The notes under the pieces were generated by a model, which was not told the DNA's origin, searched no databases, and saw nothing but the letters and a program-made list of their open reading frames with translations. From NCBI GenBank assembly GCA_012845835.1, contig JABAKD010000027.1:248001-312000 (forward strand): a DNA stretch of 64,000 nt. The letters are read 5' to 3'. Shown here in pieces: positions 1-64,000 of this stretch (position 1 is the first letter of the stretch; every line of letters starts with the position of its first letter). The position numbers and the translations under genes were made by a program. The DNA is from Undaria pinnatifida. Its lineage: Eukaryota; Sar; Phaeophyceae; Laminariales; Alariaceae.

Positions 1-3000
1 ATGGCATGGGAAGAGGAAGGCGATTTTAGTAATCAGTCGAACATATTTACAGCAGTGGGAGAGGCAAGCAACTACTGCGCAGTCACACACAGTGCGTAAA
101 GATTATCTTCGACGAAATCGTCGATCTCGTAGCGGACGTGTCTTTTGACTGTACAGATACGGCGGCAAGACAATATCATGGAGGTCTCGTGCACTTGTCC
201 CATACAACCGCCCGCCATCGGCTTTTGGTCGAGCCTGCCGAAGCCCTACACATCAGCGGAAGACGTAAGTGAACAAATCACGGTCACACGCAGCTTGCAG
301 AAATGAGTCACGACGACGGCCTCGATCTCACAGTCGAGGTGTATGTTAATCTTGATTATCCTTAAAAGAGGAACCAACATGTGGAAAAAACGCCCGGCCG
401 ACGTATGACACAGCTTGCAAAGCTGAGTACTGGCCACCCGACCGGCTGAAGTCATAGATGACGCGAGATCAGCGAGATTGCACACGCACGCTACAGCAGG
501 AGTGCAACGACGTCTTTCTTAGGGTAAGGAGTAGATTCGATCGATATTGGGTCATGCTCCCTTTTCCTCACACATATGTTGGCCAAAACGAGGTTTGTGT
601 CCTTACCATACGATCATACTACGTGCCGGCTGAGTTACTTTTAATAACCATACCTAAGCGGAGGCAAGACGGAGATCTACGATTTGAAGCAGGGTTTGCA
701 ACGCGTCAAGTCAATAGCAGCTGTTAACCGCGAGCAGGTCGTCTAATGAACGGTGCCATTCATGCCTAACGGGAAACAATCCCGTGCAACACGCAAGGCA
801 ACTAAGATGACACCAAGATAACCCTATTGAGACAACACACCCTGCGATGACTTTCAGAGCCGACTTCCTCCCAAACCAGAAGGGCACACATCACCAAAAT
901 GGCGACTAAGGGAAGACCGTGTCGATACGTCTCCATAAGCACGTCACTTGACGTTTGCACTATCTCCTGTTCCCGTGGTCGAAACATTCAGCTTTGAGAT
1001 TCGTCGGAGAGCACCAGGTATGTTTTTCGGCGTGGTATACGGTACGTAAGGGGTCAGCGTAAAACGGCACTGATATACAGAGCCGGTAACCGTTCAAGGA
1101 CACGAGGCGCTATGCAGTACATAAGAATTTCTCGCCGTAGAAGAAACCACAAAGCTTTGACACTAGCTCTCAAATAATTACGTCAAGACTTACTGATGGA
1201 ACGAGTTAAAAGTATGAAGCCTTCCGTGGTACTAATAGTAGCGTTGTCGAGACGTTAATCGCGAACGTGTGTAGCACAAACACCTCCATGGCCACCAGCT
1301 GAATGGATGGAATGAGGTTCGTACGATGATGTGCATCGCTAAAAAAGTTAACCTCACTCTTTGTTTCGTTTTCCTTTTGTTTCCTGCTCGCTTGTTCTGG
1401 ATGTGGTGGTTGGCTTTGCATGTAGTCTTCCTGACTTTGGTGCACGAAAGACTCCTTGCAGCGCCAGCAAACCTGGCCGGTAGTTACAGCTGGACGTCCA
1501 AGAAAGCGCAAACATGCACATTCCCCCAGTTGCACTAGACGTAAGCCGACAAATGCTACTTGGCATTCATATTCCCCACTGTACCAGGTAGTTTTTTGTC
1601 TTCCATCGCATCGCGTATACCTTGAGTCCACGCACATCTCGGTGAAGAAGCTACTATTACAAGCAAAAATAAAACGCATAAAAACTACGCCTGGTACCAA
1701 AGCAATAATACCAAAGCAACAACACCAAAGCATACATAATCATAAGCGCAGTGCTTTATTGATGTTGGCTGTGAAACCACCCCGACGTCGTCAACCGCGG
1801 TTCCAGACAGAAGCAACACGTATATGGGCCTATGGAGTCGCGCCTCCTGGCCGTGGGCGGGCCGGACAACAAACCAAGTCGACGCGGCCCAGGAATGCGC
1901 CCAGCATAGTTCGTAATAGTTGGTAATGTAGTAGAAAAGTAGATGAGGAAAGGGTGCCTCGTACATACAGCAGGCCGGGTGCGCTTGAAGAAAAACACGA
2001 CACAAAAACAGCGAACTCCGCCGCACGGCCTTCAAAATCACAACATCTAGGCGACGGCGGCCAACTCGAGACGGATTGCGGTGAAACAAGTTGCTGGAGT
2101 TAGAGTAAACTCCTCCGCCCCTGTAAGCTCCGAGTTTGCGGAAATCGGCCACGTACTCCCATGGAATCAGTTATCTAGCCGCCGAAAGACAGCGGTACAC
2201 AGCAGATACACAAAAAATGCTAGAATTAAGCCATGGAAGCCTGTACGCACTTCGCTATGAAGAGACCTTTTTTTTCCTTGCATGGCAATAAACGGCCTCG
2301 GTCGCGTCGCCCTGCTGTCCTTGCCTGATTACAAGTGATGCAGCAAGCAACGAGCAACACCAAACAGCACTAGATGTAGAATAACCTTAGCTGAGTCCAC
2401 GTTTGGGCGGAGCACTTGGGGGAACAAACGAATGATATCCGGGCATGAAGGGGCTGGCACAAATACCAAACGCTAGATATCGCCTCACCTCGCCGATGGC
2501 TCTCCCGCCATACGCCCGCTCCACAAGTTTCTGCGGGAAACAGCACATTCCGCATAAGCGGCTCGTCAAGTCACGACTGTCGTTCACAATGAGTGCGTCA
2601 AGTCACCACCTCCACAACCGTTAGAGTAATGTCTACCAGGTACAGTACGACCGCAGGCATAGGCAAAGGGGTCAAAACTAGAGTGGATACCAGTGAAAAA
2701 TGAACTAAGATGGATTCGCCATGGCACATCTCCCGTAGGACGAGCGTGGGCAACAGGGAAAAGCAGAATGGATTCGCAACGGCACAGCCACTGTGGGATG
2801 CAGTTTGACTTCAATGTACATATTCTTCATGGGTCTGGGGAGTTGTCGCACCCTGCTGCTGTGCTGTAACGCTCGATCACACCCCAGAGGCGATGCGCAG
2901 CCGTTGAGAGCCATAAGGCATACGCAGCTACCTGGTACTTTGTACGGTATATCAAGGTTGTTGAATGCGGAGAACAGATATCCCATACAGCAGCGACACT

Positions 3001-3900
3001 CGCTTTGGCGTACCATTGACAGCTTCAAACCGCACCGAAAATACGGAGTTACTTGCGAGACTGTTACACGTTCGCCCCCATCAACACTTCCACCGGAGGT
3101 CTGCCCGTGCAATACGTTGGATCTACTGACCATCGAAAGAATGTGACAAGAGTACCTATTTCTAAAACAACACGTTTTGTGAAGGCCCGACATGCTTGCT
3201 ACGTGCAGTGCGAAAGAGGAGAAAGCCACCACCAACCTTCGCGTGGACTCGTCTCTAGAGAGAGAGAGAGAGAGAGGAGCTACAGCACCAACATTGGTGT
3301 GGACATGCTTCCGGGGATAGCAGCAAGAACACCAACCTCGGCTAGCGCGTTTTGGGAGAAAATAGCTACTCCTGTGAACACTATTATAGGGAGAGGCGTT
3401 TTCGAGGAGATACCTTGGTGTAGGCGTATTTGTGGCAAGGAGCGCCTTTGTGCAGTACCGCCAGCGATTTACACAGTCCCTCCGGGAACATGTCGGGGCG
3501 CGTGCTGCTCCACTGCCCCCACTTAATGAACGCCGTCCCACAGAGGGCTATTGAGCGCGTCAAGGCGCCGTACCATACCTGAGACGCCACGGACGGGACA
3601 ACAAATGAGGCATTACTAAAATTACTACAGTTCCCACAAAAAAAACGAGAGATCAGATTCTGTTCAATGATCTGCCCCTTTTTTCCGTTCAATGATCTGC
3701 GTCTTATACGATATGTCCTATTTTTTTGTTATGCATATTTCAGGGGATATAGATCGCTGGTCTACGTATGAACATGCACGGTCTAGAGCATGTTGCATAC
3801 TATTGCATAGCGCATGGAATGGGATCCGCATGATCGGCATGATCTAGCACAGTTCGTTGATTTTGTAGCTCTAGTTTAATCAACGACGATCTGCTGTACT
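1..3900. other. no supported gene
   Basis: Frames of up to 278 codons occur (minus 2,705-3,541), but their amino-acid composition is irregular and no domain is seen. A GA microsatellite lies at 3,257-3,276, and three TACCWGGTA motifs occur (1,582, 2,634, 2,929). Confidence 0.6.
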
Positions 3901-3913
3901 GAACACAGGAAAC

Positions 3914-4255
3914 CGCGGTTTTCTGTAGCGCACGGCCAATCCAAACCAAAAGGCATAGTACAACGGGGAGATTCGTGTATAAATGTTGGCTACACCGAGA
4001 GCAGAGGACCGGCCTCTCATTTTCCCTCGACCAAGATGAAAAGCACGGCGACGACGACTACTACTGCTACTATATACCGCCATCACGACTTGCGGCACGA
4101 AACAACAGCACAGCGCGCTTTTCTGTAGAGTACGAGCAGTCCAAACCACCGGGCATTACAACGGAGAGCTATTAGAGCTGTTGGTATTGTGGAGCAACCC
4201 CACAATCATGAAACCGGCCTCACATTTTCCCTGAACCAAGATGAACAGTACGCGA
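3914..4255 (+). repeat. tandem duplication of about 200 bp
   Basis: TTTTCTGTAGCGCACGGCCA at 3,914 recurs in diverged form at 4,113. Both copies end in CATTTTCCCTCGACCAAGATG-like sequence. No gene is seen. Confidence 0.7.
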
Positions 4256-4589
4256 GGCCAGCGGTAATCGCCGGGAAAGAGAAAAACAGCACCAAGAAGC
4301 ACGCTCTCAGCACGAGCTGCGATGCTGCAAGGTGGCGCGACAGAGGAATGGAGTGCAGCAAGGAACGGTTGGTGCAGAGGGAGAGGTAAGAACACGCAAT
4401 ACGCGGGGTTTGAGGAGGTGCGTTACCGCCAAGTGTCAACATGCAGTCCATTCAAATCGCGGCAGCCGAAAACCAACAGCTAAAGCTTTCCTGCAGCGGA
4501 ACAATGTACAGGCAGCACCCTTGCAGCAGTGCGTGGTCCCTAGACTATACACAAACAGGCCATAGGTCATGTGCAGGGATTTTCACGGG

Positions 4590-4805
4590 CCGGGTTACTT
4601 CTCGGTATACCATACCATACCATACCACTATCCCAGTGAGGTTGGGTCAGAGTGGCCCGAACCGACCCGTCAGATATGAAAACTCCTGGCCCGACATGAC
4701 CCGTGAGATTCCAAACATTTCCTGACCCAACCGGACTCGACCCGTGAGAGTTCAAAACCTCTACTATTACTAACCCGATCCGACCCGCGGATTTGGTCAG
4801 GACCC
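4590..4805 (+). repeat. degenerate GACCCG/CCGACC array
   Basis: The motif GACCCGTGAG or CCGACCCG recurs five or six times with spacers of 20-50 bp, after a short CATAC microsatellite. It could be an old satellite fragment. No coding role is apparent. Confidence 0.5.
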
Positions 4806-5594
4806 TTGAAAGACCCTGGATACACTATCTTGGAGGTTTCCCAAAAGTGTGTTATTTTGCGTTTGAGCCGCCACCAACAAAGCGAGGTTGTAATTCGTCA
4901 TGACGCCAACAAAACAGGGGCGCCTTTCCACCTTCGCGTGCCCGATTTTCCATGTCACGTACCCCGTCCGACCATTGGACACTCCAATACGAAGGTATCT
5001 CCGAAAAACGATTGTTACGAGCGACCCATGGCAGCAAAACAGTTGGGATGGGTTTGGTCGGGCTGCGTTTGGCTGGGTTGATGACAGCTTTAAATATTGA
5101 CCAACGCCAGCAATACTTTACTTCCTAGAGAGAGGTGCATAATCCTACAGCTAAAGCGCTTCCGTACTGAGTAACAAGTTCCGTACCGAGTAACCAGCTG
5201 GTTCGGTTGAACACAACTACAACAGGCGGTCCGTCGATGATACCGCCACTGCGGCCGTTCCAGTCACCACGACTCGAACACATGAACAAATATGATCGAA
5301 CGATGGACGTCTTGGGATCCAACGTAGACCTTTATTGCTGTCGGCCAAACGCAAGTCCTGTTGTCGAGCAGATACGGCGATACCCCCGCAGGTCTTAGAG
5401 AGGGCGAACACGGTCTATATCCCGTGGGCATCCCTTCGCGAGCCCTAGCACTAAAGCCCCATTACCGGGACAAAGCACTTGAACTTAGACTAGAATACAT
5501 CATTCTAGGAACTGGGAGAGGGTTAAGAGGCTTAATCCGCCGCTGCACAAGAGGGAGATCAATTAGGGCATTAGGGCATTTTGTGTCGAACGCG

Positions 5595-5955
5595 CGATTG
5601 CCTTGGAGGGTAAGGTGTCCGAGCGCCCTAAAACGGTTTCTGAGGCAGCCACGGCAGTTGTATCCAGCTTGGTTTCTTGTTCCGAGCACGATGTCAACCT
5701 CGCTCATCTCGGTGAGGGCGGGCACGACAGGTATGTCGCGATCACCCGTTCATGCATACCCCAGTCGCTAGGAGGCTCAAGCCATCGGTTTTCAGTAGCG
5801 TGGACAACTCGAGCAGCTGGTGCTGAATATGTGATTGCCTTCGATGGTAGGGTGTCCGTGCATCGAAAAATTAGCTCCAAGGTAGCCAGGGCAGTTGTGT
5901 CGCGCCTACTCCCTTGATCCGAACAGGAATTGTTCACAACTCCACTTCGGTAGCG
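5595..5955 (+). repeat. diverged tandem duplication of about 235 bp
   Basis: GCGATTGCCTTGGAGGGTAA at 5,595 matches GTGATTGCCTTCGATGGTAG at 5,831. Both continue to CAGGGCAGTTGT-like sequence and a TTCCGAGCA/GATCCGAACA block. A 136-codon plus-strand frame (5,361-5,771) overlaps the first copy but has no recognisable domain. Confidence 0.65.
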
Positions 5956-6412
5956 CAGCACCCCAACGCCAGTTCGCGCTGTACCAAAGCAGTTCCAACG
6001 CAAACATCACAACACAAATGTAAAGGGCTTCATGTCGTTACCTGGGTTGAATCTAAGTACAACCAGGGACACAAACATCCGTTGCCTTGTATCATGCAAA
6101 ATCCACATGTGCTCTTGTGCCACTCACGTTCCAGCGGCATGATACCCGGCCGTACCAACCAAGATTTTATCAAGTTGCGTTGTGTCAGCCGTAAGGCGAA
6201 AACCACCGCCCGTTTAGAACTGCACCCAATGCATTGAGGGACAAACTACGTGATATTAGAGTAGGATACACTTTGTATTGCAGCAAAAGGGTTACGCAAG
6301 AAATGCCAGGATTGCCGGTATGTCGCTTTGGGGACCGAAAGCGGTGAAATGCACGAAATGTACCGTTTGCTTGGACGCGGGAGAACTGGGGTTATTTTTC
6401 CATGCTCCGGCA

Positions 6413-6437
6413 GGGGTTAGGGTTAGGGTTAGGGTTA
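6413..6437 (+). repeat. interstitial telomere-type repeat (GGGTTA)x4
   Basis: Four consecutive GGGTTA units lie in non-coding sequence. A shorter run (about two and a half units) is at 32,912-32,926. Such blocks far from a chromosome end can mark repaired breaks, old fusions or capture of telomerase products. Confidence 0.9.
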
Positions 6438-8464
6438 CGAGTACATAGCAAAGATATCTTGGCGAGGAGGCGACTTTACAACAATGCACGTCCTCACTTG
6501 AAGCAGTTCCGCGGTTTTCCATTGACGCATCTCCATCTAGCCACGTGGCTGCTGGAGAGCTCGAAGCATGACCACCTGGACGGCAGAAATACACGTTTCG
6601 AAGGGAAAACGAACAAGAACAAGAGCAAGGACAAGCACAAGAACAAGCAGTGCGACAGGGTCAGGGCTCGGTACATCCAAATACAGAAAAGTACAGACAA
6701 GTACACTTAGATTCAGATAAACAAAGGCAAAGTGTAAGCACATACCAGATGCCAGATATATTGTAGTAATGTATCGCCAACGCAACCTACGTATAACCCA
6801 ACCCATAACCAGGCAACCCTACCCTGTACCAAAATCTTCAACATGCCATCACCTTTTTTGTGCGGGCGATCCGAAAATAAAAAATAAAATTGACGATGCG
6901 TCGTGTTATATCATGTTATATCATGTTATGTCATGTTGTACCTTATTCAAATACACAACATCGCGGCCGGATGTTTGGCACATGGTGCTGGGTACTCTAC
7001 ACAGCAGTACGACGTAGGCGCCCGTACGCTCCATCGCCAACTATAAAATGTATTCCTGGTACAACAGCGCTTACGTTTAGTACACACGAGTCAACGAAAG
7101 GGAAAGGCCCACATGGGCTGAGAAAGCAGTTCCATTCCATGTCATCCCTTGCGGTGACGATCATAGCAGCGAATCACTCTTGTATTCACTTTTTTTTCTT
7201 GCGGTAACAGCAGAAACTAAAACTCCGGAGTACATGTGATACTAGTTAGTGTTGCCGGTAACGTTGGTAGCAAGTTTGGGGTAATGCACGTCTCGGCTTT
7301 TACAGCTCAATTGATATATTGTGGTCGTTTTCCAGGCGTATTTCTCGTTGACTTCAAGTTACACTCGAATGCTGTTGCAAGTTGTTTCGTCCCTACTTGA
7401 ACGCGCCTGCTCGGCATGTTCATCATCGCACCCGTGCGGTTAACTGTCACCGCCAACCCGAGGTAGACCCGAACACAGAAGTCGCATAGCCCATCCTATC
7501 ACAAATCGTGGGTTCCCAATAGTGCCGCTTGAAGAGTGGAAGAGTGCCGCTGCTCTCTACAGTGCCAGTGGTGTCGATTGGCACGACTGGATTTCTCTAC
7601 AGTAACTCCCTACAAAACAGTACCCCTTTTCCCAATAGTGCCCGTGCCCTGAAAAGTGCTGACATATTCAGCTGGCACATACCGGGACTAGTGAGGTACT
7701 GCACAGTTTCAGTAGCGAATTCACCCCCGGCGTCCCGAGCTATGGGGTTGGAAACAAATACAGAAGTATACGTGAGAAGGACTCTATGTACAGGGATTGT
7801 GTACACTGCTGTAATTATGTAATTCCACTGTGGCCCGAGGCATCGGCTTTGGGCAGATGACGGGGATGTATGTATATTTTGGTACACGTGCTGGTCGTTG
7901 CCCACGTTTTTTTGTCGTCGATAGGCACCAAAGCGCAGGCATAGCCAGTAGGAAAAGATACCGCTGCTGCACGTGTGCAGTACTTCACGCTGTTCTTTCA
8001 TCAACATCATCTACCGATACGATACCTGTTACTGCTGCATGATCTCGCACAATTAAGTACTGGTGTTTCACTCTTGTAAAACAGCAGAAGAAAAGCGACG
8101 CATTTTCCAAGATTGGAATTCATTTCGCCCGAAAAAAATGTGTGCAGCTGTAAACAGCTCAAAATCAGGTTAAAAGCGAATGTGAGTTTCTAACTTACAC
8201 CGCGCCGAAACAACAGGAACCCAGTTGAAAAAGCATGCAGCGTCCGCCGCTCGCCGCCATGGTTGTCCACAAACCTGGAACGCGTTTTTCATATTTTGGG
8301 AGGATTTTTGTGTCCGGGTTTTCGGGGCTGCTGCTGTGCAGCATGTCGTTGATGAGCCACGGCCGCTGTTGTTGCTGCTGCTGCTGCTGCTGCTCTTTCC
8401 CTAAAACTTGTTGTTCCCTTCTTGGGGGTCGGGGCTATTAATACCTATGCGGCTTATTGCTGTT

Positions 8465-8690
8465 TGAGCTTGTCGTGTGACCTCGCACTAGGCCACGTGA
8501 AAACATTAACAGCAACAGCAGTTGTTGTCGGGTAGCTGCTGGTTGTTGCTATTGGAGCCTGTCGTGTGACCTAGCACAATGCCACGTGAAAAAACATTAG
8601 CGCCATTAGCAGCAGCAGAGTAGCAGCAACAGTTGTTGGATAGCAATGCTGTTTGTTGCCATTTAAGCCTGTCGTGTGACCTCAAACAAC
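8465..8690 (+). repeat. three tandem units containing CACGTG
   Basis: GCCTGTCGTGTGACCTCGCA begins units at 8,465, 8,554 and 8,665. Two continue with GCCACGTGAAAA, an E-box/G-box core. CAGCAG/GTTGTT-rich spacers separate them, and a CTG repeat precedes them at 8,370-8,395. They could bind bZIP or bHLH factors, but no gene start is visible nearby. Confidence 0.65.
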
Positions 8691-9178
8691 AACAGCAACA
8701 GCAAAACAACAATAACAACAGAGCAGCAACTGTCTACTCATATCGCAGATATTTCCGTACTTGCCGTCCATCATCCACCGACGCGCACAGGTTGACGCCA
8801 ATCACAAATACAGTAGTGGCTACGACATAAGAGACAATTTGTCTTGTTGCCGAGCTTTCTCTTCTATCGAGCTCTCAGAAAAGTAAAACGCACGCACAAC
8901 ACACGCGCACGCCTGCAGATGGCACGCCCGACGTTTCCTACCATCTTGGAAAGGCTACGCTAGCTTGGATGAGCAATCACGGCTCGAGAGAAACAAAGCA
9001 AACGTGTGCTATTGATAGAGACTTTTTCGGAGATGGAGAGGAAGGAGAGGGTGCTTCCGGGCGAACATCGATGGGGAGTGGGAGGAGGAGTGCATAGTTT
9101 TTTGCATCTATGTTTGCGGCTGATTTGTGGCGCGTTTTTTCTTTCTTTAGTTACAACGAGGCAGGGTACATAACAAAC

Positions 9179-9845
9179 TATAAAAATAAAAATACGCTCC
9201 AGCTGTGAGATGGAAGCTTTTTGTCGAAAATCATTTTTGCAAGCTGTGTGTGATACTCCGATCGCGCGTATTACGGCTTGTGTGTCTTCATTAAGGATAT
9301 AGGTCGGCGACTTCCCTTGCAACTACAGTATAACTATCAGGGTCAACAGGGTGATGCTAGTTAGTCTGTGCGCGGAAACTATAAAACCCGTTTTTGAGGG
9401 GGACAAAATCTGACAGCTGTGGAAGGAAATGCATCAGTTTAGTAAGTGAATCATGTAAGTCGAATAAACGGTGAGGGAAGGGCGGAGTTCTGAAGAACGT
9501 GGGGGCCTGCGTTTGATCAAGAGGGAGGGGGGGGGGGGGGGGGGGGGGGCGGGACGGACGAGGCAGCTCAATCTGTGCGTGGAAACTATAAATCCTTCAA
9601 GGGGATGATTCTGACGGTTTTGGAAATAATGCACCAGTTCATCATGTATATCCTGTAAGTCGTACAACCAGTAACGAGAGGGCGGAGCGTTCGAGGGGGT
9701 GGGGGGGTCGGGGGGTGGGGGGGGGGGGCGAAAGGGTTTTTTAAACAACATATTTAGGTCGCATAGATGTAGGGGTTTGCTATACGAGTGGTGCTAGGTC
9801 TAGGCGATGATGCGGGTGGTGGGGAAGGAGGGGGCGTTGGGGGGC
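9179..9845 (+). mobile_element. G-run dispersed repeat family, copy 1 (partial)
   Basis: This copy begins TATAAAAATAAAAATACGCT and shares about 250 bp closely with the copies at 14,073, 22,517 and 53,760. It includes TGTGTGATACTCCGATCGCG and GCGCGGAAACTATAAAACCC. It continues with diverged modules (GTGGAAACTATAAATCC; GGTGCTAGGTCTAGGCGATG) separated by long poly-G tracts, one at about 9,528-9,550. No transposase is visible, so the class is unknown. Confidence 0.75.
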
Positions 9846-10125
9846 ATCAGCCACTATTTCGTCCAACCTGCAACACGTTTGGAAGACTGATTTTCGCGGG
9901 GGGGCGGGGGGGGCACAGGTATACACAGAGCGAAGCAACCGTGAGCACACAGTTATTTTTGCTTTCGGTGGGTACATGCTAATAAAACAGATCGAACGGT
10001 CGTCGAGTGCACAGGATGCACAGGCATTTCCACAGCATGAGCTCAACATAGTTCCTAATGTGCTCTATCTTTGACATCGATTTTCTTTGTTTTGGAATGA
10101 GCACTGTTCTAAGTGGCTGTGTGGA

Positions 10126-10303
10126 ATTTGGCTACGATATTAAAGAAAAGGATCTTAAACCGAAATGAGAGAAAACCGAATAAGTAGCGGCTACGGTTTA
10201 AGAGAGGGTCGGTACAAGCCAATTTCTCTCTCTTAAATCCGGCTTTCTCTTATACCGTCTCGGCTACGGTATAAGATAATATTCTCTTATACCGTAGCCA
10301 AAT
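10126..10303. mobile_element. MITE-like hairpin with terminal inverted repeats
   Basis: The left end ATTTGGCTACGATATTAA and right end TTATACCGTAGCCAAAT are near-perfect reverse complements, enclosing 178 bp. Inside are further copies of CGGCTACGG[TA]ATAAGA and TCTCTTA[AT]A in both orientations, so the whole can fold into stacked hairpins. No protein is encoded. A clear target-site duplication was not seen. Confidence 0.55.
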
Positions 10304-10904
10304 CAAAAGCGCGCCAGAGAGAGACGCTCTTGTCCGAACTATATGTCGTAGGAGGTCGTAGAGAGTGTATCATTCAATATCGCGTAACGCAGCAAGCGTT
10401 ACCACGTCGGGCTACCTCCAAACACCGCTCATTCTCTTGGTTGGCGAGCACGTGGACCAAAGTACGTGGTGCGCTTTTGGTGGATCTGCGCTTGGAAAAT
10501 AAATCATCGTCGTGTCATGCGATGCACATTTTGCGCGTGGACACGCAAAGTCGGTACAGTAGTGGTCTTGTTGTTTTTGTTTTATAGGTGTGTTTCATGC
10601 TCGCACCTCTTCTAGAAGGACAAAACGAGGCTACGAATGCACCAGCACTCAAGAAAGACGCACCCGTTTACACACTGCACCCCTTCCTCCCACCGTACCC
10701 TCAACACAACACCCTCAACCTCTCATCCCATCGATTTAAACCCCCGACAAAACACGAGTCAACGAAAAAAAAACCTTCACATTATCGAGACATCACTCGC
10801 CCTACAAATAACACAAACCCAAGAAACTAACGCTACCCTCACGACCTGTCAGCCTGAACACAATCTGTGTGTGTGATTTGTGTGTCCACGTGGTTTCCAA
10901 ATGG

Positions 10905-11095
10905 TTCGATTTAAGAGAGAATCTCGGAAGCAATAGGAATTCTCTCTTATTATATCGATTTTGATTGGTACAAGCCAATTCCTCTCTCTTAAATCCGTAC
11001 TTTCTCTTAAAAAAGTTCTCTTAAACCGTAGCCGCTACTGTATAAGATAAACATTTCAGCTCGTCGAACCGTCTCTTATATCGTAGCCACGACTG
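10905..11095. mobile_element. second MITE-like copy, related to 10,126-10,303
   Basis: It shares GGTACAAGCCAATTCCTCTC, TCTCTTAAATCCG and CTCTTA..CGTAGCC with the element 0.6 kb upstream, but its ends are less clean. It starts around TTCGATTTAAGAGAG and ends around TTATATCGTAGCC. It is probably a diverged or truncated copy. Confidence 0.5.
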
Positions 11096-11227
11096 TAGTC
11101 TGCTCCGCGAATACTCGTATCCGACAAGAACCCTACCTGGCTTCTCGTAGAGGAGCGGCTGTAGCGTTACAGCAGCAGCATGGCAAAAGCCCTCATACCG
11201 CTCTACTCGCGCCCTACCGATATCTGT

Positions 11228-11451
11228 CGTCGCTGTATCATACCACACTGACATGATACGTGAGCTCGACCTGGTTTCGCGTACAGCAGCAGTCGCACGT
11301 TGCAGCACGTTGCAGCAGCAGACTGCTGTGCTCGTCGCTGTATCATACCTGGTATATATACCACACTTCACATCATACGTGAGCTCTACCTGGTTTTGAG
11401 TGCAGCGGCAGTTTCACGTTGCAGCACGTTGCAGCAGCAGACTGCCGTGCT
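11228..11451 (+). repeat. tandem duplication of about 105-120 bp
   Basis: CGTCGCTGTATCATACC begins both copies (11,228 and 11,333). Each ends in GTTGCAGCACGTTGCAGCAG. The second copy carries an inserted TACCTGGTATATATACC segment that the first lacks. It shows how the TACCWGGTA motif can be gained within an otherwise conserved duplicate. Confidence 0.8.
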
Positions 11452-11459
11452 CTCGGGTA

Positions 11460-14070
11460 CTCTCGAAACATGAAAAAATGGCAAATACAACATACCTGAT
11501 GTGTGCACCTCGGAGTATCGCGTGATAGCAAAGAGACACCCATGACCTCACGGGCCAACGACAACTGCGAGTACTTCGACACTAAGAAGCAAGAGCCCTG
11601 CTGGTGTAGCGGTCTGCGCTACTCCACAACAGCAGTGCCAGATCATCAGATCATAGTTGCTGTACCAATACACCACATGATACAGCAGCAGTAGCAGTTT
11701 GGTCGAGAATATCATCATGAACAGAATTTTAAGCACCGTTTGATATAAATGTTAATACAAAACGGTAATTATATTTTATGTCCATCGTGGTCGTTAACGT
11801 GTGCCTCCATCAGCTACATCTCAACTGGCAGCATTGTCGTGTGCAATCGTAGAGGAACATTTGTCGTCCGTACTTGTTGTGTGCATGACCAATAAGTCTC
11901 ACCTTGCACCACCTTCACGTCCCCAGTGTTTTGGGTTGACCCTCCGCGTAGCTGTGACGCCACTCCCAAGCTTTGCGGTAGTGCGTGACGGGCTCGGAAG
12001 CACCTACTCCCTCGCGCGGTCGAGGGCACTCGGCCCGATGACTCTAATCGACAACCCAAGCCTAGCTCAAAAATGCTCGCCTGCCCTGGCGTCAATGCTG
12101 CACAGCAAGCCGCATAGCCCAATGCAATCGCTACGTTTAGCAGCCAGTCGGACTTGGCCAACCTAGAGTGCATGCAAACAAGGTTGCAGCCACTGCAGTG
12201 ACAGCAACAGCAAGCTGGCAGCACAACGTACAGCGCTGCAGCACGGCTCACCGACCAAGGGTAGGGGCGGGGAAATATATACCTGGTATAGATTATTTAT
12301 TCGCGCGCATGTGGGTGGATACCAGTCCCTATTCCCTAGAGTGTACCGCCTCCTTATCACTAAAATCCTTCAAGATCATCCCTGGTTCCTCCTCGAGGGC
12401 AGACTCTGAGTTGTTTCCTCATCGTTGACCCTCGAGCGTGCGGTTGCTCACATAAACCACCTTGGTGTGACGTCACCTCTTATAAGACGCGCACGTTTGC
12501 ACGTCTGAAGAAGGGGGGGATGATGTGGATACCAGTCCCTATTCCCTAGATTGTACCGCCTCCTCATCATTATAATCCTTCAAGCATGCAAGATCATCCT
12601 GATTATTGGAGGCAGACTCTGAGGTGTTCGCTTATCGTTGAACCTCGAGCATGCGGTTGCACACATAACCCACCTTGGTGTGTCTCCACACCTCCATCTG
12701 AGAAAGAGAAACCTGCGAAGGGACTACCGTCCCACCACACGTAGCGCGAAAAAAATACAAGTACGTATATCATTTGCAACTTCTTTAAGCTCAGTATTAT
12801 TGCAGGTCGACACAGCAGTACGCACACTGTTAATACCAGGCAAGACAGACTTACTTAAATTTGTCTTTCTCAGGGATTGCCCATCCCTGGCCTCTCAGAG
12901 CTCCAACTTCCGTATTACTTGCGGAACCTTTCCAGCTTTTCTTTGCTTTCCAGCTTCGTTCGGTATACGAAACGCCAATATGCATATGTACCATTTTGAT
13001 TTTTTTGCCTAGTCCGTCCCTTTTTCTCCGCCGGCGCAGAGTTTTTTGGTGTGCTTTCTTCTGCAATGCGATCAGACTACCCGTCGGTATATTATCAGCC
13101 GTGTGCCGGGCTCATGGGACGTCCGTGGCGCGAGCTATGGCCGCGGAAAGCCGCCGAGACTGGCTCTATTTTGCGGGGTATGAGACACTTCTGTCCCCGG
13201 GCAACCACACACTAGACGTATTTAAGCCTCGAGGTTAGGTCTTAAGTACTTCCAACTGGAAGAGCTAGGCCATTCGATATTTCGACCTTAAACGCATAAA
13301 AAAAACACCACATGTCTAAAACTCGAAATAGTGGTCTCTTTCAGTACGCATAAAAAGAAAAGCCGAGGAAAGATCAAACTACTTGAAAATAGACTATGAT
13401 ATTTCTGCACTACTCCAGACGCAGATGGCAAGACGAGGATTTATGTCATGAGTCAGCACATGAGTGGGTGGAAACTTCGAGAAAGACCCTCCCCTGCCCA
13501 TGCTGTGCGAGCTTGAACAAACGGCCAAAACAAATAACTGGTGCCTGACAAAAACATTGAGTGCTTCGTACTCCATACTCACTTCATATGTAGGATACCT
13601 CGCAGGCGTCTGCCGCCTTCGGTGTGCCTCAGTGTGGCAGTCAGTACAGCAGCACAGCAGGACTGGCCCTCAACCCGGTTCAATTTCCACCCTCGAAATG
13701 TAGGCATCCGTCTGATGTTTCCTCGAGCTTTTGTCGTCTGAAATGCTGTTGTTTGCTGGAAAATACTCGGAAAATTGCTTCAAATATGCACTTGGGCCAA
13801 AATGTGCAACAAGTGCATATTTTGGGAAAATCCACATCTCACCGTGGTCTGCCGTGGTCGTTAGGTCGATAAAATAGACCTATTTTGTAGACATTTAAAA
13901 CACGATAGGGCTTAATTTGGTTTAGAGCCTAAAATATAGGCATATCGTCAGGCTTAAATACGTCTACTACACACACGGTGGAACTTTAAGTCTCGCACGT
14001 ACATCGGGGGGGCATCAAAATGTACTTGCGAGAGAATTTTCCCGCACTGCTAGACGCGGGCGCGGTGTAT
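11460..14070. other. no supported gene
   Basis: This holds the tandem duplication at 12.3-12.7 kb and otherwise unremarkable sequence. Frames of 120-145 codons at 11.8-13.2 kb on both strands overlap one another and lack domains. Confidence 0.55.
12315..12690 (+). repeat. tandem duplication of about 220 bp
   Basis: GTGGATACCAGTCCCTATTC begins both copies (12,315 and 12,535). They run in parallel through GAGGGCAGACTCTGAG-like and CACCTTGGTGTG blocks. No gene is seen. Confidence 0.85.
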
Positions 14071-14072
14071 AT

Positions 14073-14469
14073 TATAAAAATTAAAATACACTCCAGCTGT
14101 GAGATCGAAGATTTCGTCGAAACTCATCTTTGCAAGCTGTGTGTGATACTCCGATCGCGCGCATTACGAGTTGTGTGTCCTCATTAAGGATATAGGTCGG
14201 CGACTCCCCTTACAGCTACAGTGTAGCTATCAGGGTCAACAGGATGATTTTAGTCAGTCTGTGCGCGGAAACTATAAAACCCGTTTCTGAGGGGGACAAA
14301 ATCTGACAGCTGTGAAGGCAAAGGGGGGGCCTGGTTTTGATCAAAAGCGAGCGGGTTTGGAGGGGGGCGGGGGGGGGGGGGGGGGGAAAGGGGCAATTTG
14401 TGCATGTAAGCTATAAATCCTTTCGAGGGGATAAATCTGACGGTTTTGGCACCAGTATATTATTGGGGG

Positions 14470-14508
<39 letters not shown>

Positions 14509-17248
14509 ACTCGATATGTGCCTGGAAACTATACATTATTTCGAGGGGACAAATGTGACATTTTTGGAAATAATACATCAGTTTATCGTGTATATTCTGG
14601 GGTAAGTCGTACAATCAGTGAGTAAAGAGAGGGTGGAGTGTTCGAGGGGGTGGGGTTGGGATGGGTTGGGGGGGGAGGGTGGGGGGTGGGGGCGGGGGGC
14701 GGGGGGGGGGGGGGGAAAGGGCTTTAGGTGAGGGGTTTGTTATACGTGTGGTGCTAGGTCTAGGCGAAGGTGCGGGTGATGGGGAAGAAAGGGGCGTTCG
14801 AGGCGGGGGGGGGGGGGGACACAGCGGCATGGATGGCTCTCGAAAGATAATGAGGTGATATCCTGTGCGTGAAGTGTTTATTAATGTGGCGGATTTCGAT
14901 ATTTGGTGGGGCGTTTGAGTAAGGGAGAGCAAGAGGGGGGGGGGGGGGGAGGTTTTTGAGGAGGTTTAGGTCACAAATAATATTCAAATACAATTCGGCT
15001 GTGAGATCAAAGATATGTATCAGCTTGTTATACGCGTGGTGCTAGGTCTACGTGATCGTGCAGGTGGTCGGGAAAGAAGGGGCGTTGGAGGGGGGGGGGG
15101 GGGAAACACAGCGGCATGGATGGCTCTCGAAAGATAATGAGGTGATATCCTATGCGTGAAGTGTTTGTTAATGTGGCGGATTTTGATATTTGGTGGGGCG
15201 TTTGAGTAAGGGAGAGCAAGAGGGGGGGGGGGGGGATTTTTAGGAGGTTTAGGTCACAAATAATATTCGAATACACTTCGGCTGTGAGATCAAAGATATG
15301 TAGCAGCTTGTTATACGCGTGGTGCTAGGTCTAGGCGATCGTGTAGGTGGTCGGAAAAGAGGGGGCGTTGGAGGGGGGGGGGGGGGGAAATAATTGAAAC
15401 CTTCGTCATGGATGGTCAGAAAGATAATGATGTGGTATCAACTGCGTATAGGTGTTTATTACTCAGGCCGATTTTGATTGTGAGTGGGGCGTTTGGACAG
15501 AGTAGGCGGAAGGGGGGGGGGGGGGGATCGGGGGACGGAGGGGCGGGGGGGGGGGGAAAAAGGTTGGGGTTTGTTATGAAAAAGAGGTCAGTGGAGGGGG
15601 AGGGGAGGGGGGGGGGGGGACATTTCAATATGTGCGCGGAAACTATAAATTCTCAAAGGGGACAAACCTGACGATTGAAGCAATAAGACATCCCTTTATA
15701 TCATCTGGCTTGTAGTGTTTACTATTGTAGAAGGTTTGATGTTAGATGCAGCATGCAACCCAGTGTTTAAGTGTAGTAAATAACGTGTTAAATCTTCATA
15801 GTTTGTTGTTGTATGATACATCGATCGAAAGCTAGAATATTTTATAGAATATTTGTAGGTACCATTATTTTCTGACATCGCTAATTATAAGAAAGAGATA
15901 CGTATTGTCAAATGCAACAGGCGGGGTGATGTGGTCATGCACTGTGTTTGTCACCATCATCATACAATCACCATTATTATCGACATCGCTAATTATACGC
16001 AAGAGATACGTATTGCCAAATACAGCATGCGAGGTGATGTATGTGGCCATATGCTGTCTCCGTCATTGAGCATTAGAGGGAGGGATGCGAATCGACGCTT
16101 GGTATACATGTGCTCAATTACGTTACCTCATGAGTCATACTTGGTATACACGCGCTCAATCACGTTACCTCGTTAGTAATACTTCGCTTGGCATAGGTGG
16201 GGAGGCGATCATGCAGACGGTATGTACGAAATACCCTACGTAATGGGTTGGTAAGGTTGTTTACCGCAATTTTAACACATCTGACTGTGCTTCCTTTTCC
16301 AAATTTATTTTTGTCTCAAATAAATGTACGATTTCACGCCTATGATTTTACCTTGTCGATGTGGGGCTCTGCAGTCGTCAATTTTAAGTCAGAGATACGT
16401 CCTACAAATACATCAGGCGAGGTGGGTATATGATGTCATATATATGCGATGTCATCACTATTGATCGCGAGGGTGATTTTACTTCGTGAGGTAAATGGTG
16501 CTGTGTTTCGTAGAGGTCGTCTCAGGAGGGTATGCGATGGGTCGGCAGTGTATCACGTCTGTTTGTGCTTCCTTTTCAACTTATTATTGTCTCAGATGTG
16601 TGATTTCACGTCCATGATTTTCACCGTGCCGCTGTGGGGCTCTGAGGTCGCCAATTCTAAGACAGAGATACATCTTACAAATACAGCAGTTGAGGTGGGC
16701 ATGCAACGTCATATATATGCGATGTCACTACTATTGAAGGCGAGGGTGACTTCACTTCGTCAGGCATATGCTACTGCGTTTCGTAAAGGTTGTCTCACGT
16801 GGACATGCGATGTCACCACTATTGAACGCGAGGGTGACTTTACTTCGTTAGGCACATTCCACTGCGTTTGGAATAGTAGGGGTTGTCAGGCAATCATGTA
16901 AGCGGATGGAGGCACGAAATACCCTGCGTAATAGGTTGGTCGTGTGGTTTACCGCAGTGTTAACATCCCTGTCTGTACTTACTTTCCACATTATTATAGA
17001 CTATATATAGTGTACACTTATACGTCCTGTTTTCTCCCCAATGTCGTCGAAGATGTTGTAGTCCTGTAGATGTCGCGTCCATGTCTGGTGCTCTTGTTAG
17101 TGGTGTTCATGAAAACATGCCCTAACATGTAGTAGATGATCGCTCAGTGGTGTTCCTTTCCTTTACATCAAGCCAGGTAGTATATGCCAACGCAACCGCT
17201 TGCTTGAAAAATGACAAAGAAATTCCTCACACACCTGACACAGAGAAG
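14073..17248 (+). mobile_element. G-run dispersed repeat family, copy 2 (longest)
   Basis: This copy starts TATAAAAATTAAAATACACT. The head is followed by alternating modules and poly-G runs, including three consecutive 285-bp units (about 14,736, 15,023 and 15,305). The second half holds repeats around CGCGAGGGTGACTTTACTTC. It shares its last recognisable bases (CACACACCTGACACAGAGAAG) with the 22.5-kb copy at 24,863. Its shared 3' end lies directly upstream of the duplicated OTU fragment, which may be part of the same element. No transposase or reverse transcriptase was seen. Confidence 0.75.
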
Positions 17249-17290
17249 GTGTATATGTACCCGCTGCAACGACGTGAACTATGTCATTAC

Positions 17291-18420
17291 TGTGAGTTCT
17301 CCCTCACAGTTGACACGGTGGTTACCATACAGCAGTAGCGAAACCTGTATAAAGAGATATAAAGTAGAAACATAACCCAAGCAAAAGTAACGATGTGCAC
17401 ACAACAGACCATATCGGCAACAAACATCGGTATAAGCACGCGGGGAAAAATACTGGACACAGAAAACAAACAACAAATTGACACCAATGATTCCTCTAAC
17501 AGCAGCGACAGCAGTACAAACCCATCAGACAGCGAAAATGATCAAGACAACAACAGCGGCAACAATAACAATTCTGGTCAATGGTCCATTATTCCCGAGA
17601 TTGGTGATGGTGCATGTTTATTAAGATGTATCTCGCGTCGTGTGCACAACAACCCAGCTTTACATCACATCGTCCGTGCACATATTATTGCCCACATCAC
17701 AACCAATTTGTACACCGTTATCCCAGGATCAGGTTTCAACACTTTCCACGACAGCATCTTAGCTGGAGCAAATCAAGGTCATGTAGATAATAAAGAATCA
17801 TTTGTCGGTGTAGACAATATATTTTTCTTAACGGAACAAACAACGCCAACGTGCCCGAAAAGTTCCGTTTGTCTTGCAAAGTTCCGTCAGCAGCACCACC
17901 AGCAAGCAGCACGTAGTCCATAGACTCTAAGTTTACTGTGAGTTCTCCCTCACAATTGACACGGTGGTTACCATACAGCAGTAGCGAAACCTGTATAAGG
18001 AGATATAAAGTAGCAACACAACTCAAGCAAAAGTAACGATGTGCACACAACAGACCATATCGGCAACAAACATCGTATTGGTATAAGCGCGCGGGGAAAA
18101 ATACTGGACACAGAAAACACACAACAAATTGACACCAATGATTCCTCTAACAGCAGCGACAGCAGTACAAACCCATCAGACAGCGAAAATGATCAAGACA
18201 ACAACAGCGGCAACAACAACAATTCTGGTCAATGGTCCATTATTCCCGAGATTGGTGATGGTGCATGTTTATTAAGATGTATCTCGCGTCGTGTGCACAA
18301 CAACCCAGCTTTACATCACATCGTCCGTGCACATATTATTGCCCACATCACAACCAATCTGTACACCGTTATCCCAGGATCAGGTTTCAACACTTTCCAC
18401 GACGACAGCATCTTAGCTGG
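17291..18420 (+). repeat. tandem duplication of about 650 bp carrying the OTU fragment
   Basis: The block beginning TGTGAGTTCTCCCTCACA at 17,291 recurs at 17,937 and stays nearly identical through the OTU fragment, with only small differences. The first copy diverges from the second after about 480 bp. High identity between the two suggests a young event compared with the other tandem duplications in the window. Confidence 0.9.
17393..17923 (+). pseudogene. OTU-type cysteine-protease fragment, first tandem copy
   Basis: The reading frame starts MCTQQTISATN, passes through a low-complexity S/N/D-rich linker and reaches SIIPEIGDGACLLRCISRRV. The GDGAC box carries the aspartate and nucleophile cysteine expected of OTU deubiquitinases. 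The OTU homology stops after a FNTFHDSILAGANQ stretch and is followed by unrelated sequence. OTU domains are found in host deubiquitinases and as accessory domains in several mobile elements, including some Helitrons. Position next to a dispersed repeat family favours a mobile origin. It is incomplete and is treated as a relic. Confidence 0.7.
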
Positions 18421-18559
18421 AGCAAATCAAGAACTTGTGGAAGTCGCTGGATCTCAACCTACTACATATTCGAGTGTTGAAGAGTATCTCCACTTCATGT
18501 CACAGCCTTACGCATATGCTACAAACGTAGAATTAGTTGCTGCCACGCAGTTATACTGA
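18039..18559 (+). pseudogene. OTU-type cysteine-protease fragment, second tandem copy
   Basis: This nearly repeats the first copy about 650 bp downstream and extends further into the OTU fold. After the shared part it reads YSSVEEYLHFMSQPYAYATN and VELVAATQLY, which fits the helical second half of OTU domains. The C-terminal part where the catalytic histidine is normally found is absent, so the domain is incomplete. It is treated as a relic of unknown element family. Confidence 0.7.
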
Positions 18560-18890
18560 GTGGACTTTCGAATAACTTATCACACCGAGCCTCAGCAATA
18601 TCCCAACCCTCCTCCTCCAAAAGTCTGTGATATCTTATTATATTATCCACATTCTTTCCACTACGCATCCCTCCGATATACACCTTCTGCATAAATACTT
18701 CATCATCATCAGTTAGTTGTAGTCATTCGACTTGCGTCGCCCCCGGGAGGCACGTGTCCACCTCCCGAAGGGGAACCTTGTATAATAATATAATATAAAC
18801 TCAATTACCTAGTCCTCGACCCCCTCGGAGGTCTCGCTCGGCATATCCTCCCCCCTGTCAGCCCTTCTCAGCTCGTAATTGCCGAAAAGA

Positions 18891-18935
18891 CCCCCCCCCC
18901 CCCCCTCCCCCCCCTCCCCCCCCCCCCTCCCCCCT
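18891..18935 (+). repeat. poly-C tract
   Basis: About 45 bases are nearly all C on the plus strand. This is opposite to the poly-G runs of the nearby repeat family. A 38-bp inverted sequence (GGGAGGCACGTGTCCACCTCCC-type hairpin) lies 140 bp upstream. Confidence 0.9.
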
Positions 18936-19512
18936 AGGCTATGTGATCAGTTCATCTCGGCCCGTATAGCAGCGGAGCAGGTACATGCATACATGTGATG
19001 TCGACGCCGTGGCAAGATGACGATGGAATTGCATTTCTCGATATGGTTTACCTTGTTACCTTGTGTTGGTGGTAATCGTTGTCAGACAGGAATTATAAGT
19101 ATTATTGGGGACACCGCTCGCGCGGCTGTGATGGGGCGCAAAAATATTTGATAGTGTGAATCGAATTGACTGACTTCCTCGTTGAAACACCAGTTCGCAA
19201 ACAAGGCAGTGGTAACAATCGAGCAATTCGCCTCATAAGAAAATAAGTGCATACACGTGTATGAATGTGCATGTGTGCCTATGCTGGCTGCTCGAGCAAA
19301 AATAACCGAATGTGCGTTTATTTCCGCATATACCGTGATGGCGAGCAACCCTGGTTCCACAGGCGAAGTTGTGGCTCCTGCACAATTATGGCCGCCGTTA
19401 TACAACTTGCACTCACTATGAATTGTGGCCTCGTATTATGTTCGCGGGTTCATTTTTCTCTCAAGAGGTTTAATTTCGACGCAAGGACACGGTGTGGCCA
19501 GAAACGATCACG

Positions 19513-20449
19513 ATGAGCGGCAAGTCGAGTGGGGCAAGCAGCCGGTTGGGTGGTGCTAGAAGCAACGCGGGCGAACCATCAGTCCGTCAAGCTGAATACG
19601 CTGTGCACCGCGAGGCGGTTAACAATCGGCTTGACGCGATCGACGCCGGTGCGGCCGAGAGCGGGGGGCAGCTCAAAAAGATTGAGGATATGCTCGGGCA
19701 CCTCCAGAATGTGCTGGATGACGTCCAAGCCAACCAAGACGCTGACGAGCTGAGCAGTGACTAGGGGCAACATAACGGTTCAGCTTCCGCTCGCGGTATC
19801 ATGCCAGACAAGTTATGGCTAAAGAAGAGGATCACGGCTTGGAAGAACCCCAACCTTCGACAGTTTTGGATCCTTTGAGGTGAGAAGCCAGATATTGTGA
19901 ATTGTCGAGGATCCAGCTGCAAGGGGTATTCAAGAATACCGCCCTGGCATTTTCTGCGGTAGTGGAACAGGTCAACGCTTTAGCGGGGCTTGATGTCACC
20001 GCGTTTATTCCGTGTGGGGCGGAACCAGGCACTGCTAGCACCATTGACATCGAAAAGCAGTTCGCCGTTCTGGCGAAGGTGTTGACATCGAAAAGCAGTT
20101 CGCCGTTCTGGCGAAGGTGTTGCTTCTCGTCATCGGGCAGGACATTACTTCGGTGGGGGGAAAGGCGCGGGTGGAGAAGCTACGCGCGGCATTCCAGGAC
20201 GGTGTCGATATGGTGACATCACACGGCGAAGCTCACCACCAAGCGATGCAAATGCCTGTCCACAAGACGAGGATAGCCCGCTTCATCAATAAAAATCTCG
20301 AGGATTGGTCGACCGCGGTTCACGACGCAGCTCTCTCCGCTAAGTCTAACTGGCTCGAGCCGCCGGGGGTTATTTCCAAATTGGCGTCATCTTTTGTCTC
20401 AAAACAAATAGTATTCACTGTTGAAAAAATTCCCACAGTACCGCGGTAG
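19513..20449 (+). pseudogene. relic of an unknown coiled-coil ORF, probably element-derived
   Basis: An ATG-led frame beginning MSGKSSGASSRLGGARSN leads into a hydrophilic, heptad-like stretch (NNRLDAIDAGAAESGGQLKK, IEDMLGHLQNVLDDVQ). Further coding-like stretches downstream include LEDWSTAVHDAALSAKSNWL. Composition is unlike the surrounding DNA. It resembles the small first ORF or Gag-like protein of retroelements, but no diagnostic motif was seen. It is broken in several places and is treated as a fossil. Confidence 0.45.
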
Positions 20450-21800
20450 GTATGACATCATAGTGGTAGTGCATTTCGTTATTGAATTTCGGTAGGTACG
20501 TACGTACATGGATAGACATGGCATGCGCACGCATGACTAAAACGAGGAGGGAGTGATTACGATTACTGCCCCAGAAAACGCCACACAGCAGCATTACGAG
20601 TGGCTGCGTCCCCGACCTAGAGGGTGTGGTAGTTCGGGCACATCGACATAGTTTGTACTCGTGCAAGTAATATAGATACGAGTTAGAGCACACACACTGA
20701 TACGCTGTATCACACACACGCTTTTTGTCTGACTTACAGCACGGGGGAGGGTGAACCAAAAGCAGGGAATAGCTTTTCGACATAAAAAACACGGGAAAAA
20801 GCCATTCCTGTTGTTAAGCTGCGCCACGCGAAGGTCGTATAGTAAGTAGTATAGACGATACCCACGGAAGAAACCAGTGGCATGCATTCGTCCCGGTATC
20901 GCATCGTTTGGTGGTTATTTTCCCCGAGAGTACTCTATGGAGAAGTTGTTAGACAATGTGGGAGGCGTGCTTTGTTGTTGCTGTGGTGGCTTTGCCTCCG
21001 TTGCTGTTTTGGTCGTTTGCCGCGGTCAACTGGAAAAAAGCGGTCGAGTTGGTACGTAACTGATAAACAGTTTTGTGTTGCTTCCTACTTGACGTGCTTC
21101 TTGCTGCTAATTGCTGATTGATCATCTCTAGTGAGTTATATGGAGACGGTCGCCCCGGTGGTCTATCTAGAGGTAACCTTCGAATAATACTAGCGTTGGT
21201 CCTTGAGTTTGATTCCCACTGTTGTGATATATGATTTTATTTGCAGAAATGCCAAAAAAAATAGGATCAAGTAGCTGATGAGAGCGCCTAGCAGCGTGGG
21301 TAAGTACATTTCGGTGTCGCACAAGCGACAAAGAGGTGCTTATAGTATTCAATGACTATTCGACCATCATTCGCGGGTCAAATACGCACTGTTTTGCCTC
21401 ATCTCAGGATTTTTCCCGCGGTTATTATGCTCGTGCTGTGCCAGTGTTGTTCTATTTCTACTTATTATGTCGTTTTGCTTTGAACACCCCGTTTGTTTGT
21501 GCTTGGAATTGTGTTTAGAACCGGGAGGGGCTGAAATCCTGGATACAAACCGCTCTAATTCGTTCATTTAAATATTGCTGCTGTTGAAGTGTTTCTCACC
21601 CTCATTTTGAGCGTGCTTGCTCATCACGCCATCCTGGTATGGGCTTAAAATCGCTTTTTGGTGCGACCAATCATGCAAATAGTTGGTCCAATTGCGCTCG
21701 CGTTGCAAATATTGCCGTACACGGGAGCATGCGAAAAAACCCAGGTAGGTCGAAATAATTGTCAGCCTAATGGGTCAAAGCCTACCTGCAAATCACGAAT
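20450..21800. other. no supported gene
   Basis: No domain-bearing frame is seen. A GTACGTAC run lies at 20,498-20,507. The rest is unassigned. Confidence 0.55.
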
Positions 21801-21807
21801 AAGCCAA

Positions 21808-22400
21808 TGCGGTCGGGGTTGACACGCCTTGCGGGGAGGTATCAACCCGGGAGATCATCGTTGTAGTTCCCGCGTTGTTGGAGCTGTAGATATTCGGAGG
21901 ACTTCTGAACCGAGGATGGGGCCCTATCTCCCCCGTGTGCGACAGAACTGCCCCTCCTTGGTTTGTGAGCCTATATCATCCTCCAAGGGTGGGGCGGCGC
22001 TGTGGATCTCGAACCAATCAGCGACTTTAGCCAAAGGCGTCGGGGCTTCCACAACGTTAGGGGCGGTGACGACCGGAGAGAAATCTGTTTCATTCCCCGG
22101 TTTGTTCACCTTCTATATATAGTGACCTCTGAACCGGGGATGGGCCCTTTCGTCCCCGGGTGGAGCTGTCTCTACAATATACGACCCCCAGCCAGTCGAA
22201 TATAGGCCGGTCGGTGGGGTTGGGGATTCCCACACTGTGCGGGGAGATATCAATTCTGCTGATATCCATCCGTGTTTGTTCCCGGGTTGTCGGAGTTGTA
22301 TATGTGTGTGATTGATTATGATCCTGGGATGGGACCCTGTCATTCCCAGATGACGGTTACTTTATGTACGATCCCCGGCGAATGAGCGACCAGCGATCAG
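21808..22400 (+). repeat. diverged tandem duplication of about 400 bp with a threefold inner motif
   Basis: GCGGTCGGGGTTGACACGCC (21,810) pairs with CGGTCGGTGGGGTTGGGGAT (about 22,210). Both are followed by TGCGGGGAG[GA]TATCAA. The motif GAACCGAGGATGGGGCCCTA occurs three times in diverged form (about 21,908, 22,130 and 22,320). It lies just before the G-run copy 3 and may be an older repeat into which that copy inserted. Confidence 0.65.
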
Positions 22401-22516
22401 ATAGAAGGCCATACCAGGTAGTATATGATTTTTTTTATTTTTTTCAGAACTCGAGCCTGGAATTCTTAACTGCCAAATTCTTATTTCAGTGCTATCGCGT
22501 ACTCCTAGTACTATAT

Positions 22517-24863
22517 TATAAAAGTTAAAATACACTCCAGCTGTGAGATCGATTATTTTGTCGAAGCTCATCTTTGCAAGCTGTGTGTGATACTCCGATT
22601 GCGCGTATTACGAGTTGTGTGTCCTCATTAGGGATATAGGTCGGCGACTCCCCTTGCAACTACAGTGTAGCTATCAGGGTCAACAGGGTGATGTTAGGCA
22701 GTCTGTGCGCGGAAACTATAAAACCCGTTTCTGAGGGGGACAAAATCTGAAAGCTGTGGAAGGAAATGCATCGGTTTATCAAGTGAATCCTGTAAGTAGA
22801 ATAAACGGTGAGGGAAGGGCGGAGTTTTTAAGGACGTGGGGGCCTGATTTTGATCAAAAGGGGGGCGGGAGGGGGGGAGGGGGGGGAGGGGACGGGTGGG
22901 GCAGGTTTATTCGTGCGTGGAAACTATAAATATTTCTTGTGGAGGAGGGGGAGGAATGTGGCGAGGGGGGCCGGGGGCGGGGGGGGAGGGCTTTAGGTGG
23001 CATTGATGTAGGGGTTTGCTATACGCGTTGTGCTAGGTCTAGGCGATGGTGCGGGTGGTGGGTGGAAGGAGGGGGTGTTCGGGACGGGGGTGGGTGGGAA
23101 TTGCAGCAGCGGCATAGACGGCTCTGAAACGATAACGAGGCGATATCCAGGGCGTGGAAGTGTTTATATCTCTGGCGGAGTTCGATAGTAGGTGGGGCGT
23201 TTAAGCAAGAGGAAGCGAGGGGAAAAAAAAAAAAGGCGGGGGGGGGGGGGGGGGGAAGGGTTTTCAAGAGGTTTAGGTCACATATAATATTAAAACCAAG
23301 GATTTGGTCGACACTGATGTTCGCAACATTGTGTGTGATCCTCCGATCGCGCGTATTAATCATATATGTAGGGGCCTACTACACGCGCGGAGCTGGGTCT
23401 AGGCGATCGTGCGGGGTGTGGGGAAGGAGGGGGCGTTGGAGGAGGGAGGGGGGATGAATGAAAGCTACGTCATGGATGGCTAGAAAGACAATGACGTGAT
23501 ATCAATGGCTTATTAGTGTTTATTACACTGGCCGATTTCGATTGAAAGTGGGGCGTTTGAACGAACTGGGCGGGGAACAAAGGGGGGGAGGGGGAGATGA
23601 GTTGGAGCTACGGCATTGATGGCTAGATGGATAATGAGATGATATCAGCTGGCTGGTAGTGTTTACTACTTTGGCAGATTTTGATTTCAGGTGGAGCGTT
23701 TTAAACAAGAGGGATCGGGCGGGGCGGGGGGGGGGGGGGGGGGGGGGCGAGCATTTCAATATGTGCGCGGAAACTATAAACCCTTGAAGGGGACGAATCT
23801 GACGGTTGCAGCAAGAAGACACCCCTTTATATCACCCGCCTGGTAATGTTTATTTTTCTAGAAGGTTTGGTTTGATGTTACATGTAGTATGCAACCCAGT
23901 TCTTAGGTGTAGTAAACAACGTGTTAAAGGCTTCATAATTTGTTATTGTACATGGATCGAAAGATAGAATATTTCAATCGATAGGTACAATAATGTAGAT
24001 ACCATTATTTTCTGACATCGCTAATTATAAGAAAGAGATGCATATTGCCAAATGCAACAGGCGAGGTGATGGTCATGCAATGTCACCGCCATTGAGAACG
24101 ACCGGGAGAGATGCGAATCGTTATTGTTTTGAAAGGAACGCTTAGTGTACACGCGCTCAATTACGATACTTCGTTAGTCATACTTCGCTTGGCATAGGTT
24201 GGGAGGCGATCATGCAGGCGGTATGTACGGAATACCTTACATATAATAAGTTGGTAGTGCGGTTTACCGCAATTTGAGCATATCTGTCTGTATCTCCTTT
24301 TCACATTATTATTGTCTCACATATACAATTTTACGCCTATGATTTTTGCCGTGCCGATGTGGGGCTCTGAGGTCGCCAAATTCAAGACAGAGATTCATCT
24401 AATAAATACACCAAGCGAGGTGACGTGGGCATGCGATGTCACCACTATTGAACGCGAGGGTGACTTTACTTTGTTAGGCATATGCTACTTCGTTTGGTAG
24501 AGGTTGTCAGGCGATCATGCAAACGGCCGGAGGCACGAAATACCCTGCGTAATAGGTTGGTAGTGTGGTCTACCGCAGTGTTAACATAACTGTCTGTACT
24601 TCATTTTCACATTGCTATTATCTAGTGTACGATTATACGCCCTGTTTTCTCCCCACCGTCGTCGAAGATGTTGTGGTCCTGTCGATGTCGCGTCCATGTC
24701 TGGTGCTCTCGTTAGTGGTGCTCATGAAAACATGCCCTAGCGTGTAGTAGATGATCGCTGAGTGGTGTTCTTTTCCTTTACATCAAGCCAGATAGTATAT
24801 GTCAACGCAACCGCTTGCTTGAAAACGACAAATGAAATTCCGCACACACCTGATACAGAGAAG
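22517..24863 (+). mobile_element. G-run dispersed repeat family, copy 3
   Basis: The head and tail both match copy 2, but the middle is shorter (about 2.35 kb against 3.18 kb), mainly through fewer tandem modules. It has the same poly-G tracts on the plus strand. It lacks the OTU fragment downstream. That either places the OTU part outside the element or shows it was lost here. Confidence 0.75.
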
Positions 24864-25859
24864 ACGCGGCCTGAAGATTGTTCAGTATACCGACGGTCAG
24901 GAACAGGTTATCGAGCAGCGCACTTCATTCTTACTATCGCTCCTCACTCCACCTAAAACACTACGGGCATGCGTTGGACCCAGTTCGCTGATGCCCAAAA
25001 CCAATTGCGAAGGAGGTGATGTGGTGGGCGAATGCTATAATGATGGGCGCTGCTACGATTACCCCGTCTCTTGTTCTGTTTGTTCTTGCGTTCTTGATGA
25101 ACCTGTTATTTGGCAACGAACAGTTTTGACGTATTTTAGGTACCTACAAGATAGCAACAAGTAGCAGCATTGCTATTAAAATAACATTCGAGGAGTTGAA
25201 TGACGGAGGCAGCGACACCGTGCTTCACGCCTAGAATACCATCAACAAGTCTCTCCACGATCAGACTATACATAGAGACAGTCGGTCTGCGAGCCCCGGA
25301 TCTAGATACTAGCATGGTGTAGCAGAAGCTGGTTTAGTGCGCGCCTCTCAGGGGATACGTAGAGAACATGCAGCATACATGACCACCCCCTTGCTGGCCG
25401 TGGTTGCTTGGTTGAATCAAACATTAAGAAACGCACTCGAATCGTCTCTTCGTGGCTAGACTAGGGGGTCAGTCTGCGTGGGCTCGGATTTGTTCTTCGT
25501 ATCGAAAAATAAATGATGGAGTTCGTAATCGAATCCACGCAAGAAACGGCAGAAATAGGAAGTCCACTGTTAGTCCTAATCGATCTCTTGGCATTACTTT
25601 ACCTTCTACACGCGTGCACTATTTGTTGCGTCTAGTAACGGCTTTTACTCTATCGGATTCGAACAAGTCGAAGTGCTGCCCTGCCTTAGGCGGAGCATCA
25701 TTGCCGGCGAATGCTGGCCCCCATTTGGAGCCCTTTTGTGATATTACGAATATTCACTCTCTGTTATTGACTAAAGCACAAAATTAGGCCGAGGAGACCG
25801 ACTGGCTCGATGTACGCTTGAGGTTGTATTTCACTGTTTTGGCATTCAAGCAAAACCTT

Positions 25860-26063
25860 TTACAGAAGCAAAAAGCTCAAACCGAACAGCCCAATCAGAT
25901 CGATCCAAACGAGGACCGAGACCATCGTGGCCACCGCCGCTGCGAATGTCTCGTAGGCTAGACAGTCAGAGGATGGCACAAAATTCAGCATCAACAAGCC
26001 GCTGATGCCAGTGAATACACCTTTAATTGCCGCAACCAAAACCGTCGCCCACGGGGCCGTCCC
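25860..26063 (-). CDS. hydrophobic open segment, possible membrane exon
   Basis: This is a minus-strand frame of 67 codons between stops, without ATG. It holds three hydrophobic stretches: ATVLVAAIKGVFTGISGLLM, AAAVATMVSVLVWI and LIGLFGLSFLLL. Codon use looks coding-like. No splice partners could be confirmed. A nearby minus-strand stretch at 25,625-25,760 (GSKWGPAFAGNDAP) might belong, but the phases do not join. No family is recognised and it may be chance. Confidence 0.2.
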   Translation of the reverse strand, partial: GTAPWATVLVAAIKGVFTGISGLLMLNFVPSSDCLAYETFAAAVATMVSVLVWIDLIGLFGLSFLLL

Positions 26064-27539
26064 TCATCGGATTGACTGTTGCTTTCCGTTCGCTTATAAT
26101 AAGTTGTAGCAAGCGATGGTGCGGTTAGAATACCACTAGTACTTTGTCCAGCGCAGATGTCGCGATTCAGGATACCGTCGCTCTTGCTGCAGCAGAGTAT
26201 GGTCGGCTAGCCGTCGGGGCACAGTCCTTTTCAGGAGTGGGCACCGCCTCTACCGCAGCTGGGCGTTGCTTCAGAGATGGTGCTCGACCTGGGCCGTCGA
26301 CTCGTTTTCGTTTTGGATTTCAGTCTTTTTGGTTGTCACGCGTATCCTGCGCTTGTTCTCCATTTTCTGTTTTGTTTTAGACAACATTTCAGAGATTATT
26401 TGTGTCGTTTGTACCCAAGCTGCATTTTTTATTCAGGACCAAACGGCTCTTCGTGATATTTGGATAATATTTCACATAAAGTTTGCGTCGTTTGTACCGG
26501 ACCTTAGGCCGATTCTTATGTGAATCCCATTCCGAGTTTCAGGTTTTGGCCAGGTCGCGAAAAAATATATCATTCGGGCAAAACCAAAACACGCTTCTTA
26601 TGCGGAGATTAATCTTTTGGCTCGTGTGATTAAGCCACGGAGTGTCGGACACAAAAAATTCAAGCCGACGTGGACTACTACTCCTATTTCCGGCGCCCTA
26701 CCGAGTGTGCTTTCCTCGGCCTTGGACTCAAGCATCCGAGCCTACGGTCACTGACTCCAGTCTGGCCGCGAAGAGACGTGCCGAGGTGCCTCACGTGATA
26801 TTTTTGCACCGAAGAATCCGATCCCAGCACTACAAGCTGCTCTGTGTATACTGTCGTATGATACGCAGCTACGAAAGACGCATGCTGGGCGTGCGGCTTT
26901 TCTCGTTCTCTGCGTGCGAGCCCGCGTCGACCGACTACTAGCGGTAGGCTGGCTGCGAGGAGGTGCGGCGACTACGTGCGTGCATCGTCATTGTGTTCGT
27001 AGCCCAACGCATCGATCGCTACTCTTACGTTTGTGTGTACCTCGTACTACTGCTGTTTTACGAGGCCGGCTCTGCTTAGTGAAGTCAGTCACCTGCCCGT
27101 TGCCGTTTTCCATTTACAGGCCTCAAAGATCTCGAAAAAGGACAGCAATTCTCAGTGACTTTAACGATGGGGCAAAATATGAGTAAACCCCTGGCAATCC
27201 CGAGATCATAACGCACCGCGAATAATAGTGGAAACCATATGTCCCCAAGACTGCAAGTGCCTGATGCTTGTCGGTCGTCTTTTTGTCCCTTTTTGTTTGC
27301 AAAATGCATCGCATTCGAACGCAGCCGGCACCACGTCTACAAGAGGATGACGCGCGGGTTAGACGCACATTCTGTGTATATTTACGCATTTATGTTTTAT
27401 AAAGAACCCCCTCCAGCGGCCCTCCAGTAGACCTCCAAGGCCCCTGCCGGGGGCCGCACCACGGACTCTAGCTCGTTGTGCGCTGTGCGCATCACGAGCC
27501 AGACGCCTGTTTTACGCCCTACTATATGATAGAATTTGA

Positions 27540-28692
27540 TATGCATCCTACAGTAGTGTGTACCTATGACGAGGTTGGAATATGTCCTTCGTTCCCCTTG
27601 CCGCTTCAGTAAGGCATGCTGCGAAGCATGCCCTAGCAGGCTTGTAGCGAGTGGGGGGGGTCTTTTTGGCGGGTGTAAGGCCGGACACATCCTCAAGGAG
27701 TGATACCTTCTTGCTGCTGCGTGTGGCCGCGAGGTTTAGGCGTAGCGGTAGAGTTGGGTTGTACGTGGTGCGTTAGGCATGGTCACCTACGATTCGCGCG
27801 TCGTTTTAGGCAGCAGCGGCGGAGCAGCAATGCTTAATCGAGATGCTCGTGCGCGGAGGCAGTCGCCACTACGAGCCACGCTACGGCGCAGTCGCGGTTT
27901 GCGTGGAGGGAACTGCGCCGGCAGGAGGATGGATTCGATGACAAAGGAGGAGGGCGACTGGCCGTGGACGGGCGGGGAGAGACGGGTTGAACTGACCCTG
28001 GGCGAGAACTTTTGTTTTTCAGATCAGCACAGCAAGCTGCGTGCAGCATTTTAATTTTTTGGGACGGGGGAGAAGGGGAACCGATTGGAATCGAGTGTGG
28101 ACGAGAGCAAGTGCGAAGGAGCGGGCGGAGTGAGCTAAGGCGATAAGGCGGCCACGGAGGACCACAGCAGGAGGATGGCACACGGAGACCCACGACCCGC
28201 ACGCACATCATGATCATGAGAGCAGCGATAGTCTTTTTTTCAGGGTTGGTTTTACGAGGCAGTAGTGCAACATGTTACTTACGTAACTGATTTTTGTAGA
28301 GTTTGTAGAAGAGTTGTACACCCTTCATGTGGAACGACCCGCCGTAAACTTCAATTTTCAGGCACGTGCGTCGTAGCTGCGCTACAACCTGTCAAGTAAC
28401 TCGGGAAGGAGCGGCGATCATTGATATTGTATGGTGGTTTTTGGTTCGGTTGCTCTTGTTTCACTGGATGCCCGCGGGTCGTCACTCTGACAGCACTCCA
28501 GACAGCAGGCGCGTTCGTCTATACTCGCGGTTACCGTGCGGTTCGTTACGGTGCAGGCAGCCCAACCGCTGTAGTTTATAGCCGCGAAGTTGGTTAGTTG
28601 TGGGAACGGGGGAACTCTATGCTGTAGTTGAGTGGATACCCGCGGCCATGTGAATTCAGTTTGCACATTGGACCTGTTCACTTGTGCGCCTG
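27540..28692 (+). repeat. widely spaced inverted repeat, left arm
   Basis: About 1.15 kb here matches the reverse complement of 62,567-63,712. Shared blocks include GGCATGCTGC near the left end, CCACGGAGGACCACAGCAGG, GAGTTGTACACCCTTCATG and CACTTGTGCGCC at the inner end. Identity is high but incomplete. No long shared ORF or transposase motif is evident. It is most simply two copies of one dispersed element in opposite orientation. Confidence 0.85.
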
Positions 28693-29143
28693 GAAAGCGT
28701 AGTATTTCCCAGACGATTTTTGATTTCATCTGGTTTTTCGGATCTTCCTAGGGCTCCGGCACATTTGTGTGACCACACACTCTAGATTTTTGACAAGAGT
28801 TAATGTGAGGTAACAACAATGTGTTTGCACTCTATAGCTTTCGTCAGTCTGAACTTTGGAGTGATAAGGTCATGACAAAAATGGAGTCAAAACAAAACTG
28901 TGATGGGACTGCATCGTTTTGAGTCGCATAAGATGTTTTATGCTTTTTGTCAAATTATGCCCTTTGTGAAAAAAACCTTTTGGAACCTCATCAAGTCCCG
29001 TGTAACGAACGACCTTAGCACGTCCTTTCACTGCTCAAACACGACCGACAACACATTGCGAATCGTAATCCGACGCTTCAAAAGACCTCCCTCCCCCCAA
29101 CCCCCCCCCTTCCTCGCAGTTGTTTCCCTCGTGCCTCGTCCTG

Positions 29144-29500
29144 CTAGTCGCCCAGCGCTACGTCATTAATCAATTCAGTCGACATGAGGGACCTCCCTGA
29201 TTGGTTCGTTAAGTGCTTTGGCACATCGTCCGATGTCCACGGGTAGAAGCAGTGCCAAGTTACGTCCTCCGCATCCGTCTCTCCCTTTGACGTCTTCTTG
29301 TTAGCGTAGTAAGCAGCCGCGCACCCACCAGTGCACTGATTGACGTAAAGCCACGTCGGGTGGCACTCGTCACGGCCGTATAATGTGACCTCTACTCGGC
29401 GAACTCTCACCTTCGAGCCGCAGCAGAAGTTGCTGTCGTCTGCGAACACCCTCTTGACGAACGTCGAGCGAACGCCTTCAACCGTCAACGGAATCGCTCA
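29144..29500 (-). CDS. cysteine-rich open segment, possible 3' exon
   Basis: This is an open minus-strand stretch of about 118 codons ending in TAG, with no ATG. A possible acceptor ATCTTTGAG lies at its upstream end. It has six cysteines: FCCGSK, ECHP, NQCTGGC and WHC. The pattern YVNQCTGGC recalls the C-x-G-x-C core of cystine-knot domains, but the match is short. Codon use and amino-acid composition look more protein-like than most frames nearby. It lies just outside the left arm of the palindrome. If real it would be the last exon of a secreted protein whose upstream exons I could not find. Confidence 0.35.
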
Positions 29501-29737
29501 AAGATAAGTCGCGAAGACGCAGCGACCCCTCCTCCGCGGCATAGTTCGGCCAGAGACGTGTAGTGCGCTTGCGGCAGCTGGTAGTCCGCACAAACGTCAC
29601 GCTCCTCGTCTCACCGTATTATAAGAGAGGTATGACCGTCCGTCATCGGGCGCATGCTTTCCTGTTGGGAGTGTGCATACGCCAAAACGAGCTTTCTCTC
29701 GGCCGCTGTCCCGTGAAACGCCCCACCGGGGTTGAGG

Positions 29738-31650
29738 CGAGCCTAGCCGCGTCCGGCAAGAAACGCATCTCGCATGGGGGATCCCGCACAACCACACTTT
29801 CCACAGCAGGGGTTCAACGGGTAGGTACTGCTAAAATTGCAATGCTGTGACAAGGGCGGGCGCAGAATATGTGAACACGGCGACTACGTCGACACAACTC
29901 CGTCGGGGAAGGACAACGTGGATGTCGTAGGTCCGTGGATGAGGGTTTCCGTGTGACAACGGCCGCAAATGTTTGCCTGTTGGAGATTTTGATAATTTCA
30001 TCGTAGGTTCGCCGACAAACATCCATGCGACGTGCCACGTACAAGGCTTTCCCCCGAGGTTCCATGGCGTAGACTCTCTCAACACAGCCTTCTCGAAGAC
30101 GACACCGAGCCGAACACCCGCTCTTGCAGCGTGAAACGTGCCGCAAGTGAACAGGCGATGGAACGGAACGATTTTTGCAGCGTGCTCAAGACCTAACCAA
30201 GATAATGTGACACCCAAGAGCGACCAAACCCATGACCCACGAAACATGACAGACGTGTCGACGGCCACACCCTCGGGGGCGTGACGAGGAAGTCATATCT
30301 TTTGGCAATGCATACTTATGGCCTCACCAAGGCCGGGCAGCCTCGCCAAGGGTGGTTGACGACCAGGTCGTCACCTGCTCCTTCGTCCAGTCGACTTTGC
30401 TCCGCCATCCGAGGGCTTCAGTCATACCTGGAAGACGGCCTTCAACGCATCACCTTTGAAGCGAGCATGAACGCCATGTTCACGAAGTACTTTGAAGACG
30501 GGACCCTTCCCCAGAACACCCCCCGGGATCCGCCTGAGAAGGGGCTACCTGACCAGAGTCGCCCAAAAGGCAAACGTGAGAGCACATTGTATGGTCCCTA
30601 CAGCATGTCGGACTTCTCGTGGTCTGCTGCGAACAGCAACCGTGGCAGCATTCGGCCTGCTCTTTGTCGCCGCTAGCGTCTTGGCTTCTTGTCGGGTCCT
30701 ACTAGGGTTAGGGCCCAACAAGCCAGGACGCTATCGGCGACAAACAACAGACCGAATGCTGCCACGGTCGCTGTTGGCAGCAGACCACGAGAAGTCGCTA
30801 CATGCTGTTGCAACCATACAATGTGCTCTCACGTTTGCCTTTTGGGCGACGCTTATCAGGTAGCCCCTTCTCAAGCGGATCCCGGGAGGTGTTCTGGGGG
30901 AGGGTTTTGTCTTCAAAGCAATTCGTGAACATGGCGTTCGTGCTCGCTTCAAAGGCGATTCGTTGAGGGCCGTCCCCCAGACATTACTGAAGCCCTCGGA
31001 TGGCGGAGAAAAGTCGACTGAACGGAGTAGTAGGTGACAACCTGGTCGTCGACCACCCTGGGGGAGGCTACCCGGCCTTGGTGAGGCCATGCATAAGCAT
31101 GGCCACAAGATACTTCCTTGCTACATCCCCGAGGATGTGGCCGTCGACACCAGCGGCGTGTTTCGTGGGTCATGGGTTTGGTTGCTCCAGGGTGTCACGT
31201 TGTATTGGTTAGGATTTTAGTACGTTCCAATGCCTGTTTACTTGCGGCACGTTTCACGTTGCAAGAGCGGTTGTTCGGCTCGGCGTCGTCTTCGAGAAAG
31301 TTGTATCGGGAGAACCTTCGCCGTGGGACCTCGGGGGGAAGCCTTATACGTTGCACCTCGTATGGATGTTTTTCGGCGAACCTACGATGAAAATATCGAA
31401 ATCTCCGACTGACAAAGCATGCGTCCGTTGTCACATGGAAACCATCATCCACGGATTTACGACATCCACGTTGTCCTACCCCGACGGAGTCTTGCCGACC
31501 TAGCTGCCGTGTTTACATGTGCTGTGTTTGCCGGTGTCACAGCATTGAAATTTTCACAGTTCTCACCTGCTGAACCCCTGCTGAGAAAGTGTGTTTGCGA
31601 GGGATACCCCATGCGAGATGATTTTCTTGCAGGACGCGGCTGGCTTCCAC
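29738..31650. repeat. large imperfect palindrome, arms about 0.95 kb, axis near 30,704
   Basis: The sequence from about 29,738 to 30,700 is repeated in reverse complement from about 30,708 to 31,650, with only a few bases between the arms (GGGTCCTA then TAGGGCCC). Matching landmarks include CGCATCTCGCATGGGG at the outer left against CCCCATGCGAGATG at the outer right, and CAGCATTCGG near the centre. Divergence is visible throughout, so it is not a fresh event. Both arms have long outward-reading frames (minus 29,831-30,268, 145 codons, in the left arm), including YDIHVVLPRRS in each. The function is unrecognised. It could be a foldback transposon or a head-to-head duplication. Confidence 0.88.
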
Positions 31651-31659
31651 ACCCGAGTT

Positions 31660-34600
31660 CAATGAGTTTGCAAACCTTGAATAATCGGGCGCCAATGTTG
31701 TCAATGATAAATCTGGAAATTTCTACAAACATTGCAGACTACATATGAATAGTTCAATCTCAGTGTCCATCATTGACGGGTAGAACTGTTAATTCCCCAT
31801 CGCAACGTTGCGGCTGGAAGAAGGCGTGTCTGGGGAGGCGTATTTTTTTCCTCATGGCAAACTAGTCCTCCCCCTAATCAGGTGCTCGTCGTAGCACGGT
31901 ATCCATGTTTTCAGAGCTTAGCTGAATGTTGGCATTGTACATTATTTTACGTACTTGCATAAACGAACGATATGACCACGTCGTGACTACTGTGCGACGT
32001 TTCTACCGCTACTTTCCGTGGTTAAAATTCCGGTGAAATTGTATTTTTTTTGTTTTTGGTTGCCCGTGCATCCCTTGGATGTGACCCTTGCCTTCTTTCG
32101 TCGTAGCTTTGATCCCGGCGCCTCACCGTAGATGGCAGAGTATATATAACACAACTCCGGTGGTACTATTTTTAATCACGGATGTTGATCACCAGGGTGA
32201 TACGCTGTATGGGTATACTATACAACGTACCCCGAGCGATAAAGCGGGTGATCGTTTGGGGTTCTAGAATACTTTCTAACCGGGTGTGATACCAGCGGAG
32301 AGGTGGTATACAAGTTGGGACGTGTCATACCATATCTTATACGGTATGCCAGACCCCTCTGCTCTGCACGACGCGCGCCTTGACGTTCACCGCTCCGCGG
32401 GGTCTGCAGTCCCATTTGTCGTCCACTCAGCGATCGCGCAAATTTTGCTTACCTACGTACGTTTCAGTCGACTTCCCATGATTGTCGCACTCTTGGTAGA
32501 CAGCAATTTCCAACAAGCAGAAACAAACCTGAACGAAGGTCGAATGAGAGACCGCTATAGACCGCTATCTATCGTTGTAGGATTTGAAGATAACAGCGTC
32601 AAATGACTTGTTTTTTGGCAGCGGAGAGCACGACCAAGTTGTGTCGAGCACGGACTACCACGTGCGATAGAGGTCCCTCTATATGGCTGGTTGGATGGCT
32701 GGTTGGGTTGTAACGGTTTCCCGATACAGTGCCTGTATAATCGCTGGGTGCAGAAGGGAACAGCATAAAGTAGCAGTAGTTGGAGTGATGCCGACTGCCG
32801 CTATAATGTCGACATTTTCGGTTAACATATGCCGGCACCTTAGCGGGACCCAATTTTTGATTTGCACTGGATATCGGCTGGGCCGTACATTTCATCTTGG
32901 ATGTGCTCTTCGGGTTAGGGTTAGGGATACTGGCTCGTGCCGTGACTACGGCAAAGCTTGTTTCTTTTAACGTTCTGTTTTCGATTAATAGCTTTCATTT
33001 GCGGGTGGATCGTCTCAACACAATATGTTGTAGTGCTGTAGTAATCTACCAGGTATGTGCGTCGAAACCGTTCTGAATATCGACAAGTCCGACCGCACCG
33101 GTTTGATTGGTGGCTAAGTTGATGCTCATGGTGGTCCCCAATGCTTAGAAGACAAACCCAACAACAGGTGCTTGCAGTCCCTGTTTCTTACGAACTCGGT
33201 TGGTAGCACAGGGAGGTCGTCTTCGTCGTGTAATGTATGGCGTCCGAATCTGCTGAAAATTGTATTCGAAACATCACTGCCTGCTTCGGGTTCTCCATCA
33301 GGTTTTCATCACATCATCGCTAGCTCCACCTACGGACTACATCCAGATTTCGACCAATGGCGTGGGGACTAGCGTCCGAATACGTCCTAACCGTTCACGT
33401 TATTTGCTTTTGTTGTGCTAGATTCCGTGCCCAGTGTTAGCCCTGACCTGGTGCCCGTCGTTGCCTTCGAGCCGCATCAATGGCGCATCACACCACACAA
33501 AATACACACCTATATTGAAAATTCTCAAACACTAACAAAATCCCTTAAAGTGTGGCTTACCCTCCGCTGACTGCCGGTAGTAGCGTTTTACATGGTGCAA
33601 GCATACAGTCCGACAGCTATTATGGCGAAGGCAGGCATATAAATTACGGACCCTGAATTGGCTGCAGCGCTGCAGTCGCTACTGAGCGTTGACAACGACC
33701 ATGCTTGGTTGTTGTTGACCTTTCTTAAGACTCCCCCCACTGGAAGTCGCGTCTGCCAATATCAATGCGGAAATCATCGCGTTTTCTTTGAGTTCGTTAT
33801 CGATAGGTTGGTGCGTGCATGTCGTGAAGGCTGTTCTGTTGGAGCACACGCCACCGTATCATACCTGGTACATGTTATCGAACTCACAGCATGTAGTCGT
33901 CACGAGAGTGAGCTCAACAGCACAACCCTACGTTTCACCACTATCGTGTAACAACTTTCCACCTACGGTCGTTATCGCCGAGGTGCGGTGCATTCCTTGC
34001 ATACAGCCTCATCGTCTCCGCTGCGTGGATGCCACATGATAAGATGCCATATGTCGTAGGCGCTTAAGTTTCGGTACACTGTTGTTGTACTCTCTGCTTC
34101 AAAATAGCCTGATCCTTTAACGCACAGTATGATACAGTTAAGGCGGAGATCCACGATCACGACCATCAATACCACCGCGCCCAATATATATACAAGAAAA
34201 TCGAAATATATATACGAGCAGAAAACCTGATGGACCAATCAATGCAACAAGATATGATGTGAAACGTAAGATGCCAGCAAGATAATATAACACCTAGTGG
34301 GGCTCACTGAAAATAAATCCACGACTCACAATAACCCCCCTCCCCGCCCAGCATGGTCCGAAAAAACATTTCCACCATGCCGCCGAACAAGCTTCCACGG
34401 ACCCAAATGTGGTGCACGGCCTGTTAAGACATGCGCAACGAAGCTTTTATCTGCACGCTTCCGAGCATCGATCTCATCTGATGTGAGGTAACGGCTGTCC
34501 AACGGCCCTCCAAAGGCTGGAAGACAATATGCGCGGTCGAGGTCCACATAAATTTCGAGGCACCGTTGGGGAGGGGGCGAACCAACCCCTACTCAGCAAA

Positions 34601-36270
34601 CCACTGGACTACCCTCTCCCTAGGCTCGAATATGAGAAAAAGGAGTGTGAGTCATGGCGTTTTCGTTCTGTGCACCCTCGAGTGCCCCGTCCGAAATAGG
34701 TCGGTGACGTTGTCTCTGCTGTCCCTAGCTATACACGAATGCGTATATAAAAAAGCAGCCAACGCACGGAGTTGCATAGTTGAATATTGCAACTGGGGTC
34801 CACAGAAGCACAAACTCAACAGAGGAAACGGCGTAGTGTGGGACGGAAGAATACAAGAAAATGTCGCCCATTTGGAAGTCGGCTCAACATAGTAAAAACG
34901 ACTCGCACACAACTACTCGTATAGAGATAATAACGGCACCAATACGACGACGCGACACCAATACGACGACGCTTCTAGAACCTTGCGCGGTGGTGGTCCC
35001 TCTAGAGCACCGGTTTGTGCCAGCCGGAAATACCGACACGATAGCGGCAACCGGCACTACTGCTCCCAGCTGGTTCCTGCCATCTGTGCTGAGGGATGTT
35101 ACAGGCACTACCAGGTACATAGCGCGGCGGCCGGCACTATTCCGACACTGCTGCTCCTGGTTGTTCCGATCACGCGATTTTGATAGGCACGATGACGGCA
35201 ACTGACACTACCCAGCCGGCACTATATGGAGACCTCCACCATAGGAGCAAACATAGAGAAAATCTCGCCTAGATCGACCGGTGCCACCACTACAATACGC
35301 TCTACCGTACGGCTTCTCCACTCACGGCAGTACCGTGCCGTATAGCACCCATGAGACCGACCCCTCTAGAATCAATTTCCGAGACCAGGTTCTCCCAAAC
35401 GAGGGAGCCATAATGACGATCGCTTCGGACATACATGACATACCTGGCGTATCTCGGTCCAGATCTGTCCATAGAGGCATTGGTCGTTTGCACTATCCCC
35501 GTTGTGGAGAAATGAAAGGGAAAACTCGCCCGAGAACGTGTACCATCTTGCTCCTTGTACCATAAACACAGGGTCCAACTGGACATGGTATAGGCGGAAG
35601 TGACTCAACGACACTCGAGGAGGGCTTCAGGGTTGAAGTAGGTGTGGCTGAAAAAGGGGAACTTGCAATATGTTATGACAATAAATCGGGTAACTATGTT
35701 GGCAGTTCATGAAAAAGGCAAAAATTGAATATGGTACCTGATACCTGGTACTGGCACATATTACGGCAGCTCGTCAGAGGACACTCGGTTGCCGCCTGTG
35801 TGTAGACGTTCTTGCAAGCGTTGCTCACAAGTGTTCGAAGGAGGGCCACCTCACCATCAAGATCGTCTATGCTTCTGCATGTGTCGTAATGGTGCGTTGG
35901 AACACCTGCTAGGTCATGCAGACCGTACTACTCCCACCCGGCATCATGATCTAACCCATGCAAATCATACGGTTCCTAACGGCAACATGATGCAACTATT
36001 CGAAAGAAGGTCACAGCTCCGTCGACGACGCAAACGTCAGCGGGACCAGTAAATCAAACCCAGGAGGACATCTACTGTAGCTTGGACCATACAACGCCCG
36101 CTACGACGGCGAAAACATCAAGATGTGTTCGCATATCGGACAGACAATGATCTGGAAAATCTAGATCCTACATGTGTCGCCATGGTATGTCGTGCAGGGT
36201 TTTGTGTAGTAGATTGCTAAGATCTTCCGGCGATTACCGGATAACAAAATATGTAGGCCATGCAGATCAT
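31660..36270. other. no supported gene
   Basis: This is non-coding by reading. It holds a short TTAGGG run (32,912), four TACCWGGTA motifs (33,047, 33,862, 35,109, 35,742) and a small CAATACGACGACGC duplication near 34,940-34,975. No recognisable exons were found. Confidence 0.5.
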
Positions 36271-36274
36271 TTTG

Positions 36275-36353
36275 TATCATATCATATCATATCATATCAT
36301 ATCATATCATATCATATCATATCATATCATATCATATCATATCATATCATATC
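36275..36353 (+). repeat. pentanucleotide microsatellite (ATATC)n
   Basis: About 15 perfect copies of a 5-bp unit lie in non-coding sequence. Perfection suggests ongoing length change. Confidence 0.97.
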
Positions 36354-36879
36354 GACACTTTGGGTGTCTACCCTGAACGGCACATATCGTGAATAGAGAT
36401 GATATCATCTATTCGATATGTACACATATCGCATGTATGTTGTAGTCGCCTTCGAAACACGCAAAATGAAATGCACTACGTAGCTAAAGTAAATTACCTG
36501 CGCGAAAAAGAAAGGGTGGAACTCAGGAATGACCAATCAAAACACCGCGGCGGCTCGGACAAAAAAAAAGGAAAATAACTATCATCATGTGGGGCCTTCC
36601 GTTCTTCATTTAGAACATGTGTTGCTTTGGGCTTAGGCCATGGCTCTAATTTTATGCAGGAGTCGGCAGAAGTCGTATTAAATCAAGTCTCCTAAAAAAA
36701 CTCCAGAAAGCGTTCTCTGAGCATATCTCATCCAACAACTGTTCTCCGGACGTATCTTCTCCGGAAAATGTTGTCCGGCCGCACATGACGTCTCCAGCAG
36801 TGTTGAGGGTTCTAATGCCGAATCACAGCAGATGTTGCTTGTTTGCTAACAGTCCGCCGGGTGAAGGATTTTCAGAGGT

Positions 36880-37690
36880 CTCCGGTGGCCACTTGAAGTA
36901 CAATCGCCGTTAGTGATCTTCGGTGGTGACTCGAGGTACGATGAGGTTGTCGCCCTTAGGACTCTTCGGTGGCCAATCAAAGTACGATCAGGCTGCCATG
37001 TCGCCTTCAGGACTCTCTGGTGGTGCTTAAAGATACAAGCAGGCTGCTACCCTCAGGGGTATCCAGTGATCAATAAAGTCGATCAAGCTGCCGCCGTCTG
37101 GGATCTCCGATGGTCAGTCGGAAGTATTATGAGGCTGTTATGTGGCCCTCAGGGCTCTCCGCTGGCTGCTCGAAGTATGCCCAGGATGTGACCCTTAGAA
37201 GTCTTCGGTGGTCAATGGACGTACCATAAGGCTGTCTTCTTTGGAGGTCTCCGTTGACCAGTCGGAAGTACGAACAATCATTCATGTGGCCCGTCTGGTG
37301 AACACCAACCAGGTGGTCCTTGGGCCCGATGCGTCGGTCAGAATCTCTCCGGTGGTGCTTAAAGGTACAAGCAGGCTGCTACCCTCAGGGGTCTTCAGTG
37401 ACCAATAAAATTACGATCAGGCTCGATCAAGCTACCGCCGTCCCCGATGGTCAGTCGGAAGTATGATGAGGCTGTCATGTCGCCCTCAGGGCTCTCCGTT
37501 GGCTGCTCGAAGTACGCCCAGGCTGTGACCCTTAGAAGTCTTTGGTGGTCAATGGACGTACCATAAGGATGTCTTCTTTGGAGGTCCCCGTTGATCGGTC
37601 GGAAGTACGATTAATCTGTCATGCGGCCCTTCTGGTGAACACCAACCGGGTGGTCCTAGGGCCCGACGCGTAGGTCAAAATCTCGTCCGG
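36880..37690 (+). repeat. tandem array of about 50-bp monomers with a 332-bp higher-order unit
   Basis: Monomers follow a pattern near CTTCGGTGGTCAATCGAAGT then ACGATCAGGCTGTCATGTCG then CCCTCAGGGCT. About 16 diverged copies are visible. A group of seven monomers is itself duplicated (37,019-37,350 and 37,351-37,690) with much closer identity than between neighbours. This is a higher-order repeat. The monomer is close to 51 bp, and one frame reads LFGGQSKYDQA, but stops make a present protein unlikely. Confidence 0.85.
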
Positions 37691-38181
37691 GTCACCCTAC
37701 GCAAATGTACGAAGAACGGAAATCCAAGCGCAAGGAAAGGGTCACGCGTCGGTACCCGATTGTTACGAGGGGTGTACGTTGCCCTATAACTTAGACAAAG
37801 GTTGCTAATAGCACAAGACCACACGGTTAGCTTTGTTGCCGCAAGTAACACGTTTCCGACGTAGTTTCCACCACAGGAGACACATGCATGTTGCCTGTAC
37901 GTTTGAGGCAGATAGTGGCTCTTGCACACCGTGCACGTAGTCGCCTCGAAACAAGCCGCGACTACCTGACCTCACATGGAAGTAGGGTTTCGCCCAATTG
38001 GTTATTGGATTTGCTGTAAACTATTTCATACCGGGTGGCTTTTTCCGAAGAATCTCATGGCAAGTTGTGTGTCTCGAACAGTCCATCATCTTGAGTACAC
38101 TGTGGGGAGTTACAGGTGGATAGGCTCTAATGATAACGCTGCGCCCTAGACCAGAATGTCCTAGCTAGCCTTCGATGCCTG

Positions 38182-38250
38182 CTACGGCATAGGGTGTACA
38201 AACAATTTCTGACAATCCTTACTGGAGAAGCTCTGTACCTCGCCCTCGCC
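38182..38250 (-). CDS. P450 terminal exon with stop
   Basis: This exon encodes 22 residues and a TAG stop. It begins GEGEVQSFSSKDC and ends LFVHPMP, consistent with the C-terminal beta strands of a P450. The acceptor TCTAACTCAATTTGAG has a branch-like CTAAC and a pyrimidine-rich lead. It joins the L-helix exon at phase 0. This exon has no invariant motif, so its support is position, phase and general fit only. Confidence 0.65.
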   Translation of the reverse strand, partial: GEGEVQSFSSKDCQKLFVHPMP

Positions 38251-41200
38251 CTCAAATTGAGTTAGAGGAAACACGAAAATTCAACCATGATAGTTATTCC
38301 ACGACTTTGGGATACAACGGCAAAATGTACTGCTCTAGATACAATCGAAAAAAGTATTACGCCGATATCGGGTTGTTCTATAGTCTAAATAATCTGATAG
38401 TCTAATGGGTGTTTTGCCCAACCCTAAGAGTTTGTGTAATATATAGTGCTATCGTGTATGTGAGGAGCCCCGTCAGCCGGAAAATGCTAGGTCCAAAGTT
38501 ACCAGCTCTATCGTGCGACGCGTCCCTTACCTGACTCGGCTCGAGAGCGACGTCGAAGCGAGCGCAAATGGCCGCGATGATCATCGTTGCCTCCACCTTC
38601 GCCACAACCTGAATCGACAAAGCCAAACATAAAAAACGATGCGGCATAAACATGGGAAACCCGTGCGCGCAGCCCATGGGTACGAAGTGTTTACATGAAC
38701 CAGACGATTTCAAACAAAAGACGGGGGGATTCCCAAAGCGGTTATTCTCTCGTACTCGCGGTGCTTGAAGTTTCGAATTATATACCCAACTATATATTGA
38801 TGGATACCAGCACGACTTTCTCGGGAGGTGTCTTGCGCGGGCTGTATCTGAGGGGAACACTGTTGTTTTGCGGTGAACCCGAAACGCAATCACATTTTTT
38901 TTCAGGCCTCCATACCCCAATTGGTATCGCAGACGTGATGATATGCACACTTCTTCGCCCCGAAAAACATGGGCGCAGTTCCAATTTCAAAAGGGGTTAA
39001 ACGTCCCACAGCATTCGCCGACAAGCAACAACAAATAGCGCCACCTCTACGACTAACACATCAGGTGGTTGGTCTCCACAAGGTTGTGTTGGGGGGACCT
39101 TTCGCGTGATTTACAGTGGAGTCATTCTTATTGAAGCAAACTTGTCAAGTCTTACCAAAACACTATTTTTTAAATCGATTCCCAAATGTACGCCAACACG
39201 ATTGGAAATATTGAACAGCGTGAAAGAACACGGAAACCCATTGATAATCCAATTTCAGGATGTATTGTACCTTTCCCGGGCATGACCTTGGGCCGGAACC
39301 TAACGAAAGGAAAGCTCTTTCATCATGATTCACGCTCCTGTTGCCCTCGGCGTGTTCCCCTTCACGAAGTAGAGCCTCTTTGCGTTCATCCTCGATCCAC
39401 CTGGTTAGATGAAGACAGCACAGAAACAGCGGTTCGACAGGGGATGCCAGGAGATTTCGTGGCAAGGGGGATGGGGTCCTGCGAAGTATTGGTGCTTCAT
39501 GGTTTGCCGCCGGTTCCTTGTGTTAACAGTATGAACCTTGGATTTAAATCTAAGTTAATGTGCAGTCTATTCGCACGAATAAGATATGCAGTTGAATCTT
39601 ACGTTGAATCTTACGTTGAATCTTCGGTGTAACCTAGATGTAAACGTAGATTTGAGTATGTTAAGGTTGTCCCGTTGTCCCGGTATTCTACCGTACTACA
39701 GGCATTGTTCCGTGATGATCAGGTGGTGATGCAACCCACCATGACCACTCTCCCTACTCTCCTTCTCTTCTTTCTTCCCCGGCTTCCTCTTCTTCTTCTC
39801 CTTCTATCTTTGGCCTCAAGCGCCCTTTCCAAACTATCCTTTCTTTCTTTTTTATCACAAGTGATCTTAACAGACATTTCGGTGCCACCTCTGCATCTCT
39901 TCGCATAGAAGACAGAGCCTCCACACAACCATTGTGTTCACAGGCTATTCATACCTTGAGCCCGTCTTGTGCTTTCCTGACAACCCAGGTGATAGTAAAT
40001 GAAACATTCGAAGGGCGGTGAGAATGATCGGTTGGGTGGCCAGCCCTAAATGTACTTACGGTATGGTGCCGCTGCGTTTGGTCTTTTTGTTTGTGGTGTT
40101 CATTTTTTACAGAGAATATAATCACGATGCACTATTTAAACCACACACGAATGGGCTGTTTTGCACACTTTGAAGCCGAAAGTGTTCATTCAACGAGAAG
40201 AACCAAACAACATGGCACTCAGCCGAGATGAGGAGAGCAAACTTCGGCAGGTTTAGCGGATCACAACTTAGCCATTGAGCAGCAAGCGCGGAGCACAAGC
40301 ACAGCAGCGTTCGAATTTCGCGGCAAAGCCTGATCTTCCGCGGTACTTCGCTCTTGTATATTTGTAGTTTCTACAATAGATTGGCTCTTGGCTGCGAGTC
40401 GTGCGTTGTTTCAACTCCCGCCGTTTGTACACGGCGGGGGATAGATGGGCACTACTACTACTACTGCTGCTGCAGCACCAAGTCTTGACAGCGCCATGGC
40501 GTCGGCACGCGGGCGGGGCGGTCTTTACACCCCAAGCAGTGTGATGCACTCGTCTCGCCACAGAACGCCTCCAAGAAGGGACGAGCGTGAGGGTTATTGG
40601 ACGCCGGAGAAGGCGGGACGGGACGGTGGGCGGGTCGGCATTGTATGCAAAAGGCCTGGAGGAAGCAAGCCTGCGCCACGACGATAGTTTCCTGTCCAGC
40701 CAGCACGCTTCTTTTCGCGACAGGCGTTCGGAGCTGGACGCTTCCCGGACGGTCGCGGAAGGAGGGGGAGGAGGGGGGAGGTGGGGATGGCGACGACGAG
40801 ATTGCTGGGGCTGGTGTTATCGCGGATGGGGTATTATACGCTTTGGCGTTGTATTTGTATCTGGTCTGCACGCGACATACCGGGCTTGTGTTCGGTTCCA
40901 TGTCCAAAATTATGCTTGCGTTGACGTCTGATGTTTATACAAGTGCGTGTGTCATACAGATGAAATAGGGGATAGGGTGTTTGCCAAAGGTACGAGTTAT
41001 ATGGATTTTCCAGAAGGTTCGGGAGTTGGTTGAGTGTTTACTATTTGATGAGGCTCATTTTTTTCAAACAACCCTGGCGAAAATTTTGGCAAATAATTAG
41101 AGTTTGTCATTTATTTCTTGGTCTTTTTTTAGGGAAACGCTATAATGGCAATATTTCGCCAGACAGTTCGTGGCTGGCGGGGCTCCTCAAATATACTAGT

Positions 41201-44200
41201 TTTACTGTATCAAACTACTCAACATCGCCTGAAGACATACACATCATCTTTGTTGACCGACGGTACGAGGTACTCGTTAGATATATAGCTTGGCCATTAT
41301 ATTAGTCTTCGGGTTGCGCCTTAGCTTTTTCTCAAGGCAAGTGGTTGGGGGGAGGCATAGAATAATCCTTTATCGGGTGGGGGCCTCACGAGTGTTACAT
41401 ACATCTCTACGATTGCTTCGCTATTGATTTAACCTATCATTTGGTTTCACTTCGCCTATTTAAGGGTGAGATATGTGGCTACTCACGTGAGGAACTTGAT
41501 ATAGTTTTCATGCACCACCACCGTAGCAAGCGTCGTCGCCAAGGCTACGATGTTACAACAATATATCTGGTACATAGTATCATATATAGCATTATGACAT
41601 GATTTTTACTATCGCCTCTATACCAATCGTGCGAGTGGCTCTGTACCTATATCAATAACGGACGTCGAAATGTTTTTTTTCATTTCGTGCAGCGTAACAG
41701 TACGTTCCACAGCGGTGCGTACAGGGAAACCGAAAACCGCAAAAGAGCCGTACTGCTAACAAATATGGTAGCTACTCGCACGAGTGTCTCTGAGCGGCTG
41801 GCAATAGGAGGTTGACCCCATAGTACCCTAACCCTAACCCTAACCCTAACCCTAACCCTAACCCTAACCCTAACTCAGACATGTGACCCCCCTACCGTAG
41901 TGTGGAGGCGTGAATACTCCAAGGTCAAGGCGCAGGGCGAGGAGAAGTGCTCACCTCTCAGGAATAAACTCTTTGGCCCTGGTGAAGAATTCATTCGAGA
42001 GTCCGGCGTATCTCGTAAGCACGATAACACCTGTGTCTTTCTCCAACGACGTCCCGTTGACCATCTTGGTAGCTTCCTGCACACCCACACACGGTACGTT
42101 AGTTGCGCATGCACAGAGCGTTCGAGGAATGGACGAAACCGCGAGGGTTGACTACGTGACATTGACACCAACAGAAAGTGAAGACCCATTCCTACCTAAC
42201 TATTGCAGTGTGCGCAAGATGGAGAGGCGACCAAGCGTCTGCCATCGCTACCCAGCCGTGTCACATTTGCCATCGTGGTGGCTTCCTGGGGCCCGTCAGA
42301 CTCGTGTTGGGCTGCACATGCACAATACGTTTGAGGAATGAAGATAATCGCGGGGGTTGAATGCCTGACGCTGGCACCAAGCGAAACTGCAATCAGCCAT
42401 GCCTGTGCGGCTAACACAGTAGCAAAGACATACCTACTAGCCAAGCCCCGCCTATCCGGCCGCTACAGTTGCCAAGCCATGCTTTCCCGGCTACTACAAT
42501 ATGCGCGAGAGAGCAAGGGCGACTACGGTAAGAGTCTGCTATCCGACCACTGATACGTCTGAAAGGTTTCCTCAAACGACACGTAAATGTCTCGAAAATG
42601 AGCATGGATATGCATCTGAAGAAGAACGCACTCACCGCGTTGTGAAAAAACAACACTGTCGAGGAGCTGTTGACCCTCAACGTCTCCGTGAATATCGCTG
42701 AACAGAAAACCAGCTCGGACAGTTGCTCCCTTGTCGATACCAGGCCGTTACTGCTTGCAGCACACGTCAAATCGAATAGCAACACCATGCATGACACAGC
42801 CGGCATGGCAAGCACATCAAGCAGGTGCATCCCCCCTAGGCGGTACATTTCAAACACACAAACCCGGTAATGTTTCGCCGTCAATCGGTTGACCTAACCT
42901 TCAAATATGTTGTTGTTGTAAGTGTAGCATGGGCACGTAAACTGCCTCGCCCCCCAGGGTAAAATGCAGCGAACAATCGTCATCGTGAGCAAGGTCGTAT
43001 CCGCAGCCTTTCTTCGGAGGAGTCGTCTCTTTCAACCAGAGGTTTGCAGGTACTCGAGTGGACGCAACGTGGAAACTATTGTGGCATCTACCCGCTAAGC
43101 CAGTCTGCTGGTAGTACGTTGGATACCATGTTCCGGAAGAAGCGAGCATCGCTGCGAACGGAAGAAAAGCATCCTGCGGGACTGTCGAAAACAGGTAGCA
43201 GTTATCTCATCGGCCTTGCTAAGCAAAACCTGGCTGCTGCTTTCTGAAACAGGGTACATTAGATGACATACCCCGGCTTGAACGCACAAAATCGCACGAC
43301 ACGCGCACTGCATGGCAATATTTCTACTGCACGCTCACACCATAGACAACCCCACCTGTCCGTTTTTTTGGAAGCTCCAAGCAGCGACGTGCTTGACTTT
43401 CTTTGGCCTATCCGGAGTCTACACCATCCACACCAACAAGCGACGCCGCTACCAGTCGTTACCAATCTCTACCAACCGTGGATTTTTGCCACTGCAACAT
43501 ATCCTTCTATCCCTATCAAATTCCGGTCAATCTCTCCCAATTTCGATCACGTGCTCCCCAAACGCAATCGTGGCTGGAGCTCTGAGAGGGTTAAGTCCCG
43601 GACAGCACTACAAGGCTATCTAGATGAGGGGTGACGTGCGTCTTGCTCTGATCTTTCGGGAACGGGAGTGGTGTAGACGAACGACGGTGAGGAGTGACGC
43701 GCGTGTTTCTCTAACCTGTCCGGAGCGACCCGAATGACATTGTCTCTGCCTCGGGCTTACATGTTGGGGTGCTTTACGGTAGACCAAGGTACAGCGCAGC
43801 ATAGGCTATATCTGGCCCCTGAAGGGGTTACCGATATGTAAAAAGCGGCACTAAGAAGCCAACTTGACCAACGTGCGGGGGGTATTTGTTTTTTCTGACC
43901 TGTCCGGAGCCACTCGGAGCGCCTCTTCTCGGCATCGAGTTTGCATCTGGGGGTTCTTGGTCAAGTAGATCATGGCCCAGCACAGGACAAATGACGTTGT
44001 TCCTGTCCCCCCGATGAAGAGACTGCGCCAAACAGTTCAAGAAGCGAACAGCACCGTCCATTTGATCATTGCCGATGCGGTCGGTATGGGGCAGTGCATC
44101 GAACCAGGTTATCAGCAGAAGTGCACACCTTTTGGTCCGAAACAGAGGTAAAATGTGTCAAATATGTGAATGCTCGTTAGCCATGTCACAGGACGAATGG

Positions 44201-47200
44201 CGCTGTTTTCGTTCCCCCGATGAAGAGGTTGAAGCATTTGTGTAAGAACGTGAGCAAAAAACCTTCCATGATATTTCACGCGCAGCGAAACACGCCCACA
44301 AACAAACAACGAGAGAGAACAAGAGCAGCTACAGAGACAATTGACCAACGTGGTTGTGCTGTGTTCATGCTTCTGCCCGTACTCTGACGGGACACCCCTC
44401 GGCATGAAGACATGATTCTTTACCTAGCGCGTGCTTCGATAGGGGGAGCATGGTTCGCCTTCACCACCTCTGATTGGCGGGCCTCCTCAACCGACGATCT
44501 ACGCAACATCGCTGGAACCACCTTTGCGTTTTCCGATGATATTCGTTTCAGACCTTGGCCAAGAGATTGCTCATCGGGTTGCACTTTAGTTTTCTCTCGA
44601 TGCCAGCTAATGGGTGAGCCATGGATTTCCTTAAAAGGGAAGCCCCAGAACATCGAAGTGCTAATCCAGCCGTAGCACCTTACTTACCTCATAACCTGCC
44701 TTATCATCTCTTGATCCGAGAATCCCATGCGTTCGGGCAGGTGCTTGCCATTTTTTTTCCCCTCAGCCTCCGCCACCATCTTTCGCAGAAGCACCCCAGA
44801 GGATATGCTGTCGACGGCGCCGTCGCCCGAACCATTTTCCACGCCCTTTCTGTTCTCGATACGGGCTTTGTTTATCGCTCCCTGGGATCCACGGTAGCCA
44901 TGTAGCCACCGTTGCAGGTTTGGTGATGCAAGACGGTAGGATTGCCGGTTTTTTAGCACTTCTCACTTGACAATGCAACGACGTCAGATTTGGTCAGGTG
45001 TATTGAACCCCAACATATTTAGTTTGTTGGTTGTGTGGCAATATCCACTGGATCACGTAGTCACGCGCCTAAGTGGTCTTCTAGCGGGCATTGCTAAGTG
45101 ACGAACAAGGATGTGCGATGGGTCAGTTGTGGTGCTTCCGTCCCACGAATAGGCTTGACGTTGACGTGGAGTTCGCACGACATACTCAAGCGGACGCCGC
45201 AGAAGTATTGGTGTCGATAACCGCCCGTCATACCCGCTTGAGCTAATAATGCGGACGCGCGCTACCATTGGGGTTCCGACTCATGCTATTAATAGGGTAG
45301 AGGCGCACCTATTCTTTTTTGGGGCTCTTAGTCTCAGGAGCTCTATTCCCCACCCCAACACAACCTCTAGGCTTCAGCCTGGAGTCTCACAAACTTTTTT
45401 ACGAAGCCCACTTTTTTTGAAGCCCACTTGAGTGAAGCACAACAATCACAACCTGGGGCACCCCTTGTTCGATTGACCTCAAAACACGTTCTCCGGCGAC
45501 AGCAGCAGCATCGCGACAATTTTGCATGCCTCGACAGCTTAGCACATGTTGTCGGCCTCGGCCGAGTTTCCGCATCAGAGGTGGAGGGCGTGGGACGAAA
45601 TCTGTCTCGGGAGCTCCCCGACATACACCCATCAAGGTGCTGCATCACGTACACCACTGATCGGTCCATTGCGTTCGCACTATCAACGAATTCTCGACAC
45701 TGCGCTAACAAACGTTGACGTGGGTAAGCTTTACGTGTCGGCCTCTCCGAGCCCAACAGTATAGACGAGTGTGAGCACAGATGGTCAGCATCAGCGGTTC
45801 GCCATCCCTTTCCACCCCTCTCGACAGCTCGACCAAAAACGGCGCTAAACCCGCTCGAAACGGGAGTTACAGTTCCAGAAAACACCAGTTTTTCCCCAAA
45901 AGGAGCAGGCGAAAAACATCTCCTCTCAAAATTCAATTCCATCAATCACTGCTGTGGTAGATTGAAGTTAGAAGTAACACCCGCAATGCACTGGTGCGAT
46001 TCTTGACGTCATCGCCGCCTCATACAAGCATATGCAGGCCCTGGTGCCCCAGTTGAGTGCTCTAAGGTACCTTCGGCAGGGGGTGTTTTTTAAATTACAG
46101 ATTGAGCTTGCCGGGCGAGGTCTCCCACGGCACAGGGACAACAGCCTATTGCTAGGTAGCAACCAGCTAGAGTCTTGGTACACTAATATCACTAACATCA
46201 CCGTGGTATGGATCCGCACACCGCCGCCGCAAACAGCAGGCACTGCGGGAGGATTCCCTGCTGTAGCTCACGTTCGGCCTTCGCATAGCTTCGTATAGCG
46301 CTAGCTGTGCAGCACAAAACGCGGCACCACATGGCTCCAACATGTGTAGCCCTCTTTTTCGTTCAATATACATGGGCTCCGCTCCGCGGGCGGCTGACAC
46401 CGCCCGCTTCGCTCGCGCAAGGAAGAATGCAACTGAAATTCATTCAAAGGGGACAGAAAGAAAATCCTCATGGTTTGGTGCGGCTAGCGAATTGATAATG
46501 CCAAGAGCCGCTGCTTGTGCAAAGCTGGTTGACCTGCACTGTGCACTGTGCTATGTGCTTGTTGGCGATGTCACATTCTGATGGGCAGTACGGGTGTAAT
46601 TTGCGGGGGGGGGAGGGCATGGGGACGGAGAGATGACAATCGATTGAAGAAAGCAAAACGACGAGTTCACATCACGTATGTATATAACGGTACCCGGTAC
46701 CTGGTACTTCGCATCATACCTGGTGCTGCTGTATGTTCGAACGAAAGCACAGCGCAGGACGACAGACACAACACCGCACCGCAAGGCAAGGGACGCCGCG
46801 GCGCTGCGCTGCTGAGCTATATATAGCTGGGCTGAGCTGAGCTGGGGGTGCATGTATTGCGGTTCAACGATGTCGTGTGCATGTGTACATACCTCTGGTG
46901 TGGTTGTAGTATCTGTACGTCGTAATGATGATACTGCATGACCGCATGACGTGCGCGAAATAGTAGGAACAGCAAAGCACGTAGCACGGCACAGCGATAT
47001 CTCTTAAATCGGACTCCTTAAATCGTGTCGACCAACTTTCTTTTACAGGTATCTCTTGCATTGGGTTAAAAAAAGTCGGGCCTATGCCGGGCCTGGAGAC
47101 AAGCAACGCGAATGATACTCATTCGCTTGCGTTACGAACCCAATGCTTTAGAGAACAATGACAAAGTGCAACCCGCCGAACGATTCCATCGCCCAAGTAT

Positions 47201-50200
47201 GTCGAGAAAAAAAAAAAAATCGAAATGCCGACGACTCTGTGTTAAGGAGCACCGCCGTTCAGACAACGATTTAGCCCAAAAGTGCTACCTCTATCGCAGC
47301 ACGCGTGTTCCCTTGCGGCCGACCGAAACATTTCATACAATATTGCATACCGACGGGGCTCCTCATCTGAGGAACATGTAACCTCTTTCACTTCTTTCAC
47401 CTCTTTCACCTCTTTCACCTCTTTCACCTCTTTCACGTGCCATGTGTGTTGAAACTTGTGTTTGTATGAGGGTAACCTTATGTCTAGGCCACGGGGTTGT
47501 CCCCCGAGTTGCACTTCACTTTTTCTCAGAGTCGGATGAGCTACAGAGCTCGTCAAGCAGGAAACCTCAGAAACAACAGGCACACCCCTACTGCAGCACG
47601 CTGTACAAGAGCGATCCTCTCCGCGCTAAGTCTCGGTTTATCAGGTTGTTGATTGTACATTGACCATTGGTACGTTTGCTCGAGACGTACTTCACACTTT
47701 CAACCTTACCAAGAATCCCTTTGACTTGAGAGAATAATCGCGCCAAAAAAACATAGGCGATGTAGCGTTTATAGCATCGGCCACGAGAAGTACCAAGGAT
47801 TGCCGGAGTAAGGGATGCGTCCGGAGAGCACCGAAAAGGAACAGCATCCTGGCACTCTCACTGTCACACACTCTTCGTGGAATTCGATGAAACTTAATCT
47901 AATCGCCGCTTTAAGATGGACATAGGAGTACATGGGTCCCGAACGGGTTAATGACAGACAAAACGTATAGACTATATTTTTTCGTAACGTGTGTCATAGT
48001 TTGGAACATGCTATTACCAGGATCTGCCCACCTGTACCATGTCCTCTAGCTGATTAGCCTGCGCGTGCGTGTGTCGCACCCAGGGCAGCAACCACGGTAA
48101 CATGACCCACCCGAGCCTGAAGACGCGCACGCGGTACAACAGTAGAGGTAGCTACGGTGATTGTTTTCACATATTTGACATATTACTGTCTAGATCACGT
48201 AAATCAATATCTGTCGTCATCATACGCTGTGCAGGATCTGTGCCTTACACATCCAACCCAGAAAACATGTGCTACCTTGTGATCGTTCAAAGCACGATTA
48301 TCACCCGGCAGCATTATATGGGCAAACAAATATGGAACGGGGATACATCTGCCCCGAGAGGTGTAGATCATACCAGGTAGTACCTGGTACCATTGGTATA
48401 CACGCCCGATACTCGGTACGGCTATAGCAGATTTAGTCGTACCGAACGATTTCACCGGCGCTCTGCCGGAAATAGGCACTAATTTGGGCATCTTCACTAT
48501 AGGCATACCCACCCCCACCGTAGCGTGAATCTCCACAATGCCAAAAACACGACCCACTGGTACCATATCATACTACGTGGGTGAAGCCAGCAATCAAATA
48601 GCGAGCGGTTTCAACATGGTTCCGACATCATCACTCACATAACTATCGTCTTTACCATGTAAAGGCTTTGCGGCAAATAGGCTTTGCGGAAACTAGCACT
48701 GCTGCTCGAACTAGCGTCTATATTACGTACCAGGTAAGTGATACAAAGCGAGATCAAGCAAGACTCACATAGCCACCGGCTAGATTACTTCTGTTATGCG
48801 ATTACTTCTGTTATGCGAGTACTAAGCCAAAAATAGCTAATGTAGTGCACATCTTACGTTGGTAATGCCAACACTCGCATCGGTCACAGGAGGTAGCCGC
48901 TGTAACATGGGTGTCACGAACGGCATCGCAACAATACCAACGTTGCTAGCGGTTATTCTATGAGACATACGTGACACGAAGACTAAGACTCACATAGCTA
49001 GTGGCTGCAACATGAGGGTCATGAACGACATCATAACAGTTCGAACACAGTCGAACGACGGGCATGTCTGGTCTGGTGGAGTCCCGATGCTATCGGTGTG
49101 AAGACCGAATGCCGCCAGTGCGATGCTATCGTGCGCGAAACGCTCTGAGAACGGGAAGCAGGCACACGAACAGGAAAGGGAACCAGAGTAGAATAAAGCT
49201 ATTAATGATGCTCAGACGCAGAAAATATGCGTTTCAAATGGTATTGGGGCATTCCGAGACGTAGCAGTTCCCTCCGCGCGTGGCCGTCGTGGAATCGTTT
49301 TGTTCATGATGGTCGGACACGGGAAGTAGGAGTTCCTATTATTAATAATATGCATGTGGAATATTCGGATCATGAGGTAATGTAGGCGTTCCTACGAGTA
49401 CTGGCGTATTATTAAGGCGGTATACCAAACACACATGGCAGGTGTTCCTGTTGGCATCCAGGCGGTGTGATTACAGACGCAACATGATGGCTTTGGTATT
49501 AGTAAGGAGACGGGAGGCTTCCCTCAGCACGTGACCGCCAGTGGGCGGGTTGACCTCCCACCTCGTGGCCTTGACAATCCCACAATGCTATGAGGGGGTC
49601 ACACCTCGCTACACTATTGCAGGGCACATCGTTGAAAGCACACAAAATACACCGCTTCTGTGACCTCCCGAAATAGTCTAGACTATACCTCCTGCTATCT
49701 ATGATAATGGTGTATGAGAATGGTTGGTGCCACCTTGGGTGCCTTATTGCTATTGTGTGTGTTCATTACGTTGAACTGTTATTCCTACCCATCGGCTCAC
49801 AGCACACTCATTGTGGATGCCGATATGACCTCTGTGGTAACAAAACCACGAGGCAGAGATGCACATCACATCAACCCTAAAGAGATTGATCATACCATAG
49901 TAGGCGAGGGCTCAACCACTGTATCAAGCGACAGGTGGAATGCATAGTCCAAAGGAAGTTTGAGCTGCGGGTCAGGACAACCGCTCTCGAAAATTATTGG
50001 TCATTTTTATTGTGGCAGGTTTCGAACAACGTGAAATTGGCATTCGACCTACCAAATGCTCAACCTTCGCTCTTAGACGATGCACGAAACCACCACACTG
50101 CGGTCGGCTATACACCGGGCATTCGTTTCGACATGTGCTGCTCCGCGAATCTCCGTCGAGGTTCAATTCGAGCTTTGTACGAGACAATCGGTGTCGGGAT

Positions 50201-53200
50201 ATCTCGCGTGATGCATAATAGGACATCCGCTCATGCGAGCGACCTTTAGGACGCGAGTGGCCTTTAGCCACTGAATTAAAAGGCCCTAAATATGCTTCCC
50301 ATTTCCCTCCACGCGACTCGCCGAACACATTATGGCACCTTGCACTTGGTGAACGCAATGTCTGTCTGGTCGGTAAACACCCGATGTGCTCCGTCCCAGT
50401 ATATACGGGCTCTATCGTCATACAACTACGACCATGCATGAGCGTGGTACCAGGTATCCCCCTAGAGCAGCCTACAATGCCATGTATGAAATGAATGCAC
50501 CTAGCCTTGCTTGTTTATTGAATAAAGCGCGTTTCTGACCGAATGCGTAAATGGCGTCCACCACCTCTCCTGCGTCTGCCTTCTCATCCAGCTGGGCGCA
50601 AAATCGCTCCACCATCTGTTACAGGGGAACGAACAGAAATACAGGATGGGAAGAAACGTTCAGGACCGAGAATAACAAGTAGAACTCTTGCGTCATCAAC
50701 TGGGAGATTGTCCAGATTTCAGGTGTAATATCACGGTACAGAAGAAAATGCACGCAAAATACATGCCTCCTGGGAGCTGTCGTGATATGGACGACTGCGC
50801 AGAGGTGGGGTTTACATTACAGGTGAATGTGGGATACGCACCAGTGCTGTACATTTTGGACCACCGCGTTTAGACGCTCAGCAGCACATTTAGCTATCGA
50901 TAGCTATCGACAGCGAACATCCACGAGTAGCGTTTGGACGCTCAACACCGCAGTCGCACTAGTAAGCCAGATCGGCACGTAAGGTTCACCGTGAGGTGCC
51001 GGGCGTACTATTAATTGAGACGGAGACATCGCAACATGCCTAGACATTGCGCTACTTCTGCTGCGGTTGGTGAGTTTGCGGATCGTCTCGAACCTTGGCG
51101 ATGGAAGGGATCATGTTGGTCACGTTGTGTCCGACGAGATGAGGGCAGATCAGACGCCTCGAACGCCCCCACTGCTTGCCTTCGTCGAAGAACATGGCTG
51201 GCAGCAGTCCTATCTTCTCCGCTGGCCAGTTGAAATGCGTCTGAGTAAAATGCGTAAAGATTTGCGAGCAGTTAGCTGGGTCGGTAACACCGCGATACTA
51301 CTACTACTACTACTACTATCATGTCGGAGAGAGCAACCACCGCATTGAGGGCCGAGGCAATCATGACGCTTTTGCCTAGGAACGATGTTCACAATGAACG
51401 GCCATCAATCTTTTCCAGGGATGTGTGTGTCGAGCGAGAGAATGCATACGAAATGCGACCTCATCCTAGTGTTCGCATGCAGCATACGATAGTGCAAGCT
51501 ACGAGCGCGTGCCTCGCATCTACTTACATTGAAGGCCGACGTAGTGCGTCCGGCAGTTACACCACTATCCCCTACGTTCGCAGCCCGCTTGCTTGGTGTG
51601 GATCATGTTTGAAATGTTGAGGTTTTGGTCAGCGTCAGTGTCATCTGTGGCCTAGTCCCAACACGGGTAATCACCTTCATACAGCAGTAATTGTCCCGTA
51701 CGTACCGTGTGACGGTTCTTTTGTGTGGGTTCATGTGCTGTGGCTATTCCACACGAGGCAACAAGCCAACGCGTCGACATAACAAACGATTGCGCCCGCC
51801 CCCTTCCCCTCCTCTCTCGCTTTATTAACGGTACGTAGTGCCCTATACCCAAGTGTTAGAGTAGCGCCTTTAAGGGAATCTGAAAAACAGCCCGAACTTG
51901 GTTTGGAGATAGCAGAGGAAGAACTAATGGCTTCGAACACTAGGAACAACCCCAACAGCATGTCATTGGCCGCGGTCACCCGAGCTAGAGCACGATATCA
52001 AATATGAAATATCGACGTGTTCAATTTTGTTTTCAATTTCGTTTTCAATTATGTTTTCAATTTCATTTTCAATTTCGTTTTCAATTTCGTTTTCAATTTC
52101 GTTTTCAATTTCGTTTTCAATTTCGTTTTCAATTTCGTGTTCAATTTCGTGTTCAATTTCGTTTTCAATTTCGTTTTCAATTTCGTTTTCAATTTCGTTT
52201 TCAATTTCGTTTTCAATTTCGTTTTCAATTTCGTTTTCAATTTCGTTTTCAATTTCGTTTTGATGATGCAGACCCGAGGACGGCCAGTATTACGCATTAT
52301 TATTGACGTGTCCAGTCCGATTAATGGCACAGATCGGAGGAAGACGAAGAGTGTACAACACTTAGATCGTGGTGCTCGATCTGCTTATTAAGGGCAATCG
52401 TACTGATGTGAACCACCGAACCCTCAATCTGTTTAGTGATGCAGATCATAGAAAATATGTGCAGCATTCAATAATATTCAGTACTGACGCGATCAAGTTG
52501 TGTAATGAGGATGATCACAAGACGACCAATATGATACTATCATACTAAAGTTGACGTATTCAATCCGTGTGATGATAACGATCAGAATGACGCACCACTG
52601 AAGCGCTCAACGCGTTAGATGGTGCAGGTCAAAAGTAGCACCAACACTGCAGTATTCCATCTGGTTAACGACGCAAAAGGTCCCTGGTGCTCACTGCTGC
52701 CAGCCTCCCCCCGAAAGCCTTGCAGGTGCAAGCTTAGAACACGAGGGACATCGGCCACTGAGGTGGCCACAACTGCTCTCTGGCCGAACAAGGACACTGA
52801 AGTGCCCCATTACGCATGCGGCGACCGGGTTAGGTTCCAATGCTCGTGAAGCCCCTAGCTTGCCGAGGGAGCTCTCATCTACCTCACCCCAGCGCTGACT
52901 GCGAGAAGAAGGAATGTGAATATTGATGAAAAACCTTCTCCATGTAACGGTAATGGTAACGTAAAAAAAAGAGGCAAGTCAAGTTCCAACCATGTGGCGT
53001 CGATGAGGAATCCCGTCAGTCCCAAATACTGTGGCAATGGACTGCTACCCCCATCGTGGCACTTGTGAGGTATACTCCATCGATCCGATCGATCCAATCT
53101 ATCCAATTGATCGATCCAATGATCCAATCGATCCAACCAATCTGTTTAATCAATCTGTTCAGTCTGTTCCATGTGTTCGATCAACCACGAGACGCGTGCT

Positions 53201-56200
53201 AGGGTAGCAGTAACGCCCGTTTTTTCTTCATTATTATTCGCACTTGAGGTGCTCAATAATATTGATCTGAACAATATAATTCCAAGAGATTATCTGATGA
53301 ATTATTACCTTCATCATCACCTATTAATAGGTATATCATATGATACAGCAGTAGTATAAACTCGTTTGGGCTGGTCACGATGGTGTTACTTTCAAGGTTA
53401 CTTGCGCCATGGATTATTATGTTGTCGTTGGTGCCCAAAAGCTTTATTCAAGGTTTCCAAAGCTGATACAATAGGACCCAGCTGTGTTCCCCCTAATATA
53501 TTTGCGACCACATTCCGACGAGTAACCTTGCCCCACCAACAGCATTCAAAAAGATAAATGGGATTCTTTCCCCCGCTATAGTATAGACTAGTCTGTTTCT
53601 TAAACTTTTACCTGGTTGTCCAATAGTCCAATAGTCTACTAGTCTACTAATCTACTTGGTTAATCACGCCAGTCAATATTGTTTCGACACGTGCTATGAT
53701 AGATTGTTTTTATAAATCTTGGTAATTTGTGACAACGAGGCTCCTTGACCGATAATTATTATAAAAATTAAAATACACTCCAGCTGTGAGATCGAATATT
53801 TTGTCGAAACTCATCTTTGCAAGCTGTGTGTGATACTCCGATCGCGCGTATTACGGGTTGTGTGTCCTCGTTAAGGATATAGGTCGGCGACTCCCCTTGC
53901 AATTACAGTGTAGCTATCAGGGTCAATTATGCATGAAATCATCGGAACGTCCTTCATTTGTTGCTACATTGTTGTTTCGTAAAAAGCCTGGAGTCTCCCA
54001 AACGGAAATGATATAATAGCGGAAGCCCAGTTTCAATGAAGCACAAAAATCATAACCAGGGGTATCCCTTGGTCGATTGACCTGCAAAACCCGTTCTCCG
54101 GCGACTGCAGCAGCATCGTGACAATTTTTGCCTGCCTCAACAGCCTAGCACATGTCTTCGGCCTCGGCCGAGTTTCAGCATCAGAGGTGGGGGGTGTGAG
54201 ACGAATTCTGTGTCGGGAGCTCACCGACTTGCCCCCACCCAGCTGCGCCACATGCGCCACTGATGCGTCCATTGCGTTTGCAGCATCAACGATTTCTCGA
54301 CATTGCGCGAACTCAAAATGACATGGGTAGACTTTGAGGGTCGGCCTCTCCCAGCCTAACAGGATAGTGTGAGCACAGATGGACAGCATCAGCGGTTCGC
54401 CAGCCTTTCCCACCCCTCTCGACAGCTCGACCAGAAACAAATGGTGCTAAAAGCTGCTCGAAACGGGAATTCCAGAAAGTATTTCAGTTTTTCCCCAAAT
54501 GGGGCAGGCAAAAACAACCCCTCTCAAAATTCAATTCGAACAATCACTGCTGTGGTAGCTTGAAGTTAGACGCATGGACACAACAACAACCGCAACGAGC
54601 TGGTGCGATCCTCGACGTCATCGCCGCCTCATACAAACATGACATCATGTGCAGGCCCTGGTGCTCCAGTTGAGTGCTCTGATGTACCCTCGGCTGGGAG
54701 TCATGTTTGAAACTACAGACTATGAGCTTGCCGTGCGAGGTCTCCCAACCCAGGGACAAACAGCCGATTGCCAGGTAGCTCCCAGGCACTCTTGTGTGCG
54801 GTGCTGTGTGCTGCACCGGGTACGTCGTGCCTGGTACACTGGTATCACCGTGGTAAGGATGCGCACACCACCAACACAAGCAGCAGGCACTGCGGGCGGC
54901 AACCAAGAAGGCGTTGGGTTCCCTACTTTGGCTCGCGTGCGGGCTTTAAATAGCTTTGTGTAGCGCTTCGTATCGCTGTGCAGCACACAACGCCGCACAA
55001 GAAACCTCCAACAACATGTATGTGTAACCCTCTTTTGCGTTCAATGTACAAGGGCTCCTCTCTCCCGCAACGACTAATGCAACGAAAACATATGTAAAGG
55101 GGGCAGAAGCAATCATAGGCCCATGGTTTTGTGCGACCAGCGAAATGATAATGCCAAGAGCATTTGCTTGCGCAGAGCTTGTTACTCTGCGCTGTGCACT
55201 GCGCTGTGTGCTTGTTGGCGATGTAACGTTCTGATCGGCAGTAATGGGTATAATTAACGAGGGGGGGGAACATACATAGGTACCGAGAGATGACAATGAA
55301 CTGAATCAAGAAAGCAAAAACACGAGTACACAACACGTACGTACGTACATAACGGTACATGGTACCTGATACTTTGCATCATACCTGTTGCTGCTGTATG
55401 TTCGAACGAAAGCACAGCGCAGCACGACTCGGCACCGTACCGCAGGGCAAGGCAGCTATGTCTTATTGTTGGACTTGAGCTGAGCTGGGGGTGAACGCAT
55501 TGCGATTCAACGATGTACAGTATAGTATGCATGTGTACACACCTCTGGTGTAGTAGTAATGGTACGTGACAATATTGACGGCCAGAGCGGCGGCGAACGA
55601 TCGAACAACGGCGGGCGAACGACAGCGGGCGAGCGACAGCCGGCGAGCGAGCGGGCGATCGGGCGACCGCGGGCAATCGACGACGGTGCCACCCCGTACT
55701 ACAGCAGGACGTAGTACCCGGTACAGCAGCAGTACAGCACAGCACACAACATAAACAAAGTCCACCAATACCCTCCCCATGAACCCACTATGTGTGTATG
55801 TATGTGTGTACGATAATAGTAACAGACCTCGAACCGATCCACCCAGCCAATCAGATGGCGTCCTGGGGGCGTGGAGAACACTGAAAAAGAATGGTACCCA
55901 ATTGTGGCCACAAAGGCACCGTGTGTACCCGAATTGTTTGCCCCTCGCCAATAAGAAGTTAGATATATATATCCTTGAACCTTACCCATGGCCTATCAAT
56001 GTGTTCGTAAAGGTTGCTGAGCTCACCTAACAAGTTGGCCGCCAGGATCTTTGGGGCGGTGGGCTGTTCGCGTTTGCGAGCAGAAAGCGCTTGCTGGTCG
56101 GATAGAGATACCGAGCGTAGACCCAACCCACCCCCTAACCCTAGTCCTAATTCTAACCCTAACCCTAAGCCTAACCCGTGCCCTGTGGCGCTCGTTTCGA

Positions 56201-56952
56201 CATTCGGCTGCTTCCGGCCTCCACCTACCGCCCTCCTCGTACTGTTGACATCTGCTCTGTCCGGAACTATAATACCGGGATCTGCCTTGATGTTGAAGTC
56301 AAAACGGTCCTTAGTTTCTCAGACATGTCTAGTTATCCCGCAAGAGAAGAGACACCGGCTCACCCATACCCAGACGGTTTCGCTCGTGCCTCGACGAGCA
56401 CGCACCCGCGCGGCGGGAGAGCGCCGGTTTACCCTTGTCTGCACCCATGCCCACGAACCCACGGCGAGATCGACGTTAAAAAACGTCGGGCCCAAGTCGG
56501 GCCTGGAGACAAGCAAGGCGAATGATACCCATTTTCTTGGGTTACTGCAATCAATGTCGTTCTTGTGTTGCTACATTGTTGTTTCGTATACTTGGGCCAC
56601 GAGTTTGTTAGTCGGATTGCACTTTCAGCTTGCTTAAAATCAGTGTTTAGGCTAGGTGAGGTGTAAAGCTCCTCAAGTGCTCAATAAACCCCAGCAAGCA
56701 AGAGTGCACCTCAGCTATACAATTAGTACCATTAGTAGTATTAGTGCTATTTTTACCATCAGTGGCATTGATCTATCGTAGCAGGTATGGAAAGCTCACC
56801 GGTGTAAGTCCCCTCCGGAAAACTTGAGGGCGTAAGCTTAGAACGCGACGGACATCGGCCACTGTGGTGGCGACAACCGCTCTCCGGCCGAACAGCGTCA
56901 GCTCAAAGTTCCCTCCAAGCTCATCCGCCCATCCTTCGAGCTGTTGAACCAG
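38182..56952 (-). CDS. cytochrome P450 gene, ten recognised exons over about 19 kb (gene span, partial)
   Basis: This is the span of a heme-thiolate monooxygenase gene. P450s activate molecular oxygen at a cysteine-ligated heme and usually oxidise lipids, sterols, carotenoids or xenobiotics. The substrate cannot be told here. Ten exons total 1,154 bp, about 384 codons, against roughly 500 in a typical P450. They hold WGRSR (helix C), GGTGTT (helix I), ETLR (helix K), PERW and GPRSCPG (heme loop). Adjacent exons join in phase except at two gaps, before 44,881 and between 43,900 and 42,697, where exons are missing from my reading. The N-terminal exon with a membrane anchor was also not found. 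Introns run from about 0.3 to 5.6 kb and are full of repeats. All exons found are open, so the gene may be active, but degenerate extra exons inside its introns leave room for a decayed or recently rearranged locus. Confidence 0.88.
38531..38608 (-). CDS. P450 exon: L-helix
   Basis: This exon encodes 26 residues: VVAKVEATMIIAAICARFDV followed by ALEPSQ. It fits the L-helix that follows the heme cysteine, with the typical alternation of small and hydrophobic residues and the RFD turn. The acceptor is TGTCGATTCAG and the donor GTAAGG. Both ends are phase 0. Confidence 0.9.
39271..39400 (-). CDS. P450 exon: heme-binding loop
   Basis: This exon encodes the W of PERW and then a charged linker to LSLGSGPRSCPGK. 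The cysteine is the axial heme ligand. The consensus is FxxGxRxCxG; the first aromatic position is leucine here (LGSGPRSCPG), with a phenylalanine three residues earlier. The acceptor is TTCATCTAACCAG and the donor GTACAA, phase 0. The intron separating it from the PERW exon is about 2.6 kb. Confidence 0.95.
41826..41875 (+). repeat. interstitial telomere-type repeat (CCCTAA)x8
   Basis: About eight uninterrupted CCCTAA units lie within the P450 intron, roughly 80 bp downstream of the PERW exon in the gene's direction. On the gene's sense strand it reads TTAGGG. Lack of decay suggests a recent origin or continuing slippage. Confidence 0.95.
41955..42076 (-). CDS. P450 exon: beta-2 / PERW region
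   Basis: This exon encodes 40 residues plus two bases. It begins EATKMVNGTSLEKDTGVIVL and ends FFTRAKEFIPER, with the tryptophan of PERW supplied by the next exon. It corresponds to the beta-2 strands, K'-helix and the PERF/PERW element near the heme. The acceptor is GGTGTGCAG and the donor GTGAGC, phase 2. An interstitial CCCTAA array starts about 80 bp downstream in the following intron. Confidence 0.93.
42636..42697 (-). CDS. P450 exon: K-helix (ETLR)
   Basis: This exon encodes 20 residues plus two bases. It reads IFTETLRVNSSSTVLFFHNA. The ExxR motif (ETLR) forms the salt-bridge pair that stabilises the heme core in all P450s. The acceptor is TTTTCTGTTCAG and the donor GTGAGT. Its phase does not join the preceding I-helix exon, so a short exon of perhaps 15-25 residues is missing between 42.7 and 43.9 kb. 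It joins the next exon at phase 0. Confidence 0.9.
43690..43800 (-). pseudogene. degraded third copy of the P450 I/J-helix exon end
   Basis: The minus strand keeps the nucleotide pattern of the 3' end of the I-helix exon, including CGCTCCGGACAG followed by a GT donor. The coding frame is lost. It lies just downstream of the good exon. Together with the 44.2-kb copy it shows a local three-fold duplication of this exon. Confidence 0.6.
43900..44022 (-). CDS. P450 exon: I-helix and J region
   Basis: This exon encodes 41 residues, starting with LFIGGTGTTSFVLCWAMIYL and ending with NPQMQTRCREEALRVAPD. This is the oxygen-binding I-helix followed by the J-helix. The classic motif is [AG]Gx[DE]T[TS]. 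Here it is GGTGTT, so the acidic residue before the threonine is a glycine. The acceptor is TTTGGCGCAG, the donor GTCAGA, phase 2 at both ends. A second, damaged I-helix copy lies 0.2 kb upstream in the intron, and a third sequence matching the J region lies 0.1-0.2 kb downstream. Confidence 0.92.
44185..44240 (-). pseudogene. partial duplicate of the P450 I-helix exon
   Basis: On the minus strand this reads LFIGGTKTAPFVL, clearly related to LFIGGTGTTSFVL in the exon at 43.9-44.0 kb. Homology ends soon after. It lies in the intron just upstream of the better I-helix exon, in the same orientation. It probably arose by local tandem duplication and is not expected to be used, since the second threonine of the oxygen-binding motif is lost. 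Confidence 0.75.
44688..44881 (-). CDS. P450 exon: helices G-H up to the I-helix
   Basis: This exon encodes at least 64 residues. They include AINKARIENRKG, VLLRKMVAEAEG and LPERMGFSDQEMIRQVM, the usual lead-in to the P450 I-helix (a charged linker, then a TFSDEE-like turn). The donor GTAAGT leaves phase 2, which exactly matches the I-helix exon that follows. The start is uncertain. The frame is open up to about 44,953, and the extra residues (YRLASPNLQRWL) resemble the F/G region. The true acceptor could therefore lie about 70 bp upstream of the chosen CCCAG. Confidence 0.85.
45370..46935. repeat. segmental duplication, copy 1
   Basis: About 1.5 kb here matches 53,985-55,575 in the same orientation over most of its length, with scattered differences and small indels. 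It starts near a GTCTCAC/GTCTCCC block and ends after TACCTCTGGTGTGG. A further short shared block lies just beyond it (47,060-47,130 against 56,465-56,540). On the minus strand both copies contain a stretch AQCRE[FI]VD[SA]ANAMD that could be a P450 exon before the F/G region. In this copy the position matching the other copy's GTGAGC donor is altered. Confidence 0.85.
47383..47436 (+). repeat. 9-bp minisatellite (CTCTTTCAC)n, six units
   Basis: Six near-perfect copies lie within a P450 intron. On the gene's sense strand the unit is purine-rich (GTGAAAGAG). Confidence 0.95.
50540..50615 (-). CDS. P450 exon: helix D region
   Basis: This short exon encodes 25 residues plus one base. It reads VERFCAQLDEKADAGEVVDA, a common form of the segment just after the helix C exon in eukaryotic P450s. 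The acceptor CCCCTGTAACAG follows a pyrimidine-rich stretch, and the donor is GTCAGA, leaving phase 1. It joins the upstream exon at phase 0. The next piece, expected to carry helix E and the conserved FG region, was not located in the 5.6 kb before the next recognised exon. Confidence 0.8.
51094..51240 (-). CDS. P450 exon: helix C region with WxxxR
   Basis: This exon encodes 49 residues. It contains FFDEGKQWGRSRRLICPHLV, in which W and the second R of WGRSR form the WxxxR helix C motif whose arginine contacts a heme propionate. It ends in GHNVTNMIPSIAK, typical of the turn into helix D. The acceptor is TTTTACTCAG and the donor GTTCGA. Both boundaries are phase 0 and join directly to the exons at 56.9 and 50.6 kb. 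The intron between this exon and the upstream one is about 5.6 kb and contains a degenerate exon copy, a 12-bp minisatellite and half of a segmental duplication. Confidence 0.92.
52019..52261 (+). repeat. 12-bp minisatellite (TTTTCAATTTCG)n, about 20 units
   Basis: Nearly perfect tandem copies of a 12-bp unit lie within a P450 intron. Because the unit is a multiple of three and has no stop in several frames, long artificial frames appear on both strands (for example FQFR or KTKL periods). These are not genes. Confidence 0.97.
52695..52790 (-). pseudogene. degenerate copy of the P450 N-terminal exon
   Basis: This is a second copy of the exon at 56.8 kb. It reads LFGQRAVVATSVADVPRVLS and then HLQGFRGE where the other copy has RPQVFRRG. 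It keeps a GTGAGC donor, but its conserved arginines are changed and it lacks the QQLEGWADELG part. It lies in the first long intron, between the exons at 56.8 and 51.2 kb. It is best read as a decayed duplicate exon, possibly left by a tandem gene copy. An alternative exon is less likely. Confidence 0.75.
53760..53926 (+). mobile_element. G-run dispersed repeat family, head fragment
   Basis: Only the first 167 bp of the family is present, from TATAAAAATTAAAATACACT to GTGTAGCTATCAGGGTCAA. It is very similar to the heads of the other copies. It lies within a P450 intron, about 60 bp before the segmental duplication copy at 53,985. Confidence 0.8.
53985..55575. repeat. segmental duplication, copy 2
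   Basis: This is the partner of 45,370-46,935, in direct orientation 8.6 kb away. It lies in the intron between the P450 exons at 56.8 and 51.2 kb. Its minus-strand stretch AQCREIVDAANAMDASVAHV ends 20-30 bases before an intact GTGAGC donor, so it may be a P450 exon left from a tandem gene copy. Its order relative to the other exons argues against use in the main transcript. Confidence 0.85.
56132..56177 (+). repeat. degenerate telomere-like tract with flanking repeat
   Basis: CCCTAACCCTAG and variants run for about 45 bp. The preceding 90 bp (GGATCTTTGGGGCGGTGGGC and on to GCGTAGACCC) resembles 59,510-59,600, which is also set among degenerate CCCAACCC tracts (59,420-59,460 and 59,600-59,640). 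A related tract lies at 58,250-58,280. These may be copies of one subtelomere-like unit. Confidence 0.7.
56555..56650 (+). repeat. short dispersed repeat in P450 introns
   Basis: The fullest copy reads GTTGCTACATTGTTGTTTCG, then TGGGCCACGAGTTTGTTAGT, then GGATTGCACTTTCAGC. Shorter pieces occur at 41,310-41,340, 44,565-44,600, 47,490-47,530 and 53,965-53,990, all in the same orientation. It may be a short interspersed element or a remnant of repeated intron duplication. Confidence 0.6.
56800..56952 (-). CDS. P450 exon: N-terminal beta-1 / helix B region
   Basis: This exon encodes 51 residues. They include QQLEGWADELGGNFELTLFG and ADVRRVLSLRPQVFRRG, the pattern by which many eukaryotic P450s pass from helix A through the first beta sheet into helix B. 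The acceptor was placed at the only AG after a run of stops and a possible branch sequence CCTAAC. The donor is GTGAGC, leaving phase 0. The reading frame stays open a further eight codons upstream (HPII before the acceptor), so the true start may lie slightly earlier. A degraded second copy lies at 52.7 kb. No convincing upstream exon with a membrane anchor was found. Confidence 0.88.
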
Positions 56953-57504
56953 CTGGATTATTGGATGACACCGCATGGCGTAAAAAATACGACCAGAAGC
57001 GCCGCGTTAGGATGAGGGCCAAATTGAGAAACAATGTAGCGATGAAGGTAGAAGCAGAAGTGCAGAGCAGGGAAGCGTTCAAGTGCAAAAGAAACAAGGC
57101 GGGGTTGTGCTCGGTAGGGTGTGAACAAAAGCTTGCCGGGGTAATTGCCTCGGGAAAACCCTACGAAAGCGTTTGGTGCGGCCTGAACACCCGTAACCGA
57201 CGGTAACTTCGGTACCACAGCGCTGGGAGTGTTCAAGCGAAGAAGATATATAGCAAGAATATGTTGGATGGCGTGCATACCAAGTCGTACCGGGAAATGT
57301 TTTTTTCTTGGTGAGCGCCCTCCCGATGCCTTCGGTAAGGTTCGATAAGGCCTAAATCAGTACCCGTACCCAACATTTCGGTAAGCTTGGTACGGCCTCA
57401 ACACCGGTGTACCCTACACTTCTTCGGTGAGCGCGGTACAATCTCAATACCGGTGTACCCTACTGAACACATCCTCGATACTAAGAATATATTAACAGGA
57501 ATGC

Positions 57505-57577
57505 CCCATCATGTTGGGTGGATGCATCTCATCCTTGAGGAATCATGTTGGGTGGATGCATCTCATCCTTGAGGAAC
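57505..57577 (+). repeat. 34-bp exact tandem duplication and nearby 55-bp repeats
   Basis: ATGTTGGGTGGATGCATCTC with its continuation occurs twice head to tail. Just upstream (57,330-57,475) three diverged units of about 55 bp share TTCGGTAAG and ACACCGGTGTACCC. Nothing coding is seen. Confidence 0.85.
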
Positions 57578-57837
57578 AACGGGATCATATCGATATTTGC
57601 ACATTGGGGCTAGATATTTTGTAAATGATCGGCTCCTCAAGTCAAGAAACTATCCAATGAGTTTGGAACCCCACGCTTGTGTTGTTCGTGGTGCAGTATT
57701 GTTCATCGGGCCGAGTGAACATAGATTATCAAATTCACACGAGCTTTGTTTTTTGTAGGGTTGGAGCTCCTGGAGCAAGGAGTGCCACAAGTATTGAAGC
57801 CTGCCTCTGCCTGCCATAGCATGCGCCAAGGCTACAG

Positions 57838-58003
57838 CTATAACAAGACTATAACAAGACTATAGCAAGCCTATGACAAGCCTACAGCAAGCTTATACCA
57901 TGCCTATAGCAAGCCTTTAAGAACCCTATAGCAAGCCTATAGTAAACCTATAGCAAGCCCATAGTAAGCCTATAGCAAGCCTATATGAAGGCTATACTCT
58001 TAC
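57838..58003 (+). repeat. degenerate 13-bp minisatellite (CTATAGCAAGC-type)
   Basis: Thirteen or so variants of CTATAGCAAGC follow one another with 1-3 differences each. The array lies upstream of the P450 exons in non-coding sequence. Confidence 0.85.
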
Positions 58004-58009
58004 CTGATA

Positions 58010-61000
58010 CGCTGGTATTCTACTGGACACCGTTATGGTCGCTTATCCTAGGTTCTCAGAAGCACTCACGCGAGCGGCCATACCCTGGTAACATCTTCCC
58101 AATGTCGTCGCAATATCTTGACCATGTACATTTTACAGTGTACTATTTCGCGATATGAAACGGCGCGAAATCTTGGCAAAAGCATGCCCGGCCCCGTGTT
58201 GGAGTGAGGCCAAACCCAGTAGTGAAAAAGGGGGTACTTTACCCCCTTTACCCCAACCCTGATCCCAACCCTAACCTCTATTCAAGTTCGGGTGTTAAGA
58301 CGCTCCCGGAAAGCACGCAAAATTACTGGACTGTAGTAGTCGGCTGGCTTGTGGCACAGCAGTGAGGCCGGCAGTGCTGGGTGTGTCTCCACCGCGAGGG
58401 CTGCGTGCTACCGATCTCGGTTCTGGAACGGTTGGTGAACCCATACGGTGAAGTATGTGGTTCTTGAAGGTTTGGCAACAGCCCATAAATTGAAACGCCG
58501 CCATATTTACGCTAAAACACTCCGTTTTGACGTATTCTCATAAGGAGATGACACCGATCCATCTCCTACCGCAAGTATTAGTGGTATCGGTTCTTGAGCG
58601 TGGCTCTCGAACTTGATTTGCAAATTTTGCGGTAGTGCCTGTGGGCGCGCACTCAATTCTGCGGTAACACGCATCCCTGCTTAGTAGACGTGTGCTACGA
58701 TAGGGCTGATGTCCTTACAATACGAGTACTGCGTATCATGGGTGGTAGCCAATCAACTAACCTGATGTTCCAGTGGCTCGCCAATGAGTTTTTTCTTCAA
58801 ATACAGTATCTGGTAAGCTCTACTCACTACTGTACATACGACACCACGTCCGAACGGACCTTGTACGGACTGGGGGGTTCATTGCATATGAGGGGGTACA
58901 GAACAGTGGTGTACGAAACGGATATGCCGCCAAAAATATGATTTGTAACTTCGGGAAAACAGCAGTCTTTTGAAAATTTAACGCGTACCTGGTAGTTGCT
59001 TCAATGACCAGGGGACTTTCGCAAGTATACCGCCGGAGATAAAAGAGGCATATGCCCGGTACATATGTAGTCTATGCCTTTCGGTGGTACTCCGTTCGGA
59101 CTGCTGAGCACTATATTACACCATTTTAACGAAAGCATGTATTCTACAGAAACACTCGGTTCTAAAAAGAATCATAAATAGTTTATTACCAAACAAAAAT
59201 CAGGCTGGGTTCTCTGCGTGGAAGGGGTGCGTGTTACACTAACAAGGTACCATATACGCTATTACTAAGCTCAATACACCATCTCCCTGGTTTGTTATGC
59301 TCATGTAAAACCCAGGCTGCCTTTTTTGTTACCCAATCTCGTGTTTGGTGTCCTTTTCTATCGTAATGCGCGATGTTTGGGCCTAGGAGACACTTCCTGA
59401 TAAATGTGCGGGCCTAAAACCAACCCAGCCCCTATCCCCACCCCTAACCCCAACCCATCGCCCAAACGCCTGAAACCTGGACATAAACAGAACTCCCCTT
59501 ACTCTCTGGCCAGAGGATCTTTGGCGGGTTTGGCGGGTCGCATTTGCAAGCGAGGTAGCACTTCCTGCTGAGGTCAAGGTACGGGCGTAGACTCACCCTT
59601 GATTCCCAACCCTGTCCCGACCCCAACCCGGACCCGGACCCAAGACTGCTAGACTAAATAGGGCCAGACGCAAGCGAGAAGCGCGGTTCCGCTGCTTCTC
59701 TACATCATTATATTTTGTTGCGATCTACGAACCCCACATAGTCCTCCGGCAATCAGAGGGAGTAAGAACTATCACTGAATATATCTCCCTGCTTAGCATT
59801 GTCTCCTTTCCTTCTGCATGCCCCACAAAGCTCAAGTCGCCGTCTTGGCGATCTCAGGGCATGGGCCAGGTTGTGGAACAGTAAACCTCTCTATCATCTT
59901 CGTTTCAGCATTGAGGTCTGAATAGACAAAGAGTTGAGCAATCGATATCACGTTCATTTGTTGTTTCCTAGATCTAGACTGCAATTTGAAAATGCAAGAA
60001 AAAAGTCCGTTTGAACATTTGTGAGTTCAGATTAATACATAGCACCGATTTTCTCCCGCATTTTGCCGTTAGGTTGCAACTAGTCTGGTGCGCTGGCTCG
60101 CATCCGATTTTGCCCGTGTGTTCGTTGCGGTTGGCATTGCATACCATCATAGCATTGCACACGATATGTACAAGGTTCTGCGCAAACGCTCAACGCTAAA
60201 AGTCATCACGATACCAAGACAGTCGTACATGGCACAGTCGATCGAAGCGAATTTGTTGTTTGGTCAGCGAGTGTCTTAATTCCTCCCAAAATGCATTGGA
60301 ATGCTTGAAACCTGAAACGACAAGTAGTTATTCTTGCCCTGTTGATTGGTTATCAAATCGAATAGATTCCCAGCGTTCTCACCCAGACGGTAATTATTGA
60401 AAGAGGAAGAACATGTCCCAACTTATTGTTTTTCGTGCAGCAAAACCAAACGGCCCACTCGGAACGAGATTTACAGCAATTGATTGGTGCTGGAACTTGT
60501 TCTTCATGGTCTGGAGGCCCAGGAGGGTATGGGTGCACATGGGATGACTTAAAAATCACGGGGTGGAGCGTATGTGGACGCCGTGGGGCTCGTCCACGGC
60601 AGCAGGCACGCGATACCGCCATGGTCTGACCAGGGGATCCACTTGGCTAAATGCTGGGTTGTGAACGAGGCTCTGGCGGTATATGTTCTTGAAAATGTGT
60701 GGCACCTACTACCGTACAAGTGGCAGTAGACTTCGTCAATACAAGAGGGCAATGTCACGGCTTCTAGACCTGTCCCGACGGTGCCACTTGGATGGCTAGC
60801 ACCGTCGTCTGTGAGGCTGGCCGTGAGATCTATTTGTCTGTTAAGTTGTTATCTGTGTCAGGAGCAAACGCTGCCCACGTGACGGTACCTCTGTCCTTGA
60901 CTTGAGCTGCGCGGTTCCGCCGCAAAAGTCAGTTGCGCTATTGTCTGGTCGGGTCGCTTGCCCCTAGTTCACCACCTTCACATCGGACACAAATAGCTTG

Positions 61001-62560
61001 GACCACATTGGAACGAACGAATGCGAACAGCCTGGTTCCATTCCAACCCTTCCAACAAGGCCGAAATAAGTTATGACACAACCTCAATATAGCCCCGAAT
61101 CAATACTCTGGGCACCTGGTACCTACGTACGTACGTAACAGAGCTGATGTCTGACGCCGGAACGCAAACTTAACAAAACACGATGGTCAATACTCATTCT
61201 ACAGCTGGAGTTTACTTGATGCGATTTCCATACGATGTGCAGTGTAGCGGGCCATAGTGCTGAATGGCTGTAATCTCAGCATCGTAATAACGTTATGTAT
61301 CACCTGTTGATGCACTATGCAGTGTTGCGGACCGAAGCTCTGACTAATGAAGTCTCAGGATCAAGACAAACAAATGCTCGAAAGTTAGTTTTGAATGGCT
61401 CGTCGAGAGCAAGCCTAGTTCGCGATATGGTTATAAAGTTATAATCGCAACCCGATGCACTATCCCACGGCCTGGATATCGAATACGCACGAATGACGTG
61501 GCATGGCACGACATCTCAACCGTTACACAGTTTTGGGTAGTTCGTCAACTGGGGACTAGGAGCCAGTCATGTATTCATAGATATGAACTCGTCTAGCGCG
61601 GTCGGTCGCTAGCTGAGCCCTTCCCAGGACGTTTCGCTAGCCATCGAGCATGAGTGGCCAGCAACAGGAACGTAAACAGCTGCTAGCTTATACCTTTTGG
61701 GGAGTAAAGCTTTCAGAAAGAAAGTCCTTGTGGGTTTGTTACTACAACACAGTGTTACTACAACACAGTGAAGACCTTGACGTCTGTTTAGTGCGTCAAC
61801 AAGTAATTAGGCACGACCACCAGCGATAATTTTGATCATCCATGATACACACAGGTTGCCATACATCAGAAGGGGCAAAGCTGTTGCTCTGGTCTGCTTA
61901 TCTGCTGGCCGTTGTTGTTGCTACTACTGCTGCCCTACCGCTACGCGAGATTCCGTAGCTGGCCGCTGCTTGGCGGTACCTGACCACTGCTTGGCTGTGG
62001 TGCGCGGTGTCCGCGTGGGTTTACCCTGTGTTCCATGTTTACTGAGATACCTGTACCGGGCAGGTACATACCGCGAAGCAAACCTCTCGACATTCGAACA
62101 ACGCCAGACAACACCGCAGGAAGGAAGAGCATGGGGGAACGCGGAACGGTGCTGCTCTAGTGGCTTTGTCCCTGTCTGCCTGCCTGCTGCTGCTACTACT
62201 TCTGCTCTACTACTGCGCCCGCTGTCCCAAGCTCTCTCAGCCTGCCAATCGATTTGGCGCGACGTTTGGGATAGTATTTTTGCTCAAAGACTCGAATGAT
62301 TGGGCGTTGCGTAGTTCATTCTGGATGGGCCAGGGGAAGCTAGGCAGGGGTACTCAACAACACAAGAAATTGGCGCCACACTCCTCCCCATGTCAAAATT
62401 AGCACCTGGCACGCAGTTGGGGCTGGATTGCTATAGACTATACACGAAAGTATGATATTCGTTTTTGGTCTTTGTTTTACTTGACTTCAGTATACCGGTA
62501 TCTCCCCGGTCTGTGGGGGCTCCGAAAAGGAAGATTTTCCCGCCTAAACCGCACGATACG
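58010..62560. other. no supported gene; upstream side of the P450 locus
   Basis: Degenerate CCCTAA/CCCAACC tracts, a short inverted sequence GGGGGTACTTTACCCCC at 58,223-58,239 and a 16-bp duplication (TACTACAACACAGTGT) near 61,740-61,770 are present. The missing N-terminal P450 exon may lie here but was not recognised. Confidence 0.5.
60553..60729 (+). CDS. open segment of 58 codons, unknown
   Basis: A plus-strand stretch is open from just after a TAA to a TAG, with no ATG at its start. It contains AIPPWSDQGIHLAKCWVVNE and VLENVWHLLPYKWQ. Composition looks protein-like, but no family is recognised and no splice partners were found. It could be a relic exon. Confidence 0.2.
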   Translation, partial: KSRGGAYVDAVGLVHGSRHAIPPWSDQGIHLAKCWVVNEALAVYVLENVWHLLPYKWQ

Positions 62561-62566
62561 AAGAAG

Positions 62567-63712
62567 AAGGCGCACAAGTGAAACGATCCAACGTGCAGAC
62601 TGAACTCACATGGCCGCGGGTATCTACTCAACTACAGCATAGAAATCTCCCGTTCCCACAACTGACCAAGTCGCGGCTACAAACTACAGCGGTTGGGCTG
62701 CCTGCACCGTGCGAACCGCACGATAATCGTGAGCACAGACGAACGCGCCTGCTGTCTGGAGTGCTGTCAGAGTGACGGCCCGCGGGCATGCAGTGAAAAG
62801 AAAGCAATCGAACCAAAAACCACGATACAAATATCAATGATTGCCCCGACTTTCCAAGTTATCTGACAGGTTGCAGCGCAGCTACGACGCCCGTGCCTGA
62901 AAATTGAAAATTGCGGGGGGTCGTTCCCCATGAAGGGTATACAACTCTACCAACTCTACAAAAATCAGTGACGTAAGTAACATGTACTACTGCCTCGTGA
63001 AAGAAAACTGAAAAAAAGACAATCGCTGCTCTCGTGATGATGGTGAGCGTGTGGGTCGTGGGTCTCCGTGTGCCATTCTCCTCCTGTGGCTCTCCATGGC
63101 CGCCTCATCGCCTTAGCTCACTCGGCCCGCTCCTTCGCACTTGCTCTCCAATTCCAGTTGGTTCCCCTTCTCCCCCGTCCCAAACAAACACAACATGCTC
63201 CACGCAGCTTGCGGTGCTGATCTGAAAAACAAAAAAGTCCCGTTCAGGGAGAGTTCAATCCGTCTCTTCCCCGCCCGTCGACGGCCAGTCGCCCTCCTCC
63301 TTCGTCGTCGAATCCAGCCTCCTGTCCGGCGCAATTCCCTCCACGCAAACCGAGACTGCGCCGTAGTGTGGCTCGTGGTGGCGCCTGCCTCCGCGCTCGA
63401 GCATCCCGGTTAAGCATTGCTGCTCAGTCGCTGCTGCCTAAATAGACGCGCGAATCGTAGGTGACCATGCCTAGCGCACGACGTACGACCCAACTCTACC
63501 GCCGCGCCTAAGACTCGCGGCCACACGCAGCAGCCAGATGGTATCACTCCTTGAGGGTGAGTCCGGCCTTACATCCGCCAGAAAGAGCCACCCCCACTCG
63601 CTACAAGCCCGCTTGGGTGTGCCTTGCAGCATGCCTCACCGAGGCGGCAAGGGCAACGGAGGAATACAGGTACGGGGTATCAAGGAAGCTGGGCGGCTAC
63701 TACACTGCTGTA
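62567..63712 (-). repeat. widely spaced inverted repeat, right arm
   Basis: This is the reverse-complement partner of 27,540-28,692, about 34 kb away. The whole P450 gene lies between the arms, so recombination between them would invert the locus. Small indels and substitutions separate the copies. Confidence 0.85.
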
Positions 63713-64000
63713 ATTAAAACAAAAGTTTTAGATTGTTCTACTATGGTGCAAAAAATGCATTCATAATATCGTTTTAAAACAGGGTCGGGACGATGGAGCA
63801 CTCTTTTCACTACACAAAGACAAGCAAAGTGCATGCGCGAAAAAACGGCAGTACGCTTTTTTTCTCTTCTTACGTCATCCTCCTTCGCACCTCAACATGA
63901 TTTAATACCTTTGCTTGGGCGCAATTGGATTTTGACGTGTTTTTATCTGCACGCATTTTACGAGAGCCTTTTAGATAGCCTTCTTTTTTCTAATAATCGC

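Follow-up and report, generated by a model that had tools for sequence, protein, structure and literature searches.

The minus strand of the window, a stretch of 64,000 nucleotides at C34:248001-312000 of the 511-Mb genome of the kelp Undaria pinnatifida, carries a spliced cytochrome P450 gene, and the evidence for it lies far above the level expected by chance. This gene is one of six dispersed paralogs that share a common exon plan. We consider it very probable that it is a protein-coding kelp P450 gene of at least 12 exons with GT-AG splicing, which encodes a haem-thiolate enzyme. It is an ordinary kind of gene for kelps and an additional member of a known superfamily. A preliminary description, made from the DNA letters, had placed a P450 gene on the minus strand with its motif exons in the correct order, which is borne out by colinear matches to the paralogs and by the open spliced frame. 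Its suggestion to use stramenopile P450s for comparison agrees with the kelp source of the DNA.

We recovered 12 coding exons, all on the minus strand, running from position 56952 down to position 37619 over ~19.3 kb. The furthest upstream exon found, exon N (56800-56952), covers the helix A to B region (LVQQLEGWADELGG...). It is followed by exon C (51094-51240), which contains the C-helix WxxxR motif in the form WGRSR, and by exons e2 (50540-50615), e3 (48994-49144), e4 (48032-48116) and e5 (44688-44881). Next come the I-helix exon (43900-44022), encoding LFIGGTGTTSF, and the K-helix exon (42636-42750) with ETLR. The PER exon (41955-42076) ends with FIPER and the haem exon (39271-39400) supplies the W of this PERW motif, which is split by an intron as PER|W, together with the loop LGSGPRSCPG. 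The L-helix exon (38531-38608) is the last of the 11 main exons. The terminal exon (37619-37696; GDPDEILTYASGPRTTRLVFTRRAA), which ends in the stop codon TGA, was located by comparing the family stretches downstream of the L-helix exon; it has matches in the paralogs C32, C61, C22a and C22b, and none was seen in C34b in this comparison. A 337-bp tandem repeat adjoins the terminal exon and contains a partial copy of it at ~37347.

All 11 introns have GT-AG borders and are consistent in phase, which extends to all recovered exons what had previously been noted for seven junctions, and no stop precedes the final TGA. Spliced together, the 11 exons from N to L form one open frame of 458 codons. 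With the terminal exon included, the haem-thiolate enzyme produced by GT-AG splicing of at least 12 exons would comprise 483 residues or more. The exon order, frame, borders and family can be read directly from the DNA; transcription, splicing and translation of the gene, as well as a further first exon encoding a membrane anchor, are what we infer from them. The predicted enzyme would oxidize or, lacking the I-helix acid, rearrange a small hydrophobic substrate. The preliminary description had counted ten exons between 38182 and 56952. Eleven of our 12 exons lie within this interval, and its upper limit is the exact first base of the furthest upstream exon. Position 38182, on the other hand, is no exon end, nor is it the end of the gene, because the terminal exon (37696-37619) sits ~0.5 kb further down.

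P450s are characterized by the haem loop FxxGxRxCxG, the ExxR and PERF/PERW motifs and the acid-alcohol pair of the I-helix (A/GGxD/ET). The window gene resembles the superfamily described by Pfam profile PF00067 in that C-helix WxxxR, I-helix, K-helix ExxR, PERW and the Cys-ligand loop GPRSCPG all occur, and in this order. It differs in two residues: the I-helix acid is replaced by Gly, and the first Phe of the haem loop by Leu, with Cys, Arg and Gly of the loop retained. The spliced protein of 458 amino acids, without the terminal exon, matches PF00067 with 182.1 bits (E 2.2e-53) over profile positions 31-438 of 462, which exceeds the curated cut-off of 22.8 bits. The I-helix exon is the only single exon of the window among the genome HMM matches listed (36.5 bits). 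Since it was caught by a simple HMM search of all six reading frames of the genome (E 4.7e-7), the earlier statement that automated calling would miss the gene applies only to callers relying on ORF length; eukaryotic gene finders employ spliced models.

To judge the chance level, we searched the 64-kb window by tblastn with the exon peptides of three paralogs, C61, C34b and C22b, leaving out C32 and C22a. All recovered exons of these genes found a match (11/11, 10/10 and 10/10, respectively), always on the minus strand and colinear with the gene, with E values from 7e-5 to 1e-22. The only other match per probe gene was a partial copy of exon N at ~52.8 kb. In 20 Markov-2 shuffled windows per probe gene, the total number of matches at E ≤0.01 was zero for C61 and one each for C34b and C22b.

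A genome search with the I-helix exon identified six places: the window gene and the five paralogs C32, C34b, C61, C22a and C22b. We examined 30-40 kb around each paralog. Under a procedure that admitted only AG borders and donors of the phase seen in the window, on which all counts of recovery and length are conditional, 51 of their 55 main exons were recovered, or 62 of 66 together with those of the window gene. Exons N, C, e3, e4, PER and those of the I-helix, K-helix and haem loop are present in all six members, e2 and the L-helix exon in five and e5 in four; unrecovered are the L-helix exon of C34b, e2 and e5 of C22a and e5 of C22b. Wherever found, exons N, C, e2, e3, e4, I, K, PER and L are identical in length, and the lengths of e5 and the haem exon differ among members by multiples of three. 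Between the window gene and C32, all 11 main exons are equal in length. The exons in the window thus follow the family order, and five paralogs elsewhere have the same plan, which supports the earlier view of one gene with many small exons. Phylogenetically, C32 is the sister of the window gene (97/99), and C34b joins this pair with lower support (83/96). A literature search found no paper on this P450 family among the titles listed; P450s are listed among the expanded families of Saccharina japonica (PMC4421812).

Unlike the exons, the introns vary freely in length. The ten introns between N and L of the window gene have a mean of 1.7 kb and range from 478 to 5,559 bp, those of C34b reach 6,254 bp, and one interval in C22b measures 7,232 bp across a missed exon. 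Lengths of this magnitude are usual for this group of algae: introns average 1,057 bp in Saccharina japonica (PMC4421812), and the averages for MYB genes of brown algae are 706-1,076 bp (PMC8854648). The preliminary description had placed the exons among repeats. Genome copy number was determined for one intron stretch (45100-47900), and ~1.8 kb of it, in the intron between e4 and e5 (45365-47144, minus strand), is an interspersed repeat with 53 listed matches including itself, some of which are pieces of one copy. A second copy, 74% identical, lies on the minus strand in the 5.6-kb intron between N and C (54022-55558). We propose that interspersed repeats and small local direct duplications gather in the introns, which would be long because of this accumulation. 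The Undaria genome is reported to consist of 54% repeats, and its published assembly comprises 511,280,173 bp in 114 scaffolds with a GC content of 50.14% and a scaffold N50 of 16,510,065 bp (PMC7058681). The version searched here contains 68 contigs with 511,146,479 bases, so that some contigs of the published 114 scaffolds may be left out. In a separate observation on this genome, the EsV-1-7 domain, which is linked to brown algae, gave at least 150 matches, compared with none in 14 control genomes.

Canonical P450 monooxygenases possess an N-terminal membrane anchor and a proline-rich hinge. The first coding exon, with the presumed anchor, was sought in three ways. A tblastn comparison of upstream fragments among the six members gave nothing convincing among the matches listed. 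Scanning for an anchor followed by a phase-0 donor produced four candidates in three paralogs, none of them alike, and the window gene yielded no candidate. When donor-anchored, gap-free matches were sought over up to 25 kb upstream, nothing convincing emerged either; the upstream sequence covered was ~6.5 to 8 kb for C22a and C22b and ~10 kb for C61. Strong upstream matches were rejected as first exons because they looked like repeats, occurring in several reading frames or in copies at several sites. Because the same searches failed in the five paralogs, the missing exon says nothing about the window copy specifically.

This bears on the question of whether the window gene is a recently silenced copy, with clean exons but with its expression or first exon lost, that is now drifting. 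The lack of a first exon would fit such a copy, but it is equally unfound in the five paralogs. More direct information comes from the substitutions. Comparison of the window gene with C32 by the NG86 method gave a dN/dS of 0.21. A codon model of the six genes (our own Python implementation with at most 60 optimizer steps; 453 codons, of which 295 are complete in all six) yielded a family omega of 0.184 (lnL -6352.01), which shows, as estimated from this alignment, purifying selection on the family. When the window branch was freed, its omega rose to 0.30 (lnL -6350.90), and a single omega for the family was not rejected (likelihood ratio 2.2, 1 df). Fixing this branch at omega 1 gave lnL -6352.98, and neutrality was just rejected (likelihood ratio 4.15, p ~0.04). 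With the branches of the window gene and C32 both free, the estimates were 0.43 and 0.12 (lnL -6349.38). Polarized by C34b, 26 synonymous and 46 nonsynonymous changes fall on the window lineage, compared with 61 and 44 on that of C32. These values point to some relaxation or faster change in the window lineage. Both the raised nonsynonymous share and the Phe to Leu exchange in the haem loop, found in the window gene alone among the six, could be taken as signs of a silenced copy. Against this, the 11 introns have kept each of their 22 splice dinucleotides, and no stop or frameshift has arisen along a branch of ~100-150 substitutions. Under neutrality, the fitted branch length predicts ~3.4 stops in the 458 codons, and none is observed (P 0.03); longer branch fits raise the expectation up to 5 (P 0.006). 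We therefore regard silencing as improbable and the window gene as probably functional.

Two further readings start from partial exon copies in the region. On the minus strand, a degenerate partial copy of exon N (52707-52790; 83% over 84 nt) lies in the intron between N and C, and the I-helix exon is flanked by degenerate copies of its start (44187-44227) and of its end (43716-43799), the latter containing a stop. Visual inspection also showed a copy of the first part of the PER exon at ~42.28 kb. Together with the extra piece of the terminal exon, these could indicate that exons of several unconnected gene copies are interleaved here, a case the preliminary description had named as one that would speak against a single gene. 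However, each main exon exists in one full open copy, on one strand and in family order and phase, all 11 have a counterpart in C32, and the extras are partial, at least one with a stop. An interleaving of separate genes is thus highly improbable. It was also conceivable that the extras are mutually exclusive alternative exons that diversify the enzyme: the reading frame is partly preserved in them and they extend to the exon border at some points, and duplication and shuffling of LRR exons is reported for the ROCO genes of brown algae (PMC11378527). The resemblance to these genes lies in extra exon copies near the parent exon, but the copies in the window gene look like decayed by-products rather than repeated functional units. 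Their alignments are only partial, and one copy or more includes a stop.

Most importantly for this reading, the exon copies are not commoner than copies of arbitrary intron sequence. Decayed same-strand partial copies of nearby exons occur in introns of the window gene, C34b and C22b, with one 16-nt match in C22a. A local copy within 1.5 kb was found for ten of the 62 family exons (nine on the same strand) and for 77 of 274 random intron segments (68/274 same-strand, 13/274 opposite-strand). These decoys had the same lengths and came from the same genes, 36 of 310 draws having been removed for exon overlap; as they may include copies of interspersed repeats, the comparison shows no enrichment of exons and measures no duplication rate. 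Local self-matches were 64 on the same strand and nine on the opposite strand in the six gene regions, and 72 and 13, respectively, in flanks and other parts of the window. Among other P450 loci (L001-L006), one of the six stretches matched had a local copy, as did one of five aldehyde dehydrogenase exons (whole 9 kb searched); two loci for tandem-repeat proteins (L036 and L037, by nature with ten and seven copies) were left out of the comparison. A special mechanism for copying exons was therefore discarded. Since local direct duplication is general in these regions, the exon copies look like by-products of it, and we give an alternative-exon function hardly any credence.

The single P450 gene supported by these data has a changed active site that it shares with part of its family. 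The acid of the I-helix is used by most P450s to activate oxygen, and the role of the haem-loop Phe is likewise textbook knowledge. When the family is aligned, the I-helix sequence is GGTGTT for the window gene, GGTATT for C32 and GGTVAS for C34b; these three have thus lost the acid (replaced by Gly, Ala and Val, respectively), and C34b is also without the Thr. It is kept in C61 (AGTETT), C22a (AGTEST) and C22b (AGTDTT). The clade without the acid remains under purifying selection, with an omega of 0.19 that is similar to the 0.175 of the rest. A scan of the genome contigs with the L001 ORF for the base rate of the I-helix acid found one relative only, which is not enough for an estimate. The best sequence matches of solved structure are LUT5 (PDB 6l8i, 6j94), which we take to be a CYP97 carotenoid hydroxylase, and CYP3A4, at E ~1e-17 and only ~66 bits. 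A long-ORF P450 on contig C33, presumably CYP97-like, is separated from the six-gene family by a very long branch in a tree in which it is represented by one short row.

Enzymes of the CYP74 type, which need no oxygen, likewise depart from the monooxygenase I-helix pattern, and they are haem-thiolate enzymes, as are the CYP5164 proteins of Ectocarpus (CYP5164B1 and CYP5164A3), which were compared by description only. For CYP74s, an insertion of nine residues in the haem domain is described (PMC10813956). In contrast, the haem loop of the window gene is of ordinary length, and the nine-residue insertion is without trace in the six-gene family. The window gene, C32 and C34b might form a kelp clade whose members no longer act as ordinary oxygen-activating monooxygenases. 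Such enzymes could rearrange hydroperoxides or be driven by peroxide, would have an origin in kelps separate from that of CYP74 and CYP5164, and could feed kelp oxylipin chemistry. Judged from these residues, we put this forward as a tentative and rather unlikely proposal.

The finding matters mostly as annotation: it describes a kelp P450 family of six genes whose exon plan is fixed and whose introns are long and variable, and in which one clade has an altered site of oxygen activation. The comparison with random intron segments further suggests that local direct duplication can leave exon fragments in kelp introns as mere by-products, which calls for caution against reading them as alternative exons. 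If the clade acts on hydroperoxides, it would represent an independent origin of oxylipin-forming P450s.

Two of the introns of the window P450 gene contain simple tandem arrays. In intron N-C, between the first two exons, a 12-bp minisatellite with the unit CGTTTTCAATTT is repeated in 20.5 copies (52016-52261). The intron between the PER and haem exons carries an interstitial telomere-type array on the minus strand (41825-41874), which consists of 8.3 copies of TTAGGG with 100% matches. Elsewhere in the window, the region 14465-15518 has a strong GC skew and comprises tracts of G homopolymer followed by a 283-bp tandem repeat.

The segments 54022-55558 and 45365-47144 are two copies of the same interspersed repeat on a common strand, with ∼50 more genome matches among those listed. 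A Pfam search of the ORF at 45370-45945, which overlaps the second copy, found no domain, nor was any found in nine further long ORFs of the window.

At the 3′ end of the gene, a partial copy of the terminal exon lies downstream at ∼37347, within a tandem repeat of two 337-bp units (37013-37690). Partial copies also occur in the paralog C34b, located on the same chromosome in opposite orientation to the window gene (G000:C34:458806-479208): exon e3 has three, and an additional, decayed exon N precedes the genuine exon N by ∼190 bp.

Outside the six-gene family, more P450 exons (matched stretches L001, L002, L004 and L005) are present on both strands of another contig, C33 (G000:C33:2896386-2914379). 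The plus strand of this locus harbors an open frame of 410 amino acids, which we take to be CYP97-like, and the minus strand contains additional P450 exons. Here too, L004 is accompanied by a local partial copy.
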